Shown: positions 1 to 64,000 of the stretch, in pieces
Layout: every line of letters starts with the position of its first letter
How positions within the stretch are numbered: position 1 is the stretch's first letter
Assembly (NCBI GenBank): GCA_016787785.1
Contig: JAEUTO010000004.1
Span: 186,001 to 250,000, forward strand
DNA length: 64,000 nucleotides
From: Bacteroidia bacterium
GTDB taxonomy: Bacteria > Bacteroidota > Bacteroidia > B-17B0 > Aurantibacillaceae
Reading direction: 5' to 3'
Position numbers and translations under genes: made by a program
The notes under the pieces: generated by a model
Seen by the model: the letters and a program-made list of their open reading frames with translations, nothing else
The model's database searches: none
Told to the model about the DNA's origin: nothing

Positions 1-285
1 CCGGTTAAAAAGAACCTTGTTGACCATATTGACCTTAACAAAAAAGCATTTTACGCATTAAGTTATGTTATCGATAATCTTGGCAAAATTAAGGATAAAG
101 GCCTTGCCCTTGAAGTTCTTGAAAAATCAATTCGCAAGACCAACACCGAAAAAGGTATTAATTCGGCCATTTTAGCTTCTAAGCAATTAAACGCAAAATA
201 CACACACGCTTCACTTCTAAAAGAGGCACACAGCCTGTTAAAGACCTATTATAAAAAACATAAGCTCCACGAAATTTTAGCTTAA
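1..285 (+). CDS. C-terminal end of an unrecognised protein (5' truncated by the window edge)
   Basis: The frame is open from the first base and ends at TAA 283-285, so 94 C-terminal residues are visible and the start lies outside. The visible part is Lys/Leu-rich, has no Cys or Trp, and reads as a run of amphipathic helices of the kind that ends TPR or HEAT-like repeat proteins. No motif allows a family call. An 89-bp gap separates it from the LytTR regulator on the same strand, with no clear terminator between them, so read-through is possible. Confidence 0.6.
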   Translation, partial: PVKKNLVDHIDLNKKAFYALSYVIDNLGKIKDKGLALEVLEKSIRKTNTEKGINSAILASKQLNAKYTHASLLKEAHSLLKTYYKKHKLHEILA

Positions 286-374
286 AAACATTCATTTACT
301 CAATAAAAACTATGTTTCAATAAGTCAGAAATTTTATTTAATATTAATGTTTAGATTAGTAAAAAATTAAGGCT

Positions 375-1121
375 ATGCAAAAATACACCGCAGTTATTAT
401 AGACGATGAGGAAGACAGTAGAAGCAATACGCGCAGCATGCTTCAGAATTATTGTAGCGAAATTGAAGTAATTGGCGAAGCTGCCAGTGGACCGGAAGGT
501 AAGACCAAGATACAGGAGCTAAAACCACACGTAGTTTTTTTAGATATTAATATGCCGGGCATGAACGGTTTTCAAATGCTCGAAGGCATTTACAATCGAG
601 ATTTTTGCGTTGTATTTTTAACTGCTTATAGCGAGCATGGTATTACTGCCGTTAAAGCAGGTGCTACCGATTATTTATTAAAACCGTTAATGCTAAGTGA
701 GCTGCAAGGCGCTATTCGTAAAGTGGTTCAACATTATGAAAGTAAACCGGCTGTTACATCGGGTAAAAGCGAGGCCGATAAAAATATTGTATTAATAAGC
801 CATAGTAAAGGTTTTACGTTAGTTGATTTTAAAGATATTGTATGGCTGGAAGCAAGTGATAACTACACCAATTTATTTTTAAACGGCCAGAAAAAAATTG
901 TGGCCAGCAAAACATTAAAAGAGTTTGAGGCCATATTGCCAACCGCTGATTTTTTCAGGATCCACCGCTCGGCGTTGATAAACGTTAATTATGTAAAAGA
1001 ATACAGCAATAACGAAGGCGGCGAAGTGATCTTGAGCGATGGTACGCACGTTCAGGTTAGTAAAGCCCGCATACAAGAGTTTTCGGAGTTTATTAAAACA
1101 AAATCTGTTTCGCCCAAATAG
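375..1121 (+). CDS. LytTR-family response regulator
   Basis: This is a cytoplasmic transcription regulator of 248 residues. The receiver domain (about 1-120) has the acidic pair D10/D11, the phospho-acceptor D57 in LDINMPGMNG, T83 and K103 in LLKP. The C-terminal LytTR DNA-binding domain spans about 140-240, with the typical DIVWLEASDNYTNLFL and FFRIHRSALINVNYV signatures. The LytS-type sensor kinase that follows is the natural partner, although a terminator hairpin lies between the two genes. The start is ATG 375; the context is A-rich without a Shine-Dalgarno site. Family and domain order are clear; the target genes are unknown. Confidence 0.93.
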   Translation: MQKYTAVIIDDEEDSRSNTRSMLQNYCSEIEVIGEAASGPEGKTKIQELKPHVVFLDINMPGMNGFQMLEGIYNRDFCVVFLTAYSEHGITAVKAGATDYLLKPLMLSELQGAIRKVVQHYESKPAVTSGKSEADKNIVLISHSKGFTLVDFKDIVWLEASDNYTNLFLNGQKKIVASKTLKEFEAILPTADFFRIHRSALINVNYVKEYSNNEGGEVILSDGTHVQVSKARIQEFSEFIKTKSVSPK

Positions 1122-1143
1122 TTTAAAAATTCGTTCAAATACT

Positions 1144-1166
1144 AAGCCCGTTTACGGGCTTTTTGT
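1144..1166 (+). terminator. Intrinsic terminator after the LytTR regulator gene
   Basis: The arms AAGCCCG and CGGGCTT are separated by a 4-nt loop and followed by a T-run. It lies 23 bp past the stop of the regulator gene and about 36 bp before the next gene, so it should partly uncouple regulator and kinase. Confidence 0.8.
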
Positions 1167-1201
1167 ATTTTTATACTTTAAAGGTTATTTGTGTTTAATT
1201 A

Positions 1202-4135
1202 ATAGTTAAAAGTATAAGATCTCTTTACATATATCCTGTTTTTTTCTTTGTCTTAATTTTAAATTTTGGCAAAGCGCAAACACCATCCTTTAACTTTCAA
1301 AAACTGGGTAGCGAAGAAGGGTTAAATAACTCCAATATTTTTAATATCGAGCAGCATCAAAATGGTTTGATGTATTTTACAACGCAAAACGGTATTTATT
1401 TTTACGATGGTTACAAATTTGATAAATTAAGTATAGATAGTTTAAAGAGTAATGCGTTATTGAATGTTTCGTTGAAAAATTCGGCAGAATTACTTTTATC
1501 TATTCGCGATGAAGGTATCTCTAACTTTAATCTTAAAACAAAAAAATACCAGTTTGAACCCAATTTAAAATACGCAAACGCGGCCGATAATTTTATTATT
1601 ACTGATAAGTATGCTTATTTGTTAACTACACAAATACGCATTGTTATTATTGATCTTACTACTGGAAAGAAATTGCCGGATGAATTTAAGAAAAATAAAA
1701 AAGACGATATTAACCAGGCCTTTTGCTTATTTAAAACCACCGACAACAGAATTTTGGTAGGGCGCACCGACGGCTTGTACGATGCAACCGATGGTGTTCA
1801 AACAAAAATGGATGTTTTAAAAGGTTCTAAGATCAATTCCATTACCCAATCAAAAGATGGAAAATTAATAATTGGAAGTGCAGGGAAAATTTACATTTTA
1901 AATAATAATAAAATAGAATCTGTAATAACTCCAAAATACAAGAACAAAGGTGTTACTTTTCAGTTGGGAGGCGAAAAAAGTATCTCTAAAGTTATTTCAG
2001 ATGATTACGGACGTATTTGGTTTACCTCGTACCCGGATGAGAATTTATATTTGTACCAAAACGAAATAACTTACGATGTGTTTGATATTCTTGGCATTCC
2101 GCCAACATTAATAAATTGTATTTACAAAGATAAACAGCAGAACATATGGGTAGGTACGTATAGCGATGGCGTTTATTTTCTCCAGAACCCATTTTTTAAT
2201 TCTATTAATTTTACTTTAAAAGGAAAAGTTTTAAATGTGAACGAAGTTTATTTTAAACAGAATTTATTGTTTGCAGCTACTAGTAATGGGTTGTTTGGTT
2301 TAAATGTAAATAACTACCAAACAAAAGTACTATCGCACCCCGACGAGTTTATTACTGAGCCCATTAATGGTATTAGCGAAATAAATGGCATTATCTATTA
2401 TTTTAAAAGAAGCCAGTTTGATATGAGTCAATCAATTTTCTCAGATTTAAAAAAGATCTATCGTTTTAAACCCATTATTGTAAAGCAGTTTTTGCCATTA
2501 GAGAATAATAAAAGTATTGTGGCCGATTGGCAGGCAAATGTTTTATTGGGTAACGGCGATGCTTCAAAAACATTAGATACATTAATTTCTTTTCCTGATT
2601 ACCGCGTTTCGGTTAATGCTTTATTAAAAGATAACGATTCGTTGTTTGTGGCAACAAGCACCGGTTTTTTTGTTTATGATTTTAAAGCCAAAAAATATCA
2701 TAGTGTAGTTAGTCCCGAATTAAATTATAAGATCAACGATATAGCATTGATCAATGGAAAGCTTTACGCAGCGCACGAAGCAGGTATTACCGATGTGCAT
2801 GCAAAAAAATTAATTCAGCAGGTTGGTAATTTAAGATTGAATGGCGTAAAAAAAATAAAAGAATTTAACGGACAAATTTGGCTGGCCACGTTGGATGGCG
2901 TTTTTATTTGTGATAAAGATCTTCAGCCTCTAAAGATCCTCAATAAATCAACCGGCCTTCCTTCCAATTCCATAAACGACATTACCTTGAACGAGCAAAA
3001 TGTTTGCATATCTACCGCGCGCGGAATTTCCATAGCTACTTTAAAAGACATTACCGGTTTTGATCCGGTATTAAAACCTGTAGTAATAAATTACATTTAT
3101 GTTGATGGTAAAAATTTAAATACTACCAGTGATACAATAACTTTAGGTTCGAATCAAAGTGATATATCCATTTATTTTTATAGTCCGTATTTTAATAAAC
3201 CGAGCAAACAGTATTACCGTTATCGCAGAGACAATGGCGATTGGAAGATCATTGAGAACACCTCTTTTGAATTAGGATCGATAGAAGGTGGGAAACACAA
3301 AATTGAAATCGCGGCATCATCAGATAATATTTCCTGGAGTCAGAATGCGGTAGTTTTGATCAAAAAAGAGCAAAAACTGACCGAAACCCAATGGATATAC
3401 TGGTTGTTCACCATTGGTGGATTGTTATTAATAAGTGGCATAAGTTTTGTTTGGGTTAAACGAGTAAAGATCAAAGCAACCAAGCGTTTGCAGGAAGAAC
3501 AACAGGTTAATTTATTAAAACACCAGGCAATGAATGCGTTATTGAGCCCACATTTTATTTTTAATTCACTAACCTCCATTCAAAATTATATAAACACTAA
3601 TAACAGTTTAAAGGCAAGCGAGTACCTTGCCAAATTTTCTCGTTTAATTCGCATGATCATCGAAAAAGCATCGCAAAGCGATATTACGTTAAATGATGAG
3701 ATAGCGCGTTTGACCTATTATTTAGAGTTAGAGAAAGAACGTTTTAAAAATAAATTTGATTACGTTATTAATTTAGATGAGCAATTGAATGGTGCAGAAA
3801 TTAAAATTCCAAATATGATCATTCAACCACATGTTGAGAATTGTATCATACATGGTATTTTACCAAAGCAAACGCACGGAACCTTGTATGTAACATTTAA
3901 ACGAGAAAGTAAAACAAAACTTTTAATTACTATTGAAGACGATGGAATAGGCTTGATAAAAGCTAAGGAACATGCTAAAACGGGACACAAATCGTTAGGC
4001 ACTAGTACAATAAAAACTATTTTAGAGATCAACTCTAAACTAACAGGCAAAAACCAAAAGGTAACCATGGTAGATAAATCTACGGTTAACCCAAAAGATT
4101 CGGGAACTATAATAACAATTGAATTGGAACAATAA
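1202..4135 (+). CDS. Beta-propeller / Y_Y_Y / LytS-type sensor histidine kinase
   Basis: This is a membrane sensor kinase. The order is: signal peptide; periplasmic propeller repeats (about residues 30-620, with WVGTYSDGVYFL-type blades); a Y_Y_Y domain (about 625-720); one membrane helix (about 730-752); a His_kinase domain with SPHFIFNSL holding the phospho-accepting His near residue 783; and an HATPase domain to the end (IEDDGIGL). The first canonical starts (TTG 1367, ATG 1370) lie inside the mature protein. The in-frame sequence upstream, back to a stop at 1196, encodes VKSIRSLYIYPVFFFVLILN and then GKAQT, a clear signal peptide. No ATG, GTG or TTG occurs in that frame, so ATA 1202 is proposed as the start (ATA 1214 is an alternative). 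Partner: the LytTR regulator upstream. Confidence 0.85.
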   Translation: MVKSIRSLYIYPVFFFVLILNFGKAQTPSFNFQKLGSEEGLNNSNIFNIEQHQNGLMYFTTQNGIYFYDGYKFDKLSIDSLKSNALLNVSLKNSAELLLSIRDEGISNFNLKTKKYQFEPNLKYANAADNFIITDKYAYLLTTQIRIVIIDLTTGKKLPDEFKKNKKDDINQAFCLFKTTDNRILVGRTDGLYDATDGVQTKMDVLKGSKINSITQSKDGKLIIGSAGKIYILNNNKIESVITPKYKNKGVTFQLGGEKSISKVISDDYGRIWFTSYPDENLYLYQNEITYDVFDILGIPPTLINCIYKDKQQNIWVGTYSDGVYFLQNPFFNSINFTLKGKVLNVNEVYFKQNLLFAATSNGLFGLNVNNYQTKVLSHPDEFITEPINGISEINGIIYYFKRSQFDMSQSIFSDLKKIYRFKPIIVKQFLPLENNKSIVADWQANVLLGNGDASKTLDTLISFPDYRVSVNALLKDNDSLFVATSTGFFVYDFKAKKYHSVVSPELNYKINDIALINGKLYAAHEAGITDVHAKKLIQQVGNLRLNGVKKIKEFNGQIWLATLDGVFICDKDLQPLKILNKSTGLPSNSINDITLNEQNVCISTARGISIATLKDITGFDPVLKPVVINYIYVDGKNLNTTSDTITLGSNQSDISIYFYSPYFNKPSKQYYRYRRDNGDWKIIENTSFELGSIEGGKHKIEIAASSDNISWSQNAVVLIKKEQKLTETQWIYWLFTIGGLLLISGISFVWVKRVKIKATKRLQEEQQVNLLKHQAMNALLSPHFIFNSLTSIQNYINTNNSLKASEYLAKFSRLIRMIIEKASQSDITLNDEIARLTYYLELEKERFKNKFDYVINLDEQLNGAEIKIPNMIIQPHVENCIIHGILPKQTHGTLYVTFKRESKTKLLITIEDDGIGLIKAKEHAKTGHKSLGTSTIKTILEINSKLTGKNQKVTMVDKSTVNPKDSGTIITIELEQ

Positions 4136-4137
4136 TT

Positions 4138-5127
4138 ATTAAAACTATAATTACATATTTATTTTTATTTTTTGCGGTAAATTTGTTTTCGCAAAAAAAT
4201 TTATTGCCCGATACAACCGGTTTTTGTTACGGCGATAGTGCTATCATCGAATTAAAACAAACCTTCGAAAAAAATGCATCCACCGAATGGCGCGGAAAAA
4301 GTATTGGTATTATTTATAACACAAAAAAAATAAAAGTAAAGAACCAACTCGAAAAATATTATGTAAAAGTTGTTTCCGGTAAAACAACCTATCTCGATAG
4401 CACCGTTGTTAAAATGTACGCCAAACCAAAATTATTTTTACGCGACAGTACTTTTTGTAAAGGCAAAACTTTGGTGCTTGATGCTAAGAATCCGGGTATG
4501 CTTTACTTCTGGAGTACGGGCGAAACAACGCAACGCATTAAAGTAGAGAACTCAGCCACCTACTGGGTTAAGATCACCAATTTAGGTTGCACAGTGAGCG
4601 ATACTGCTAAAATAAAAATTATGCCGGGCGCAGTTACAGGTATAAATAACGATGTTTCTTTTTGCTTAAGCGAAGAGAATAAAGTGTTGAGTGTAAAAGT
4701 AAATCCAGGCACTAAAGTTTTATGGAATACAGGCTCTACGTCGCCATCTATTACTGTTACAGGTGATGGCACTTATTGGATACGTTCTGACAGTAAAAAC
4801 TGCGGGCAACAAACCGATAGTATTAAGGTAAAATTAAAAGCCTGCGATTGTGAGATGATCATCCCAAACAGTTTTACACCAAATGAAGATAACCGTAATG
4901 ATTATTTTTTTCCGGTACTGCAATGCGAATACAGTTATTTTAAAATGACCATTATGGATAAATGGGATAACATTGTGTTTTCTACCAACAGCACTAACGG
5001 TAAATGGGATGGACGTTTTAAAGGAAATCTTTGTCCGGAAGAAACTTATATTTACCAGATAGAAAGCATAGAAAAGGGATCTGATAAAAAAACGCCGAGA
5101 AAAGGTAAGATCACTTTGTTTAGGTAA
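4138..5127 (+). CDS. Secreted protein with T9SS type B (gliding-motility-associated) C-terminal domain
   Basis: This is an exported protein of about 329 residues. The N-terminus encodes a signal peptide ending FAVNLFSQ. The middle holds two or three Ig/PKD-like segments with YFWSTG and VLWNTG motifs. The last 90 residues (from about 239, IIPNSFTPNEDNRND to KITLFR) form the CHU_C/gliding-motility-associated tail used for type IX secretion. The first canonical start (TTG 4183) would remove most of the signal peptide. Upstream the frame reads ATT ATT AAA ACT ATA ATT and overlaps the kinase stop codon, so ATT 4138 (or 4135) is proposed as the start. The tight junction with the kinase suggests one operon. 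No enzymatic domain is visible; an adhesin or surface role is an inference. Confidence 0.8.
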   Translation: MKTIITYLFLFFAVNLFSQKNLLPDTTGFCYGDSAIIELKQTFEKNASTEWRGKSIGIIYNTKKIKVKNQLEKYYVKVVSGKTTYLDSTVVKMYAKPKLFLRDSTFCKGKTLVLDAKNPGMLYFWSTGETTQRIKVENSATYWVKITNLGCTVSDTAKIKIMPGAVTGINNDVSFCLSEENKVLSVKVNPGTKVLWNTGSTSPSITVTGDGTYWIRSDSKNCGQQTDSIKVKLKACDCEMIIPNSFTPNEDNRNDYFFPVLQCEYSYFKMTIMDKWDNIVFSTNSTNGKWDGRFKGNLCPEETYIYQIESIEKGSDKKTPRKGKITLFR

Positions 5128-5133
5128 CGTTAT

Positions 5134-5649
5134 TTATTTCGCAGACCTCTTCATTATCGCTGATGTAATAAATGCGCTAATAGCACCAATTAAAATAAAC
5201 GAAAATAATTTTCCGGTGGTTGCTTTAAATGCCGATACTTCTGAATTTTTAATTTGTTCTGCAATAATTTTTTGGTAATCTTCTGCCTTAATTTTTGACT
5301 GCGATTTTAAGAAGGTCATAAATTGTTCGCTGTTGTAATAATCAATCGCTAAAGCTTTGCCACTGTACTCAAATTCAAAATAATTGTAAATGCTCACCAA
5401 AACTGCACCAACCGCAAAAATGGTTAAGCAAATGCGCAATACTTCTCTGCCGCCAATAATGCCACCACGTTCGCTTCTAACGCCTCTAACTGCTAAATAA
5501 TAAAAAGGGATAAGCAAAAGCACAGAGGTAATGCCAGAATAAAAATAACCGAAAGTGGATAAAGAGTAACCGCCTAAAACAACACATAATTTTAATGCTA
5601 TGGCTGTGATGCTATATGCTATGCCGAAATAAAGTCCTTTTTTATTCAC
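5134..5649 (-). CDS. DUF4199 integral membrane protein
   Basis: This membrane protein of 171 residues fits the DUF4199 layout: two N-terminal helices (about 5-60), a third after a short charged loop (about 70-95), a polar stretch rich in Lys/Glu (about 100-145) and a final helix (about 148-168). The function of the family is unknown. The start is GTG 5649 followed by NKKGLYFG. It lies 46 bp downstream of rho on the same strand and ends 6 bp from the convergent T9SS gene. A second DUF4199 protein is encoded at 62275-62811. Confidence 0.8.
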   Translation of the reverse strand: MNKKGLYFGIAYSITAIALKLCVVLGGYSLSTFGYFYSGITSVLLLIPFYYLAVRGVRSERGGIIGGREVLRICLTIFAVGAVLVSIYNYFEFEYSGKALAIDYYNSEQFMTFLKSQSKIKAEDYQKIIAEQIKNSEVSAFKATTGKLFSFILIGAISAFITSAIMKRSAK

Positions 5650-5695
5650 GTCTTGTTTGTGATCTTTTAAATTTTAAATTGAAAATTTTGAATTA

Positions 5696-7264
5696 TTATC
5701 CGTTCATGCTGGCTAAAAATTCTTCGTTGTTTTGGGTGCGGCGTAATCTTTCTAATAAAAATTCCATTGCTTCCTGCGGGTTCATATCGCCCAGGTGTTT
5801 ACGTAATACCCACAAACGTGTTAAAGTTTCTTTATCCATTAAAAGATCATCTCTACGTGTAGATGAAGCTAAAAGGTCAATAGCAGGATAGATACGACGG
5901 TTAGATAATTTTCTATCCAACTGCAATTCCATATTACCGGTTCCTTTAAATTCTTCAAAAATAACCTCGTCCATTTTAGAACCTGTCTCTGTTAAAGCAG
6001 TTGCTAAAATAGTTAATGATCCACCGTTCTCAATTTTACGTGCAGCACCAAAAAAGCGTTTAGGTTTGTGTAAGGCGTTCGCATCAACACCACCGGTTAA
6101 TACTTTACCGCTGGCAGGAGATACTGTATTGTATGCACGTGCTAAACGTGTGATACTATCTAATAAAATAACTACATCATGTCCGCACTCTACCATACGT
6201 TTTGCTTTTTCTAAAACAATGTTGGCAATTTTTACGTGTTTCTCTGCAGGCTCATCAAAGGTACTTGATACAACTTCGGCTTTTACGCTGCGTGCCATAT
6301 CGGTAACCTCTTCCGGACGTTCATCAATTAATAAAATAATTAAATAAACTTCAGGATGATTATAAGCAATGGCATTGGCCACATCTTTTAACAGAACGGT
6401 TTTACCTGTTTTAGGTTGAGCTACAATTAAACCACGTTGTCCTTTACCAATTGGCGAGAACATGTCCATAACACGCATACTTAAATTTTCTTGCGGGTGG
6501 CCGGTTAGTTTTAATTTTTCGTTAGGAAATAATGGTGTTAAATAGTCAAAGATCACACGATCACGCACAAAACCGGGATCGCGGCCATTTATTTGTTCTA
6601 CTTTAATTAATGGAAAATATTTTTCTCCTTCTTTTGGAGGACGAACGCCACCTTTAACAACGTCGCCTGTTTTTAATCCAAACAATTTAATTTGAGATTG
6701 TGAAACATAAACATCATCGGGGGAATTTAAATAATCGTAATCGGAACTACGTAAAAAGCCATAACCGTCTGGCATGATCTCTAACACGCCGGTTGCAAAA
6801 ACGATATTATCAAAATTGTAATATACTTTTTCGTGTTTTTTTACCGGTTCAATTTCAACATGAGGCATTCCCGAAACACCACTTTCTTCTGAATCATTAT
6901 TTTCAATTGTAGTTTCATCGCTGCTTGAAATATCATCAGATGCTTTTTCTTCCGCTTCAACTTCAGCTATTTTTACAACTGGCTGAATAATAATTTCTTC
7001 TTCAGCAGGAACGCTTGTGATCTCCTGTTTGGTGTCTTCGATAATAGGATCAAGTTTTACGATCTTACGTGGCCTTTTTTCTTTCATGTCTTTATTGTCG
7101 CTTTTTGAAATTCCGGGTTTTAGTTTTGAAATTGTATTCGATTTTCTAATTATTTTGGCGATGAGTTCGGCTTTGGTTAAACCTTTTGGATCAATTATGA
7201 GGGTTTTTGCAATGTCTTTTAATTCCGGCAATGTCTTACCGTTCAATTCGGGTTCCTGAAACAT
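5696..7264 (-). CDS. rho: Transcription termination factor Rho
   Basis: Rho is a hexameric RNA-dependent ATPase that ends transcription. In this protein of 522 residues, a Rho_N helical domain (about 10-47) is followed by a long acidic, low-complexity insert (about 55-150) usual for Bacteroidota. Then come the cold-shock-like RNA-binding domain (about 152-225, with DGYGFLRS), the P-loop AQPKTGKTV (about 281-289), [12 protein letters not shown], the Walker B region [16 protein letters not shown] and the Q/R-loop region [20 protein letters not shown]. The length exceeds the roughly 420 residues of E. coli Rho because of the insert. A 188-bp leader precedes it. Confidence 0.97.
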
Positions 7265-7328
7265 AAATAGGATTAATAATAATTAGTTATTTGGGTTAAA
7301 TTTTATTTTAATTTTTGATTGATTGTTG

Positions 7329-7346
7329 GTTGCAAGAAAATGCAAC
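7329..7346 (-). other. Short perfect hairpin in the rho leader
   Basis: GTTGCA and TGCAAC flank a 6-nt A-rich loop, 65 bp upstream of the rho start. It is too short and lacks the T-run of a terminator on the rho strand. Rho genes in other bacteria are autoregulated through their leader; whether this hairpin takes part is only a guess. Confidence 0.3.
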
Positions 7347-7452
7347 TGTAATAATACTTATACAATATTACAGAAAATTGTTTGAAACAAAAAATATTTC
7401 TTAAAGATTTTTTCGACGCCTTTTGGCACAAAATTGGCCTAAAACAACCATT

Positions 7453-7911
7453 TTACAGGCCTTTAATACTTGTAAACCAGTTAATCAACTTCTTTTTTTG
7501 AAGTTCAGATAGTTTTGCTTCCTTATGCATTAAGGTATACGAGGACATTGGCATTTCATCTGCTTCAACCATTTCTAAACATTCTTCCAATTTATGATCT
7601 TTCTTTTTTTGAGAATAATTTCCCCATTCCGAGAAGTTAAGATGATGACTGCCCTCATTTATATGATGCTTTATCCACCACGAAACTGGGGCAATATTCG
7701 TATACCATGGATAAGAGGGTTGATCGGAATGGCAATCATAACACGATACTTTTAAGATAGAAGCAACTTCCGCATCTGCATGTGTAACAGATATAAAATC
7801 CGTGTTCAAATCAACCGGCTTTACAGTTTTATCTATTCTAAAGAATTGAAAGATAATGAGAAGAAAAAGGATAGCAAGAGCTACCCTTTTTTTAGTTATT
7901 TTTTTTAGCAC
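7453..7911 (-). CDS. Haem-binding domain protein (single CxxCH, membrane-anchored)
   Basis: This protein of 152 residues has a membrane anchor (about 9-24) and a periplasmic domain with one c-type haem motif, CYDCH at 57-61, followed by SDQPSYPWYTNIAPVSWW. That matches the haem_bd family found in Bacteroidota, where a distal Met or His is common; MPMSSYTLMHKEAKLS later in the chain fits. A redox or haem-sensing role in the periplasm is expected from the family. It lies 4 bp downstream of the DUF4476 gene on the same strand, so the two are probably co-transcribed. Confidence 0.85.
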   Translation of the reverse strand: MLKKITKKRVALAILFLLIIFQFFRIDKTVKPVDLNTDFISVTHADAEVASILKVSCYDCHSDQPSYPWYTNIAPVSWWIKHHINEGSHHLNFSEWGNYSQKKKDHKLEECLEMVEADEMPMSSYTLMHKEAKLSELQKKKLINWFTSIKGL

Positions 7912-7915
7912 GGGT

Positions 7916-8881
7916 TTAATGTTTTTCTAAAAATGTGTTTAACTCATCGGTAGTTGAACTAAACGAAAACACTTCACTTACCTGGTAGTAGTTTCCTCTA
8001 TCAACACAATAGTCATAAGCAAATTTTGCATAAGTTAATTTGTCATCATCCATACTAAATAATTTGCAAATTTCTTTTACCTGATTGGCAGATACGCAGT
8101 TGTTTTTTGTTGCAATCTTTGCTGTACTCATTTTTGTGTCCGAAAAAGGTTTCGATTCAACCGATTTTTTCATGCTGTCAAAACTTGCCTGGGTCATGGC
8201 AGCTCTACAACCCGATCCTGTTGATGATTGTGTTTCGGTATAACTTGTAGTGTTCTTAGGAGAAGAGTTTGAAGAAGAAGTTGTGGTTGTAACAGTAGTT
8301 GATGTGCTTGAATGTACATTGCCAGTACCTTCCATATCCATTCCGGTTACATTCATGTTTATTCCCGTTCCGTTCATGCTAATACTAACGCCAGCGCTGT
8401 TTGGATTTGTTGCAGAGTTAGTGGTTGAGGTTCTTGTTGTGGTAGTAACTGTTGTGTTGCTATTGTCGGTAGTTGTGGCCGTGTTGTAATTATTACCGCT
8501 TGTTTCGGCAGTATGGTAAGCAACAGTTGAAGCACCATTACTTGGGGCTTCATTTAAAGGCACAGACCCAAAATAGCGCAACTTCAGTTGTTTTTTCATA
8601 TCGCGTTTTATTTTAGCGGTATGTTCAAAACCGGCTTCTAAAGCCATATTTTGTTTTAAGATCGGCAATGCTTTGTCTTCAAATTCAATTCGTAAACTAA
8701 TGTTTGGGGTTACATCTGTAACTTTTACGTTACTTTCGGCTACATTATTTTGCTTAATGCCATTTATATAGGCATAAAATTTATCGCCGTCTTCGGCAAA
8801 AATAACCAGGTTTACTTTTTGACCAAAAGTAATAAGGCTTAAAAAAAATAAGCCAGCAAAAATTGATAATTGTGTTTTCAT
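7916..8881 (-). CDS. DUF4476 domain secreted protein
   Basis: This exported protein has about 321 residues. ATG 8881 is chosen because MKTQLSIFAGLFFLSLITFG followed by Q is a good signal peptide; a longer open frame upstream adds only implausible residues. The N-terminal domain (about 20-120) is followed by a Ser/Thr/Asn-rich low-complexity linker (about 125-215) and a C-terminal DUF4476 domain of about 95 residues (FDSMKKSVESKPFSDTKM to LNTFLEKH). DUF4476 has no known biochemical role. The linker suggests a surface-exposed or periplasmic two-domain protein. Confidence 0.85.
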   Translation of the reverse strand: MKTQLSIFAGLFFLSLITFGQKVNLVIFAEDGDKFYAYINGIKQNNVAESNVKVTDVTPNISLRIEFEDKALPILKQNMALEAGFEHTAKIKRDMKKQLKLRYFGSVPLNEAPSNGASTVAYHTAETSGNNYNTATTTDNSNTTVTTTTRTSTTNSATNPNSAGVSISMNGTGINMNVTGMDMEGTGNVHSSTSTTVTTTTSSSNSSPKNTTSYTETQSSTGSGCRAAMTQASFDSMKKSVESKPFSDTKMSTAKIATKNNCVSANQVKEICKLFSMDDDKLTYAKFAYDYCVDRGNYYQVSEVFSFSSTTDELNTFLEKH

Positions 8882-8992
8882 AATTAGGATAATTTTAAGA
8901 TTTAATACATATACACAAGCATGATGCCAAAAAATCAAATTTATTTGTTAAGGCCTGTTAATGCAACAGAATAACATGAAGATGCAACAAAA

Positions 8993-10081
8993 TTATACGA
9001 ACTTTTCGCCCTTGTTTACCTTTACATCGTTAACGAAATTCCTTATTTGCTGCTCGTCCTGTTTTTTGCAGATCATTAAAACGCCGTCGCTTTCCACCAC
9101 AATATAATCTTCAAGTCCTTGTAAAACAACCAATTTATCTTTTGGTACCTGAATGATACAGTTATTGCAATCATAGGTAATTATATTTTTGCCAACCAGA
9201 GCATTGTGCTTTTTGTCTTTAGGAATGTGCGTATAAAGACTTCCCCAGGTTCCAAGATCGCTCCAACCAAAAATGCTGGCCCTTACGTACACATTTTTCG
9301 CTTTTTCCATAACGCTATAATCAATTGAGATGTTCTTGCAAATGTTATAAGCATTAACTATAAATTCTTTTTCTTTATCCGTATTGTAAACATCTACCCC
9401 ATCTTTAAAAACGTTTGCAAGTTCCGGGTCGTTCTTTTCCAGAGCAGAGATAATGCTTTTTGTACTCCAGCAAAAAATACCTGAATTCCATAAAAAATCA
9501 CCACTTTTCAGAAAAAAATCTGCCATTTCATGATCAGGCTTTTCTGTAAAGGTTTTCACTTTATAAATTCGCTTATCTTTTTCTGCAACATCGCTTTCAA
9601 CATATTGTATATAACCATAACCGGTATCAGGACGTGTAGGTTTAATACCCAATGTAATTAAACAATCTTCTTTTTCTGCTTTTTCAAAACAAGATGTAAT
9701 AGCCTTAATAAACGTATCTTGTTTTTTAATAAGATGATCGCTGGGTGCAACAATAGTTATAGCCTTTGGATCGCGTTTGTGAATTTTATAAGAAGCGTAT
9801 GCAATGCATGGCGCGGTATTTCTGCGCGATGGTTCACATAAAATATTTTCTTTTGGAAGGCCTGGTAATTGTTCGGCAACCAATTCTTCGTACGATGTAC
9901 TGGTTACTATATATATATTCTCATTTGAACAAACGTTTAGCATACGTTTATATGTATCCTGCAGCAACGTACTACCCGTACCAAGAATATCTAAAAACTG
10001 TTTAGGGTGCTGTGTTGTGCTCATAGGCCAAAATCTTGTACCCACACCCCCGGCCATTATAATTGCGTAATGATGATCCAT
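8993..10081 (-). CDS. manC: Mannose-1-phosphate guanylyltransferase
   Basis: The enzyme makes GDP-mannose from mannose-1-phosphate and GTP, feeding glycan and O-antigen synthesis in the cytoplasm. It has 362 residues, the length of the GT-only form without a fused isomerase. The nucleotidyltransferase signature IIMAGGVGTRFWPMS lies at the N-terminus (about 7-21), followed by HPKQFLDI, PSDHLI, the FTEKPD loop and the NSGIFCW segment. The start ATG 10081 has a TATTTTTG box (minus strand) 10 bp upstream. It is transcribed away from the helicase gene. Confidence 0.94.
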   Translation of the reverse strand: MDHHYAIIMAGGVGTRFWPMSTTQHPKQFLDILGTGSTLLQDTYKRMLNVCSNENIYIVTSTSYEELVAEQLPGLPKENILCEPSRRNTAPCIAYASYKIHKRDPKAITIVAPSDHLIKKQDTFIKAITSCFEKAEKEDCLITLGIKPTRPDTGYGYIQYVESDVAEKDKRIYKVKTFTEKPDHEMADFFLKSGDFLWNSGIFCWSTKSIISALEKNDPELANVFKDGVDVYNTDKEKEFIVNAYNICKNISIDYSVMEKAKNVYVRASIFGWSDLGTWGSLYTHIPKDKKHNALVGKNIITYDCNNCIIQVPKDKLVVLQGLEDYIVVESDGVLMICKKQDEQQIRNFVNDVKVNKGEKFV

Positions 10082-10091
10082 AATTGCGTCA

Positions 10092-10099
10092 CAAAAATA
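10092..10099 (-). promoter_or_regulatory. -7 box of the manC promoter
   Basis: On the minus strand this reads TATTTTTG, a match to the Bacteroidota -7 consensus TAnnTTTG, ending 10 bp before the manC ATG. No clear TTG is seen at the -33 spacing, so confidence is moderate. Confidence 0.4.
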
Positions 10100-10162
10100 G
10101 AAAATTCTGCTGGTTATTTGGTTAAAAAGTGGTAATAACTATTTTATTACATAAAAATAACC

Positions 10163-10170
10163 TATCTTTG
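10163..10170 (+). promoter_or_regulatory. -7 box of the DEAD-box helicase promoter
   Basis: TATCTTTG matches the Bacteroidota -7 consensus TAnnTTTG and lies 96 bp before the helicase ATG. That predicts a leader of about 90 nt containing the hairpin at 10213-10248. No good -33 TTG at the usual distance was found. Confidence 0.45.
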
Positions 10171-10212
10171 CCCCGTCTTAAAAATCCTCCCGCCATTTTT
10201 GTTTGGCATGTG

Positions 10213-10248
10213 TACATTAACTGCGGGGTGTTTTTAGCAGTTAATGTA
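10213..10248 (+). promoter_or_regulatory. Perfect 12-bp hairpin in the helicase leader
   Basis: TACATTAACTGC at 10213-10224 is the exact reverse complement of GCAGTTAATGTA at 10237-10248, with a 12-nt loop GGGGTGTTTTTA. It ends 18 nt before the helicase start. The G-rich junction (10223-10228) can also pair with CCCCG at 10171-10175 or CCCGC at 10189-10193, so alternative folds are possible. The short downstream run is A-rich, not T-rich, which argues against a terminator. A cis-acting RNA regulator is an inference. Confidence 0.6.
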
Positions 10249-10266
10249 TAAATTAAAACAATTAAA

Positions 10267-12141
10267 ATGACTTTTCAAGAAATTGGTCTTAACGACGACC
10301 TTATAAAAGCTGTTACCGATCTGGGTTTTACAAATCCTACGCCCGTTCAACAACAAACAATCCCATTATTAGCAAAAACACCAACCGATCTTGTAGCCTT
10401 GGCGCAAACCGGTACCGGTAAAACAGCTGCTTTTGGTTTACCCATATTAAACTTAATAAACTGCGATAATAAAACAGTTCAGGCATTGGTATTAGCGCCG
10501 ACCCGCGAATTATGTATGCAAATTACTAATGACATTAAAAATTACGGTAAATATATGCGTGGTTTTGGTGTTACCGCTATTTATGGTGGCGCACGTATCG
10601 ATGGTCAAATTAAAGATGTTAAACGCGGTGTGCAGGTTATTGTTGCTACTCCTGGTCGTTTAATTGATATGATCGAGCGCAGAGTTATTAACCTTAGCAC
10701 CGTAAAAATTGTGGTGTTAGATGAGGCCGATGAAATGCTTAACATGGGCTTCAAAGATGATCTTGATGTTATATTAAAAGAAACGCCGGGTCAAAAAAAT
10801 ACCTGGTTATTTAGCGCTACCATGCCTAGAGAAGTGGAGCGTATAGCAAAAAATTACATGAGCGATCCTGTTGAGATCAGCACTGGTAAAAAGAACGAAG
10901 GAGCAGATAATTTAGAGCACGTTTATTATCAGGTTCAGGGCCGCGACCGTTATTTGGCTTTAAAGCGCGTAGTAGATTATTATCCGGAGATCTTTGGGAT
11001 AGTATTTTGCCGTACAAAAGCAGAAACGCAGGAAGTTGCCGACTCACTTATAAAAGACGGTTATAGCGCTGATGCTTTACATGGCGATCTTTCGCAAAGT
11101 CAACGTGATTTTGTAATGAAACGTTTCCGTAGCCACACGTTACAAATGCTTGTTGCTACTGATGTGGCAGCACGTGGTATTGATGTGAGTGATGTAACAC
11201 ATGTTATCAATTACAATTTACCCGAAGATGTTGAGAATTACACGCACCGTACAGGCCGTACAGCCCGTGCAGGTAAGTCAGGTATTGCCATTGCAATTAT
11301 TACTCCAAAAGATAGTAGCAAAATAAAAGATATTGAACGTATCATTAAAAAGAAGTTCGAGAAAAAAGATGTTCCTAACGGTTTGGACGTTTGCGAGAAA
11401 CAATTATTTAATTTAGTTCACAAACTACATAATGTAGAAGTGAAGGATGAAGAGATAGAAAGTTTTTTACCGGCCATCTATGAAGAGTTAAAAGAACTTT
11501 CTAAGGAAGAATTAATTAAACGTTTTATTAGCGAAGAGTTTAACCGCTTCCACGAATATTATCAAAATGCGCCGGACCTTAACATTGTTAAAGGTGCAGT
11601 AGATGGTGCTTTTGGCGGAGGCCGTACAACCCGTTTCTTTGTAAACATGGGTTCTATGGATGGCTTTAATATGAATAGTTTAAAAGATTTCTTAGCAGAC
11701 AGCGTTAAAGTTCATACACGTATGATATTTAATATTGATGTAAAGAGTTCTTTCTCTTTCTTTGAAACCGAGAGTAAACTTGTTGATGAATTTTTAGCAA
11801 TGAACTCTAAAGACCTCGAATTTAATAACCGTAAGATCTCGTTAGAAGTTAGTAACCGTCGCATGAAAGATGGCGATGGCGGTGGCGAAAGACGTGGTGG
11901 CGGCGGTTATAAAGGCGGCGGCGGTGGCGGCTACAAAAGCGGCGGTGGCGGTTACAAAAGTGGCGGCGGTGGCTACAAAAGCGGAGAGAAACGTGAAGGT
12001 GGATTTAAACGTCCAAGAAACTCGTCGGGTTATGGTGGAGATAAGAGTAGTGGAAGTGGTGAGAAAAAATCTTACAGCCGCAGTAACGAGTCGGGTGGAG
12101 AAAAAAGAAAAACATTTGGAAAAAGTAAATTCAGAGATTAA
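10267..12141 (+). CDS. deaD: DEAD-box RNA helicase, DeaD/CsdA type, with glycine-rich tail
   Basis: This ATP-dependent RNA helicase acts in ribosome assembly, mRNA decay or cold adaptation. In 624 residues it has the Q motif (about 3-30, TPVQQQ), motif I AQTGTGKT (46-53), PTRELCMQ, DEAD (152-155), SAT (motif III) and HRTGRTARAG (motif VI). An intermediate region (about 375-460) is followed by a DbpA-type RNA-binding domain (about 465-540). The low-complexity tail (about 542-624) has GGGGYKS repeats and ends in basic residues, typical of RNA-binding, condensate-prone tails. It has its own long structured leader. Confidence 0.94.
   Translation: MTFQEIGLNDDLIKAVTDLGFTNPTPVQQQTIPLLAKTPTDLVALAQTGTGKTAAFGLPILNLINCDNKTVQALVLAPTRELCMQITNDIKNYGKYMRGFGVTAIYGGARIDGQIKDVKRGVQVIVATPGRLIDMIERRVINLSTVKIVVLDEADEMLNMGFKDDLDVILKETPGQKNTWLFSATMPREVERIAKNYMSDPVEISTGKKNEGADNLEHVYYQVQGRDRYLALKRVVDYYPEIFGIVFCRTKAETQEVADSLIKDGYSADALHGDLSQSQRDFVMKRFRSHTLQMLVATDVAARGIDVSDVTHVINYNLPEDVENYTHRTGRTARAGKSGIAIAIITPKDSSKIKDIERIIKKKFEKKDVPNGLDVCEKQLFNLVHKLHNVEVKDEEIESFLPAIYEELKELSKEELIKRFISEEFNRFHEYYQNAPDLNIVKGAVDGAFGGGRTTRFFVNMGSMDGFNMNSLKDFLADSVKVHTRMIFNIDVKSSFSFFETESKLVDEFLAMNSKDLEFNNRKISLEVSNRRMKDGDGGGERRGGGGYKGGGGGGYKSGGGGYKSGGGGYKSGEKREGGFKRPRNSSGYGGDKSSGSGEKKSYSRSNESGGEKRKTFGKSKFRD
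11876..11992 (+). repeat. In-gene tandem repeat coding for the GGGGYKS tail
   Basis: Four or five near-copies of a roughly 21-bp unit (GGCGGTGGCGGCTACAAAAG) lie inside the helicase gene. It is a local GC-rich patch in AT-rich DNA and is likely to vary in copy number by slippage in steps of 7 residues. Confidence 0.75.
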
Positions 12142-12163
12142 TAGATAAAAAACTCTTTAAGAA

Positions 12164-13363
12164 ATGCCTAAAGTTTCTAAGAAAGCAACGGTTATGCCTG
12201 CCTCACCAATTCGTAAATTGGTGCCTTTTGCAGAAGCTGCAAAAAAGAAAGGTGTAAAAATTTATCATTTAAATATTGGTCAGCCCGATATTGAAACACC
12301 TGCTTCTTTTTTGAATGCAGTAAAAAATGCCGACGTTAAAGTGTTGGAATATAGCCACAGTGCCGGGAACGAAAGCTACCGTAAAAAACTATGCGGTTAT
12401 TATAAAGAGTATAATATAAACATCGATCATAACGAAGTAATTATTACCTGTGGTGGTAGCGAAGCAATTGAAATTGCCATGCTTACCTGTTTTAACCCCG
12501 GCGATGAAATTATTATTCCCGAACCTTTTTATGCAAACTATAACGGTTTTAGCTGTGCCGCAGATGTGGTAGTTAAACCTGTTAGAAGTTTTATTGATAC
12601 CGGATTTGCTTTACCGAAGATAACAGATTTTGAAAAAGTAATTACGCCTAAAACAAAAGGTATCATGATCTGCAATCCCGGTAACCCAACAGGCTACCTG
12701 TATACAAAAGCAGAACTGGAGGCGTTACGCGATCTTGTAAAAAAACACGATCTCTTTTTATTAAGTGATGAAGTGTACCGCGAATTTTGTTATGATAACA
12801 AAGAATACATTAGTGTGATGCATTTAGATGGTATCGAAAACAACGTTATTCTTTTAGATTCCATCAGTAAACGCTACAGTGCTTGTGGTGCCCGTATTGG
12901 CGCCATGATCAGTAAAAATAAAGAGGTTATTTCGTCAGCACTTAAATTTGCGCAGGCAAGGTTAAGTCCGCCAAGTTACGGACAAATAGGCGCAGAAGCA
13001 GCACTTGATACGCCTAAAAGTTATTTTGCAGAAGTAAAAACGGAATACATTGCGCGCAGAGATTTTGTTATTGAATCTCTAAACATGATCGACGGTGTGT
13101 TTTGTCCTAAACCAAGTGGTGCTTTTTATTGTATTGCTAAACTACCAATTGATAATGCAGATAAATTTTGCCAATGGTTGTTAGAAGATTTTAATTTGAA
13201 TCAGCAAACAGTGATGTTGGCCCCAGCCACAGGTTTTTACTCTACACCTGGCGCGGGAATTGACGAGGTGCGTATTGCTTATGTATTAAAGATCGAAGAT
13301 CTTAAAAATGCAATGGCTTGTTTAAAAGAAGCGCTAAAAGTTTATCCGGGCAAAACGAATTAA
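12164..13363 (+). CDS. PLP-dependent aminotransferase, class I/II
   Basis: This cytoplasmic aminotransferase of 399 residues is of the aspartate/aromatic type. Visible motifs are the substrate loop YHLNIGQPDIETP, GGSEAI, ICNPGNPTGYLYT (the conserved Asn near residue 170), LLSDEVYREF and the PLP-lysine segment DSISKRYS with the Lys near residue 236. The C-terminal Arg lies in DEVRIAYV. The fold type I family is certain; the amino-acid specificity cannot be read from the sequence. It follows the helicase by 22 bp and precedes a lipoprotein gene by 6 bp, so it probably belongs to one operon with at least the latter. Confidence 0.92.
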   Translation: MPKVSKKATVMPASPIRKLVPFAEAAKKKGVKIYHLNIGQPDIETPASFLNAVKNADVKVLEYSHSAGNESYRKKLCGYYKEYNINIDHNEVIITCGGSEAIEIAMLTCFNPGDEIIIPEPFYANYNGFSCAADVVVKPVRSFIDTGFALPKITDFEKVITPKTKGIMICNPGNPTGYLYTKAELEALRDLVKKHDLFLLSDEVYREFCYDNKEYISVMHLDGIENNVILLDSISKRYSACGARIGAMISKNKEVISSALKFAQARLSPPSYGQIGAEAALDTPKSYFAEVKTEYIARRDFVIESLNMIDGVFCPKPSGAFYCIAKLPIDNADKFCQWLLEDFNLNQQTVMLAPATGFYSTPGAGIDEVRIAYVLKIEDLKNAMACLKEALKVYPGKTN

Positions 13364-13369
13364 TTTTTA

Positions 13370-14002
13370 ATGAAACATCCATTTATAAAATTTATTTTAT
13401 TTGCTGCTGTTACAGCTATTACATTTTCATGTGGTAGCTCCGATCCTGAAGCAGAAGTAAAACAGCCAAACACCGATTCAATATCAAAAACAAATCAGGA
13501 ACTTATAAAACTGGCAACGATCGATTCAAAGCCCGGTGTTGTTGGCATTTTTGATGTTCCCGAAATGCTTACCATTTGTAAAATGGATTCTGCCCCTATG
13601 AAAGATGTTTCTTTTAAAGTGGCAAAGGCTTACTCCGTTTTAGAACAAGAAATGAATGCTATTAAAGCAGAAATAGACGGCATGCCCGGCATGCTTACTT
13701 ATAATAACGATACCACTAATTTTATTTTTGAATGCGTGTTGCCAATTAAAGCTTTACCAAAGCAGGAACCAAAAACAACTAAGATCGTTGTGTTAGAAGC
13801 CTGTCCAATGTTGATCTATAATTTTTACGGGCCCTACAAACAATTGTTTACCGCATACAATGCAATAAGAAAGTATCTGGCCGACAATAAACTTACACAA
13901 AACGGACCCATGCGCGAGTTCTACATTTCTGATCCTACAATAGAAAAAGATCCGGCTAAATGGCAGACCAGAATTATGGTACCCGTTGCCAAATCAAAAT
14001 AG
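13370..14002 (+). CDS. Lipoprotein with GyrI-like (AraC effector-binding) domain
   Basis: This protein of 210 residues has a lipobox ending at C21 (ITFSC, then GSS), so it should be a lipoprotein. The C-terminal half (about 60-207) has the GyrI-like small-molecule-binding layout, ending REFYISDPTIEKDPAKWQTRIMVPV. The same DPTxEKDxAxWxT motif closes the protein at 14910-15914, so the two are paralogous in this domain. The ligand is unknown. It starts 6 bp after the aminotransferase stop. Confidence 0.75.
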   Translation: MKHPFIKFILFAAVTAITFSCGSSDPEAEVKQPNTDSISKTNQELIKLATIDSKPGVVGIFDVPEMLTICKMDSAPMKDVSFKVAKAYSVLEQEMNAIKAEIDGMPGMLTYNNDTTNFIFECVLPIKALPKQEPKTTKIVVLEACPMLIYNFYGPYKQLFTAYNAIRKYLADNKLTQNGPMREFYISDPTIEKDPAKWQTRIMVPVAKSK

Positions 14003-14087
14003 TAATTGCCTACTGTTAATTATTTTTAACCTTATTCCCGATTTATTTTTTGCAATTTTAATATGTAATTAAACAGATCAATTGCGC

Positions 14088-14828
14088 ATGAAAAATTTTC
14101 TGGCAAGACAAATTCTTAATTCTATATTTTATCCCTTTCTCTTTTTGTTAAGTATTTGGATCGTTTTTTTTATTGAACGCAGTAACGATCTTAGTTTTGT
14201 AAGATTTGGAATTCTTCCGCGCATGGTAGAAGGTTTACCGGGAATTTTTACTTCGGTTTTTATTCATGGCGATATTGAGCACATTGCTTCTAATTCAATT
14301 CCTTTATTGGTTTTAGGAATGATGCTATTCTATTTTTATAAAAAAATAGCCAAGTCAACTTTTGTTTGGATCTGGTTGGTAAGTGGCATTTGGTTATGGA
14401 TGGGTGGAAGAAATAATCCCGATCATTTAACTTATCACATCGGCGCAAGTACGCTGATCTATGGCTTAGCTACTTTTTTATTTTTTAGCGGGGTATTCCG
14501 CCGTCATTTGAGACTTATGGTTGTATCGGCCATGGTTGTTTTTTTGTACGGCAGCATTATGTGGGGCGTTTTACCTATAAAGCCCGAAATGAGCTGGGAA
14601 GGACATTTATTTGGAGCACTTGCCGGCGTTTTAGTAGCTTTTAATTATCGTAAAGAAGGCCCGCAACGCAGGGTTTATCAGTGGGATGAAGAGGATGATA
14701 ATGATGATTCATATCTTATAATTCAAAACGAGATACTGGAAGCTGAAAAAGAAAAGCAGGAGCCTAAAGCACCAGACGAAATTACGATCAACTATATCTA
14801 CAAAGGAAAAGATAAAGAGGACACCTGA
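14088..14828 (+). CDS. Rhomboid-family intramembrane serine protease
   Basis: This polytopic membrane protein of 246 residues has six predicted helices. The likely catalytic pair is visible: Ser121 in HIGASTLIYG (the rhomboid GxSx motif) and His173 in SWEGHLFGALAG. The L1/HN-type segment FIHGDIEHIASNS also fits rhomboids. The acidic cytoplasmic tail (about 195-246) is rich in Glu/Asp/Lys. ATG 14088 is preferred to the in-frame TTG at 14082. The substrate is unknown. Confidence 0.88.
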   Translation: MKNFLARQILNSIFYPFLFLLSIWIVFFIERSNDLSFVRFGILPRMVEGLPGIFTSVFIHGDIEHIASNSIPLLVLGMMLFYFYKKIAKSTFVWIWLVSGIWLWMGGRNNPDHLTYHIGASTLIYGLATFLFFSGVFRRHLRLMVVSAMVVFLYGSIMWGVLPIKPEMSWEGHLFGALAGVLVAFNYRKEGPQRRVYQWDEEDDNDDSYLIIQNEILEAEKEKQEPKAPDEITINYIYKGKDKEDT

Positions 14829-14862
14829 TATGCTAAGAGTTTTTAGAATAAATTAAAATTTG

Positions 14863-14870
14863 TATTTTTG
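14863..14870 (+). promoter_or_regulatory. -7 box upstream of the SRPBCC/GyrI-like gene
   Basis: TATTTTTG matches TAnnTTTG and ends 39 bp before the ATG of the next gene. It supports separate transcription from the rhomboid gene. Confidence 0.4.
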
Positions 14871-14909
14871 ATACGCAAACAATTAGCTAAAAACTAAAAA
14901 ATCAATTTC

Positions 14910-15914
14910 ATGAAAAAAGTCTTATACGTTATTATTGCCTTAGTGCTCGTTTATCTGGTGTTGGCAATGGTTGGACCAAACGAAATTAAAGTGGAGCGCA
15001 CTATCTCTATTAGTAAATCTGTAGCCGTAGTAAAAACAAAATTAGGCGATTTTAAATACTTTCACGATGAGTGGAGTCCGTGGAGCGAAAAAGATCCAAA
15101 CATGAAAAATACATATAAGGGAAATCCCGGAGAAGTTGGTCACTTGTATAGCTGGGAAGGCAATAAAGATGTGGGTAAAGGCGAAATGGAACTAATGGCT
15201 TATAATGGCGATAGTTTGATAGAACGACTTTATTTTGATGGAATGGGCGATTCAAAAGTTTATTTTATTACAAAGGATAACAGCAAAGGAACAGATATTA
15301 CCTGGGGAATGATCTCTCAAATTGGTTTTATGGGAAGACCATTTATGTTATTTATGGATATGGATAAAATGCTTGGCGCTGATTTTGAAAAAGGCTTATC
15401 CAAATTAAAAACAAAATTAGAAAGCATGAAGGAAGAAGTTGCGGCTGCTTCTAACCACGAAGTAAAAGAAATACAATGGGAAGCAAGAACATTTTATGGC
15501 ACTAAACGTGTTAAAATGGATGGCAATAAATTAGGCGCTTTTTTTGGAGAGAATTTTCCAAAGATGTGGGGCGAATTAGAAAAAGAAAAAATTCAATCCT
15601 GTATGTCGCCATGCGGTTTATTTTATTCGTGGGATGAAAAAACAATGGCTACAGAATGTGCGGCTGCATTTTGTGTTCCAAATGATAAAGAATTAAAAGG
15701 ATGGGAAAAATATAGTATTCCTGCTTCAAAAGTTTTAATCGCACCACATTATGGTGCACCTGAAAAAAGTATTGAAGCGCATTATGCCATTGATGCTTAC
15801 ATGAAAGAAAAAAAATTGGATTACAGTTTTGTAATAGAAGAATATGTGACCGATCCAACGCTTGAAAAAGATACAGCAAGATGGTTAACCAATATTTATT
15901 ACATTTTAAAATAA
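14910..15914 (+). CDS. SRPBCC domain fused to GyrI-like domain
   Basis: This protein of 334 residues has an N-terminal membrane helix (about 3-22). A SRPBCC/polyketide-cyclase-like domain follows (about 28-175; WSPWSEKDPNMKNTYKG and ITWGM are typical). The C-terminal half is a GyrI-like/AraC effector-binding domain (about 180-334) ending EEYVTDPTLEKDTARWLTNIYYILK. Both folds bind small hydrophobic or cationic ligands in other proteins. The combination is seen in Bacteroidota, but its role is not known. It is convergent with nnr across a shared terminator. Confidence 0.82.
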   Translation: MKKVLYVIIALVLVYLVLAMVGPNEIKVERTISISKSVAVVKTKLGDFKYFHDEWSPWSEKDPNMKNTYKGNPGEVGHLYSWEGNKDVGKGEMELMAYNGDSLIERLYFDGMGDSKVYFITKDNSKGTDITWGMISQIGFMGRPFMLFMDMDKMLGADFEKGLSKLKTKLESMKEEVAAASNHEVKEIQWEARTFYGTKRVKMDGNKLGAFFGENFPKMWGELEKEKIQSCMSPCGLFYSWDEKTMATECAAAFCVPNDKELKGWEKYSIPASKVLIAPHYGAPEKSIEAHYAIDAYMKEKKLDYSFVIEEYVTDPTLEKDTARWLTNIYYILK

Positions 15915-15929
15915 AAGATGTTTCAACAA

Positions 15930-15958
15930 AAAAGCCGCTAAATTTTAGCGGCTTTTTT
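15930..15958. terminator. Bidirectional terminator between the SRPBCC/GyrI-like gene and nnr
   Basis: AAAAGCCGCTAA and TTAGCGGCTTTT flank a 3-nt loop, with A-runs on the left and T-runs on the right, so the hairpin works on both strands between two convergent genes. Confidence 0.88.
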
Positions 15959-15962
15959 GTTT

Positions 15963-17477
15963 CTAATTCTCCAGCTTCTTAAAAGCTTTAGGTAATTCAT
16001 CTATAACATCACTAATTAAAAGGCTCTCCATGCTTTTTTTCTTCACGCACAGATCGGCAGCATAACCGTGAATGAATAAGCCTATTAAAGTTGCTTTGGG
16101 CGCGGTGTAACCTCTTGCCAACAATCCTAAAATAATTCCGGTTAATCCATCGCCACTGCCACCTTTTGCCAAACCTGCGTTACCACTTGAATTAAAGAAA
16201 ATACTTCCGTCCGGGAAGGCAACAGCAGAATGCGCACCTTTTAAAACAATAATGCAATTGTATTTTAGTGAGATGTGTTTTAGCGCTTTTATTTTTTCAA
16301 AGTCATTATCGTGTTTGCCAAATAATCTTTCGAACTCTTTTGGATGAGGAGTAAGAATTGTTTCTGCCGGTAAAAAATCCAACCAGGTTTTATTTTCTGA
16401 TAGAATATTTAAACCATCAGCATCTATAATTAATTTACCGGTGTAATATTGCAGTATTTTTTTCAGAACTATTTGCGTGTCTTCATGTGTTCCAGCTCCC
16501 GGACCAAAACCTATAGCGTCATAATTTTCGGGTTTATCAATTTCAGAGATATGATCTTCGTTTGTATCTTCTATAGACATTGCTTCGGGTAAATGATGAA
16601 GCAAACTTTCAATAGTACTTTTATTTGAATGCAAGGTTAATAAACCGGCACCACTTCGTAAACATGCTTTTGAGCTAATTATGGCCGCGCCGCTTTTTCC
16701 TTTGCTGCCCGCCAACAATAAGGCATGCCCAAAAATTCCTTTATGCGAAAATTTGTTGCGCGGTTTTAAGAAAGAAGATATATCCTGTTTGGTGACATAA
16801 TAAAAATTGGTAAACTCATCCTGAATTGCTTTGGCGTTTAAACCAATATCCAATACTTCAAATTCGTTTACATACTTTTTATTTTCAGGCAATAAAAATG
16901 CCAGCTTTGGAAATTGAAGAGTAAGGGTTAAGGTTGAGCAAATAATACTATCATTGTCTTTTGATGTTTCGTTAACAAACAAGCCGCTAGGTACGTCAAT
17001 ACTTATTATTCTCTTAAAGTTGGCATTAATAAATGTCACCGTTTCTTTTAATAAGCCGTCAATCGCTTTGTTGATGCCAGTGCCAAGCATAGCATCAATT
17101 ACAATATAATTTGTGCTTGTAATTTTTTCTTTCAGATCCGATAATGAATTTATATCTGAAATTTTCGTAGCAAATGTTTCTTTAAGTTTGTTGTAATTTA
17201 TTTCAGCATCAACACTAAATTTCTCTGTATAATTAATTACAAAGGCATGGCAATTAAATCCGCGCTCCAATAACAAACGCGCAATAGCAAAACCATCGCC
17301 GCCGTTATTTCCCTTGCCGCAAAAAATAATAATGTCGTCTTCGGTATTAACCAGTTTCATGACCCTTTTTGTACAAGCCATAGCGGCACGTTCCATCAGA
17401 TCAATCGAACTTATTGGTTCATTTGCAATGGTAAACTCATCAATTTGTTTTATTTGTTCTGCCGAAAAAATTTTCAT
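15963..17477 (-). CDS. nnr: Bifunctional NAD(P)H-hydrate epimerase / ADP-dependent dehydratase
   Basis: This enzyme repairs hydrated NADH and NADPH. In 504 residues, the N-terminal YjeF epimerase domain (about 1-215) has FCGKGNNGGDG (53-62) and SIDVPSGLF. The C-terminal ribokinase-like dehydratase domain (about 225-504) has AGSKGKSGAA, GFGPGAG, ILTPHPKEFERL and the nucleotide-binding SGNAGLAKGGSGDGLTG. The length and domain order match E. coli Nnr. It lies 18 bp downstream of the small FeoB-associated-type gene on the same strand. Confidence 0.95.
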   Translation of the reverse strand: MKIFSAEQIKQIDEFTIANEPISSIDLMERAAMACTKRVMKLVNTEDDIIIFCGKGNNGGDGFAIARLLLERGFNCHAFVINYTEKFSVDAEINYNKLKETFATKISDINSLSDLKEKITSTNYIVIDAMLGTGINKAIDGLLKETVTFINANFKRIISIDVPSGLFVNETSKDNDSIICSTLTLTLQFPKLAFLLPENKKYVNEFEVLDIGLNAKAIQDEFTNFYYVTKQDISSFLKPRNKFSHKGIFGHALLLAGSKGKSGAAIISSKACLRSGAGLLTLHSNKSTIESLLHHLPEAMSIEDTNEDHISEIDKPENYDAIGFGPGAGTHEDTQIVLKKILQYYTGKLIIDADGLNILSENKTWLDFLPAETILTPHPKEFERLFGKHDNDFEKIKALKHISLKYNCIIVLKGAHSAVAFPDGSIFFNSSGNAGLAKGGSGDGLTGIILGLLARGYTAPKATLIGLFIHGYAADLCVKKKSMESLLISDVIDELPKAFKKLEN

Positions 17478-17495
17478 AAATATTTTTTTAGAACA

Positions 17496-17612
17496 CTAGT
17501 TGCAGTTGCAATCTTTATCGCAATTTTCTTTTTTCTTAGGTTTAAAATACTTAAAAGCTAAAAAAATAATTGCTGTAGCAACTAATGCATATACTATGAT
17601 CTGTTGAACCAT
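17496..17612 (-). CDS. FeoB-associated Cys-rich membrane microprotein
   Basis: This 38-residue protein has a single membrane helix (MVQQIIVYALVATAIIFLAF) followed by a Lys-rich stretch and the Cys-rich end CDKDCNCN. That layout matches the FeoB-associated Cys-rich membrane protein family, thought to help ferrous iron uptake. The start is ATG 17612 and the stop TAG 17496-17498. It sits alone between a hydrolase gene and nnr. No feoB or feoA is present in the window, so the association here is by sequence only. Confidence 0.72.
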   Translation of the reverse strand: MVQQIIVYALVATAIIFLAFKYFKPKKKENCDKDCNCN

Positions 17613-17627
17613 AGTCTAAAGTTACGG

Positions 17628-19508
17628 CTAATTTTTTAGAACCGGCAAAACAATACCGGAAGCAGCGTCAGCCTGTTGAAAAACCCTTATATCGCTCGAA
17701 ATAAAGTCTTTATCATCGCACTTATAAATGTCCACAAACTGCTGCGGGTTCCTGTCAAATAATGGAAACCAGCTGCTTTGTATCTGGATCATTAATTTAT
17801 GCCCTTTTTTAAAGGTATGCGCAACATCAGGTAATTCAAATTTTACGGTCTCCACTTTATTAGGTGTAAATGCCTCAGGTTTTTCGAAACTGTTCCTGAA
17901 TTTTCCGCGCATAATTTCGCCACGCACCAACATTTGGTAGCCACCCATTTCGGCCTCTTGTTTCACACCCAAACAACAGTAAAGTGAATCGTATTTAAAA
18001 TTTGCCGGAAAAACATCTATCACTTTTACTACAAAATCAGCATCCGTTGTTGACAGACTTACTTTAAGATCTGCAGTTACAGTTCCTGCTAAAGTAAGAT
18101 CTGAGGTTAACGCATCTGTTTCGTAAACCAACACATCTGTTCTTCTTGAGGCAAAGCGCTGGTCGTCATCCATGTATTCTCTGGTGCGACGTAAATGCAC
18201 ATCTTCCGCATAAGGCACCGGTTTATTTGGATCGCTGGTGTATTTTGAAGAAGAATTTGCAACAGTAGGTTTATCAAAAGAGAGTTTTTGGTTAGGATTT
18301 AAATAGATGGTTTTGTTTTCAATTTCTTTTGGTGGCCAACTTTCAAATGTTTTCCAGTTGTTTTCGCCGCTAAAAAAGATAGTTGCTTCAGCAATGTTTT
18401 TATCAGATCCTTTATTCTGTAAATAAAAATTAAAGAAAGGTAATTCAATATTTTTTTGATAATATTCTGAAGTTCTGCTTCCAAATCTAACATTACCTAA
18501 ATAATTACCATCGCCGCGGTGCCAGCCACCATGCACCCAGGGCCCCATTACCAATCTATTATTTGTTTTTGGCGATTGCTTCTCAATGGCTTTATATAAA
18601 TTCCAAGCGCCGTAACAGTCTTCGGCATCAAATGTTCCGCCAACGGTTAGCACCGCAGGTTTTACATCTTTGCATCCAACACGCGCGTTTCTGGCTTGCC
18701 ACCAGGCATCCATATTCGGATGATCCATCATATCGTTCCAAAAAGCAATACTGTCGCCCATATATTTTTTTAAATTCTTTAAGGCGCCTTGTTTTAAATA
18801 AAAACTGTAATTATCCTTTTCAGGAAATATGAAGCCTTTTTGGTCAGCCATCGTTGGTTTTGGGCGCGGTTTACCAAACGAATAATAAAAATTAAATCCA
18901 TCCATCATGGCAAAAGCGCCATTGTGGTGGAAATCGTCGCCTAAGAACCAATCTGTAACGGGTGCTTGCGGACTAACTGCTTTTAAAGCAGGGTGGTTGC
19001 TTAGTGCAGCCATGGTGCTATAAAAACCAGGGTATGAAATTCCAAAAACACCAAAGTTACCATTGTTGTTAGGAATGTTCTTTAGCATCCAGTCAATAGC
19101 GTCATAAGTATCGCTGGCTTCATCAAATTCTTTACCTTTTTTGTCTGCAATAAATGGCCTAACATCCACAAAATCGCCTTCGCTCATGTATCTTCCACGT
19201 ACATCCTGCATTACAATAATATAATTTTCCATCAGGTAATTGGCCCAATGGGTAGCATATAATCTTGGCGAAAACCTGTTCTTACCATAAGGTGCACAAG
19301 AGTAGGGTGTGCGCATCATAAGAACGGGGTGTTTTCCGGCACTATTTTTTGGCGCGTAAATACAGGTAAATAATTTTTTACCATCGCGCATAGGGATCAT
19401 TGTTTCAGTTTTGGTATAATTTGCAGCTGTCCAAACGCTATCTATTGCAATTTGACCGTTTATTTGACAAAAAATGCCTAAAAACAGTATTAAAAGTGTT
19501 TTTTTCAT
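17628..19508 (-). CDS. CocE/NonD-family (X-Pro dipeptidyl-peptidase-like) hydrolase, exported
   Basis: This is an alpha/beta-hydrolase of 626 residues with a signal peptide (MKKTLLILFLGIFCQINGQ). Features are the oxyanion region MMRTPYSCAPYG, the nucleophile motif FGISYPGFY (Ser near residue 155), the acid/His region GGTFDAEDCYG and MGPWVHGGWHRGDG, and a C-terminal PepX_C jelly-roll domain (about 400-620). The family cleaves X-Pro peptides, cocaine-like esters or glutaryl amides; the substrate here is unknown, but periplasmic action is likely. ATG 19508 is chosen over TTG 19517 because MKKTLL begins a normal signal peptide. Confidence 0.9.
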   Translation of the reverse strand: MKKTLLILFLGIFCQINGQIAIDSVWTAANYTKTETMIPMRDGKKLFTCIYAPKNSAGKHPVLMMRTPYSCAPYGKNRFSPRLYATHWANYLMENYIIVMQDVRGRYMSEGDFVDVRPFIADKKGKEFDEASDTYDAIDWMLKNIPNNNGNFGVFGISYPGFYSTMAALSNHPALKAVSPQAPVTDWFLGDDFHHNGAFAMMDGFNFYYSFGKPRPKPTMADQKGFIFPEKDNYSFYLKQGALKNLKKYMGDSIAFWNDMMDHPNMDAWWQARNARVGCKDVKPAVLTVGGTFDAEDCYGAWNLYKAIEKQSPKTNNRLVMGPWVHGGWHRGDGNYLGNVRFGSRTSEYYQKNIELPFFNFYLQNKGSDKNIAEATIFFSGENNWKTFESWPPKEIENKTIYLNPNQKLSFDKPTVANSSSKYTSDPNKPVPYAEDVHLRRTREYMDDDQRFASRRTDVLVYETDALTSDLTLAGTVTADLKVSLSTTDADFVVKVIDVFPANFKYDSLYCCLGVKQEAEMGGYQMLVRGEIMRGKFRNSFEKPEAFTPNKVETVKFELPDVAHTFKKGHKLMIQIQSSWFPLFDRNPQQFVDIYKCDDKDFISSDIRVFQQADAASGIVLPVLKN

Positions 19509-19629
19509 GTAGTTCAATTATACAATAAATACCGGTAATAGGCTTAATATTTGATTAACAATTTATAGTTAAAAACATTGGTGCGGTAAGAATTTAAAGC
19601 CCAATGCTTTCTCTTACTTTTAAAAGATA

Positions 19630-22332
19630 ATGGCTATTGAAAAAAGGAATAAATTCAGGGACAAAGATAACATCGAACAGGATGTTGAAGAATTATTGGA
19701 GAAAAACGCAATTGAAGATTACGTAACTCCAAAACTTGTTGAGAAACAACCTATAGAGAGAAAAAAGAACAAGCCAAAATCAACACCAAAAGTTGTTGAA
19801 GAGGAAGCCGTTGTTGAAGATGCAGTAAAACCTGCAAAAGAGGCCAAAACTAAAACCAAAGAAAAAGATAAAAATAAAATTACCCTTGCCGAACGTTTTG
19901 AAAAATTTAAATTGTTTTATCAAAACGAGCGTACACAAAAGATCTTTGGGCTATTGCTTGTTCTATTCGCGGCTTATTTAGCCATTGCTTTTGTATCTTA
20001 TTTTTTTACCTGGCAGGTTGATCAGGATAAAGTTCTTGGAACTGCAGATGATTTTTTTCTTCCCGAAACAAAAGTAAAGAACTGGTTGGGTAAAGCCGGT
20101 GCATTGGTTTCGCATTGGTTCATGTACAAAGGATTTGGAACAGCATCATTTATTTTAGTACCTGTACTTTTCACTTACGGTATTCAAAAAGTGGTTCAAA
20201 AACAATTCATCAACATAGGTTCTTTTAATGCTAAATGGCTTTTTCTTTTAGTATGGAGCTCGCTTGTTTTATCATACTTTTTTTCTGAAACATTATTTTA
20301 TATGGGTGGCGGTTTTGGTTATTTCATCAACGCCCAGATCTCTAATTTTGTTGGGGGTGTTGGTCTTATAGCCTTACTGGCATTTTCTATGCTAACCTTT
20401 TTGGTTTTAATAATTAATCTGTCGTTTAAATTACCAGCAAAGCCCGTGTTAGAAGAAGACGAACAAATTAAAGCGGAAATAGAACCCACATTAAACGAAA
20501 CCGTAAAAGGCAATACGGTTTTTTATACCGATAACAAAGAACCAAAACTTTCGGCAGATGAAGAAGCCGAGCTTTTGAATTTTGAAGTCAAAGAAAAAGA
20601 TGTTGTAGCAAACGATGAAAGTTTTGAAGTGATAGCAACAAAAGAAGAAATTACTGAAGAGCCGATCATAGAAGAGAAGGTAGATCTTACAAATACAGCT
20701 TTGCCTTTAGAAATAACCGGAAAAAAAGATGAACCCGAATTTGAAATTGGCAAAACAGTTGAAGAGCCTATTTTAAAAGAAGAAGAGAATCGTGCCGCTA
20801 AATTGGTAGAAGAGTTTGGTGAGTATGATCCAACGTTAGATCTTGGTTCATACCAATTCCCAAGTTTTGAATTACTGAACGATTATGGTAACACGGGAAG
20901 CAAAGTAAATCAGGAAGAATTAATTGCAAACAAAAATAGAATTTTAAGTACTTTAAAAAATTACGGAATAGAGATCGACAAGATCACAGCAACGGTTGGT
21001 CCAACCGTTACCTTGTACGAAATTGTTCCTGCCGCAGGTGTACGTATCAGTAAAATAAAAAATCTTGAAGATGATATTGCTTTAAGTTTAGCTGCTCTTG
21101 GTATCCGTATCATTGCGCCTATTCCGGGCAAGGGCACAATTGGTATTGAGGTTCCGAATTTAAATCCTGAAATGGTGCCTATGAAAAATATTCTGGCATC
21201 CGAAAAATTTAATAACTCGGCTTTTGAATTACCAATTGCTTTAGGAAAAACAATTAGTAACGAAATTTTTATTGCCGATCTTGCAAAGATGCCTCACCTT
21301 TTAATGGCAGGTGCTACAGGGCAAGGTAAATCCGTTGGATTGAACGCGGTACTTGTTTCTTTACTTTATAAAAAGCATCCTTCACAAGTAAAATTTGTTT
21401 TGGTTGATCCTAAAAAAGTAGAGTTAACCTTATTCAATAAAATTGAACGCCATTTTTTAGCAAAATTGCCAAACTCCGAGGATGCTATTATTACAGATAA
21501 CACAAAGGTTATTCATACATTAAACTCGTTGTGTATTGAAATGGATAACCGTTATGCCTTGTTGCAAGACGCACAGGTAAGGAATATTAAAGAATACAAT
21601 ACCAAATTCGTTAATCGTAAATTAAATCCTAACGATGGTCACAAATTCTTACCTTATATTGTACTAGTGGTGGATGAGTTTGCTGATTTAATTATGACTG
21701 CGGGCAAAGAGGTAGAAACACCAATTGCACGTTTAGCACAATTAGCCAGGGCCATTGGAATACATTTAATTATTGCAACACAACGCCCGTCGGTAAACAT
21801 TATTACAGGTACTATTAAAGCCAATTTCCCCGCGCGTATTGCCTTTAGAGTAACGAGTAAAATAGACAGTCGCACCATTTTAGATTCAGGTGGTGCAGAT
21901 CAGTTAATTGGTCGCGGTGATATGTTATTAAGTACAGGCAACGATCTAATACGTATACAGTGTGCCTTTGTAGATACACCGGAGGTTGAAAAAATAACCG
22001 AGTTTATTGGTAACCAAAGAGCTTACCCGAGCGCATTTTTACTACCCGAGTATGTTGGGGAAGATGGAGGAGAAGGAGTTGGGGAAGTTGACCTGAGCGA
22101 AAGGGACAAAATGTTTGACGAAGCAGCTAAATTAGTGGTACAGTTTCAACAGGGAAGCGCCTCATTCTTACAAAGAAAGTTAAAATTAGGCTATAACAGG
22201 GCCGGAAGAATTGTCGATCAGTTAGAGGCAGCCGGAATCATAGGAGGCTTTGAAGGCAGCAAAGCACGGGATGTTTTGATCAAAGACATGGCCCAATTAG
22301 AAGAAATTTTACAAAAATTGCGAAATCGTTAG
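19630..22332 (+). CDS. ftsK: DNA translocase FtsK/SpoIIIE
   Basis: This hexameric motor moves chromosome ends during division and activates dimer resolution. In 900 residues, a charged N-terminus is followed by four membrane helices (about 105-265), an acidic low-complexity linker (about 275-410), an alpha/beta motor domain with Walker A GATGQGKS (about 560-568) and Walker B VLVVDEFADL, and a C-terminal winged-helix gamma domain (FLQRKLKLGYNRAGRIVDQLE) that reads orienting DNA sequences. The linker is moderate in length. It is followed closely by lolA on the same strand. Confidence 0.97.
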   Translation: MAIEKRNKFRDKDNIEQDVEELLEKNAIEDYVTPKLVEKQPIERKKNKPKSTPKVVEEEAVVEDAVKPAKEAKTKTKEKDKNKITLAERFEKFKLFYQNERTQKIFGLLLVLFAAYLAIAFVSYFFTWQVDQDKVLGTADDFFLPETKVKNWLGKAGALVSHWFMYKGFGTASFILVPVLFTYGIQKVVQKQFINIGSFNAKWLFLLVWSSLVLSYFFSETLFYMGGGFGYFINAQISNFVGGVGLIALLAFSMLTFLVLIINLSFKLPAKPVLEEDEQIKAEIEPTLNETVKGNTVFYTDNKEPKLSADEEAELLNFEVKEKDVVANDESFEVIATKEEITEEPIIEEKVDLTNTALPLEITGKKDEPEFEIGKTVEEPILKEEENRAAKLVEEFGEYDPTLDLGSYQFPSFELLNDYGNTGSKVNQEELIANKNRILSTLKNYGIEIDKITATVGPTVTLYEIVPAAGVRISKIKNLEDDIALSLAALGIRIIAPIPGKGTIGIEVPNLNPEMVPMKNILASEKFNNSAFELPIALGKTISNEIFIADLAKMPHLLMAGATGQGKSVGLNAVLVSLLYKKHPSQVKFVLVDPKKVELTLFNKIERHFLAKLPNSEDAIITDNTKVIHTLNSLCIEMDNRYALLQDAQVRNIKEYNTKFVNRKLNPNDGHKFLPYIVLVVDEFADLIMTAGKEVETPIARLAQLARAIGIHLIIATQRPSVNIITGTIKANFPARIAFRVTSKIDSRTILDSGGADQLIGRGDMLLSTGNDLIRIQCAFVDTPEVEKITEFIGNQRAYPSAFLLPEYVGEDGGEGVGEVDLSERDKMFDEAAKLVVQFQQGSASFLQRKLKLGYNRAGRIVDQLEAAGIIGGFEGSKARDVLIKDMAQLEEILQKLRNR

Positions 22333-22377
22333 GTACAATTTAAACCTTTTGTGCATCTTAGATGTCTATTTTGGTAT

Positions 22378-22385
22378 TACATTTG
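22378..22385 (+). promoter_or_regulatory. -7 box of the lolA promoter
   Basis: TACATTTG matches TAnnTTTG and ends 13 bp before the lolA ATG. A TTTTG lies 26 bp upstream, slightly beyond the usual spacing. It suggests that lolA can be transcribed independently of ftsK. Confidence 0.4.
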
Positions 22386-22398
22386 TACTAATAACATT

Positions 22399-23049
22399 AT
22401 GAAGAGATTATTCAGTTTATTATTTGTTAGTGGCGCCCTTTTTTCGAGCGCACAAGATCAGGATCCTAAAGCAAAAGCTATTTTAGATGACCTAAGCAAA
22501 ACAACTAAAGCTTATAAAACAATTACGGCCGACTACAGTTTTATTATTTTAAGCAAAGATAAAAAACAGGTAGAGAAACAGGCACATAAGGTGCAGGTAA
22601 AAGGCAATAAATTTAAGTTAGATATTCCGGGTAATACCATTGTTTGCGATGGTACTACGCTTTGGAATTATAATAAAGATGCCAAAGAAGTAACTATTAA
22701 AACATTTGAGGCAACCAACGAGGATCAGCTAAATCCAAGTAAAATTTTTACTATGTACGAAAGTGGCTATAAGTTTAAATATGATAAAGAAGAAAAAGTT
22801 GGCGCAGCATCGTGTCAGGTAATTGATCTTTACCCATCAGTTAAACCTGAAAAGAAAAAATTTCATACGGTTAAACTTTATGTTGATAAGGTGAAGAAAC
22901 AAGTTGTAAAACTAACCATGTTGATGAAAGACGGCGGAGAAAATATTTATGAAATTAAAACAATGAAACCCAATTTGGAAATTGCGGATAATGCATTTGT
23001 TTTTGATACCAAAAGCTTAAAACCCGATCAGATAAGTGACGAAAGATAA
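22399..23049 (+). CDS. lolA: Outer-membrane lipoprotein carrier LolA
   Basis: This periplasmic chaperone of about 216 residues moves lipoproteins to the outer membrane. ATG 22399 is chosen because MKRLFSLLFVSGALFSSAQ is a signal peptide; the open frame extends upstream, but only with an unlikely sequence. Typical LolA strands are visible: TITADYSFIILSKDKKQVEKQ, GNTIVCDGTTLWNYNKDAKEVTI and a C-terminal VYxxKxxKPNLEIADNAFVFD pattern. Its place after ftsK is common in Bacteroidota. Confidence 0.88.
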   Translation: MKRLFSLLFVSGALFSSAQDQDPKAKAILDDLSKTTKAYKTITADYSFIILSKDKKQVEKQAHKVQVKGNKFKLDIPGNTIVCDGTTLWNYNKDAKEVTIKTFEATNEDQLNPSKIFTMYESGYKFKYDKEEKVGAASCQVIDLYPSVKPEKKKFHTVKLYVDKVKKQVVKLTMLMKDGGENIYEIKTMKPNLEIADNAFVFDTKSLKPDQISDER

Positions 23050-23067
23050 TTTTTACGATGCAAGTTA

Positions 23068-23093
23068 AAGGGCCTTTTAAGGCCCTTTTTTTT
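23068..23093 (+). terminator. Terminator after lolA
   Basis: GGGCCTT and AAGGCCC form a tight stem followed by a run of nine T residues, 19 bp past the lolA stop. Confidence 0.88.
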
Positions 23094-23252
23094 TGCGCTT
23101 AAGTTGCCTGCGCTTTGTTAAAATAGCATGAATTGGGGCTATGAGGCTTAATATAGAAGCAAATACTGAGCGAAAAGTATCTTATTTTGAGTGAGTTATC
23201 CTGTTTAAATTCATATAAAAATTACCTTTAAAGTAACTAATACCAAAATCTC

Positions 23253-26200
23253 ATGAAAAACATTATCGCATTAATGATAGGCCTATTTATTACACTATAT
23301 GTCCAGGGCCAAAATAAATTTGTTGTGTCGGGTGATGTTTTTGGTAAAAGAGTATTTGTAAAAAATAACGGTCAGTTCGATAATGACGTTCCAAATAATA
23401 AAAAGAAAATAATTTACGGTTATACTAATGGCGACGAGCGTGTTTATTTTAATGAAGGCGGCTTAACTTATTTTTTGATACAAAGAAAAAAGCTAAAAGA
23501 GTGGGAAATGGAGGAGCTGGAGCATGGAAGAAAAATAAAATCCCCACTTGTTAAAACCAGTGTTGTAAATGTTACCTGGGAAAGTGCAAATCCTAATATT
23601 CAAATTATTGAAAGCGAACAACAAGCGTATTATCATTCTTACGGAAATGCAGAATTTAAATCTACTTGCTATAAAAAGATCACTTACAAAAACGTTTACA
23701 ATAATATTGATATTGAATATGTTTTTGCAAACCAACGTTTAGATGGAATAAAATACAATATAATTGTTCATCCGGGTGGAAATATTAAGGATGTGAAAAT
23801 TAAATATTCAGGCGAAATAGAAAATGTATCTATCAAAAAAGGAAACGTAATAATTAAAACACCTGTTCAGGATATTTCAGAACTGGCACCACAAAGTTAT
23901 CAGGAAGGTAAAATGATCGGATCAAATTTTACTGTAACAGATGATGTTATTTCATTTGAAGTCGCAGAAGGCTATGATAATACAAAAGAATTAATAGTTG
24001 ACCCATGGGTTGTAAATTTAAATTTAGCTACAAATAATTATGGTTTTGATGTTGATTTTGATTATGCAGGAAATTATTTTGTTTATGGTGGAAGTAGTCC
24101 TTCTTTAATTTCAAAATATTCCCCTGCAGGCGCGTTACTTTGGACCTTTAATGGTACAGTGCCGGCAATTGGCTGGACATCTCTTAACTGGTGGGCAAAA
24201 GCAAGTAATTTTATTGTGGATAAAGTAAGCGGTAAATCCTACACAGGCGAAGGATATAATACTACAGGTGGTGCTCGTATTGTAAGGATCGATCAAAACG
24301 GTGTTTATGATAATTTTGTAAGTGTTGCAGTTGCTACATGGCAGGAAGTTTGGGATATGGCTTACAATTGTTCAAACGGTTCGGTAATGGGATTAGGAGG
24401 AACAACCGCTAATAATACTTCTGCAGGGATTTTAAATACTGTTACCGGCGCAATTACACCTCAAAATTTTTCAGGTTTAGCTACCGGCCTCCAGGATATT
24501 ATTTCTCATGCCATTGATCCTAGCGGAACAATATTTTTTGTGTACGCCAGTAATGGTACTCCAACTTTAAATAACAGGTTATTAAGAGTTAATGCAACAT
24601 TTAATGGTAACAACTGGATCGCTCCTACAACTTATGCGTCATTTGTTGAAGGCGCTAATAAGCAATATCCGGGTGGCGGCGCTCTCGTTTCAAACGGATA
24701 TAATGCTCTGGCGGCTAATGCCAATTTTCTTTATTACTACGATGGCTTTAATTTAGCTGCATTTAATAAAACTACCGGTGTTAAAGTTGGTTTTACTACA
24801 ATACCCGGTCAAACCATATTACAGCAAGGCGGTATTGCAGTAGATGACTGCGATAATATTTATATTGGAGGAAATGGTTCAATACGATGTTTTAATTTTA
24901 ACGGTACTAATTTTACAGCTAATGGTAATATACCAGTTGCCTCTGCTACAGCCAACCAATATGTAACCGATATTAAATATAACCTTGCAAATAATTCATT
25001 GTATGTGAGTGGATCTGGTTTTGGCGGAACATACACCGCTATTAATAGTGCTACATGTACTATCATTCAAACTTCTGTTACAACAATTTGTGTTGGCAGT
25101 AACAATGGTAATGCAGTTGCAACAGTTACTACAAACATTCCTGCTCCTGTAATTTCTTACAGTTGGGCAAATTCGAGTAACGTAATTGTGAGTCAAACAA
25201 ACAATTCTCCCTTACTTACAAATACCGCTACTGCGTTATCAAATGGCAATTACACTTTATATGTTCAGATCAATGCGCCTTGCGGTCCAATAAACACTCA
25301 AACATTCAACATCAATTGTGTTTGTAGCTTAACAGCATTGGCAACAAGTAGTTGTACTACTGTTGGTATTACAACGAGTTTAAGTTTAGGTGCCACTGTT
25401 GGTTTAACAGCAACCCCGTTAACTTATTCATGGACGGGCCCGGGTGCATTCTCTTCTGCAAATACAACAACAACAGTTATTAATGCCGCTCCGGGTGTGT
25501 ATACTTTAAATGCGACTACACCTGGTTGTACCGCTTCTAATACAGTGCTTGTAACGGCACCTAGTTCGTTTACACCTGTACTCACTTCTACAAATGTTAT
25601 TTGCTTTAACGGCTCAAACGGATCTTCAAGCGTAACTGCCATAACGGGTACGTCAACAGCGCCATATACTTATTCGTGGTCAACCGTACCTATACAGAAT
25701 ACAGCTATGGCCGCAAATTTAGCTGCCGGAAATTATACCTGCCTTGTTACAGATAATAACGGTTGTACATTTTCAGGTACTACAACGATTACACAACCAC
25801 CGCAAGCTTTTTTAACATTAGCAAGTACTTCGGTAACATGCTTTAATGGCGCAAATGGTACTGCAAGTGTTTCAAATGTGCCTGTAATAAATACAGCACC
25901 TTACACTTATACATGGTCAGGCCCACCTGTGCAAAATACAGCTCAGGCTACGGGTTTAACTGCCGGAACATATACTTGTACTTTACAGGATAATGTTGGT
26001 TGTTTATTTACGGGTACTACTATTGTTACGCAACCAAATTCAGTTTCTGTAACTGTAGTATCAAATACAACTCAGGCGTGTGTTGGTAATTTTATTACTC
26101 TAACCGCATCCGGTAGCGGTGGAGTTGGCGCGGGTTATACTTACACATGGTCAAACGCAGCGAACACAAATATTAATACTGTTACCGAAAATACAGGAGG

Positions 26201-27473
26201 ATTATACACATATACTGCAACTGCTTTTGATGCTAATTTATGTAATGTATCTGCTGCAATAACCGTTTCATTTATTACAATGCCGGGTTTAATTACTACT
26301 AATGCTGCGATCTGTTCAGGACAGTCTGCTAATTTAGTTGTGAATGGCGCTTCGAGTTATGCTTGGTCGCCTGCAACGGGTTTAAATACTACATCAGGCA
26401 GTATGGTAATTGCATCTCCTGCTGTTACAACTGTTTATAATATTGTTGGCAGTAATCAAAGTTGTACAACTACAGGCAATGTTACTGTAACAGTAGTTCA
26501 AAATCCTAATTTCGAAATATCTTGTCCTTTACAGGAAATATGTAAAGGATCTTCTACGCAAATTTCTGCATCGGGCGCTCAGTATTATGTTTGGGCTCCG
26601 TTAAATACATTAACTTTTGTAAATGGAAATAATGTTATAGCAACACCACTAAGCTCGGGCGAGTATACTGTAATAGGTTATAATGCCTTTGGCACAACAA
26701 CTTGTTCTGCGCAAAAAATGATGCCTATAATGGTTGTGCCTCAGGTAACACCGGTAGTAAGTGCTAATAAAATAATATGCCGGGGCGAGAAAGCTACCCT
26801 AAGTGCATCCGGCGGAAATACTTTTTTATGGAATCCACCAACAGGTTTAAATACAACTACGCAATCAGGCGTGGTATCAAGCGCTGTTTCAAGTATCGTT
26901 TATTCAGTAAATGTTTCTAATAATGGTTTTTGTGGTAACACAGCAACGGTATCTGTAATCGTAAACCCAGTACCAAATGTAGTTGCGAGCGAAGATGCTA
27001 CTTACAATCTAGATGATCAGATCTATATTAATGCAACCGGCACGGGTACAATAAGCTGGGTACAAGGTGAAAATATCATGTGCAAAGATTGTCCGTATAC
27101 ACAAGTAATGCCTAAAAGCACAAATTGTTATGTTGCTGAAACTGTAAACCAATTTGGATGTAAAGCCCTAGATGAGGTTTGTATTACTATCACTTACGAC
27201 AATGGCATATACATACCAAATGCATTTACGCCAAATGCCGACGGCATAAATGACGTGTTCCTTGTTTATGGCTACTCTATATCAGATGTAACAATGGATA
27301 TATTTGATCGTTGGGGCGAAAAATTATTCTCTTCTAATGATATTGCAAAAGGCTGGAATGGCATTTATAAAGGAAAAGACAGCGAGATAGGTGTTTACAT
27401 CTATAAGATCAGTTACAAAGGAATAGATGGTAAAAAACATTCAAAAACAGGCCACGTAACTTTAAGTAAATAA
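23253..27473 (+). CDS. Large secreted protein: DUF7948-like N-terminus, SprB-type repeats, T9SS type B tail
   Basis: This is a surface-bound or released protein of 1406 residues. After a signal peptide (MKNIIALMIGLFITLYVQGQ) comes a DUF7948-like domain (about 25-250, FVKNNGQFD to LIVDPW). A propeller-like region with Gly/Asn-rich repeats follows (about 255-610). Two clear SprB repeats (about 770-930) share TCFNGxNGxxSV, APYTYxW and LxAGxYTC. Several Cys-bearing Ig/PKD-like modules then lead to the gliding-motility-associated tail (about 1315-1406, IPNAFTPNADGINDVF to TGHVTLSK). SprB repeats and this tail are known from type IX secreted adhesins. It is monocistronic, with a terminator after it. 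Confidence 0.88.
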   Translation: MKNIIALMIGLFITLYVQGQNKFVVSGDVFGKRVFVKNNGQFDNDVPNNKKKIIYGYTNGDERVYFNEGGLTYFLIQRKKLKEWEMEELEHGRKIKSPLVKTSVVNVTWESANPNIQIIESEQQAYYHSYGNAEFKSTCYKKITYKNVYNNIDIEYVFANQRLDGIKYNIIVHPGGNIKDVKIKYSGEIENVSIKKGNVIIKTPVQDISELAPQSYQEGKMIGSNFTVTDDVISFEVAEGYDNTKELIVDPWVVNLNLATNNYGFDVDFDYAGNYFVYGGSSPSLISKYSPAGALLWTFNGTVPAIGWTSLNWWAKASNFIVDKVSGKSYTGEGYNTTGGARIVRIDQNGVYDNFVSVAVATWQEVWDMAYNCSNGSVMGLGGTTANNTSAGILNTVTGAITPQNFSGLATGLQDIISHAIDPSGTIFFVYASNGTPTLNNRLLRVNATFNGNNWIAPTTYASFVEGANKQYPGGGALVSNGYNALAANANFLYYYDGFNLAAFNKTTGVKVGFTTIPGQTILQQGGIAVDDCDNIYIGGNGSIRCFNFNGTNFTANGNIPVASATANQYVTDIKYNLANNSLYVSGSGFGGTYTAINSATCTIIQTSVTTICVGSNNGNAVATVTTNIPAPVISYSWANSSNVIVSQTNNSPLLTNTATALSNGNYTLYVQINAPCGPINTQTFNINCVCSLTALATSSCTTVGITTSLSLGATVGLTATPLTYSWTGPGAFSSANTTTTVINAAPGVYTLNATTPGCTASNTVLVTAPSSFTPVLTSTNVICFNGSNGSSSVTAITGTSTAPYTYSWSTVPIQNTAMAANLAAGNYTCLVTDNNGCTFSGTTTITQPPQAFLTLASTSVTCFNGANGTASVSNVPVINTAPYTYTWSGPPVQNTAQATGLTAGTYTCTLQDNVGCLFTGTTIVTQPNSVSVTVVSNTTQACVGNFITLTASGSGGVGAGYTYTWSNAANTNINTVTENTGGLYTYTATAFDANLCNVSAAITVSFITMPGLITTNAAICSGQSANLVVNGASSYAWSPATGLNTTSGSMVIASPAVTTVYNIVGSNQSCTTTGNVTVTVVQNPNFEISCPLQEICKGSSTQISASGAQYYVWAPLNTLTFVNGNNVIATPLSSGEYTVIGYNAFGTTTCSAQKMMPIMVVPQVTPVVSANKIICRGEKATLSASGGNTFLWNPPTGLNTTTQSGVVSSAVSSIVYSVNVSNNGFCGNTATVSVIVNPVPNVVASEDATYNLDDQIYINATGTGTISWVQGENIMCKDCPYTQVMPKSTNCYVAETVNQFGCKALDEVCITITYDNGIYIPNAFTPNADGINDVFLVYGYSISDVTMDIFDRWGEKLFSSNDIAKGWNGIYKGKDSEIGVYIYKISYKGIDGKKHSKTGHVTLSK

Positions 27474-27497
27474 CAGCCAAAAATATACTGATAATAT

Positions 27498-27528
27498 AAA
27501 TGTCCGGGTTTTATCCGGACATTTTTTT
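27498..27528 (+). terminator. Terminator after the large T9SS type B gene
   Basis: AAATGTCCGG and CCGGACATTT form a 10-bp stem with a 7-nt loop, ending in seven T residues. Confidence 0.9.
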
Positions 27529-27573
27529 GAAATGAAATTCAGAAAAGATAAAAATGAAAAAAAGAAAATATTT

Positions 27574-27616
27574 CCTTGCGAACTTCGTTTTATCTTAGCG
27601 CACTTTGTGGTTAAAT
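27574..27616. repeat. Degenerate dispersed repeat (CTTTGTGGTTAA type), copy 1
   Basis: The stretch ending CTTAGCGCACTTTGTGGTTAAA resembles the gap sequences at 32122-32189, 32943-32974 and 61831-61901. It lies between a terminator and the stop of the YfiR-like gene and has no coding potential. Confidence 0.5.
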
Positions 27617-27617
27617 T

Positions 27618-28163
27618 TTAATTGATCAAAATTCCTAAACTAATTAATGAAGTTGCAATTTTTAATTGATGTTGCTCTATATCTTTTCTATTGATATCAA
27701 ATTTCAGTTCATCATCATCCAGTGTTACAAAACTTAAACTGGCGCCTTTTTTTGCAAGTCCTTCGCGCTCGCCAACTATTAACACTGGTTTATCTTTTGT
27801 TTGATCTTTTAAAACTTTTACCGCAGAACTTTTTGATTCAGGGACAAATAATAAGTGACAACCATAAGTATCCTCCGGCGTTTTACATTTACGAATAACA
27901 ATGTTCCTGCCTTTTATTTTTTTTGTAGCAGCAAGTGTTTCTAATTCTTTTGTAATTGGCGAATCACCCAATATGGCTAAAATAAAATCACCTTTGTTTT
28001 GTGCTTCAGGCCACTCTACGTACTTCATAAAATTATAAATAAACAGGGTGTAAGATTTATAATCCGTTTCCTGTGCCTTGCAATCGCCACAATAAACCCC
28101 ACGTAAAAACACTACTGCAAATAGCAGAACTTTAAGATGTTTTATATACTTCGTGTTGTTCAA
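27618..28163 (-). CDS. YfiR-like periplasmic protein (DUF4154)
   Basis: This protein of 181 residues has a signal peptide ending near CKAQ/E and a DUF4154/YfiR domain: YTLFIYNFMKYVEWPE, FILAILGDSPI, a KCKTPEDTYGCHLLFV Cys pair, PVLIVGEREGLAKKGASLSFV and the C-terminal DINRKDIEQHQLKIATSLISLG. In Pseudomonas, YfiR is a periplasmic inhibitor of the membrane cyclase YfiN. Here the gene overlaps the TonB receptor by 4 bp. It lies opposite a HAMP-PP2C membrane phosphatase, so it may regulate that instead; this is an inference. Confidence 0.86.
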   Translation of the reverse strand: MNNTKYIKHLKVLLFAVVFLRGVYCGDCKAQETDYKSYTLFIYNFMKYVEWPEAQNKGDFILAILGDSPITKELETLAATKKIKGRNIVIRKCKTPEDTYGCHLLFVPESKSSAVKVLKDQTKDKPVLIVGEREGLAKKGASLSFVTLDDDELKFDINRKDIEQHQLKIATSLISLGILIN

Positions 28164-30217
28164 TCGGTTTTTGTTTTGTAATGTAAAGTATATTGTAAAC
28201 GAAAAACAAATTCTCTGCCTGGTCCCGGTAATGGCGCGTGATAACCATTATACGGCTGAATAAATTTAAATTGCTGGTTTAAAACATCGTATGCCCCAAC
28301 ACCAACAGATAAACCTTTTAAGGGTGTTTCGTATCGTAAATAAATATTTAAAAGTGTAGTAGGCGCAAGTTGTTCAACAACCGAAGTGCCGGCACTGTCT
28401 ACAGATGTGTAACCGTGGCGAGGAGCGTAAAAAGAAAGTGTAGGACTTAGAGAAAGATCTTTTGTGACATTAAATGATGAAATTAAATTTATTTTGTGAT
28501 TTGCAAAAGCCATTAGTGCTGCACTATTATCTTCAACTTTATAATCGGCTATCTTTTCTTTATTAGCTGCCGAATAATAGGCGTAGTTAACTGCAATGTG
28601 GCCCCACTTTTGTTTTAGCGTGTATTCTGCTTCTATGCCTTGTGTGCCTGATTTGCCTGAGTTAATGTAAAAATCGGCTGAGGTAGAATCTGTATAATAT
28701 ACAATAGGGTTGTTGGTATTAATATCGTAAACATTTATTGTAAAAAAAGATTTACGTGTTAGCTGGTAACCAACTTCAACTTCCGATACCTGTGTGAGCT
28801 CCGGTTTAATTCCCGCTTCAGTACGGTAATTTATGTTCTCAATAGAAGGTGCCCTAAAAGCGCTGCTGTATAAAGCTTTGAAGTGGAAGCGACCGTATTT
28901 TTTTGTTAACCCTATTCTCGGTACAAAAGCATCGCCATATTCATTATGTTTATCGTAACGCGCTCCCAAAATAAAATTTACGAAACGTGTTTTAATTAAG
29001 CCCTGCGCAAAAAAAGCATAATTATAATAACTAACTTTTTGTTGCTTATTAGAAAAATAACTGCTGTCAATATGATCAATAGCTTCATCTCTAAAATACT
29101 CGCTACCCAAAACAAAATTAATGTGGCGGTCAACATTATAAGACGCGGTTAAATTTCCAAGTGTTCTGCTGGCGGTTCTTTTGTAAGCCTCTTTACCCGA
29201 ATAGGATTCGCTTTGCCAGGGAGTTTGGGTTTTATAGTTAAAGCGGGGTGTAATAGTTAATTTATCATTTACTTTAAGAACATATTTAAGTTCTGAAAAA
29301 ACAGAAGAGAAATTATCCTGAACAGGGCCAGCCGCTATAACATTGCCATATCCGTCGCGCATAGAAGTTTTAAAAAAATCGCCAACGCATCTAAAACTTA
29401 AACCTTTATATTTAATACCGGCATTAAAAAAAGCCGGATCATTCTGAGAGTTTCCAGTCATACTATAGCTGCTATCCTGGAAATCGGTGTAAACCCCATT
29501 ACTACGTTGCCCCTGACCCACAATGCCACTTAAGCTGTATTCAAAATCTTTAATTTTTTGACCCATCGAGAGACTAACATTTCTTCTCAAATAATCATCT
29601 TCACCTTGTCCATATGTTCCGGAAACTGCTACGCCATTAATATCCGAGCCCTGTTTCGTAATTATATTTACAACGCCATACTCTGCAAAACCACCATAAA
29701 TAGCAGAACCAGGGCCCCTTATGATCTCTATTCTTTTTATCTGGTCCATAGGATAGCGGTTACCAAATTGCGTGGTTGCATATAAGATCTCGTTCATCTC
29801 CTGCCCATCAATAAGCAATAGCATTTTGCCCTCGTGCGCCCAGTTACCACGAATGCCAACACCAACAACACCTTCCACATCAACGCCAAAGTCGAAACCC
29901 GGTACTAAACGCAATACATCTATAAGGTCGCGGGCACCCGATCTTTTTATTTCATCCTCAGTAATTAGGCTTACAATACTTGGCGATTCGCGGGTATTAA
30001 GAGGTTTTTTAGAGGCAACGGAAATTAACGAATTGATCAATTTTTCAAGTTCGCTGGGCACCCCATGCGCTTTCATCTTCAAAAGCTGTTCAAGGGACAT
30101 TTCATAAAAATCCACTGTGTCTTTTTTTACGAGCGCTGTATCTGCCTGTGCATAATACTTTGGGCAAGATAACAGCATTAAAAAAGCTGCAATTAAGAAT
30201 ATCTTAAAAAGTTGAAT
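28160..30217 (-). CDS. TonB-dependent outer-membrane receptor, YfiR-associated type
   Basis: This outer-membrane beta-barrel of about 685 residues has a short N-terminal segment MSLEQLLKMK, then a plug domain (ESPSIVSLITEDEIKRSGARDLIDVLRLVPGF, IEIIRGPGSAIYGGFAEYGVVNIITK). The barrel runs to the C-terminal aromatic FRLQYTLHY. No carboxypeptidase-like or SusC region is present. The first canonical start is ATG 30178, but it lies inside the signal peptide. The in-frame upstream sequence encodes QLFKIFLIAAFL before MLLSCPKYYAQA, with only ATT/ATA start codons back to the stop at 30248. ATT 30217 is proposed. This receptor type is commonly next to YfiR-like genes. The ligand is unknown. Confidence 0.87.
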   Translation of the reverse strand: MQLFKIFLIAAFLMLLSCPKYYAQADTALVKKDTVDFYEMSLEQLLKMKAHGVPSELEKLINSLISVASKKPLNTRESPSIVSLITEDEIKRSGARDLIDVLRLVPGFDFGVDVEGVVGVGIRGNWAHEGKMLLLIDGQEMNEILYATTQFGNRYPMDQIKRIEIIRGPGSAIYGGFAEYGVVNIITKQGSDINGVAVSGTYGQGEDDYLRRNVSLSMGQKIKDFEYSLSGIVGQGQRSNGVYTDFQDSSYSMTGNSQNDPAFFNAGIKYKGLSFRCVGDFFKTSMRDGYGNVIAAGPVQDNFSSVFSELKYVLKVNDKLTITPRFNYKTQTPWQSESYSGKEAYKRTASRTLGNLTASYNVDRHINFVLGSEYFRDEAIDHIDSSYFSNKQQKVSYYNYAFFAQGLIKTRFVNFILGARYDKHNEYGDAFVPRIGLTKKYGRFHFKALYSSAFRAPSIENINYRTEAGIKPELTQVSEVEVGYQLTRKSFFTINVYDINTNNPIVYYTDSTSADFYINSGKSGTQGIEAEYTLKQKWGHIAVNYAYYSAANKEKIADYKVEDNSAALMAFANHKINLISSFNVTKDLSLSPTLSFYAPRHGYTSVDSAGTSVVEQLAPTTLLNIYLRYETPLKGLSVGVGAYDVLNQQFKFIQPYNGYHAPLPGPGREFVFRLQYTLHYKTKTD

Positions 30218-30302
30218 AAACGGAAAGATAAAAAATATAATTAGAAATTAAAAATAATCGGCTCTAAACGATTGTTAGACCTTAAAATGTAACATTATTT
30301 GA

Positions 30303-30310
30303 TATATTTG
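30303..30310 (+). promoter_or_regulatory. -7 box of the HAMP-PP2C gene
   Basis: TATATTTG matches TAnnTTTG and lies 48 bp before the ATG of the phosphatase gene, in the divergent gap with the TonB receptor gene. Confidence 0.45.
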
Positions 30311-30357
30311 TGGGAATGGCTGCATGTTTTGTAAGAAAATGCGGTGTTTAAACAAAC

Positions 30358-32121
30358 ATGAAACTTGGTTTTTTTAATACAGGCTTCCCTAAAATAACTT
30401 TTACTTTTGCTTTGGTAATTGTGATCGTAATTGCCAACGTTTGCTTCAATTATTACATCATTCGCAAAGATAAAGCTACTATTGCTCAGATGACGGAAGT
30501 GATCAATCCTTATGTAGAGGCATTAGAAAAACTGAACCTGGTAGTAACAGAGTCAAAAATGTATTCTACAAACTGGGTCTATCTTCAAAACAGCATTGAC
30601 GACAAAAAAAATCTGGATTCCTTACAAAGAAATCAATATCCTGCCATAAAAAAGCGACTGGATAACTTGCTATTAAAATTAAATAAAAAAGCAGACGCGG
30701 ACAGTTTGGTAGATGTATTCTTAAAGATCTTTAAATTAGAACAGGTTGAAAAAGAGATCATGAAAACCCTTGTTTCTTTTGATGATTATGAAAATGCGCA
30801 AAAGAAATTTAGATGTGAAGAATTAGTTGAAAGCGAGATCTTACCACGAACCCAATCAATTAAATCGCAATTAAAAGGTATTATTCATCGCAACCGCGAA
30901 ATTGCTTTTAAAATGAAAGCAGAGATCCAGAAGGACTCAGACCGCATGACCACTTTTATGTTGCTTTCGTCTATTGGATTGTTTGTTTTTATTATGGCCT
31001 CTGTTTCTTTTATTTCGGGTGGTATTCGTAAGCCGGTATTAAGAATGAAGAACATCATTCAGCAATTGGGTAAAGGCGAATTACCAAACGAAAAACTGGA
31101 AGCCAAAAAAAATGTTATAGGCGAAATGGTCTCTTCTGTAAATGCGCTATCCGATAGTTTTACACAAACCTCGGTTTTTGCGAATGAGATAGGGAAAGGG
31201 AATTTAAATGCGCATTACGACAAATTAAGCGAAAATGATCTTCTAGGGAACGCATTAATAAACATGCGTGATAGTTTGCGTTCTTATTCCGAGAACATGG
31301 AAGAGCAAGTGCGTTTACGTACGATGGAGGTTATGGAAAAAAGCACTAAACTGGAACATGCTTATCGCGAAATTCGCGACAGTATTAGTTATGCGAAAAA
31401 GATCCAGGAATCTATTTTACCTGCTGATGAAACTATTGCAAATGTTTTTTCTAACGCTTTTGTTTTTTATAAACCAAAAGATGTAGTTTGCGGCGATTTT
31501 TACTGGTTCTCGCAAAAGGGCGATGAAGCTATTATTGCAGCGCTGGATTGCACCGGACACGGAGTGCCAGGGGCATTTATGACCGTAATAGGAAACTCGT
31601 TAATGAACCAGATCGTTAATTTCTCTGATATCACAAGTCCTGCACAAATATTGACACAGTTAGATAAACGATTGCACGAAACTTTAAAACAAAGTGGCAA
31701 CATAATCACTAACGATGGCATGGATGCAGCTATTTGCCGTTATAAAATAAGCAAGAACGAAATTACATTTGCAGGTGCAAAACGGCCCTTGTATTTATTT
31801 AAAAAAGGAGAGTTAATAGAGATAAAAGGCAACAAATCACCTATAGGAAGTTTTGGACACGATCTGGACAAAACTTTTGCAGAACATAAAATCAAAGTAA
31901 ACCCAACAGATACCTTATATATGTTCTCGGATGGTTTGCAGGATCAGTTTGGCGGAACCGATGGAAAAAAATTCATGATCAAACGTTTTAGGGATCTTTT
32001 AATCGAGGTCCAACCGCTATCTATGAAAGAGCAGGGTAAACGCATTGAAAAAGAAATGAGTGACTGGCAACATAACTTCGAGCAAACCGATGATATGTTA
32101 TTGATAGGGATAAGGTTTTAG
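30358..32121 (+). CDS. Membrane HAMP-SpoIIE/PP2C phosphatase
   Basis: This sensor phosphatase has 587 residues. Membrane helix 1 (about 13-33), a periplasmic helical sensor region (about 34-198), helix 2 (about 200-222), a HAMP domain (about 223-275), a second HAMP-like/coiled segment (about 285-345) and a SpoIIE-type PP2C domain (about 350-587) follow in order. The metal-binding aspartates are in DVVCGDFYW, AALDCTGHGVPGAF and LYMFSDGLQDQFGG. Such phosphatases usually act on a STAS or other phosphoprotein partner. It is divergent from the TonB receptor/YfiR pair, which suggests a sensory module across the envelope. No anti-sigma kinase gene is adjacent. Confidence 0.9.
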   Translation: MKLGFFNTGFPKITFTFALVIVIVIANVCFNYYIIRKDKATIAQMTEVINPYVEALEKLNLVVTESKMYSTNWVYLQNSIDDKKNLDSLQRNQYPAIKKRLDNLLLKLNKKADADSLVDVFLKIFKLEQVEKEIMKTLVSFDDYENAQKKFRCEELVESEILPRTQSIKSQLKGIIHRNREIAFKMKAEIQKDSDRMTTFMLLSSIGLFVFIMASVSFISGGIRKPVLRMKNIIQQLGKGELPNEKLEAKKNVIGEMVSSVNALSDSFTQTSVFANEIGKGNLNAHYDKLSENDLLGNALINMRDSLRSYSENMEEQVRLRTMEVMEKSTKLEHAYREIRDSISYAKKIQESILPADETIANVFSNAFVFYKPKDVVCGDFYWFSQKGDEAIIAALDCTGHGVPGAFMTVIGNSLMNQIVNFSDITSPAQILTQLDKRLHETLKQSGNIITNDGMDAAICRYKISKNEITFAGAKRPLYLFKKGELIEIKGNKSPIGSFGHDLDKTFAEHKIKVNPTDTLYMFSDGLQDQFGGTDGKKFMIKRFRDLLIEVQPLSMKEQGKRIEKEMSDWQHNFEQTDDMLLIGIRF

Positions 32122-32189
32122 GGTTAACCGCTAAGGGCACAAAGAAGGCGCTAGGTTAATTAAGGAAAAATCTTTGTGTTAAGTTTTAG
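32122..32189. repeat. Degenerate dispersed repeat, copy 2
   Basis: TTAACCGCTAAGGGCACAAAG, followed by AAGGCGC and then a CTTTGTGTTAAG stretch, resembles the reverse complement of the copy at 61831-61901. It fills the gap between two convergent genes. Confidence 0.55.
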
Positions 32190-32872
32190 TTGGAGTCACT
32201 ATCTTCATACAGCACCATAAAATCAACAATCAAACTACAGATCTCTCCATTATCATCAATGCCCCAATAACAAGGATAAAGGCCATCACCAAATCCGGAG
32301 TGAAACATCATAACATTTTGCTCAGGTGCGTTAGGAAGATGAAAATTTAACCAGTCGCCAATTGAATGTGGATTAGTTGGATCGGCATTCTTTTTAAACT
32401 CTCCGGCAAAAAAATTATCGTAAATATTTCCGTTTGGATTTTTCGAATAAAAATCTCTGTCAAATTTTAAATAATTGTCTTGTGTTTCAAAATCACAAAA
32501 ACAACCAAGTCCTGCATCTACGGGATAGCCATAGAAAGAATCTTCCGTAGATAAATTTTTAATATCCTGCCCCTCAAGTAAAGCTAACTCCCATTTGGTA
32601 GCTTTAGTTTTAGAAAATTCAAGTTTAACAGCGGCATATCTTCCGGCAAAATCACCGTCACCAGCAATACAAACGGTTACCGGATAAATTCCTGGCTTTA
32701 CCGTTTTTGTAAAAGCTGGTGTATCACCCAAACAAACCAGAGGGTCGCATGCAACAATTTTACCAGTTGGTAAATTTAAATTTCCTAATTCTAAAAAAGT
32801 TAATGTTGTACCATTTACTTCTTTGTTATCGAAATATAAATTGTAATTAATGTTAGAATATTTAGATTCCAT
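32186..32872 (-). CDS. DUF4241 domain protein
   Basis: This cytoplasmic protein of 228 residues fits DUF4241 over its whole length. Diagnostic stretches are GNLNLPTGKIVACDPLVCL, GIYPVTVCIAGD, YGYPVDAGLGCFCD and FHSGFGDGLYPCYWGIDDNGEICSLIVDF. DUF4241 proteins are often found as immunity-like or stress-associated orphan genes, but their function is unproven. There is no signal peptide. It is flanked on both sides by degenerate repeats, so this gene may be an insertion into an older PhoH-proximal gap. Confidence 0.85.
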   Translation of the reverse strand: MESKYSNINYNLYFDNKEVNGTTLTFLELGNLNLPTGKIVACDPLVCLGDTPAFTKTVKPGIYPVTVCIAGDGDFAGRYAAVKLEFSKTKATKWELALLEGQDIKNLSTEDSFYGYPVDAGLGCFCDFETQDNYLKFDRDFYSKNPNGNIYDNFFAGEFKKNADPTNPHSIGDWLNFHLPNAPEQNVMMFHSGFGDGLYPCYWGIDDNGEICSLIVDFMVLYEDSDSN

Positions 32873-32942
32873 TTTATTCTGTGTTAGTTTTTTACCAGAG
32901 AGTTACAGGGTTTTATGAGAGATAAATAAAAACACTAGTGTC

Positions 32943-32974
32943 AACTCAGTGTCCTTTGTTGCTCCGTGGTTAAT
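32943..32974. repeat. Degenerate dispersed repeat, copy 3
   Basis: CAACTCAGTGTCCTTTGTTG followed by CTCCGTGGTTAATC belongs to the 'ctcagtgtcctttgtggtt' kind of gap filler seen elsewhere in the window. It ends at the stop of phoH. Confidence 0.5.
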
Positions 32975-33925
32975 CTATTTATTGTTCTCGTAACTCTCAA
33001 TAATTGCCTTTACCAATTTATGACGGATAACATCGGTGTTATCTAATTCAATAATGCTAATGCCCTCTACCTTTTTTAAATAACGTATAGCCTGCACCAA
33101 ACCGCTTGGTTGTTTACTTGGCAGATCTATTTGCGTTACGTCGCCCGTTACAATAAACTTGGCGTTAGAGCCCATGCGTGTAAGGAACATTTTCATTTGA
33201 CTCTCGGTTGTGTTTTGAGCCTCATCCAAAATAACAAAAGCATTATCTAAAGTACGTCCGCGCATAAAAGCCAATGGTGCAATTTGTATGATCCTGTTCT
33301 CAATATACTGGTTTAGTTTATCACCAGGGATCATATCATTTAAAGCATCATACAAAGGCTGCATGTATGGATCCAGCTTTTCTTGCAGATCGCCGGGTAA
33401 AAAACCTAAATTTTCGCCAGCCTCAACAGCAGGACGGGTTAAAATAATGCGTTTTACTTCCTTATTCTTTAAAGCTTTTACCGCTAGCGCAACCGCCGTG
33501 TATGTTTTACCCGTACCGGCAGGCCCAACTGCGAAGATCATATCGTTTTTCACAATGGCGTTCAGCATTCGGCGCTGGTTTTCGGTCTTGGCTTTTACAA
33601 CCAGGCCATTATTGCCAAACAAAATAATATCGCTATTGGCGGCATCTTCCTTCGATTCAAGCATATTATCGCCGTGCTGTCCTAAAAGGCGCTCAATAAC
33701 AGTGTCTGTAAGTATACCGCTTTTGTGGTAATGGTCTACCATCAGATCGAGTTTTTTTTCGAAGCGGGTAATTTCATTGCTATCGCCCATTACCTTTAAG
33801 GAGTAGCCGCGGGCTATTAATTTTAATTTCGGAAAGTGCTTTTTAATAATGTTCAGTTTCACATCATTCACCCCATATATCTCTACCGGCTCAACGCTAT
33901 CAAGCGCTATAATTTTTTCGTTCAT
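32975..33925 (-). CDS. phoH: PhoH-family ATPase
   Basis: This cytoplasmic P-loop ATPase has 316 residues. An N-terminal KH-like segment (about 15-95) is followed by Walker A VGPAGTGKT (about 131-139), RPAVEAGENLGFLPGDL, FVILDEAQNTTESQMKMFLTRMG and VTGDVTQIDLP. The family (YbeZ/PhoH) is linked to ribosome maturation and RNA metabolism; the exact role is unsettled. It is divergent from the SAM hydrolase gene over a 104-bp gap. Confidence 0.93.
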   Translation of the reverse strand: MNEKIIALDSVEPVEIYGVNDVKLNIIKKHFPKLKLIARGYSLKVMGDSNEITRFEKKLDLMVDHYHKSGILTDTVIERLLGQHGDNMLESKEDAANSDIILFGNNGLVVKAKTENQRRMLNAIVKNDMIFAVGPAGTGKTYTAVALAVKALKNKEVKRIILTRPAVEAGENLGFLPGDLQEKLDPYMQPLYDALNDMIPGDKLNQYIENRIIQIAPLAFMRGRTLDNAFVILDEAQNTTESQMKMFLTRMGSNAKFIVTGDVTQIDLPSKQPSGLVQAIRYLKKVEGISIIELDNTDVIRHKLVKAIIESYENNK

Positions 33926-34016
33926 TTTCTTCTTAAAAACACAGAAATTCTGCTATTGTTTATAAACCTGTTAATCTCTCTTCAAGTTTAGAAAATTTAG
34001 CCCTTCAAATATTAAT

Positions 34017-34024
34017 TACTTTTG
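34017..34024 (+). promoter_or_regulatory. -7 box almost touching a start codon
   Basis: TACTTTTG matches TAnnTTTG and ends only 5 bp before ATG 34030. Transcription from this box would begin at or next to the A of the start codon, giving a leaderless or nearly leaderless mRNA. Confidence 0.4.
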
Positions 34025-34029
34025 AACAA

Positions 34030-34848
34030 ATGAGCATTGTTACTTTAACAACCGATCTGGGTTACCGCGATCCATACTTAGCAATTGTTAAGGCTAAACT
34101 TTTTTCGCAATTACCCGATGTAAAGATCATAGATCTGAGTTGTGATATTAAAGACAATAATATTTCCGACGCCGCATTTATTTTAAAAAACGCATTGCCT
34201 TATTTTCCGGAGGGTACTATTCATTTAATGGCGGTAAAATTTATTATTGATAGCGGCAACGCAAATAAACAAACGGGCATTGATAATACACGTTATTTAA
34301 TTTCAAAATATAAAGGGCAATATATTATTTGTCCCGATAATGGTTTGTTCTCTTTAATTGATTCTAATTTTAACGAGCCGGTCTATCAGTTATATTATGA
34401 TGGAAACGCGAGGCATCACTTTTTTTTAAAAGATATTTTTGTGGATGCTGCCATTCATATTTCAAAAACAAAACATGCAGATGATATTAGTATGCCTGCC
34501 GCAGAGTATTACAAAGCTTTTCAGTTTGAAAGTTTTGTAAGCGGAAATATTTTAAGAGGCAAGGGAATTTATGTAGATGATTTTGGAAATATTATTACCA
34601 ATATTACCGAGCAACAATTTAACGAGGTTATTGGTAAACGTAATTTTAGCATAACATTACCCGGCGCGCGCATTAATAAAATTGTAAGTACTTACGATGA
34701 GGTAAAGCAAGGGCAGCCTCTTGTATTGTTTAACAGCTTTGGTAATTTAGAAGTAGCAGTAAATGGCAAAAGCGCTTTGAACATGTTATGTCCGCGCGAT
34801 ATTGGCAGTAAATTTGATTTTAATTTATTAATAGAATTTTATGATTAA
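34030..34848 (+). CDS. SAM hydrolase (adenosine-forming), DUF62 family
   Basis: This family (S-adenosyl-L-methionine hydroxide adenosyltransferase) splits SAM to adenosine and methionine and is related to fluorinases. In 272 residues it has the N-terminal LTTDLGYRDPYLAIVKA, then DLSCDIKDNNISDAAFIL, YIICPDNGLFSL, KDIFVDAAIHIS and the C-terminal barrel with YVDDFGNIITNIT. All the usual blocks are present. It overlaps the next gene by 8 bp, which implies translational coupling. Confidence 0.9.
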   Translation: MSIVTLTTDLGYRDPYLAIVKAKLFSQLPDVKIIDLSCDIKDNNISDAAFILKNALPYFPEGTIHLMAVKFIIDSGNANKQTGIDNTRYLISKYKGQYIICPDNGLFSLIDSNFNEPVYQLYYDGNARHHFFLKDIFVDAAIHISKTKHADDISMPAAEYYKAFQFESFVSGNILRGKGIYVDDFGNIITNITEQQFNEVIGKRNFSITLPGARINKIVSTYDEVKQGQPLVLFNSFGNLEVAVNGKSALNMLCPRDIGSKFDFNLLIEFYD

Positions 34849-35131
34849 ACGCATTGTAAAAATGAGTTTTAAACCGCAAAATACAGAAGCCTTTAAAACT
34901 ATTTTTGAGAACAACTGGCAAAAGATAAAAGGTTTTGAAGGTTGCAGTTCGGTAGACTTGTTACAGGATGTAAATAATCCAGAAATTTTTTTCACATACA
35001 GTTTATGGCAAAGCGAAGAACATTTAAATAACTATCGCAACTCCGAATTATTTAATACCGTATGGGGTGCAACCAAAATTTTATTTAATGCAAAACCCGA
35101 AGCCTGGAGTGTGAAAAGTGTTTTGGTTTGA
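34841..35131 (+). CDS. Antibiotic biosynthesis monooxygenase (ABM) domain protein
   Basis: This small dimeric ferredoxin-like protein has 96 residues with the ABM pattern: IVKMSFKPQNTEAFKTIF, GFEGCSSVDLLQDVNNPEIFFTYSLWQSEEHLNNYRNSELF and a C-terminal AWSVKSV strand. Members degrade haem or act as monooxygenases or mere binders; the specific role is not evident. It begins 8 bp inside the SAM hydrolase gene. Its stop TGA abuts the stop of the convergent gene (palindrome TGATCA). Confidence 0.82.
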   Translation: MIKRIVKMSFKPQNTEAFKTIFENNWQKIKGFEGCSSVDLLQDVNNPEIFFTYSLWQSEEHLNNYRNSELFNTVWGATKILFNAKPEAWSVKSVLV

Positions 35132-35326
35132 TCAGGAGTAGTGATCTGTTTTTTTCTTACGATTTAAAATTAAAAAATCATCAACCATTTGAACAGAGTT
35201 GCCAATTACCATAATGGCGTGGATAAGATCTGCTTCTTCGCAATTCAAGATAACGCTCCAATCTTTTATAGCTTCTTTATTGTGAAGGTTGATCTTTGTT
35301 TCTTTTATATTTGATGGTAGCTGCAT
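35132..35326 (-). CDS. DUF3606 small protein
   Basis: This protein of 64 residues matches the DUF3606 pattern: KINLHNKEAIKDWSVILNCEEADLIHAIMVIGNSVQMVDDFL. No enzymatic residues are evident, and the function of the family is unknown. Its start lies 36 bp from the nearest element of a palindromic operator array, so it is probably the leftward gene of that control region. Confidence 0.78.
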   Translation of the reverse strand: MQLPSNIKETKINLHNKEAIKDWSVILNCEEADLIHAIMVIGNSVQMVDDFLILNRKKKTDHYS

Positions 35327-35361
35327 GGTGCTAATTTCGGATAATAAGACGGTAAGCGCAA

Positions 35362-35448
35362 TGAGTATATTTACCTATTTTTTGTATAGGTAATTTTACT
35401 GTAAATAGGTAGGTAATTTTACTTAAAAAAGGTAGGTAAATTTACCTA
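35362..35448. promoter_or_regulatory. Operator array A: four palindromes with 23-25 bp spacing
   Basis: One perfect 16-bp palindrome TAGGTAAATTTACCTA (35433-35448) and three imperfect ones start at 35410 (TAGGTAATTTTACTTA), 35387 (TAGGTAATTTTACTGT) and 35362 (TGAGTATATTTACCTA). The start-to-start distances are 25, 23 and 23 bp, about two helical turns. It lies in the divergent gap between the DUF3606 gene and the gene at 35587. The perfect form recurs twice at 41636-41675. Confidence 0.75.
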
Positions 35449-35508
35449 TTTATATATGTTAAAAATTATCTAAATAATTAATAATCATCTGTTTGACTTT
35501 TTTGACGG

Positions 35509-35540
35509 TTTGCAGTTTTACGCAACTTACTTTACATTTT
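35509..35540 (+). promoter_or_regulatory. Candidate promoter of the 35587 gene
   Basis: TTTG at 35509-35512, a 20-bp spacer and TACATTTT at 35533-35540 give a near match to the Bacteroidota promoter (TTTG-N17-23-TAnnTTTG). The start codon is 46 bp further on. Operator array A lies directly upstream. Confidence 0.5.
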
Positions 35541-35586
35541 CAGTATATTGTAAACATAAATCATTACTAACTTAAAAACAAAACTT

Positions 35587-35901
35587 ATGAGCTTTACAGG
35601 AAGAGAAGACCATCATGTAACACTGGCAGAAGCCACAGCATGGACAGCAAATTACCGCAACGCTAACCCGGGTGCAGTTAGAAGTCATTTTTATGGAAAA
35701 GACGCTATTAATGCAATTTTAGCGCAAAGCAATTGTGTTGGTATTAGAATTTATCATGCAATAAACGATCGCGCTGAAAAAGTATTGGTTTTAGTTGGCG
35801 TAAAAGCCGATGAAAGCGATATGTACACTGGTTTAATGGCAGAACGTGGTTTAATGTGTCCTCCAACATGTCCTCCTTCGAGTCCATTAAACGAGGGTTA
35901 A
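35587..35901 (+). CDS. Small conserved protein of unknown function (MSFTGREDH type)
   Basis: This protein of 104 residues has no signal peptide or membrane helix. It starts MSFTGREDHHVTLAEATAWT and continues with HFYGKDAINAILAQSNCVGIRIYHA, a strand pair EKVLVLVGVKADESDMY and a Cys/Pro-rich end with CPPTCPP. I recall similar orphan proteins in Bacteroidota but know no function. The compact alpha/beta pattern and C-terminal Cys pair could bind a metal; this is a guess. It is directly behind operator array A and is closed by its own terminator, so it is a likely main output of that control region. Confidence 0.75.
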   Translation: MSFTGREDHHVTLAEATAWTANYRNANPGAVRSHFYGKDAINAILAQSNCVGIRIYHAINDRAEKVLVLVGVKADESDMYTGLMAERGLMCPPTCPPSSPLNEG

Positions 35902-35918
35902 CAATTCTTTATGTATTT

Positions 35919-35942
35919 TTAAGGCGGCTAAGCCGCCTTAAT
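35919..35942. terminator. Terminator after the 35587 gene
   Basis: TTAAGGCGGCT and AGCCGCCTTAA flank a single A; the stem is very GC-rich, with T/A-rich flanks on both sides. Confidence 0.8.
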
Positions 35943-35953
35943 TATTTTATAGT

Positions 35954-36607
35954 ATGGATAAACAGCAACTTGTTTTTTTTTATATAAATATCGCTTCTTC
36001 AAGTTTAAGTTTAGTGCCTTTAGTAATCTCTGTAATTAATTTTATTAAAATAGATCTAATTTTAAAACCAATTTTTTGGCTTGTTGTTATTAATGTTACA
36101 GTTGAAATATTAAGTTTTGTCTTTCTTCAAGTAAACTTCAGTAATAAATATATGCTCCATTACTTTACAGTTGCTGAGTTTGGATTGATCAGTTTGTTTT
36201 ATAGCTTTTTCTTAAAAGATTATTTTAAACCACTATTAATTTATCTATTAATTCCGGTATTTCTTTTAGCAGCAATTATTGATTACAAGGTATATGGCCT
36301 ATCTTCCTCCTATAATTTTTCTTCTTCCGTTGAATGTATATTGCTTATTTTTTACTCGCTTTTCTTTTTTTATTATGTACTAAAAAATTTAATTTTCGAA
36401 AATCTTCTCTCTACTCCGGTTTTCTGGGTCAATACAGCAATCCTGTTCTATTTCTCTGGCAACTTAATCTTGTTTGTATTTAGTAATTATATGGCGATGG
36501 TCGATCCGCTCAAGCTCGCAATTTTATGGTCCGTCATTCATACTTTTTTTAATGTTTTATATAATGTATTTTTAAGCATTGGATTTTGGAAAACAAGGGG
36601 CAAATAG
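35954..36607 (+). CDS. Integral membrane protein, six to seven helices, kinase-associated
   Basis: This protein of 217 residues is almost entirely hydrophobic, with helices at about 8-28, 38-58, 66-88, 93-110, 125-143, 157-177 and 185-210. No known domain is recognised. It overlaps the start of the histidine kinase gene by 22 bp. The kinase itself has only one helix and no sensor domain, so this protein is a good candidate for its separate input subunit; that is inference from context. Confidence 0.72.
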   Translation: MDKQQLVFFYINIASSSLSLVPLVISVINFIKIDLILKPIFWLVVINVTVEILSFVFLQVNFSNKYMLHYFTVAEFGLISLFYSFFLKDYFKPLLIYLLIPVFLLAAIIDYKVYGLSSSYNFSSSVECILLIFYSLFFFYYVLKNLIFENLLSTPVFWVNTAILFYFSGNLILFVFSNYMAMVDPLKLAILWSVIHTFFNVLYNVFLSIGFWKTRGK

Positions 36608-37392
36608 ATATCTACACATTAATAATTATTTCAACGCTGGGTGTGCTGGTGTTGGTGTTATTTTTAGTGTTTATTATAGCACTTTACCAAAAACGTATGC
36701 TAGCCAATAAAACCATGTTAATTGATACCGAGAACAAACACCAAAAAAAATTATTGGATGCTTCACTCGAAATTGCCGAACAAGAGCGTGTAAAAATTGC
36801 TGTTAACCTGCACGATGATATTGGTATTACCTTTAATGTTCTTAAAATGAATCTTAGTCGCCTTAAAAAGAACATTGATAAAAAAGAGGTGTTTGACGAA
36901 ATAATTGCGGCCAGTAATAAGAATATCGATGACTCGATGGAGACCGTGCGCTCTATTTATAATGATATACTTCCGCCAACGCTTACTAATATGGGATTTG
37001 TAAAAGGCCTCAAGGAAGTGTGCAACCAGATAAGTAAAACGGGAGGAATGGAAATTACTTTTCATTCAGAACAGGAAAGCATAGAGTTTGATAAAAAAAT
37101 AAAGATACAGTTATACCGTTTGGTAAAAGAGATATTAAATAATACCGTTAAACACGCAAAACCTACACTCATAGAAATTAATATTGAAAATACCCTGGAT
37201 AATTTAATTGTAAGTATCTTGCATAACGGTATGGGAATAACAACAGAACAGATCAAAAAATTTGCCGAAACATCAACAGGCCTTGGATTAAAAAGTATTT
37301 TAACCCGCGCCCAACTCATAAATGCACAAATTGATTTTACAATTCTAAACAGTAAACAGGCACAGGTTATTATAAAAACTCCTTTAATATGA
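36586..37392 (+). CDS. NarX/DesK-type sensor histidine kinase (HisKA_3)
   Basis: This kinase of 268 residues has one membrane helix (about 9-31), then a coiled stretch and a HisKA_3 domain (about 65-130) with the phospho-acceptor His in VNLHDDIGITFNVLK. The HATPase domain (about 165-268) has EILNNTVKHAKP and GLGLKSILTRAQ. The start is TTG 36586, inside the end of the membrane-protein gene; there is no ATG nearby. It overlaps the NarL-type regulator by 4 bp (ATGA), its evident partner. Confidence 0.9.
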   Translation: MENKGQIDIYTLIIISTLGVLVLVLFLVFIIALYQKRMLANKTMLIDTENKHQKKLLDASLEIAEQERVKIAVNLHDDIGITFNVLKMNLSRLKKNIDKKEVFDEIIAASNKNIDDSMETVRSIYNDILPPTLTNMGFVKGLKEVCNQISKTGGMEITFHSEQESIEFDKKIKIQLYRLVKEILNNTVKHAKPTLIEINIENTLDNLIVSILHNGMGITTEQIKKFAETSTGLGLKSILTRAQLINAQIDFTILNSKQAQVIIKTPLI

Positions 37393-38051
37393 AAAAGCTA
37401 CCTCCTTTAATTAAAATCGCAGTTGTAGACGATCATCAACTCTTCCGGGTAGGTGTAGTAGCCTTATTGGGTGATTATAATGATATGGAAGTTGTACTTG
37501 AGGCATCCAATGGCAGAGATCTTTTGAATCAGTTAAAACGCAGCACGCCGCATTTAGTACTATTGGATATTGAAATGCCTGAAATGAATGGTATAGAAAC
37601 TACCCTCGCGTTAAAAAAAGAATACCCGGATATAAAGATCATTATTTTAACGATGCACAATGAAGAGGAATTTATTTTCGATCTCATGAACAAAGGCGCC
37701 AATGGATTTTTACCGAAAGATAAAAGTGTTGAGACAGTTGTAGATGCTATTTACTCTGTTATGCAAAAAGGGTATTATTACAACGATCAAATTACGCAGG
37801 CTATAATAAAAGGCAACAGCGGTTATCTTAAAGCACCTGAATTATTAAATAAAGCAGCTTCTTTAACAGAACGCGAAATAGAGATAATTAAACTTATTTG
37901 CGAGCAAAAAACAAACCGCGAAATTGGCGAGATACTTTTTATAAGTGCCAGAACGGTAGATAATCACAAAACAAATATCTTTACCAAGATAGGCACTAAA
38001 ACAACTATTGGTATTGTAATGTTTGCCATGCAGGCAAAGCTTATCAGTTAA
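37389..38051 (+). CDS. NarL/FixJ-family response regulator
   Basis: This DNA-binding regulator of 220 residues has a receiver domain (about 8-125) with D14/D15, the phospho-acceptor D60 in VLLDIEMPEMNG and K in GFLPKD. The LuxR-type helix-turn-helix (about 155-218) has LTEREIEIIKLICEQKTNREIGEILFISARTVDNHKTNIFTKIG. It is the last gene of the membrane protein-kinase-regulator operon. It is the only LuxR-type DNA-binding regulator encoded between the two operator arrays, so it is a candidate to bind them. Confidence 0.94.
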   Translation: MKKLPPLIKIAVVDDHQLFRVGVVALLGDYNDMEVVLEASNGRDLLNQLKRSTPHLVLLDIEMPEMNGIETTLALKKEYPDIKIIILTMHNEEEFIFDLMNKGANGFLPKDKSVETVVDAIYSVMQKGYYYNDQITQAIIKGNSGYLKAPELLNKAASLTEREIEIIKLICEQKTNREIGEILFISARTVDNHKTNIFTKIGTKTTIGIVMFAMQAKLIS

Positions 38052-38195
38052 AAACAACTGTTTTTTATTTACATTATTGCACGCGGCCAATCAACAGATC
38101 GTAGATTGTTTTAGTTCCATTTGAGAAGACCCCAACTCTTCGTTATTATACTACTATATAAATTTATTTGTAGTTCCCGGGTCACAACGGCTGCT

Positions 38196-39293
38196 TTAGG
38201 TCATATTTAGATCCGTTGGTAACGTAATAGTAAAAACACTGCCATTATTCAATTTACTTTCAACACCAACAGTGCCGCCTAGTTTTTTTATACCATTTGC
38301 TACAAGATATAAACCAAGACCCGAACCCTTCGAATCTTCGGTACCCCTAAAATACATTTCAAAAATGCGATCTTTTATTCCTGCGTCAATCCCAATACCG
38401 TTATCTTTAATTTCAATTTTTACGCCTGCATCAACGTCAAGAACCCAGATGTCAATATAAGGACCCGGTTGTGAAAGATTGCGGTATTTAATGCCATTTT
38501 CTAAAATGTGATAGAGCACCGAATTGAGTATCGACTCATCTGAGAAAAAGGATTTTTTATTTTCGATACTAACCTTAAATTTCAGATCTTCATAACCTTC
38601 TACATATTTAAGACGTTTTATTACTATATCTATCAAAGACCTAAGGTCAATCTTAGATAGAACCGGCATTGTGTCTTTAATAGACATCACATCAATCAAT
38701 GATAGCAGAACGGCATCTAATTTTAAGGTGCTTTCGGATATCTTATGTATTAAGTCTTTAAAGTTCGCTTTTTCTCCCTCCATCTCTGCCAACTTTGTTA
38801 AACCCATTATGGAACATAAAGGCCCTCTGAGGTCGTGCGCAGCTTTATAAATAAAAGTATTTAATTCTTTGTTTGTGGCCTCCAGCTCCATGTTAACTCT
38901 GCGTTTATCTGCCTCCATTCTCCGGGCTTTTAATGCTTGTTTAATAGCAGAAGGAAGGCGTACGAGATTGTTCTTTAAGATATAATCATCAGCACCTTCT
39001 TTAATGCACCTAATGGCAAATTCTTCAGATACACTTCCGGTTATTAATATAAAAGGAATTTCGAAATTATTTTCGTTGTAAATACTTAATGCTTCAATCG
39101 AATCAAATTGTGGTAATGAGTGATCGGATAAAATAACATCAGGGTTATAATTTTTAAGAGCGCTACTATAATCATTCTTTGTTTCAACTACCTTAACTGT
39201 AAAATCAATGCCGCTTTGTTTTAACTCGCGTGCTATTAATCCTGCGTCTGCAGGGTTATCTTCAATATGTAATATTTTTAATTGTTTAGTCAT
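38196..39293 (-). CDS. Receiver-histidine kinase hybrid (REC-HisKA-HATPase)
   Basis: This cytoplasmic protein of 365 residues has an N-terminal receiver domain (about 5-122) with E11/D12 and D57 in ILSDHSLP, a coiled linker (about 125-145), a HisKA domain with H153 in KAAHDLRGPLCSIMGL and an HATPase domain ending at about 362 (NGIGIDAGIKDRIFEMYFRGTEDSKGSGLGLYL). There are no membrane segments. Receiver at the N-terminus and kinase at the C-terminus is a phosphorelay middle or input element. It lies downstream of a single-domain regulator on the same strand, 24 bp away. Confidence 0.92.
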   Translation of the reverse strand: MTKQLKILHIEDNPADAGLIARELKQSGIDFTVKVVETKNDYSSALKNYNPDVILSDHSLPQFDSIEALSIYNENNFEIPFILITGSVSEEFAIRCIKEGADDYILKNNLVRLPSAIKQALKARRMEADKRRVNMELEATNKELNTFIYKAAHDLRGPLCSIMGLTKLAEMEGEKANFKDLIHKISESTLKLDAVLLSLIDVMSIKDTMPVLSKIDLRSLIDIVIKRLKYVEGYEDLKFKVSIENKKSFFSDESILNSVLYHILENGIKYRNLSQPGPYIDIWVLDVDAGVKIEIKDNGIGIDAGIKDRIFEMYFRGTEDSKGSGLGLYLVANGIKKLGGTVGVESKLNNGSVFTITLPTDLNMT

Positions 39294-39317
39294 TTAAAGT
39301 TTAGCATATCAATAGTA

Positions 39318-39764
39318 TTAGCGTGGCGATTGGTTTATCATTAGCCAGAATAAACCTAAATCGGCCACTGCTCGTGCAAAATTTTCGAAGGATACGGGTT
39401 TAACAACATAACCGTTAACACCTAACTTATAACTTTCAACCAGGTCGCGATCTTCGCGCGATGACGTCATGATCACCACCGGTATGCTCTGCGTGCGGGC
39501 ATCAGCTTTAAGTTCACTTAAAACCTGCAGTCCATCTATTTTTGGCATTTTAAGATCGAGCAAAATTAGCTTGGGTTTATCATCGATTTTTCTATCGGCA
39601 TATTCTCCTTTTCCAAAAAAGAAATCAAGTGCTTCTGCGCCATCTTTTAAATGTAAGATGTTGTTGCATAAATTATTTTTTTTTAGCGAGCGGATCACAA
39701 GATTAGCATCTTCCATACTATCTTCTACTAAAATAATTTCTATGTTGTGCATTGCGTTTTCCAT
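39318..39764 (-). CDS. Single-domain response regulator, Rcp1 type
   Basis: This receiver-only protein of 148 residues has E14/D15, the phospho-acceptor D70 in LILLDLKMPKIDG, T in VIMTSSREDRD and K in YVVKPVSFE. The extended loop before D70 and the EDRDLVESYKLGVNGY block are typical of Rcp1-like regulators that partner phytochrome-like kinases. The kinase just upstream (7 bp away) is the obvious donor. An internal ATG at codon 5 is an alternative start. Confidence 0.9.
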   Translation of the reverse strand: MENAMHNIEIILVEDSMEDANLVIRSLKKNNLCNNILHLKDGAEALDFFFGKGEYADRKIDDKPKLILLDLKMPKIDGLQVLSELKADARTQSIPVVIMTSSREDRDLVESYKLGVNGYVVKPVSFENFARAVADLGLFWLMINQSPR

Positions 39765-39771
39765 ATACTGT

Positions 39772-41112
39772 TTAATATTTAATTGGAATTGAAAAATAAA
39801 AAGTAGCGCCTACATTCACTTCTGCTTTCGCCCACACCTCGCCACTATGTTTTTTAATAATGCGCTGTACCATAGCAATGCCAACGCCTGTGCCCTCAAA
39901 TTCAGAATCACTGTGAAGTCGTTGAAACACGCCAAATAATTTTTTGTAATATTTCATATCAAAGCCAGCGCCATTGTCTTTTACATAATAAACCATGTTT
40001 TCTTTTTCCTTATAAGAACCTATTTCAATAACAGATTTTTCTTTTTTGCCGGAATATTTAATTGCATTTGAAATAAGATTTGTAAAAACCTGATGTATCA
40101 TGCTGTTGTCACCTTCTATATCCTCTAATGGTTTAACAATAAATTCCACACTATTTTTTTGTTTCTGGTTTGTAAATTCCCTGATAACAGAATCTACCAT
40201 GTTGCTCATTCTCAAAGTAATTTTTTTCAGATCCTGTTTTCCTATCCTTGAAAAAGTAAGCAGGTCGTCTATTAACGCAGCCATCTTAGCAGCATTCCTT
40301 ATAATAACGTTTACAGTTTGTTTTCCTTCTTCATTCAGCATATGACCATGATCCTCCATCAACACATGCGAATATCCTTTAATGGCCCTTAACGGCGCGC
40401 GAAGATCATGAGAAACGGAATACGAGAACGAATCAAGTTCTTTGTTAGCATAAGCTAATTCAGCATTAGAGTTTTTGAGTAAGTACATATAATTCTCTAA
40501 CTCATCAATTACCGAATTAAGGCCAACAACAATAGCATCAAGCTCATCGCCTTTATCCGTTGTTTTAAGTCGCTCCGAGAAATCGAGCGTTGTGAATTTT
40601 AACAGCGCGTTAAGTATTTGGTTTATTCGCGCATCATTTTCTTTGATGAGTTTTGATTTTTTATCGATCTCATTTTGTAAGTATACACTTCCGGTAACAT
40701 CTTCTACCTGATGGATGATATAGAGCAACTCGTTGTTTTCATTAAGGACTGGTGAATTCTTTGGATTCCAAAATCGCTCTTCAAAACAAATGCCGTTTTC
40801 TGTTGTAACCTGTATATCATACTTTTGAATTTGCATTTTATGCGGTTGTTTTTTTTCAATGACATTTTTCAATGACATTCTCAAATTGCTAACGCCGGTT
40901 GCATTTAGGTCGGCCGGGTTATCAGGAAATACTTCAAATAGATCCCTGTTTATAATTTCAGAACAGGTTGTTTGGGTAGCCAGGCAGTAGGCATCTGTGG
41001 CATCGAGTATGGTAAATTTTGGGGGGTTAGGTTTAAGAAGAAGAAATAGAACCGGCGCTGCATGAAATACGCAGCCATGATCAACGTGTATATCAGAATT
41101 GTTTAAGCTCAT
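39772..41112 (-). CDS. PAS-sensor histidine kinase, soluble, Cph1-like transmitter
   Basis: This kinase of 446 residues has no membrane helix. A PAS-like sensor (about 12-155) is followed by a HAMP-like helical segment (about 175-215, LDFSERLKTTDKGDELDAIV), a HisKA domain with the phospho-acceptor His near residue 235 in SVSHDLRAPLRAIKGY and an HATPase domain (NLISNAIKYSGKKEK, GAGFDMKYYKKLFGVFQRLH). The ligand of the PAS domain is unknown. It lies 6 bp after the STAS-like gene and 7 bp before the Rcp1-type regulator, in one leftward operon (41517 to 38196). Confidence 0.92.
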   Translation of the reverse strand: MSLNNSDIHVDHGCVFHAAPVLFLLLKPNPPKFTILDATDAYCLATQTTCSEIINRDLFEVFPDNPADLNATGVSNLRMSLKNVIEKKQPHKMQIQKYDIQVTTENGICFEERFWNPKNSPVLNENNELLYIIHQVEDVTGSVYLQNEIDKKSKLIKENDARINQILNALLKFTTLDFSERLKTTDKGDELDAIVVGLNSVIDELENYMYLLKNSNAELAYANKELDSFSYSVSHDLRAPLRAIKGYSHVLMEDHGHMLNEEGKQTVNVIIRNAAKMAALIDDLLTFSRIGKQDLKKITLRMSNMVDSVIREFTNQKQKNSVEFIVKPLEDIEGDNSMIHQVFTNLISNAIKYSGKKEKSVIEIGSYKEKENMVYYVKDNGAGFDMKYYKKLFGVFQRLHSDSEFEGTGVGIAMVQRIIKKHSGEVWAKAEVNVGATFYFSIPIKY

Positions 41113-41118
41113 GAAAGG

Positions 41119-41517
41119 TTATAAATGTTGTTTAAGCCAGGCTTTAGCATCTTCCTCATTGTTAAAAATTTTTGTTGGATAGGACTGCGTCTTAATCGTA
41201 AAAAATAAATTGGCCAACATTTTTCCAAGGGCAGAATTAGATACCAACGCCAGCGCTTTTACATATTTTGGAAATTCCTGGGCTATGTAGTCCTTTATTT
41301 CGCGGGTTGACTCCGCAATGTGTGTTACGTCAGCCAGCATACATACTTTCTTTCCTCCAAGCATTTTACTAAACTCATCCATCGATTTTTTTGTTTCTTC
41401 AAGTGAAGGTGGGTTTACTCTTTTTTTTGATATCGAATACATAATGCCATCTTCGTCTATCCACGAAGTGGATGCCGGCCACTCTTGCACTGTAACATTT
41501 GATGGAATTTTTAACAT
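41119..41517 (-). CDS. STAS/SpoIIAA-like fold protein (function unknown)
   Basis: This soluble protein of 132 residues has a strand-helix pattern like the STAS/SEC14-type proteins found beside Bacteroidota kinases (I recall a DUF7793-type family): WIDEDGIMYSISKKRVNPPSLEETKKSMDEFSKMLGGKKVCMLADVTHIAESTREIKDYIAQEF, then ALALVSNSALGKMLANLFFTIKTQSYPTKIFNNEEDAKAWL. The ADVTHI segment sits where STAS proteins have their regulatory Ser/Thr. It is the first gene of the leftward kinase operon, with operator array B 119 bp upstream of its ATG. Confidence 0.65.
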   Translation of the reverse strand: MLKIPSNVTVQEWPASTSWIDEDGIMYSISKKRVNPPSLEETKKSMDEFSKMLGGKKVCMLADVTHIAESTREIKDYIAQEFPKYVKALALVSNSALGKMLANLFFTIKTQSYPTKIFNNEEDAKAWLKQHL

Positions 41518-41635
41518 ACAATTAGTTTAAGCAACAATATTATACCAGCGTTTTTGTAAAAGAGTTTACAATTATTTAAGTAAGTTACAAAAGAAAAGAC
41601 CTTTTTTCTTTAAAATCTTGACGCGAAGTGAAAAA

Positions 41636-41675
41636 TAGGTAAATTTACCTACCTTTTGATAGGTAAATTTACCTA
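41636..41675. promoter_or_regulatory. Operator array B: two perfect copies of TAGGTAAATTTACCTA
   Basis: Perfect 16-bp palindromes lie at 41636-41651 and 41660-41675, 24 bp start to start. They are in the 370-bp divergent gap between the STAS-like/kinase operon (left) and the single receiver gene (right). The same palindrome forms array A at 35362-35448. The rest of the gap (41676-41887) is AT-rich; possible weak -7 boxes are TATATTTA 41833-41840 and TACTTTTA 41838-41845. Confidence 0.75.
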
Positions 41676-41887
41676 TACGAAATTGACAAAAAATAGCGGG
41701 GAAAGGAGTTCTTTTGCCTAGGCATTGTGCTGTATTTTAAAAAATAACCGAGGTTAAAGATCTTGAGATGCAGAAGTAGTTGATTTTTAATTTTAGATAA
41801 AAAGCAGTATAAATTGTTTCTTTAATAAAATTATATTTACTTTTATTAAAATTAAGTTTTTTAAAAAGAATAATAAATTTTGTGATC

Positions 41888-42304
41888 ATGAAAAGAAAAG
41901 ACCCTCAGTTCAAATACAAATATGCGATGTTATTGGACGATAACGAGCTGGATAATTTCATCAATCAAAAGATCATAGAAGCAAATCATTTTGCATCTAA
42001 AATTTATATTAATACAGGAAGCAAAAGCGCGCTTGAATTTTTACATAATCTTTCCATTTCAAGTACAGATGCAGTTAGTATTTTTCCGGAAATTATATTC
42101 GTGGATCTTAATATGCCAATGATGGACGGTTTTCAGTTCATTGAGAATCTGAAAAGCAAACTACCAGAAAAATTAAAGAATCTAAAACTTGTGATTTTAA
42201 CTTCATCCGTAAATCCGGAGGATAAGAAAAAGGCAGCTGAAATAGCTTTGGATATTACCTTCTTAAATAAACCGTTAACGCAGGAGATGTTAGACAAGCT
42301 CTAA
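41888..42304 (+). CDS. Single-domain response regulator
   Basis: This receiver-only protein of 138 residues has D17/D18, the phospho-acceptor D73 in IFVDLNMPMMDG, LTSS and the Lys in FLNKPL. ATG 41888 is preferred to the GTG at 41882 two codons earlier. It is alone on the right side of operator array B. Its stop codon overlaps that of the convergent helical protein gene (CTAA at 42301-42304). No output domain is present, so it must act through a partner or as a phosphate sink. Confidence 0.88.
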   Translation: MKRKDPQFKYKYAMLLDDNELDNFINQKIIEANHFASKIYINTGSKSALEFLHNLSISSTDAVSIFPEIIFVDLNMPMMDGFQFIENLKSKLPEKLKNLKLVILTSSVNPEDKKKAAEIALDITFLNKPLTQEMLDKL

Positions 42305-43725
42305 AGCATCTGGTATTTTCTTTTTAATTCGGGGATCAAGTGCGATAACACCTCATTACTCTTTTTATTATTAGCCATGAATAATGTAAAAAGATCCTTA
42401 TTCTTGGCTAGTGCTTTCGCGTTGCCGGTCTTGTTCATTTCCGATTCAAATATCTTTATTACATGCAACACATGGTAATATTTTTCTATTTGCTCTGACT
42501 TGATCTTTCGCGAAACACTTTTTAAAGTTAATTCAACCAGCTCGTACTCTTTTTGAAAGAGATAGAAATAGGCAAGGGTTAGTTTAACGTTTATACTTTC
42601 ATGAAAAAAGTCCTTAAAACTAAAATTATTTAAAATGTTATTTAAGCAGTTTATAGCCTCTTTAAGGTTCTTTTGTTTAAAATGTAGCATAGCGTTGTAA
42701 ATGGCAATTACAACACGCGCATGGCTATCCTCAGAGTCGTGAAGCATCTCTATGGTTTTTGGGTCTTCCAAAAGATCTTCGTTTCGGTCGGTTTCGTCAC
42801 AAAACTTTATTTTAGTGCACAAAAACTTAGAGGTAATACAAATATTATTGTACAAGAGTAAGGTGTGTAGGTTGTCATTTACTTTTTCATAAAAGCCCAA
42901 GGCAGTTTTGTATTCAGAAATTGAGATGTAGTATTCAAATGCCAGGTAATCTAAAACTATTTCCCATTTTTTTTGCGGTGAGGTTTGGGGCAATTCAGAA
43001 AAGATCTTCCTCATGTTTTGAATGATCTCAACAGTTGAAGTTCCAATGCCTTTCGTCTCTTCGCAGAAAAGATTCATTTGTAATTCAATAAAATATTTTA
43101 TGATCTCTATCTGGTGCGAGCGGTTAAGGACGTATAGATTGGCGATCTCATTATTAAGAAAATAAAGTGTATCAAGATCTTGCTGACTTCTTGAAAAGTT
43201 ATACCTACCCAAAATGCGGTTAAAGTTTCCTAAGATCTCTTCGGCTTTTTCGAGCGATAGGGCAAAGGCAGTATGTTTATTGAATAGTTGCGAATAATAG
43301 AAATATTTTTCAGAGTACAAATGCATTTTTTTTAATGCACTATATACAACAAGTAGATCGTTATGCAGCTCAAATTTTAGCAGTTCTTTTTCGAGCTTAT
43401 TTAAAAATGCTATGGCTGTTTCGCGCGGCATATTAAAACAAACTTCAGGCACTTGCAATAGCTGCTTTATAAGGTTCTCTCTTGTGCTAAAAACATCTAC
43501 CGACAAATGCTCCTGGATCTTATCATACAACCTCGATTTTAAAACGTAAAATGAATTAGAACTGATAACCAGCTGTTTTATTATTTCAGCGTCCGATAAA
43601 CTACCACTTCGATACGACTGAAAAAGAAGCGAGTAATTATCAGCTTTTGTTTTTTTAAAAGACTCATCTATCCGTGTAAAATCGTTATCGTTTAACTGCG
43701 TTATAACTTGTTTTAACTTGATCAT
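42301..43725 (-). CDS. Large helical protein with TPR-like repeats, function unknown
   Basis: This soluble protein of 474 residues is almost all alpha-helix. Degenerate 34-residue-like repeats are visible in the C-terminal half: ALGFYEKVNDNLHTLLLYNN, VVIAIYNAMLHFKQKNLKEAINCLNNIL and LTLAYFYLFQKEYELVELTLKSV. There is no signal peptide or catalytic motif. Such proteins are scaffold or regulator-binding candidates. It is placed tail-to-tail with a single receiver protein. A TAAATTTG box (minus strand, 43765-43772) lies 40 bp upstream of its ATG. Confidence 0.72.
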   Translation of the reverse strand: MIKLKQVITQLNDNDFTRIDESFKKTKADNYSLLFQSYRSGSLSDAEIIKQLVISSNSFYVLKSRLYDKIQEHLSVDVFSTRENLIKQLLQVPEVCFNMPRETAIAFLNKLEKELLKFELHNDLLVVYSALKKMHLYSEKYFYYSQLFNKHTAFALSLEKAEEILGNFNRILGRYNFSRSQQDLDTLYFLNNEIANLYVLNRSHQIEIIKYFIELQMNLFCEETKGIGTSTVEIIQNMRKIFSELPQTSPQKKWEIVLDYLAFEYYISISEYKTALGFYEKVNDNLHTLLLYNNICITSKFLCTKIKFCDETDRNEDLLEDPKTIEMLHDSEDSHARVVIAIYNAMLHFKQKNLKEAINCLNNILNNFSFKDFFHESINVKLTLAYFYLFQKEYELVELTLKSVSRKIKSEQIEKYYHVLHVIKIFESEMNKTGNAKALAKNKDLFTLFMANNKKSNEVLSHLIPELKRKYQML

Positions 43726-44033
43726 TGGAGTATTTTTTTAAAAATAAGTTAGTGTAAATTTAAACAAATTTAAATTAACCAATAATTGTGGTCTTTATTT
43801 TTTGGGGTGTGAAATTTAAATGCAACGAGTACCAGATCTTTTTAGTTAGCCCGGAGTTCATTATTTAAAGAGGGTACAGGGCTTCTGACTAGTTTTTTTC
43901 CCAATTTTGGAAAGTAAACAAAATTCAAAAGAATCTTACATATGTGGTTTTGTACCCAAAATCAGTAAGTTATTCTTTTTTAATCGCCGCAACTTTACAC
44001 TATAAAGTAATTCATTAATAAAAAAAATAAATC
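43726..44033. other. 308-bp divergent intergenic gap
   Basis: This AT-rich gap lies between the leftward helical-protein gene and the rightward duplicated secreted-protein gene. A TAAATTTG box on the minus strand (43765-43772) may serve the left gene. TTTTG 43948-43952 followed 18 bp later by TATTCTTT is a weak candidate for the right gene. No ORF, hairpin or operator palindrome is seen. Confidence 0.4.
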
Positions 44034-44930
44034 ATGAAAAAGACATTAAACACATCAGCAATGTTAATGGTAATTGGTCTCTTCTTATTTGTAAATACAA
44101 CGTTTGGTTCTACTAAGGAGCCTGCGGCAGGAGTTTGCCTAAAATTAAACGGGTTGATCTTAAAATCACCAAAGGCCGAAAGAGGTTTGTATAAGGTAGT
44201 GCTAATACATTCGGATGTTGTTGTAGATTCGAGTTTAGTTTCTATTAACAAACCATTTGAATTTAATCTGGTAAGAAACTCATTATATACCGTACGTATT
44301 ACAAAAGAAGGATTTGTTCCTTTATTCTTAGAAGTTGATACAAAATTAACACCAGAACATAATGGCGTGTACGAATTCCGTTTTCAAACAGAATTGGTTG
44401 ATAGTAGTAAGGCACATACTTTAGATAAAGCAAGTTTAAATATGCCTGTTGGCATAGTAAAGTACGACGAGGTAAATAATAGATTTTACCCGATTGAAGC
44501 GCCTAAAGAGGAAAGTGTGGTAAAAAGTTTAACCTGTTTAAAACTAAATGGTTTAATTTTAAAGTCGCCAAAAGAAGAAAGAGGTTTATATAAAGTAGAA
44601 TTGCTTCAGGATAACACGGTAGTTGATTCAAAATTGATCGGGGTAAACAAAACATTTGAATTTGCCCTGGCAAAAAATTCGTGGTACACCGTGCGTATCT
44701 CAAAACCGGGATTTGTTCCCTTATTGATAAGTGTAGATACAGAGTTGAACAAAGAAAATCCAACACTTTATGAATTTAATTTTGAGACTGAGCTTTATCA
44801 CAACTCAAGCGTGAATAGTATTGACAGAGATAGTTTTGATCTGCCTTTTGGCTTAGTAAAGTTTGACGAAAGTAATAACAGGTTCTACCCGGTATCAGAT
44901 TATAGAGCGCATATCCCCGGATCATTCTAA
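44034..44930 (+). CDS. Exported protein made of two tandem copies of a ~135-residue domain
   Basis: This protein has 298 residues with a signal peptide (MKKTLNTSAMLMVIGLFLFV, cleavage near TFG). Two repeats (about 35-160 and 173-297) share CLKLNGLILKSPKxERGLYKV, SxxxxNKxFEFxLxxNSxYTVRIxKxGFVPLxxxVDT and GxVKxDExNNRFYP. Each unit resembles a carboxypeptidase-regulatory-like or CNA-B-like beta-sandwich. DNA identity is still visible between copies, so the duplication is fairly recent or under concerted change. No sorting tail is present; a periplasmic location is likely. It is followed 17 bp later by a receiver gene. Confidence 0.8.
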   Translation: MKKTLNTSAMLMVIGLFLFVNTTFGSTKEPAAGVCLKLNGLILKSPKAERGLYKVVLIHSDVVVDSSLVSINKPFEFNLVRNSLYTVRITKEGFVPLFLEVDTKLTPEHNGVYEFRFQTELVDSSKAHTLDKASLNMPVGIVKYDEVNNRFYPIEAPKEESVVKSLTCLKLNGLILKSPKEERGLYKVELLQDNTVVDSKLIGVNKTFEFALAKNSWYTVRISKPGFVPLLISVDTELNKENPTLYEFNFETELYHNSSVNSIDRDSFDLPFGLVKFDESNNRFYPVSDYRAHIPGSF

Positions 44931-44947
44931 AAAGTCAGGAATTAAAA

Positions 44948-45385
44948 ATGTTTGAGATGATGATAGATAATGTAAAAAAGGCTTCAGTGCTTGTGGTTGA
45001 AGATAATCAATTAGATATGCTGGTAATAAAGGTGCTTTTAGAAAAACATTTTAGCCTGTATATTGTTTCAAGTGGGGAAGAAGCACTTGTAGCTGCTGCA
45101 GAATTTGAGTTTGATTTGGTGCTTTTGGATATTAACCTGGGCGACCATCTGATGGATGGTATAAAGGTGATGCAACTGTTACGCGAAGGTAAAAAAACCA
45201 AAGACCTTAAGATATACGCGGTAACCGCTTATGCAGAGAATATTGATTATTATTTAGAATCGGGCTTTAATAATGTGTTAACTAAGCCGGTAATTAAAGA
45301 AGAGATATTTGATATACTACAACAGTCTGTTGCGAAGGGTCATAAATATTCGGAAACAAGTTTCGGGGCTGAGGGGACTAATTAA
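44948..45385 (+). CDS. Single-domain response regulator
   Basis: This receiver-only protein of 145 residues has E18/D19, the phospho-acceptor D61 in LVLLDINLGDHLMDG, T in AVTAYAEN and K in VLTKPV. The INLGDHLMDG stretch, longer than usual, is of the type seen in receivers fused to or partnering hybrid kinases. It is in one unit with the duplicated secreted protein. It ends 12 bp from the convergent hybrid kinase gene. Confidence 0.9.
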   Translation: MFEMMIDNVKKASVLVVEDNQLDMLVIKVLLEKHFSLYIVSSGEEALVAAAEFEFDLVLLDINLGDHLMDGIKVMQLLREGKKTKDLKIYAVTAYAENIDYYLESGFNNVLTKPVIKEEIFDILQQSVAKGHKYSETSFGAEGTN

Positions 45386-45397
45386 TTTTTTTTGAAA

Positions 45398-47644
45398 CTA
45401 TCTTTTAAATTTCAAAATAAAAGTAGTGCCCTTACCAACGGTACTTTCAATGTCAATGCTTCCATTCATTGCTTCCATTTGTGATTTAACTAAAAAAAGT
45501 CCTAAGCCTTTTCCTTCACCATGATCGTGAAAGCGTTGATATAACCTGAACAAGCGATCTTTGTAGAGATCCACATTCAACCCTAAGCCATTATCGGTAA
45601 ATCGTAAAACAACTTCATCGCCTATAATTTGTGTACTAATTTTAATTTTTAATTCACGTGAGGGCGATCTGTATTTGATAGCGTTAGAGATAAGATTAAA
45701 GAAAATACTTTCGAGATAAGCTTTGTTAAAATGTATAAGCGGCGCCTTATCAAGATCACTTTCAATTTTTGCGTTAATTTCAAGGATCATTGTTTCGTTT
45801 TGCGCAATACCCTTGTTTAAGGCGTCGGCCACAAGAAGATCTTCTTGCGGAATTGAAATATGATCTTTAATATTTAATACTTTGGTAAGATCTTTAATAA
45901 TATCATCAAACATATGCGTTGCCTTTTTTATACCTGCTAATATTTGTTGTAAAGTAGGATCTTCAATTTTGTAACTATCAATTAATGAAGATAAGCCGAG
46001 TAAGCTTGCAATTGGCCCTCTTAAATTGTGTGATGTGATATAGGAGAATTGTTTAAGGTCTTTATTGTTCTGGATCAATTCTGTAATTAATTTTTCTTTT
46101 TCCTGCTCTTCATTTTTTTGTTGTGTAATATCCTGCTTAGCGCCCAACATTCTTACGGCTTTCCCATTTTCGCGAATTATAAAAAAGCGATCGCGCACAT
46201 GCGCATAAGTTCCATCGGCTTTTAAGAACCTGTATTCCACGTCAGCTTGTTTTATGTTTGGGTCGTTTATTGTATTATCCAGTTGTGCAATTAAAGTTTC
46301 TTTTTCATCGGGATGTAATTTCGATTCCCAAAATTGATCTTCCGAAAACTGATTTGCCAGGTTATATCCAAATAAATTCCTGTAACCTTCGCCGGCAATG
46401 TAGGTTCTGTCAATTTCAAAATCATGGTCCCAAATAGCATCGCTGGTAGCTTTTGCTAGCGATTCATAACGCTCAAAATTTTGTCTTAATTTTTGATTGT
46501 AATTTATATTTAATGTTATGTCTCGCGAGTTAGAGACAATGCCCTGCACTGCCGGATCATCCATCATATTGGTGGCAATGGTCTCAAGCCAGATCCAATC
46601 ATTTTTTGCATTCCTAAAACGAAAGGGTGAGATCTGTACTCTTTTTTTTCTTTTTAAAAGATTAAATTGATTAATTACCCTTTGTCTGTCGTCTTCGTGT
46701 ATATAATTAAAGGCATTCTTACCAACAAGATCGATAGCTTGAACACCAAAAATAGTTTTTGACGACGGGCTTAAATATTTATAATTCCCTTCACTGTCTA
46801 AAATGGTTATTAAGTCTGCTGCATCCTGCACTAAAGCCTTGAAGTAATGCTCGCTTCGAATCAAAGCTTCTTGAGTTTTTATTTTTTCCGAAATGTCTGT
46901 TGCTAAAATCAACCAGGCCTCTTTGTGATTAAAATTAATTACACTGCTTTGAATTTCTACGGTAATTACATCGCCGTTTTTTTTAAGATGCGAAGTGATC
47001 TCGCCCGATAAGCCATTTTCTGCTTTGTTTTTTTTAAGTAATACATCTAATTGATCTAACGCCGCAACGGGTTTAATATCCCTTAAATTCATTGATAAAA
47101 ATTCTGCGCCACTATAACCATAATTTTGTATGGCTGAGTCGTTAATGTTTAAAAATTTTAATGTTTCCGGATCAATAACCAACATAGGTATCGGACTTAA
47201 ATGAAAAAGATCGCGGTATTTTTTCTCAGATTCTTTAAGCTCGGTGTTAATACGTTTTCTTTCGATATTGTAAACAATACTTTTATGCAACAGTGATGCA
47301 TTTAACTCATCTTTTAGCAGATAATCTGAAACGCCTAAAGAGAGTGTCTTTAGCCCGAAGTCTTTGTCTTGATGACCCGTAAGTGCTATTATTGGGGAAT
47401 TTCCGGCCATTTTTACAACTTCGTCAACCAATTTTTTTCCGTTAGCGTCGGGCAAGGTTAAGTCAAGAAAAATGATCGCAAAATCATTTTTTCTTTCTAA
47501 TATAGCTATAGTTTCTTTTAATGTTTTTGCGTTGATGATAGTTGTATTTTTAATTTGCTCAACTAAATAGTCTTCAATTAAAACAAAATCACCGGCATTA
47601 TCCTCGATAACTAATATGGATATATTTTTTAAAAACGCAGACAT
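45398..47644 (-). CDS. REC-PAS3-histidine kinase hybrid
   Basis: This soluble protein of 748 residues has a receiver domain (1-125; E14/D15, D61 in IFLDLTLPD), three PAS domains with PAC tails (about 130-250, 260-385 and 390-515; YRFLKADGTYAHVRDR is typical), a HisKA domain with the His near residue 538 in ITSHNLRGPIASLLGL and an HATPase domain. ATG 47644 is chosen because upstream in-frame sequence lies inside the preceding regulator gene. The ATG follows the regulator's stop by 1 bp, so the two are translationally coupled. Confidence 0.92.
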   Translation of the reverse strand: MSAFLKNISILVIEDNAGDFVLIEDYLVEQIKNTTIINAKTLKETIAILERKNDFAIIFLDLTLPDANGKKLVDEVVKMAGNSPIIALTGHQDKDFGLKTLSLGVSDYLLKDELNASLLHKSIVYNIERKRINTELKESEKKYRDLFHLSPIPMLVIDPETLKFLNINDSAIQNYGYSGAEFLSMNLRDIKPVAALDQLDVLLKKNKAENGLSGEITSHLKKNGDVITVEIQSSVINFNHKEAWLILATDISEKIKTQEALIRSEHYFKALVQDAADLITILDSEGNYKYLSPSSKTIFGVQAIDLVGKNAFNYIHEDDRQRVINQFNLLKRKKRVQISPFRFRNAKNDWIWLETIATNMMDDPAVQGIVSNSRDITLNINYNQKLRQNFERYESLAKATSDAIWDHDFEIDRTYIAGEGYRNLFGYNLANQFSEDQFWESKLHPDEKETLIAQLDNTINDPNIKQADVEYRFLKADGTYAHVRDRFFIIRENGKAVRMLGAKQDITQQKNEEQEKEKLITELIQNNKDLKQFSYITSHNLRGPIASLLGLSSLIDSYKIEDPTLQQILAGIKKATHMFDDIIKDLTKVLNIKDHISIPQEDLLVADALNKGIAQNETMILEINAKIESDLDKAPLIHFNKAYLESIFFNLISNAIKYRSPSRELKIKISTQIIGDEVVLRFTDNGLGLNVDLYKDRLFRLYQRFHDHGEGKGLGLFLVKSQMEAMNGSIDIESTVGKGTTFILKFKR

Positions 47645-47645
47645 T

Positions 47646-48083
47646 TTAATTTTTCGCCCTGGTTGGTAGTTGAACGATCGAGATCCAGAAATCTTCAATT
47701 GACGAAATTACTTTTAGGAAATTTGTAGCTTCAACGGGTTTTGTAATAAAACAATTAGCCCTGTTGGTATACGACTCAACAATATCTCGTTCTGATGACG
47801 AAGTGGTTAAAACAATAATGGGAATACTTTTTGTTTTATTGTTTGATTTTAAATTTAAAAGCACCTCTTGTCCGTTCATTTTTGGTAGATTTACGTCTAA
47901 GAGTATAATATCAGGTAATATTCTGTTGCCATATTTGCCGTTCCCCTCCATATATTGAATTGCCTCCCAGCCGTCTTTAATAACGCTTAGTTCGTTAGTG
48001 ATTTTGGCTTCTTTAAGTGCTTCAGTTGTCAACAGAATGTCTCCTTCGTTATCTTCAATAAGTAGTATCTGAACGGGTTTCAT
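47646..48083 (-). CDS. Single-domain response regulator, Rcp1 type
   Basis: This receiver-only protein of 145 residues has E10/D11, the phospho-acceptor D63 in IILLDVNLPKMNG, T in VLTTSSSERD and K in FITKPVEA. It is homologous to the regulator at 39318-39764. It lies between two PAS kinases on the same strand, 26 bp after the first and 1 bp before the second, so either could be its donor. Confidence 0.92.
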   Translation of the reverse strand: MKPVQILLIEDNEGDILLTTEALKEAKITNELSVIKDGWEAIQYMEGNGKYGNRILPDIILLDVNLPKMNGQEVLLNLKSNNKTKSIPIIVLTTSSSERDIVESYTNRANCFITKPVEATNFLKVISSIEDFWISIVQLPTRAKN

Positions 48084-48109
48084 AAAATGAGGGTTTTACC
48101 TAAGTTTGG

Positions 48110-50407
48110 TCAAATATAGTTAAGTTGTTTTGCAATTGTAAAATAAAATGTTGAACCTTTTTCTAATTCTGATTCCACCCATATTTTGCCGCCGTGATTT
48201 TCGACAATTTTTTTGCAAATAGCTAAACCTAATCCGGTTCCTGAATATTCGTCTTTATTGTGGAGTCGCTGAAAAACAATAAATATTTTATCAAAGAAGC
48301 GCGGATCAATTCCAATGCCATTATCTGCAATTGAAAATTGCCAATGTGTTGGTGTTTCAGAAGCATTAATAGTAATAACAGGTTTTACATCCGGTTTTTG
48401 ATATTTTAAAGCGTTTGCAATTAAGTTTTGAAAAACCTGTTGTAATGAAGTTGTGTTTCCATTAATTATTGGTAAGTCGCCCCATTCAATGAGGGCATTT
48501 TTTTCCTCAATTGCCTTTCTGTTAAGTTGTATTGATTCATAAAGCAACTCATTTATATTGATCGACTCTGTTTCGTATGTTTTTTTACCTGCCACCGAAT
48601 ATTCAAGAAGATCGAGTATTATTTTTCGCATTCTAACTGCGCCATCCGTTGCAAAATGAATATATTGTTTGGCTTTATCATCCAATTGATCTTTGTATTT
48701 AACGCCTAACAGGTTTAAAAAACTGGTTATCATTCTCAAAGGTTCTTGCAAATCATGCGAAGCGATGTAGGCAAATTGTTCGAGTTCTGAGTTTGAAATG
48801 GATAGTTCTTCTGCTCTTTTTTCGAGGTTTGCATTTAATTTTTTCAATAAAATCTCTGTCTCAATTCTATGGGTAATATCCTGCGTTGCGCCTATCATTC
48901 TAATAGCTTTTCCATTGGCATCTCTTATAATATATCCTTTGTCATAAACAAACGCATAGGTGTCGTCTGCTTTTTTAAAACGATATTCTTGATTACAATA
49001 ATAATTGTTCTGGGTTTCGAGTTTGATTTTTAATTTATTTTTTACGTCCTGGAGGTCATCCGGATGGATTCTTTTTTCCCAAAAATCTTTCTCTTTATCG
49101 GCTTCTTCGTTTGTGTAACCAAAAAGCACCTGCAAGCCATCACCGGTTCTTATTACTTCGTTTGTTTGCAAATTCCAATCGTATATAGCATCGTTGGTTG
49201 CTTTTGCAACAATATCATAACGCTCTTTAGCAATTTTGATATTTTCTTCTGCTAATTTGCGTTGAGTAATGTCTTTACAGTAACATGCTATTAAAACAAT
49301 TTCATTTTCATCGAAAATTGGATTAAAATTAATTTCAAACCAGGTTGCATTTCTTGTTTTTGAAGACGGTTCAAATAGCTCCGTTTTATAAGGTTTTCCA
49401 TCCAGCGCTCTGGCATATAATTCGCGCCATAAATTAATTTTATTGTCCGAATAAAAATCTTTTTGTAAAACATTGTCTCCGGGCCTAATGATTTTTCCGG
49501 TTGTACCCAAAATAGTTTTAATAAACGCTTTATTACCGGCAACCAGCTTAAATTCTCTGTTTACGCTCCAAATTAAATCGTCAGTGCTATTTATTAGCGC
49601 TTCTTTATCCCGCCTTTCAAATTCTTTTTGTTTTTCAGCATTTACCCTTTCATCTACATCTCTAAAGTTTGAAACAATTGCGTTTACACCTTCAAGATGT
49701 AAAAAATTAGTTATAAAACCTTCCACCCAAATATATGTACCATCTTTTTTCCGGTTTCTTATTATAGATGGGATAGGTATACCCGGATTTTCAAATGCGC
49801 GGTTTAATTGTTTTAACGCAGTTTCCAGGTCTTCGGGGTGAATAATATCTTTTGTGTTTAAATTTAAGTTTTCTTCAATACTATAGCCATAAGTTCTAAC
49901 TACCGCCGGACTAACATATATCATATCGCCCAGGTCATTCATAAGCGTTAACATATCACTGCTATTCTCGATCAAGGACCTGAATCGTATTTCACTTGTT
50001 TTTAGTTTATCTTGCGCAATTTTTTGTTCTGAAATATCTATTGCCGAAATAAAAGCACCAATGATCTTTCTTTTTTCATTTAATGCGGGTTTGTATTTAA
50101 TAGAAAATATGCGTTTGGTATTATTTGCGAGCGGAATTTCAAGAAGAGCCTCTTTCGTATTTCCTTCAAATACTTCCTGGTAGGTTTTTTTGAGTTCTTC
50201 AGCTCTATCAGGCAGCGCGTAGCTGAGGATGTTTTCACCTTTTACAAATTCAATTCCAAAATACTTTATGTACTGTTGTTTAAACTTATCATTAAAAGAA
50301 ATGATCGTTAAATTTGTGTCAATTAATACAAATGGCTCTTCTGTATTTAATTTCAGAAGCTCCAGTTTCTGTCGCAGGCTTGTTAATGACGTGTTTGTCT
50401 TTGCCAT
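48110..50407 (-). CDS. Four-PAS soluble sensor histidine kinase
   Basis: This soluble kinase of 765 residues has four PAS/PAC units (about 10-130, 138-258, 265-393 and 400-527), then a coiled stretch and a HisKA domain with the His near residue 547 in IASHDLQEPLRMITSF. The HATPase domain (about 650-762) has NLIANALKYQKPDV and GIGIDPRFFDKIFIVFQRLHN. The last PAS closely resembles the last PAS of the hybrid kinase at 45398-47644, so the two kinases are paralogues. PAS ligands are unknown. Confidence 0.93.
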   Translation of the reverse strand: MAKTNTSLTSLRQKLELLKLNTEEPFVLIDTNLTIISFNDKFKQQYIKYFGIEFVKGENILSYALPDRAEELKKTYQEVFEGNTKEALLEIPLANNTKRIFSIKYKPALNEKRKIIGAFISAIDISEQKIAQDKLKTSEIRFRSLIENSSDMLTLMNDLGDMIYVSPAVVRTYGYSIEENLNLNTKDIIHPEDLETALKQLNRAFENPGIPIPSIIRNRKKDGTYIWVEGFITNFLHLEGVNAIVSNFRDVDERVNAEKQKEFERRDKEALINSTDDLIWSVNREFKLVAGNKAFIKTILGTTGKIIRPGDNVLQKDFYSDNKINLWRELYARALDGKPYKTELFEPSSKTRNATWFEINFNPIFDENEIVLIACYCKDITQRKLAEENIKIAKERYDIVAKATNDAIYDWNLQTNEVIRTGDGLQVLFGYTNEEADKEKDFWEKRIHPDDLQDVKNKLKIKLETQNNYYCNQEYRFKKADDTYAFVYDKGYIIRDANGKAIRMIGATQDITHRIETEILLKKLNANLEKRAEELSISNSELEQFAYIASHDLQEPLRMITSFLNLLGVKYKDQLDDKAKQYIHFATDGAVRMRKIILDLLEYSVAGKKTYETESININELLYESIQLNRKAIEEKNALIEWGDLPIINGNTTSLQQVFQNLIANALKYQKPDVKPVITINASETPTHWQFSIADNGIGIDPRFFDKIFIVFQRLHNKDEYSGTGLGLAICKKIVENHGGKIWVESELEKGSTFYFTIAKQLNYI
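48111..48118 (-). promoter_or_regulatory. -7 box of the Rcp1-type regulator gene
   Basis: On the minus strand this reads TATATTTG, a match to TAnnTTTG. It overlaps the stop codon of the upstream kinase gene and lies 27 bp before the regulator ATG, so the regulator and hybrid kinase can be transcribed without the upstream kinase. Confidence 0.4.
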
Positions 50408-50565
50408 TATAATTATTCGTTTAAAGCCGCCATTGTAATTATTTGGATTTTTGAGTTAGAACAATACATAAATTTACTAAAAACAAAGCTTCTCTGTAAG
50501 ATTTAGTCATACATAAACACGATATTTCTTACATATCAATTAATTTTTTCCGTAAAAGGACGAAA

Positions 50566-51066
50566 TTAGAATAACTTTTCCATGGCAATTTTAAACCAGG
50601 AAGTATATTTTTCGGGAGTATCGCTTATTTCAAGCTTAATTATTTGTGGGTGCGCCCATTTAAAGGCCTCTACTTCGTCTTTATTAATAGCAGGAGTTTC
50701 GGCATAATTACCAAAAAAGATATGATCAAACTCATGTTCTGTAAGACCATTTTCAAAAGCCGTTTTGTAAATAAAATGTGTTTTGTGTGTAAGTTGGGTG
50801 TCAATGCCCATTTCTTCAATTAGTCTGCGTTTTGCAGCTGCCATAGTATCTTCATTTGGGCGGGGATGAGAACAGCAGGTGTTTGTCCATAAACCTGCGC
50901 TGTGATATTTGCTCAACGCCCTCTGCTGCAACAACAGCTCGCCTTTATCATTAAAAATAAAAACCGAAAAGGCACGATGCAGCAAGCCTTTTTGGTGTGC
51001 TTCAAGTTTCTCCATCACGCCGGTTGGCTGATCGAGTTCGTTCACTAATATTACCTCTTCCTGCAT
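50566..51066 (-). CDS. idi: Isopentenyl-diphosphate delta-isomerase, type 1
   Basis: This enzyme interconverts IPP and DMAPP in isoprenoid synthesis. It has 166 residues, Nudix fold. The catalytic Cys is in LWTNTCCSHPRPNED (C64 or C65), the His/Glu metal ligands in LLHRAFSVFIFN and the Nudix helix in AAAKRRLIEEMGI. The second catalytic Glu is in EHEFDHIFFG. The C-terminus has the TPEKYTSWFKIA helix. It stands alone between the kinase group and the second propeller kinase. Confidence 0.95.
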   Translation of the reverse strand: MQEEVILVNELDQPTGVMEKLEAHQKGLLHRAFSVFIFNDKGELLLQQRALSKYHSAGLWTNTCCSHPRPNEDTMAAAKRRLIEEMGIDTQLTHKTHFIYKTAFENGLTEHEFDHIFFGNYAETPAINKDEVEAFKWAHPQIIKLEISDTPEKYTSWFKIAMEKLF

Positions 51067-51248
51067 TTTTATTTAAGCGCAAGTTAAACAATTTTAAGCT
51101 GTTAATGCCTCAGAATGATCGGGTAAAATTTTAAATTCACGAAAAACACGGGAATTTTGACCGGGATACAAAGAATTAGACCAATTAAAAAAACAAAGCG
51201 GCCATTTATTTAATACACTTTACTTTTTAAACAATTAAGTTTAAATTA

Positions 51249-54197
51249 GTGAAGATTATTAAAAAGAGAAACTACATAGTCATTTTGCTTCTACTTTCAT
51301 TTTTTTATAGAATGGATGCGCAGCAATATTTTTTTAAAAATTATAGTGTTGAAAGTGGCCTGCCTTTTGTGCAGGTTTCCTGCATGTTTCAGCAAAAGAA
51401 CGGTTATTTGTGGAGCGGGGGTTACGGTGGCGTGTGCCGTTTTGATGGCAAAAGTTTTTTTGTGATCAATCCAAAAAAAGGTTTAATAGATCATAATGTA
51501 AATGCTATTGCCGAAGATGATGCCGGTGCTGTTTTTGTTGGCACTAATAAAGGCTTAAGTATTATAAACAATAACAAGATCTATAATTATAAAAAAGAGA
51601 GCGGTCTCACCAATCCATATATTACTGCTTTGTGTAACGGTTATCATCATTCCATGTACATTGGTACAAAAAAAGGGCTTTTTATTTTTAGCAATGGTAA
51701 GATAAAAGCTGTTAAACAATTAGAGAACTACAAGATAAATTGTATTTACAAATCCGATTCAAGTTTTTTATTTATTGGTACCGATGATGGTTTGATATTT
51801 TATGGTCACAATAAATTTGAGTTGATAACTAATTTGGATGGATTATCGTCTAACCAGGTAAATTGTGTTACGCTCCAAAAAAATAAATTGGTTATAGGTA
51901 CCACTAAAGGTTTATGTATTTATGATCTTGATACAAAAAAGATAACTAATTATTTTATCGAAAATGGTTTAATTGATGAAAATATTACAAGTGTGTTAAA
52001 TCAAAATAACGAAACTATTTGGGTTGGTTCTCAAAACGGTTTATTAAAATTTAATGGCTTGCAGTTTAGTTATTATAACATTGGACCCGATAACAACTCC
52101 AATTTAGTGCGTTGCCTGGTAAAGGATAGAGAGGATAATGTCTGGATAGGCAGCCACAGTGGTTTGTTTCGTTTTAAAGATAATTCCTTTTCTACTTTTG
52201 ACAAGATAAACGGCCCGGGTAATGCCTTTATCTTTCAGATCTTTCGCGATAATAAAGGCGATCTTTGGATGACCTCTGAAAATAATGGTATATATAAGTA
52301 TTCGCAAGGTTATTTTAAACGCTATGGAATAAGTGATGGATTAACTACCAACTCTGTAAAATCGGGCTTACAGGATAAAGACGGCCGTTTGTTATTTGGA
52401 ACGATCGAAGATCTGACGCAGTTTAAGAACGAAAGGTTTTATACGATTCCGATCCCTGAATTAAAAGGTTCGCGTGAAGTGATGTTCCTGTCATCTGATA
52501 ATAAATTATGGATCGGTGGAAGCAACGGAGTTGCATCGTTGACTTGGAAAAACAATAAACCGGAAACAACGTTCTATGCAATTAATTTTAAAACAGAGTT
52601 CCAGGTGTATGGTTTGTGCGAAGATAAAGATCATAATATCTATATTGGAACACAGCATGCCGGATTGTACAAGCTCTCAGGCGATTCGATGGTACACGTG
52701 AGTGAAAAATTAAATTGGGAGTATGAAGATTTTTTAACCCTAAGATATACGAACGGCTATTTATTTGCCGGCTCATTAGATGGTTTATTAATTATTGATA
52801 CAAAAACAAATACTGTAAAACGTGTTACACTTAGCGACGGTTTAAATTCAGAGTATGTTTATTCGCTTGAGTTTGCCGAAAACAAAAAAGCGTTATGGAG
52901 CGGCACCAATCAGGGAATAAATAAATTGAATTTGCAAAAATTTTTCAAAGAAAATAAAATTGAGATACGGTCATACGGAAAACAAGAAGGTTTTGCAGGC
53001 GTGGAATGCAATGGTAATGGTATTTGGGAAGATAAAGATGGTACTTTATGGTTTGGCACCGTAAGCGGTATTGTAAAGCACGAACCATTCAATCTTAAAA
53101 GTAACAGCATTCAAAATTCAACGCTTATACAAAAGATCCAGATCTTTAATGAAGATACAATATTAGCAGATAATGTCACCTTGCCATATAATTATAATAC
53201 CATTGCATTTACCTACCGTGGAATTTGTTTAACAAATCCTGATAAAGTCTTATATCAAAAAAAATTAGAAGGTTTAGATAAAGAATGGAGCGAGCCTGGT
53301 CCGGAAGATTATAGCAAGTATGCAAATTTAACTCCCGGCAAATATGTATTTAAGGTAAAGTCTTGTAATAACGAAGGTGTTTGGGATACAGAGGAAACAA
53401 CTTTTTCTTTTACCATTGGCAGGCCCTTTTATTTAACCTGGTGGTTTATTTTAATAATATTTGTTTTTATTGGCGGTACTATTTTTATAGTGTTCAGGAT
53501 CCGTTTACTTTCAATTGCGAAGCAACAAAAATTAGAGTTTAACCGTAAGGTAGAAATGAGCAAGATAGAGCTAAAGGCTTTACGTTCTCAAATGAATCCG
53601 CATTTTATCTTTAACTCGTTAAATTCAATTCAGCATTATATCTTCCATACAAAATCAGATGAGGCTATTAAATACCTGAGCAAATTTGCGCGTCTGGTGC
53701 GTATTATTTTAAATAATTCAGATAAGCCAACAGTAACAGTTGAAGAAGATCTTGAGGCACTCAAATTATATCTTGAGCTGGAACAAATGCGTTTTGAAGA
53801 AAAATTTGTATACGAAGTTATTATCGATCCTTCGGTAGATACGGATTATGATATTATGCCACCCATGCTCATGCAGCCTTATGTTGAAAATGCGATATTA
53901 CATGGCCTTAATCCAAGCCCAAAAAAAGGTAAATTAATTATTCACTTAAGTGCAAAAAATAATTTTTTAATTTGTACTATTACCGATGATGGTATTGGTC
54001 GTGAAAAAGCTGCAGAAATAAAACGCACCATGCCGGCGGTAAAACATAAATCTTTAGGTATGAAAATTACGGAGGACAGGCTAAAAATATTGAATGAAAT
54101 CAATAACTCACAATTAAGTGTAACAATAACAGATCTAAAAGAAGGCAACGAATCAAAAGGAACACAGGTACAATTATTTATTCCATTAATCGGTTAA
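51249..54197 (+). CDS. Beta-propeller / Y_Y_Y / LytS-type sensor histidine kinase
   Basis: This membrane sensor of 982 residues has a signal peptide (about 1-24), propeller repeats (about 30-620; many GxxWxGTxxGL blades), a Y_Y_Y domain (about 640-725), one membrane helix (about 732-754), a coiled segment, a His_kinase domain with the His in MNPHFIFNSL near residue 783 and an HATPase domain (DDGIGREKA). The start is GTG 51249. It is followed 10 bp later by its LytTR partner. The same architecture as the kinase at 1202-4135 shows the two systems are paralogous. Confidence 0.93.
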   Translation: MKIIKKRNYIVILLLLSFFYRMDAQQYFFKNYSVESGLPFVQVSCMFQQKNGYLWSGGYGGVCRFDGKSFFVINPKKGLIDHNVNAIAEDDAGAVFVGTNKGLSIINNNKIYNYKKESGLTNPYITALCNGYHHSMYIGTKKGLFIFSNGKIKAVKQLENYKINCIYKSDSSFLFIGTDDGLIFYGHNKFELITNLDGLSSNQVNCVTLQKNKLVIGTTKGLCIYDLDTKKITNYFIENGLIDENITSVLNQNNETIWVGSQNGLLKFNGLQFSYYNIGPDNNSNLVRCLVKDREDNVWIGSHSGLFRFKDNSFSTFDKINGPGNAFIFQIFRDNKGDLWMTSENNGIYKYSQGYFKRYGISDGLTTNSVKSGLQDKDGRLLFGTIEDLTQFKNERFYTIPIPELKGSREVMFLSSDNKLWIGGSNGVASLTWKNNKPETTFYAINFKTEFQVYGLCEDKDHNIYIGTQHAGLYKLSGDSMVHVSEKLNWEYEDFLTLRYTNGYLFAGSLDGLLIIDTKTNTVKRVTLSDGLNSEYVYSLEFAENKKALWSGTNQGINKLNLQKFFKENKIEIRSYGKQEGFAGVECNGNGIWEDKDGTLWFGTVSGIVKHEPFNLKSNSIQNSTLIQKIQIFNEDTILADNVTLPYNYNTIAFTYRGICLTNPDKVLYQKKLEGLDKEWSEPGPEDYSKYANLTPGKYVFKVKSCNNEGVWDTEETTFSFTIGRPFYLTWWFILIIFVFIGGTIFIVFRIRLLSIAKQQKLEFNRKVEMSKIELKALRSQMNPHFIFNSLNSIQHYIFHTKSDEAIKYLSKFARLVRIILNNSDKPTVTVEEDLEALKLYLELEQMRFEEKFVYEVIIDPSVDTDYDIMPPMLMQPYVENAILHGLNPSPKKGKLIIHLSAKNNFLICTITDDGIGREKAAEIKRTMPAVKHKSLGMKITEDRLKILNEINNSQLSVTITDLKEGNESKGTQVQLFIPLIG

Positions 54198-54207
54198 AAC
54201 CAAGGTT

Positions 54208-54957
54208 ATGATAAAAACAGTAATAATTGAAGATGAACAAAAGAGCCGCGAAATGCTCGCAGGCATCATCCAAAAAAATTGCCCGCAATTGCAAATTGTT
54301 GGTCTTGCAAAAAATGTGAACGATGGGGTAGAGGTTATCAAAAAAGAGAACCCCGATCTTGTATTTTTAGATATAAGTATGCCCGATGGCTCCGGTTTTG
54401 ATCTTCTGGAAAAAGTGCAGGGCCACAAATTTGAATTGATATTTGCAACTGCAAGCGATCAGCATGCTATTCGCGCCATAAAATACAGCGCTTGCGATTA
54501 TTTATTAAAACCAATTGATATTGAGGAATTAAAAACTGCGGTTGAAAAGGTAGCGCAAAAGAAAAATGCCAGTCCAAACATGGAAAACCTTAATTTTTTG
54601 ATCCAGCAGTTAAAAAAATCGGATGATAGTTTTCAAAAAATAACCTTGCCAACCGGTAATGCCTACGAAATTGTAAATATTAAAGATATTATTCGTTGTG
54701 AGGCAGATGGAAGTTACACTACTTTTTATTTAACCGATAAGCGTAAATTAATGATCAGCGCAGGGTTAAAACATTATGAAGAATTGCTGCCCGAAAGTGA
54801 ATTTATTAGGGTTCACCACCACCATTTAATTAATATGAACCATGTGGTGCGGTTCTTAAAAGAGGATGGCGGATACGCTGTAATGAGCGATGGCACTAAG
54901 ATCGAGATCTCTCGCCGTAAAAAGGACGCCTTTATGGATAAATTGAATAAATCCTAA
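54208..54957 (+). CDS. LytTR-family response regulator
   Basis: This regulator of 249 residues has a receiver domain (E8/D9, D55 in LVFLDISMPDG, Lys in YLLKPIDIEE) and a LytTR domain (about 140-245; NIKDIIRCEADGSYTTFYL, FIRVHHHHLINMNHV). It is co-transcribed with the sensor kinase upstream. Its target promoters are unknown; LytTR proteins bind imperfect direct repeats, none of which stands out here. Confidence 0.93.
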   Translation: MIKTVIIEDEQKSREMLAGIIQKNCPQLQIVGLAKNVNDGVEVIKKENPDLVFLDISMPDGSGFDLLEKVQGHKFELIFATASDQHAIRAIKYSACDYLLKPIDIEELKTAVEKVAQKKNASPNMENLNFLIQQLKKSDDSFQKITLPTGNAYEIVNIKDIIRCEADGSYTTFYLTDKRKLMISAGLKHYEELLPESEFIRVHHHHLINMNHVVRFLKEDGGYAVMSDGTKIEISRRKKDAFMDKLNKS

Positions 54958-54974
54958 GCGGGTTAATTTTTTTT

Positions 54975-55120
54975 GCCACGAATTACACTAATTCTCACTG
55001 GTTTTTATTTATTGCGGGTGATGTTTTGTGAAATTAATAATTCATAATGCGTAGCATCATGAATTCAATTAGCACTAAACCTATTTAGCTATGTTTGTGC
55101 AATTCGTGAAATTAGTGGCT
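54975..55120. repeat. Nested palindromic intergenic element
   Basis: An outer inverted repeat (GCCACGAATTACACTAATTC at 54975 against the complement of 55097-55120, about 19 of 24 positions) encloses an inner near-perfect stem: AATTCATAATGC 55039-55050 and GCATCATGAATT 55054-55065, with one mismatch. The outer arms belong to the 'cacgaatt' type of non-coding repeats found widely in Bacteroidota. There is no ORF. It resembles a REP/MITE-like element; no target-site duplication was established. Confidence 0.6.
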
Positions 55121-55263
55121 AAAGGTATATTCTGATCAGTTTTACCACTTATAAAGTAAAAATCGCCACTTGTTTGAATGACCAAAATACCCCTCAAAAA
55201 CACCGTATCTTTACTGTAAGTTCTTTCAATAGGGTTTTTGTTTAGTTTATAACAAAAAAAATT

Positions 55264-55309
55264 AAGCCACTTTCAGATTTTGGAGATTTTCTGTTGGTGG
55301 CTTTTTCTT
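55264..55309 (+). terminator. Terminator-like hairpin upstream of guaB
   Basis: AAGCCAC (55264-55270) and GTGGCTT (55297-55303) enclose a 26-nt region with an inner CAGA/TCTG pairing, followed by a T-rich run. It lies before the guaB -7 box, so it should stop upstream transcripts and not act in the guaB leader. The rest of the 457-bp gap (54958-55414) holds the nested palindrome and the guaB promoter. Confidence 0.55.
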
Positions 55310-55375
55310 TTCACGAAGTTTGGCCTTATTCTGCCATAGGCTTATATAATAGCGCCATATTTCGGAAAAAAACCT

Positions 55376-55383
55376 TATATTTG
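55376..55383 (+). promoter_or_regulatory. -7 box of the guaB promoter
   Basis: TATATTTG matches TAnnTTTG and ends 31 bp before the guaB ATG. No clear TTG at -33 was found. Confidence 0.5.
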
Positions 55384-55414
55384 CCCGAATTTTAAAACCT
55401 TAAAGTTCAACCCA

Positions 55415-56896
55415 ATGGCTTCCATTAATAGTATCACCAACAAGTTTGTCGCAGAAGGATTAACATACGACGATGTATTGTTAGTACCCGATTATTCTGA
55501 GATCTTACCCCGCGAGGCTAACATAAGCTCTTTTTTTACAAAAAGTATAAAATTAAACACCCCTATCGTATCTGCCGCAATGGATACGGTTACAGAATAC
55601 AAACTGGCTATTGCTATTGCCCAGGAAGGTGGCATTGGTGTTTTACATAAGAACATGAGCATTGAAGACCAGGCCGCTCAAGTGCGCAAAGTAAAGCGTA
55701 GCGAAAGTGGCATGATCCAGGACCCTGTTACTTTATTTAATACTGCTACCATTGGCGATGCGGTAAATATTATGTCAGAGAATAAAATTGGCGGTATCCC
55801 GGTAGTTGATAAAGACGGTAAACTGCTTGGCATTGTTACCAATCGCGACCTTCGCTTTGAAAAAGATTTTAAAAAACCGGTGGTAAATGTTATGACCACC
55901 TTTAAGAACGTTATCACTGCGCAAAAAGGTATTACGTTAAAGCAGGCTGAAGAAATTTTACAGGAACATAAGATCGAAAAACTGCCAATTCTTGATAAAA
56001 CAAATAAGTTGGTTGGTTTAATTACCTATAAAGATATTATTAAAATTAAAGTACGCCCAAATGCTTGCAAAGATGAGCGTGGCCGCTTACGTGTTGCCGC
56101 TGCGGTTGGTGTTACTGCAGATACAATGTTAAGAGTTGATGCTCTGGTTGAAGCCGGTGTGGATGCAATTATAATTGATACCGCGCACGGACACAGTAAA
56201 GGGGTTATTGATAAATTAAAAGAAGTAAAAAAGAAACATAAAACAGTACAGGTTGTTGTTGGAAATATTGCAACCGGTAAAGCAGCGTTAGCCCTGGTAA
56301 AAGCAGGTGCCGATGCCGTTAAGGTTGGTATTGGTCCGGGATCTATTTGCACCACACGTGTTATTGCGGGTGTTGGTGTGCCGCAATTAACTGCTATTTT
56401 AGAAGTTGCCATTGCTTTAAAAGGTACAGGTGTGCCTTTAATTGCAGATGGTGGTGTACGTTTTACAGGTGATGTTGTTAAGGCATTAGCTGCAGGCGCA
56501 GGCACTGTAATGATGGGTGGTATGTTTGCCGGAACAGAAGAAAGTCCGGGCGAGACAATTATTTTTGAAGGGCGTAAATTTAAATCGTACCGTGGTATGG
56601 GCTCTTTAGAGGCCATGCAAAAAGGTAGTAAAGACCGTTACTTTCAGGCCGAAGAAGATGATATTAAAAAATTAGTACCGGAAGGTATCAGCGGACGAGT
56701 GCCCTACAAAGGAAGCCTTGCAGAAATAATGTATCAGATAATTGGTGGCTTAAGAGCCGGCATGGGTTACTGTGGCGCAAAAGATATTAGTGCTTTACAG
56801 CAAGCTAAATTTATTCGTATAACAGCAGCAGGCGTAAAAGAAAGTCACCCGCATGATGTGGTGGTTACACGCGAAGCGCCTAATTATAGTAGGTAA
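55415..56896 (+). CDS. guaB: IMP dehydrogenase
   Basis: This enzyme oxidises IMP to XMP, the first step to GMP. In 493 residues, the catalytic barrel is interrupted by two CBS domains (about 95-215). Motifs are TYDDVLLVPDYSE, the catalytic loop GPGSICTTRVIAGVG with C312, ADGGVRFTGDVVKALAAGAGTVMMGG, and the flap Arg/Tyr region ISGRVPYKG. The length and layout match bacterial GuaB throughout. It appears to head an operon with the lipoprotein and def genes (gaps of 6 bp). Confidence 0.97.
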   Translation: MASINSITNKFVAEGLTYDDVLLVPDYSEILPREANISSFFTKSIKLNTPIVSAAMDTVTEYKLAIAIAQEGGIGVLHKNMSIEDQAAQVRKVKRSESGMIQDPVTLFNTATIGDAVNIMSENKIGGIPVVDKDGKLLGIVTNRDLRFEKDFKKPVVNVMTTFKNVITAQKGITLKQAEEILQEHKIEKLPILDKTNKLVGLITYKDIIKIKVRPNACKDERGRLRVAAAVGVTADTMLRVDALVEAGVDAIIIDTAHGHSKGVIDKLKEVKKKHKTVQVVVGNIATGKAALALVKAGADAVKVGIGPGSICTTRVIAGVGVPQLTAILEVAIALKGTGVPLIADGGVRFTGDVVKALAAGAGTVMMGGMFAGTEESPGETIIFEGRKFKSYRGMGSLEAMQKGSKDRYFQAEEDDIKKLVPEGISGRVPYKGSLAEIMYQIIGGLRAGMGYCGAKDISALQQAKFIRITAAGVKESHPHDVVVTREAPNYSR

Positions 56897-56902
56897 TTTT
56901 TT

Positions 56903-57364
56903 ATGAAGCGAATAAGTTCTTATTTTTTTATTTTATCCATAGTTCTTTCAGTAACTTTTTTATCTTGTAAAAAATATCCGGAAGGACCTTCTTTTTCACT
57001 GCGATCAAAGTCAGAAAGACTTTCAAATTTGTGGAAGATACAACAGCTTAAATTTAATGGCGGTGATAGTACTGCTTTTGCCGAAAAATACCTTTTTAAT
57101 AATTACAGGTTGGATATTACAAAGAACGGTAAGTATAACATTGATTACAATTTAGTAATAGGTTCTCTTTTAATTCCAATTAGCGAAAGCGGCAAATGGG
57201 TGTTTAGCAGCGATAAAAAATCTGTTATCTTTACTAAAGAAACCGGAAATACAACTGCGGCAATAGGTACAAACGCAACCTGGGAAATTTTACGTTTAAA
57301 AGAAAAAGAATTTTGGGCTAAATACACTCAAAATGATGATGTAACTGAAGTGCATTTAAATTAA
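56903..57364 (+). CDS. Lipocalin-like lipoprotein
   Basis: This lipoprotein of 153 residues has a lipobox ending at C22 (FLSC, then KK). The mature part has the Bacteroidota lipocalin-like layout: SLRSKSERLSNLWKIQQLKFNG, then alternating strands and WVFSSDKKSVIFTKE, TWEILRLKEKEFWAKY. A small-ligand or structural role in the periplasm or outer membrane is likely; nothing more specific can be said. It starts 6 bp after guaB. Confidence 0.8.
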   Translation: MKRISSYFFILSIVLSVTFLSCKKYPEGPSFSLRSKSERLSNLWKIQQLKFNGGDSTAFAEKYLFNNYRLDITKNGKYNIDYNLVIGSLLIPISESGKWVFSSDKKSVIFTKETGNTTAAIGTNATWEILRLKEKEFWAKYTQNDDVTEVHLN

Positions 57365-57370
57365 TAAAAA

Positions 57371-57970
57371 ATGATTTTACCAATTGTAGTTTACGGCGAT
57401 CCGGTACTCAGAAAAGTAGGAGAGGAAATTGATAAGGATTATGAAGGCCTTGACGTTTTAATTAAAAACATGTTTGATACCATGTACAATGCCAATGGCG
57501 TTGGACTTGCGGCTCCGCAAGTTGGTAAGGCTATTCGTTTGTTTATTATAGACACGCAACCTTTTTCTGAAAGTGATGATGACGACGATGATGAATTTAC
57601 ACCTGAACAGAAAAAACAATTAAAGGCCTTTAAAAAAATATTCATAAATGCACGCATTCTTAGCGAAGAAGGTAAAGAATGGAAGTTTAATGAAGGTTGT
57701 TTAAGTATTCCAAAAATTCGCGAAGATGTTAACCGTTTACCGAATATTGAGATTGAATATTTTGATGAGAATTTCGTAAAACATAAAGAAAAATACGATG
57801 GTGTAATTGCCCGTGTTATTCAGCATGAATATGATCATATTGAAGGAAGGTTGTTTACCGATATCATAAGCCCCTTTAAACGCAAAATGATCTCGGGTAA
57901 ATTAAGCGATATTTCTAAAGGTAAAATAACTGCCGATTATAAAACGCGGGTTTACAAACCAAAAAAATAA
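57371..57970 (+). CDS. def: Peptide deformylase
   Basis: This metalloenzyme removes the formyl group from nascent proteins. In 199 residues the three signature motifs are GVGLAAPQVG (43-52), EGCLSIP with the metal ligand C110, and QHEYDHIEG with H152, E153 and H156. An acidic loop ESDDDDDDEFTPEQ (67-80) is inserted before the second motif, a variation known in Bacteroidota deformylases. No fmt gene is adjacent. Confidence 0.96.
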   Translation: MILPIVVYGDPVLRKVGEEIDKDYEGLDVLIKNMFDTMYNANGVGLAAPQVGKAIRLFIIDTQPFSESDDDDDDEFTPEQKKQLKAFKKIFINARILSEEGKEWKFNEGCLSIPKIREDVNRLPNIEIEYFDENFVKHKEKYDGVIARVIQHEYDHIEGRLFTDIISPFKRKMISGKLSDISKGKITADYKTRVYKPKK

Positions 57971-57980
57971 TCTCAAAAAA

Positions 57981-58592
57981 ATGAAAAGCAATTTTTTATC
58001 TCGTCTATTAATTGCCCCACTCGTTTTTTTTACTGCTTGTTTGGGTACCGAACAAAAAACTTCTGTTGCAGAAAAAAAAGATTCTGTTAAAACAGCTGTT
58101 GCTTCCGATTCACTGATACGCGAAAATAAAATGTATTTATCGGATTGTAAAAATTTGCTGGTTGAGGCAAAAAAAATGGACAGCATTCTTTTAAAAGAAC
58201 TGGAAGTAAAAAAAGATGTTGCTACAAAAGGAATTAAGGCTTTTACAGATTACGCTTTTTATTGTTCTAACGATTCACTTGTTCCAATTTATTTAATTAA
58301 AACGGCGCAGGTTGCACAATCCATCAATAATATTCCGCAGGCAAAAATTGTTTTGGATAAATGTATTGCAGATTATCCGGCCTCAAAACACCGCCCGGCT
58401 GCATTATTTTTGTTGGCGCAGTTGTACGATGAAGCAACTTATTTAAATAACGAAGCTGAAGCAAAAAAACTGTACCAGCAAATTATTAGTGAGTACCCAA
58501 AAAGCGATTGGGCAAAAAGTTCACAAGGTGCGCTAACATTTGTTGGCAAATCGGATGCGCAGATCATGGAAGAACTGAAGAAAAAGAAATAA
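57981..58592 (+). CDS. TPR-containing lipoprotein
   Basis: This lipoprotein of 203 residues has a lipobox ending at C20 (FFTAC, then LG). Two or three TPR-like units are visible (SLVPIYLIKTAQVAQSINNIPQAKIVLDKCIADYPAS, AALFLLAQLYDEATYLNNEAEAKKLYQQIISEYPKSDW). The pattern, with PxS..A..xLA, resembles BamD/YbgF-type scaffolds but is shorter, and no partner is known. It follows def by 10 bp. Confidence 0.82.
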   Translation: MKSNFLSRLLIAPLVFFTACLGTEQKTSVAEKKDSVKTAVASDSLIRENKMYLSDCKNLLVEAKKMDSILLKELEVKKDVATKGIKAFTDYAFYCSNDSLVPIYLIKTAQVAQSINNIPQAKIVLDKCIADYPASKHRPAALFLLAQLYDEATYLNNEAEAKKLYQQIISEYPKSDWAKSSQGALTFVGKSDAQIMEELKKKK

Positions 58593-58638
58593 TGCAGTTG
58601 GCTGTAATCGGTCTGTATGATAAAGCGACTCAAGATAA

Positions 58639-59091
58639 ATGATGAAAGACGGGATCATGGAACAAGAAACACGAAATAAGAAACAAGAAATACCTAAACA
58701 ACTTGTAACAATAGGTTTTTTAGGTGCTATTGCAGTAGCCCTTGGTGCGCTTGGCGCGCATGCTTTAAAAGGAAAATTAGAAACAGGTTTAATTACACCC
58801 GATCTTTTAAATGGTTTTGATACCGGGGTTAAATATCATATGTATCACACATTTGCGATGTTAGCGGTAGTGTTGTTAAAATTAAAATACGATAGTAAAT
58901 TTTTGAACTGGACCTACCATTTGTTTTTCTGGGGTATAATTTTGTTCAGTGGTTCGCTTTATTTTTTATGTACCCGCAATCTTTACGGGGCCGACTGGTT
59001 AAAATTTTTAGGGCCGGTTACGCCAATAGGCGGCATTCTTTTTGTGGCGGGGTGGCTATGCCTGTCAATATCAGCTTTTAAGAAAGCTTAA
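58639..59091 (+). CDS. DUF423 membrane protein
   Basis: This protein of 150 residues has four helices, beginning TIGFLGAIAVALGALGAHALKG with the DUF423 signature, then TGVKYHMYHTFAMLAVVLL, WGIILFSGSLYF and GPVTPIGGILFVAGWLCL. The family function is unknown. The start ATG 58639 gives an unusual hydrophilic extension of about 20 residues; ATG 58657 is also possible. Confidence 0.88.
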   Translation: MMKDGIMEQETRNKKQEIPKQLVTIGFLGAIAVALGALGAHALKGKLETGLITPDLLNGFDTGVKYHMYHTFAMLAVVLLKLKYDSKFLNWTYHLFFWGIILFSGSLYFLCTRNLYGADWLKFLGPVTPIGGILFVAGWLCLSISAFKKA

Positions 59092-59156
59092 AAAAATAAA
59101 GCAACAGTTTAATTACTCAATAATATTTAGCATATTTACAATACTAAAAAATATAT

Positions 59157-59579
59157 ATGAAAAATTCTATCATTCTTTTAAGCAGTGTTTTGTTCTTAGG
59201 TTTAGCGTCTTGCAAAACCAAATCAAAAACTACTTCTACATCAACATCTACTTCTACAGCAAGTACAAATACTTCAGATGGAACAGTTACCCCAACTTCC
59301 GATCCAACCGTATTTAAAGGCGTTACCGATAAAAGTTGCGCTGTTGAAGTTTCATTCGGAAGTCCGGGATCAGGAATTGATGGTCCGGCTTTAGATAAAG
59401 TAACTGCGTTAATTGACAGTAAAAAGCTAAAATCTACTTCAAAAACTACTGGTCGTGAAGGCGAAAGACGTATTTGTTTACCTTTGACCGAATTAAAAGA
59501 AAACGAAAAAAAGGACTTTATTGAACAGTTGAAAAAAATAGCAAAAGAAGCTCAATTGGTCTCAGTATCAATAAGATAA
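59157..59579 (+). CDS. Small lipoprotein with Thr/Ser-rich linker
   Basis: This lipoprotein of 140 residues has a lipobox ending at C19 (GLASC, then KTK). A Thr/Ser-rich linker (about 22-50) leads to a compact domain with CAVEVSFGSPGSGIDGPALDKVTALIDS and a C-terminal EKKDFIEQLKKIAKEAQLVSVSIR. I do not recognise the family. It has its own terminator downstream. Confidence 0.72.
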   Translation: MKNSIILLSSVLFLGLASCKTKSKTTSTSTSTSTASTNTSDGTVTPTSDPTVFKGVTDKSCAVEVSFGSPGSGIDGPALDKVTALIDSKKLKSTSKTTGREGERRICLPLTELKENEKKDFIEQLKKIAKEAQLVSVSIR

Positions 59580-59606
59580 AATACGTTAATAACCCAATAA
59601 ATTGTG

Positions 59607-59639
59607 GAAAAACGGTCTTTTTAAGGCCGTTTTTTTTTT
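59607..59639 (+). terminator. Terminator after the small lipoprotein gene
   Basis: AACGGTCTT and AAGGCCGTT form a stem (one G-T pair) with a T-run of ten; the pckA promoter box follows immediately. Confidence 0.85.
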
Positions 59640-59640
59640 G

Positions 59641-59648
59641 TACTTTTG
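59641..59648 (+). promoter_or_regulatory. -7 box of the pckA promoter
   Basis: TACTTTTG matches TAnnTTTG and ends 24 bp before the pckA ATG. It directly abuts the terminator T-run. Confidence 0.5.
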
Positions 59649-59672
59649 CCCAACTAACAAAACAAAACTATA

Positions 59673-61286
59673 ATGAACGAAATTGGTTTAAAAGCAGATG
59701 GTGCCTCAGTTGCGCAACTTGGCCTTTCAAATGTAGAAATGGCTTTTTGGAACCTTCACCCAAGCGAATTGGTTGAAGAAACAATATTAAGAGGAGAGGG
59801 AGTTTTAACAGATGTAGGTGCACTTGCAATTGATACCGGAGAATTTACCGGCCGATCGCCAAAAGATAAATTTGTAGTAGTAGACGAAAATACCAAAGAC
59901 AGCGTTTGGTGGGGCGATGTGAACAACCGTTTTGATTCTGATAAATTTGACCTGTTACACAACCGTTTATTGGCTTACTTAAGTGGCAAAGAAGTTTGGA
60001 TCCGTGATTCTTACGCCTGCGCTGATCCTAAATACCGCATCAACATTCGTATTGTAAACGAATTTCCTGCACATAATTTATTTGCCAATAATTTATTTTT
60101 ACGTCCAACCAACGAAGAAATAAAAACCTTTAAACACGACTGGTTAATTATCAATGCACCGGGCTTTAAAGCAGATCCAAAAATCGATGGCACACGCCAA
60201 CATAATTTTGCGATCCTTAACTTCACTAAAAAAGTTATATTAATTGGTGGCACCGGTTATACCGGCGAAATTAAAAAAGGAATTTTCGCCGTATTAAATT
60301 ATATTTTACCACACGAAAAAGGTGTGTTACCAATGCACTGTTCTGCAAACATTGGTAAAGATGGCGATACTGCTATTTTCTTTGGTCTTTCAGGAACCGG
60401 TAAAACAACGTTAAGTGCCGATCCTAACCGTAAATTAATTGGTGATGATGAACATGGCTGGAGCGATACAGGTGTGTTTAACTTTGAAGGTGGCTGCTAT
60501 GCAAAATGTGTAGATCTTACAGCCGAAAAAGAACCGCAAATTTTTAACGCAATTAAATTTGGTTCGTTATTAGAGAACATTGATTTTTATCCGGGAACAA
60601 CAACTGTTGATTACGCGAATATTTCAAAAACAGAAAATACACGCGTAAGTTATCCTGCTAATTATATTGACAATGCAGTAACACCTGCAGTTGGTGATAT
60701 TCCAAAAAATATTTTCTTTTTAACCTGCGATGCATTTGGTGTGTTACCTCCGATCTCTAAATTAACGCCGGCACAAGCCATGTACCATTTTATTAGTGGT
60801 TACACTGCTAAAGTTGCAGGAACAGAAATGGGTATTACTGAGCCAACATTAACGTTCTCGGCTTGTTTTGGAAAAGTGTTTTTACCATTACATCCAACAA
60901 AATATGCTGAGTTGTTAGGCGAGAAATTAAAAAAGAACAACGTAAACGTTTGGTTATTAAATACCGGATGGGTTGGTGGTAAATATGGTGTAGGTAGCCG
61001 TATTAAATTATCATACACACGTTCATTAATTACAGCTGCGTTAACAGGCGAGTTAGATAAAGTGGAGTATGGTACTACGCCTTACTTCAAATTAAATTTC
61101 CCTAAGAGCTGCCCTAATGTTCCTTCAGAGATCTTAGAACCTAAAAATGCATGGAAAGATAAAGAAGCATTTAATCAAACAGCACAAACTTTAGCTTCTT
61201 CTTTCGTTAAGAATTTTGAACAATACGCTTCTGCTGCAAACGCTGAAATTTTAGCGGCTGCTCCAAAAGTAGAAGTAACGGTTTAA
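59673..61286 (+). CDS. pckA: Phosphoenolpyruvate carboxykinase (ATP)
   Basis: This enzyme converts oxaloacetate and ATP to PEP, starting gluconeogenesis. It has 537 residues. Motifs are TGRSPKDKFVV, RIVNEFPAHNLFANN, the kinase-1a P-loop GLSGTGKTTLSAD (about 237-249), kinase-2 IGDDEHGWSD and the adenine loop ITEPTLTFSACFGKVFLPL. It is monocistronic, with its own promoter box and terminator. Confidence 0.97.
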   Translation: MNEIGLKADGASVAQLGLSNVEMAFWNLHPSELVEETILRGEGVLTDVGALAIDTGEFTGRSPKDKFVVVDENTKDSVWWGDVNNRFDSDKFDLLHNRLLAYLSGKEVWIRDSYACADPKYRINIRIVNEFPAHNLFANNLFLRPTNEEIKTFKHDWLIINAPGFKADPKIDGTRQHNFAILNFTKKVILIGGTGYTGEIKKGIFAVLNYILPHEKGVLPMHCSANIGKDGDTAIFFGLSGTGKTTLSADPNRKLIGDDEHGWSDTGVFNFEGGCYAKCVDLTAEKEPQIFNAIKFGSLLENIDFYPGTTTVDYANISKTENTRVSYPANYIDNAVTPAVGDIPKNIFFLTCDAFGVLPPISKLTPAQAMYHFISGYTAKVAGTEMGITEPTLTFSACFGKVFLPLHPTKYAELLGEKLKKNNVNVWLLNTGWVGGKYGVGSRIKLSYTRSLITAALTGELDKVEYGTTPYFKLNFPKSCPNVPSEILEPKNAWKDKEAFNQTAQTLASSFVKNFEQYASAANAEILAAAPKVEVTV

Positions 61287-61310
61287 AAACAATATCAATT
61301 ATCACAGAAT

Positions 61311-61345
61311 AAAAGATCCTCAGCCTTTGGCTGGGGATCTTTTGT
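61311..61345 (+). terminator. Terminator after pckA
   Basis: AAAAGATCC-T-CAGCC and GGCTG-G-GGATCTTTT form a 15-bp stem with one wobble and a 3-nt loop, followed by a T-run. Confidence 0.92.
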
Positions 61346-61355
61346 TTTTGGCCTA

Positions 61356-61386
61356 TTGCAAAACCAACAACCATTTTGTATCTTTA
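61356..61386 (+). promoter_or_regulatory. Candidate promoter with very short leader
   Basis: TTG (61356-61358), a 20-bp spacer and TATCTTTA (61379-61386) fit the Bacteroidota promoter with one mismatch. The ATG at 61395 is only 8 bp further on, so the leader would be a few nucleotides at most. Confidence 0.4.
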
Positions 61387-61394
61387 ATTAAACA

Positions 61395-61802
61395 ATGAAT
61401 AACAACATCCAAATAGAAAAACCCTGCTCCGAAAATTTCGGCGCCATGAAAAATGTTAGCGGCGGTAAATTTTGTGGTACCTGCCACACAAAGGTTATTG
61501 ATTTTACAAAAATGAGTCTGGATGAAATTGAAAATTATTTCAAAACTACTCCGGAACAAAAAATTTGTGGACGTTACAATTTAAGGCACACGCAAACAAC
61601 CATCTTTTCTAATAGCATCAATAAACTCGAGAATTTTCTTTTTAAAACCAGGTTCAGAAAGGTTGCCGTGTGGACCATCTCTATCGCCTTCTTTTTACTG
61701 AACAGTTATAAATGCATGGGTAAACGCATCGAACGCCCGCAACCAAAGAAAGATAAGAAAACCGCGCAAAATGTTGTCAGTTCGAAATTAAATCACTTTT
61801 AA
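61395..61802 (+). CDS. Cys-containing protein with single membrane helix, family unknown
   Basis: This protein of 135 residues has an N-terminal domain with C11, the pair C27-G-T-C30 and C58 (KFCGTCHTKVIDFTKMSLDEIENYF, KICGRY). This domain recurs at the N-terminus of some Bacteroidota TonB-like and carboxypeptidase-regulatory-like proteins and may bind a metal or be redox-active. A single membrane helix (about 91-107) is followed by a basic tail. There is no signal peptide, so the Cys domain is expected inside the cell. Confidence 0.68.
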   Translation: MNNNIQIEKPCSENFGAMKNVSGGKFCGTCHTKVIDFTKMSLDEIENYFKTTPEQKICGRYNLRHTQTTIFSNSINKLENFLFKTRFRKVAVWTISIAFFLLNSYKCMGKRIERPQPKKDKKTAQNVVSSKLNHF

Positions 61803-61830
61803 ACAATTGAAGAAATAGAGCTACGTAGCT

Positions 61831-61901
61831 TAAGCACAAAGATCACAACGCTTTTTTCTTTGTGTGCTTTGCGCCTTCTTAGTGGCCTTTGTGGTTAATC
61901 A
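61831..61901. repeat. Degenerate dispersed repeat, copy 4
   Basis: CTTTGTGTGCTTTGCGCCTT followed by CTTAGTGGCCTTTGTGGTTAAT is the best-preserved copy of the gap repeats; on the minus strand it reads TTAACCACAAAGGCCACTAA. It fills the convergent gap between the Cys-domain gene and the VOC gene. Confidence 0.6.
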
Positions 61902-61908
61902 TTTCTTA

Positions 61909-62271
61909 TTATTCACCCATCGGTTGCCACAACTCAATTTTATTTCCTTCAGGATCATAACACCAGGCAAATTTGCCATACGATTCGTTCATCCTGTTCT
62001 CATCTAATTTTACACCGGCAGTTTGTAACTGCTCACACAATTTGTCAAGATCGCTCACACGTAAATTGATCATAAATTGCTGATTCATATTACCAAAATA
62101 GTTGGTTTCGCTTTTAAAAGGCGCAAAAACAGTTGGGCCTCCTTCTGTTTGCCATGGCTTATAATTTTGCACGGCATTAATACCAAAGTGTTTTTCGTAC
62201 CAAAGTGCTAAAGCTTTATCATCTTTTGAGCGGAAAAATAGTCCGCCAATTCCTGTTACTAATTTTTCCAT
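61909..62271 (-). CDS. VOC-family (glyoxalase-like) protein
   Basis: This soluble protein of 120 residues has the paired beta-alpha-beta-beta-beta modules of the vicinal oxygen chelate fold: GIGGLFFRSKDDKALALWYEKHFGI, then MINLRVSDLDKLCEQLQTAGVK and GKFAWCYDPEGNKIELWQP with the metal-binding Glu. The substrate is unknown. It is the last gene of a leftward operon with a DUF4199 and a LuxR-type gene. Confidence 0.87.
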   Translation of the reverse strand: MEKLVTGIGGLFFRSKDDKALALWYEKHFGINAVQNYKPWQTEGGPTVFAPFKSETNYFGNMNQQFMINLRVSDLDKLCEQLQTAGVKLDENRMNESYGKFAWCYDPEGNKIELWQPMGE

Positions 62272-62274
62272 TTT

Positions 62275-62811
62275 TTATATTGTTTGCGTTTGAGCTTTTT
62301 CTTTTTTCTTTAAAATAAGGGCACTTACTATTGTAACTAATAATCCTACCGGAAAAACTTCCATGTAAGTAATAAGTACCAAAAAAATAGGGTTTTTATA
62401 CATTTCTTTGCTGTGCGCAATTTCTGCTATTTGTTTATCCATTTCTGCTTGCGGCAAACCGCTTTGCTTCAATTGTTCCAGCATTTTTGCACTATAGGTT
62501 TCCATAAAATCGGTGAGAACGAATTTAAGTTCAAAGATCCAGGTAATAACATAAAAGGTTGAAGCAATTAAAGAAATTAAGATACCCACCTTAAACGCTT
62601 TTCCAAACGTAATAACGCCATTGTTGTACTTATCCCTGAAGTTTTTAATGCCCACAAATACAAAAGAAAATGCAACCAACATGGCCGCATAACCCACAAG
62701 CATACTGCCGGCGCCGCTAACATTTTTACTAAATAAAAGCATGCTCACAAACATGAAGGTGCTTACAATTACCCCCGCAATGCAGCCAAAAACTAAAACA
62801 TTCTTTTTCAT
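62275..62811 (-). CDS. DUF4199 integral membrane protein
   Basis: This protein of 178 residues has four helices (about 5-28, 35-57, 72-92 and 143-167) with an amphipathic stretch in between (SAKMLEQLKQSGLPQAEMDKQIAEIAHSKEMYKNP), the DUF4199 layout. It starts 3 bp before the VOC gene. Together with the LuxR-type membrane gene upstream it forms a block I have seen in other Bacteroidota; the role is unknown. Confidence 0.85.
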   Translation of the reverse strand: MKKNVLVFGCIAGVIVSTFMFVSMLLFSKNVSGAGSMLVGYAAMLVAFSFVFVGIKNFRDKYNNGVITFGKAFKVGILISLIASTFYVITWIFELKFVLTDFMETYSAKMLEQLKQSGLPQAEMDKQIAEIAHSKEMYKNPIFLVLITYMEVFPVGLLVTIVSALILKKKEKAQTQTI

Positions 62812-62932
62812 TTTTTAAAAATTTAAATTGGTTAATATGTCGGCAAAACTAAGGTACAAAAAAGCCTTTTCCTTCATACTAAAGGGTGATTTTAGTGCTA
62901 TTTTTTAGTTTCACACGAAAGTATGAATTTTT

Positions 62933-63412
62933 TTAGTGTATGAGATTCAGGCGTTTAGCTTTTTCTATGGCCTGGGTCCTTCTTTTAACATCCAGTTTTT
63001 CGAAAAGTTTGGAAGAATGGGTCTTAACCGTGTTTAACGATACAAATAATTTTTCGGCTATCTCGTTATTACTTAATCCTGCCGACATTAACTGTAAAAC
63101 TTCCAACTCGCGTTTGCTAATGCCAAGTTTTTCAAGTTCGGCCTCATTAAAAACAAAATCAGCGCCGGAGTTTATAAATACCTCTTTTTCTACCTCCACA
63201 ATTACGGTCTCAATTTTTGGTTTGGCCAGTTTTAATGCGAGCCAAATTCCCAAACCCATAAAAATAACAGCAATGGCGCCAATAAAAATTTCGAAAGAAT
63301 GACTGATCAGAATAAAACGGTATTCGAGCCATTTAAGGATCAACAATAACAGCGCTAAAGATGCACCGTAAATAATAACGAGTTTATTTTTAGATAAAAA
63401 AACCGTGAACAT
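62933..63412 (-). CDS. Membrane-anchored LuxR-type regulator
   Basis: This protein of 159 residues has two membrane helices (about 12-30 and 40-62), a short linker and a LuxR-type helix-turn-helix (about 95-155; LGISKRELEVLQLMSAGLSNNEIAEKLFVSLNTVKTHSSKLFEKLDV). No receiver domain is present, so control must come through the membrane part, proteolysis or expression. It is 121 bp upstream of the DUF4199 gene and likely controls this operon. Confidence 0.88.
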   Translation of the reverse strand: MFTVFLSKNKLVIIYGASLALLLLILKWLEYRFILISHSFEIFIGAIAVIFMGLGIWLALKLAKPKIETVIVEVEKEVFINSGADFVFNEAELEKLGISKRELEVLQLMSAGLSNNEIAEKLFVSLNTVKTHSSKLFEKLDVKRRTQAIEKAKRLNLIH

Positions 63413-63520
63413 TTGTTTTTAAATCATTTGAAAATCTAATTAATGGATAAAAAAATAACTAGGCTATTTTACAAAACACTTTTTTTGTCTTTGAGGTTCA
63501 AAAAAGTAAAAATAATCATT

Positions 63521-64000
63521 CTATTGTATTATTACTTTTTGACTTGTAATTTTTCCATTTTCGCCGCAAAAGTTTATAAAATAAAGACCTTTCGGTTGTT
63601 TCGATAGATCAATATCTAGGTTTTTCGAAGCTGTATTCTGTTCATATACTTTTTCTCCATAGGTATTTACAATAGTAATTTTTGATGTATTTACGTCGGC
63701 AGTTGATAGATCAATTGAGAAGTTGCCGTTACATGGATTGGGAAACAAACTAGGGCTACTTGAGTTTTTTCTTTCTAACAGCGATGTGGCCGTACCTAAG
63801 TATAAATTGCTTACTTCGGTTGGTGTTAACACGCGATCCCAAATAGCAACATCATCAATTTTTCCAGCCTGTATTTGCACAGGGAAAAATGGCCCCTGAC
63901 TACCAATTCTAAAAACATCAGTGGGCGCCTGAAATACATTAAACACCGTGTTATCGCTATTATCAAGAACGCCATTAATATAAAGTTTAATACCAAACGG
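63521..64000 (-). CDS. LamG-like domain protein with T9SS type A tail (5' truncated by the window edge)
   Basis: The frame is open to the right edge; 159 C-terminal residues are visible. The first part (PFGIKLYINGVLDNSDNT to RVLTPTEVSNLYLG) is the end of a LamG/concanavalin-like domain. After a short Ser-rich linker, the last 75 residues (LFPNPCNGNFSIDLS to GKITSQKVIIQ) form the Por-secretion type A sorting domain. It is therefore a type IX secreted, surface-bound protein that probably binds glycans; the larger N-terminal part is outside the window. Confidence 0.88.
   Translation of the reverse strand, partial: PFGIKLYINGVLDNSDNTVFNVFQAPTDVFRIGSQGPFFPVQIQAGKIDDVAIWDRVLTPTEVSNLYLGTATSLLERKNSSSPSLFPNPCNGNFSIDLSTADVNTSKITIVNTYGEKVYEQNTASKNLDIDLSKQPKGLYFINFCGENGKITSQKVIIQ

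Follow-up and report, generated by a model that had tools for sequence, protein, structure and literature searches.

Which protein reads the row of four palindromes at 35362–35448 of this stretch of DNA, and which genes are placed under its control? The whole stretch that was analysed, 64,000 nucleotides long, is referred to as the window. An initial annotation, made from the letters alone, had placed the row in a divergent promoter region and described it as an array of operators for a dimeric regulator, with a DUF3606 gene to its left and a gene for a 104-residue orphan protein, here called p104, to its right. The four start positions (35362, 35387, 35410 and 35433) and the spacings of 25, 23 and 23 bp were confirmed, as was the DUF3606 assignment, which lies above the Pfam cut-off. 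The array and its neighbours had been recorded, but the downstream operon with the likely regulator, a second array and the regulon had all been missed. The reading put forward here, to which a probability of about 85% is given, is that the array serves as operator region for a two-component system under its own control, whose NarL-type response regulator, encoded at 37389, would be the protein that binds it (Table 1).

Table 1. Features of the window that belong to the proposed regulatory system.
Feature	Coordinates	Strand	Basis or remark
Putative divergent target gene, DUF3606, 64 aa	35132..35326	-	Pfam PF12244, 7e-6
Operator 1, TGAGTATATTTACCTA	35362..35377	.	3 mismatches to TAGGTAAATTTACCTA; DUF3606 side
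Operator 2, TAGGTAATTTTACTGT	35387..35402	.	4 mismatches to TAGGTAAATTTACCTA
Operator 3, TAGGTAATTTTACTTA	35410..35425	.	2 mismatches to TAGGTAAATTTACCTA
Operator 4, perfect TAGGTAAATTTACCTA	35433..35448	.	0 mismatches; signalling-operon side
Orphan protein p104, first gene of the module	35587..35901	+	
Polytopic membrane protein, presumed sensor	35954..36607	+	
Histidine kinase, HisKA_3 + HATPase_c	36586..37392	+	Pfam
NarL/LuxR-type response regulator, proposed operator binder	37389..38051	+	Response_reg + GerE; helix covariation
Recognition-helix region, regulator residues 185-200 (ISARTVDNHKTNIFTK)	37941..37988	+	Placed by comparison with LuxR-type regulators
Putative divergent target, DUF7793/SpoIIAA-like	41119..41517	-	Pfam 2e-24 and 4e-6
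Second array, perfect operator	41636..41651	.	
Second array, perfect operator, 24 bp onward	41660..41675	.	
Putative target, single-domain response regulator	41882..42304	+	Pfam Response_reg

The four operators differ in quality, with 5, 4, 6 and 8 palindromic base pairs out of eight in operators 1 to 4, and a site similar to operator 1 is found at the same place in orthologous loci. When up to four mismatches and steps of 21–27 bp are allowed, the longest chain of sites in the window has four members; in 200 Markov-shuffled windows, it had one member in 197 and two in three. This null is somewhat generous because the array itself supplied the consensus, and the site counts in the genome and its relatives, given below, are a stronger test. 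One part of the original description proved wrong, namely that the sites lie about two turns apart on one face of the DNA: 24 bp makes 2.29 helical turns, which is not near a multiple of 10.5 bp. Neighbouring sites therefore do not face the same way, successive ones being rotated by about 69, 103 or 137 degrees (at 10.5 bp per turn). Apart from this phasing, the idea of a dimeric regulator at a divergent promoter gains from the conservation, intergenic place and constant spacing of the sites and from their covariation with a recognition helix, all of which is sequence evidence. An RNA reading of the region was rejected, since no Rfam family was found within 34000–43000 at gathering scores and no tRNA or tmRNA in the window.

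In all six genomes of the genus that are rich in such sites, the array, of three to four palindromes, sits between a DUF3606 homologue and an operon that encodes p104, a membrane protein, a kinase and a NarL-type regulator. The regulator has a receiver domain and a C-terminal LuxR/GerE helix-turn-helix (Pfam 1e-26 and 4e-16, above cut-offs), and its nearest sequence relatives of solved structure are proteins labelled VraR, then DevR and NarL. The kinase gene next to it, 36586, encodes a HisKA_3 domain (Pfam 4e-8, above cut-off) and has matches, none of which reaches the cut-off, to the MctS, UhpB, NarQ and LiaS models. p104 has kept its status as an orphan: neither Pfam nor NCBIfam gave a family above cut-off (DUF6968 is sub-threshold in Pfam, E 0.003), a PDB sequence search gave no relative, and a fold search of the PDB with its predicted structure (pLDDT 92.4) gave no match at E ≤ 0.001, the best being at E 0.6. 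The members of the p104 family are small, conserved proteins with a C-terminal CPPxC motif that reads CPPTC in the 35587–35901 protein of the window. The membrane protein 35954 has no Pfam or NCBIfam family either, and its AlphaFold model of eight helices (pLDDT 94.6) found no significant fold match, GPCR-like ones appearing at E 0.17 or worse. As neither protein has a significant fold match, their functions are not readable from structure; p104 is possibly a signal, a co-sensor or an output.

Two perfect operator copies, 24 bp apart, make up the second array at 41636 and 41660. Its arrangement with the 41119 gene is kept in the related loci L082 and L092, and homologues of the 41882 response regulator adjoin arrays in L082, L087 and L092. 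Response regulators and PAS or HisKA kinases are crowded around the second array (38196–50407), a neighbourhood that is partly kept in the six genomes.

Over the organism's own genome (4.6 Mb in 16 contigs), 18 sites with up to two mismatches were found, against 2 for a reversed-pattern control. A generic GGTANNNNTACC search was discarded as too loose, with 138 matches against 68 in its control. A scan of 100 relatives, allowing at most one mismatch, gave 6–13 sites in each of six members of the genus, the organism itself included, and 0–3 in the other relatives. Among 40 genomes of the genus, the six rich ones are exactly those with a membrane protein of at least 57% identity, and the other 34 have 0–2 sites; the next genome below (G011, 53% identity) reaches eight sites if any letters are allowed at the four central positions. 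The 62 sites of the six genomes fall into 44 clusters, four to nine per genome. The 16-mer is not scattered inside genes, since no cluster lies within an ORF of at least 80 aa, and a gene begins no more than 350 bp away from 42 of them, as called by a simple ORF finder on genomes that are mostly metagenome bins. The weaker two-mismatch sites of the own genome include one within an 822-aa gene and another that overlaps the start of a gene. The spacing is kept in the relatives as well: neighbouring sites with at most one mismatch and less than 300 bp apart are separated by 24 bp (13 cases), 23 bp (3), 47 bp (2, equal to two steps) or 130 bp (1). With weaker sites sought at 20–27 bp, there are 39 intervals of 23 to 26 bp, and 24 bp accounts for 25 of them. 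Counting sites with up to four mismatches 20–27 bp away, 31 clusters have more than one palindrome and 13 a single one, which suggests that one palindrome is the minimal unit.

From what the sequence gives, namely the conservation, spacing and position of the sites, the operon and the covariation, the following course of signal, phosphorylation, binding and activation may be inferred. The membrane protein 35954 and the kinase 36586 would sense a signal, probably envelope or stress, and would phosphorylate the NarL-type regulator 37389. Dimers of the regulator would attach to TAGGTA-N4-TACCTA palindromes, which mostly come in twos or more at steps of about 24 bp, and would drive the regulator's own operon, the DUF3606 gene at the other end of the array, the gene pair at 41636 and further promoters.

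The regulator is probably an activator, judging by promoter layout. Of 87 operator flanks, 16 have the motif TAnn[TC]TT[GA] beginning at the 24th base past the operator, where 500 shuffles gave at most 5 at any offset, and 17 have TTG beginning at the first base (shuffle maximum 8); these flank counts include orthologous promoters. According to one account (PMC7366714), the primary-sigma promoter consensus of Bacteroidota is TAnnTTTG at -7 and TTTG at about -33. The motif at its fixed place after the operator is like this consensus, and what differs is that the -7 element is held at a fixed distance from an activator-like operator. In flanks with the 24th-base -7 element, the operator stands just upstream of the -33 region, which is comparable to the site at -40 to -49 from which NarL is described as acting positively at napF (PMC4549865), and activation is for this reason the better guess. 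That the same regulator works as a repressor at most promoters is unlikely, if far from fanciful: the same account has NarL both repressing (frdA) and activating (narG) (PMC4549865), but in the 24th-base class the -33 region lies beyond the downstream end of the operator and the -7 element is left uncovered, the other flanks being uninformative, and the napF precedent also speaks against it. For the signalling operon, activation is less sure than for other targets because the p104 and 41119 promoters have no -7 element at the 24th base.

The identity of the binder was approached through related modules. A collection of 151 distinct p104 loci was assembled, 107 of which are followed by all three partners, with the membrane protein ahead of the kinase and the kinase ahead of the regulator in every case; the first position of p104 was built into the search, and the order of the other three was not. 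Five loci from Larkinella and Hymenobacter (L293, L295, L296, L297 and L251) have two tandem p104-family genes. Many paralogous modules have palindrome pairs upstream of p104, often near -150 and 21–26 bp further up. Their operators mostly share a constant GTA-N4-TAC core, and the outer letters are GGG, AGA, CCC, TCC, TAC, TTA, TGA, ATC, ACC and others. A search that assumed no sequence and looked for palindrome pairs 20–27 bp apart upstream of p104 put 38 of the 151 modules above the 99% null, with 1.5 expected and orthologs among the 38. The GTA-N4-TAC core is present in 28 of these pairs and absent in 10. In the other 113 modules, no pair exceeded the threshold, and a recognisable array is thus not a feature of every module. 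At L159, L171 and L201, the pairs lack the GTA core, an example being TAGGGAGTTCTCCCTA twice, 22 bp apart.

The outer letters of the operators follow the recognition helix of the regulator in the same operon. Among 105 regulators with a readable helix, ten have VD[NH]H, and TAGGTANNNNTACCTA lies upstream of the own module in nine of these, as against none of the 95 with other helices (Fisher p 3e-12, relatedness ignored). L304, with a VDNH helix, lacks a perfect site at its own module. To take account of relatedness, a tree of 32 rows was built from receiver domains alone, those of 31 regulators for which an operator had been called and that of L304. On this tree, the VD[NH]H label needs four changes that are forced by well-supported branches, and helix and operator have thus changed together repeatedly, whether by gains or losses. 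The L227 regulator is only 37% identical to that of the window, yet it has VDNH and TAGGTA; two others are 56% identical, yet L223 has TIENL with AGAGTA and L234 has TVESH with TCCGTA. In a set of 21 representatives, all below 65% identity, operator and helix are modestly correlated once the receiver is taken into account (partial r 0.17, permutation p 0.028), and the corresponding value for operator and receiver given the helix is 0.06 (p 0.25). One locus from another genus, L312, has a DUF3606-like neighbour by eye and may therefore be an ortholog and not an independent case.

The same link appears at the level of genomes. When 87 genomes of the order were scanned for TAGGTANNNNTACCTA, at least five sites were found in nine (G000 13, G006 14, G018 8, G020 17, G025 27, G034 13, G011 8, G043 19 and G445 5), and the remaining 77 besides G039 had 0–3. 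All nine have a VD[NH]H regulator; for G445, the regulator was identified as such only once the sites were known, and no perfect site accompanies its VDNH module. G039 has a VDNH regulator and a single TAGGTANNNNTACCTA site, at its own module. There are 51 p104 matches in 39 of the order genomes, 50 of which were fetched. The helix was readable for 41, in 34 genomes, and VD[NH]H occurs in ten of these 34, the nine site-rich ones and G039; since the helix was readable in 41 of the 51 matches, a VD[NH]H regulator could be hidden elsewhere. For AGAGTA- and TACGTA-type operators, the 87 genomes showed no regulon beyond the own modules, with matches that are single or scattered and number at most 4 (G043, TACGTA). 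Their own-module sites number two each in G010 and G033 for AGAGTA and one each in G022, G050 and G042 for TACGTA.

Because the operator letters follow the recognition helix, with several changes on the tree, the module's own regulator is the likely binder, and the operators of the window very probably function as landing sites for the regulator 37389. It is improbable that some other regulator binds the palindromes and that the four-gene operon is just one of its targets: there are other LuxR-type proteins in the genome, such as a 71-aa stand-alone helix-turn-helix protein beside the pair in L036, but the letters go with the helix of the operon's own regulator (9 of 10, as against 0 of 95 for other helices, with several tree changes). 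The 71-aa gene (L036:5062-5277, minus strand), LuxR-type by eye, adjoins the operator pair with its 3' end and has a paralogous p104 module next door. That the palindromes are a dispersed repeat or a terminator-like element without a dedicated protein is very improbable, for although the sites are short, AT-rich, multicopy and sometimes followed by T runs, their clusters avoid ORFs (0 of 44) and accompany gene starts (42 of 44), their spacing is fixed, as is, for some flanks, the distance to the -7 element, paralogous operons bear different letters at a similar place, and Rfam has no match at gathering scores within 34000–43000.

With the regulator 37389 as the proposed binder, its regulon probably includes stress-type and anti-phage genes, some of them behind a near-identical promoter, as far as can be judged from the genes next to operators. 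In one or other relative, such genes encode Pmp3 (L072), a PAS-domain protein (L073), a RelA/SpoT-domain protein (L083), a CLC channel (L088) and a secreted protein with Por_Secre_tail (L085). PADLOC was run on eight proteins picked for a defence-like look or for their place behind single or paired sites. Its matches were strong in four cases: PDC-S60 (own genome, L033, 1265 bits), PD-Lambda-5_A (G020, L094, 476), HEC-05 (G011, L355, 734) and HEC-06 (G011, L078, 160; GmrSD by Pfam). Two matches were weaker (L083, PDC-S33; L031, PDC-S50), and L034 and L037 had none.

A near-identical promoter, operator-TATnnnnTnTCrTTTATTTTGCTTTATTTT, precedes the defence genes of L033, L078 and L094 (not HEC-05) and an unclassified gene of G011 (L354). 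Its 21-base core occurs exactly in G000, G011 (twice), G020 and G046; only exact and one-mismatch core matches were used because those with two mismatches are no commoner than the control in many genomes. The operator at this portable promoter is AGGTGTTTTTACGTA in G046 and, with one core mismatch, TAGGTGTTTTTACCTA in G445, and the modules of these genomes with VDGH helices have own sites that are GTG...CAC- or GTG...TAC-like. The comparison, made by eye between two genomes of one genus, of which G445 also has a VDNH module, suggests that the promoter has been re-lettered to the regulator of its host. At L033, L078, L094, L354, L383 and L384, the near-identical promoter stands before unrelated, mostly anti-phage genes, each with a host-type operator. 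A broader picture can be offered tentatively, at somewhat less than even odds: the operators would keep a GTA-N4-TAC frame in which three outer base pairs track a few helix residues, paralogous systems would coexist without cross-talk, and unrelated anti-phage genes would be plugged in through a portable promoter re-lettered for each host regulator helix, placing defence under stress-sensing two-component control.

The operon occurs across Bacteroidia, and relatives of p104 were found in 77 of 395 genomes of the class (profile, E ≤ 0.001). The best 80 of 94 named p104 loci from GTDB genomes are mostly from Bacteroidota; a few records have other phylum names, labels on metagenome bins that may be mistaken. 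The titles and abstract beginnings listed in a literature search contained no description of the four-gene module or of its two orphan families, and the operator 16-mer did not occur in the papers searched for it, a 12-mer matching one paper on ginseng. The module of Bacteroidota is apparently undescribed.

Among known NarL/FixJ systems, NarXL, LiaSR and VraSR share with this module the combination of a HisKA_3 kinase and a receiver-GerE regulator, and the module differs from them in having the orphan genes for p104 and the membrane protein as two additions ahead of the kinase. The NarL heptamer is TACYYMT in one account (PMC4886647), and the half-site TACCTAT of the present operators fits it. 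The half-sites are reversed, however, GGTA-N4-TACC here as against TACCCCT-AA-AGGGGTA as cited for NarL (PMC4549865). The letters fit, but orientation and spacing differ from the convergent 7-2-7 arrangement of NarL heptamers.

The envelope-stress systems LiaFSR and VraTSR have a three-part layout and, like the module described here, combine a membrane protein in one operon with a kinase and a NarL-type regulator, with that operon as the presumed target. The 35954 protein, lacking a family and a significant fold match, was not recognisable as a LiaF/VraT-type accessory membrane protein, and we know of no counterpart of p104 in these systems. For a signalling module that is widespread and includes two orphan protein families, an operator and a regulon can now be proposed, and the genes found behind the operators suggest that an environmental signal switches some of the anti-phage systems of these bacteria. 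Work on specificity in two-component systems has mostly concerned the pairing of kinase and regulator; here, a natural series of operator and helix pairs is at hand that could serve to work out a specificity code for LuxR-type regulators.
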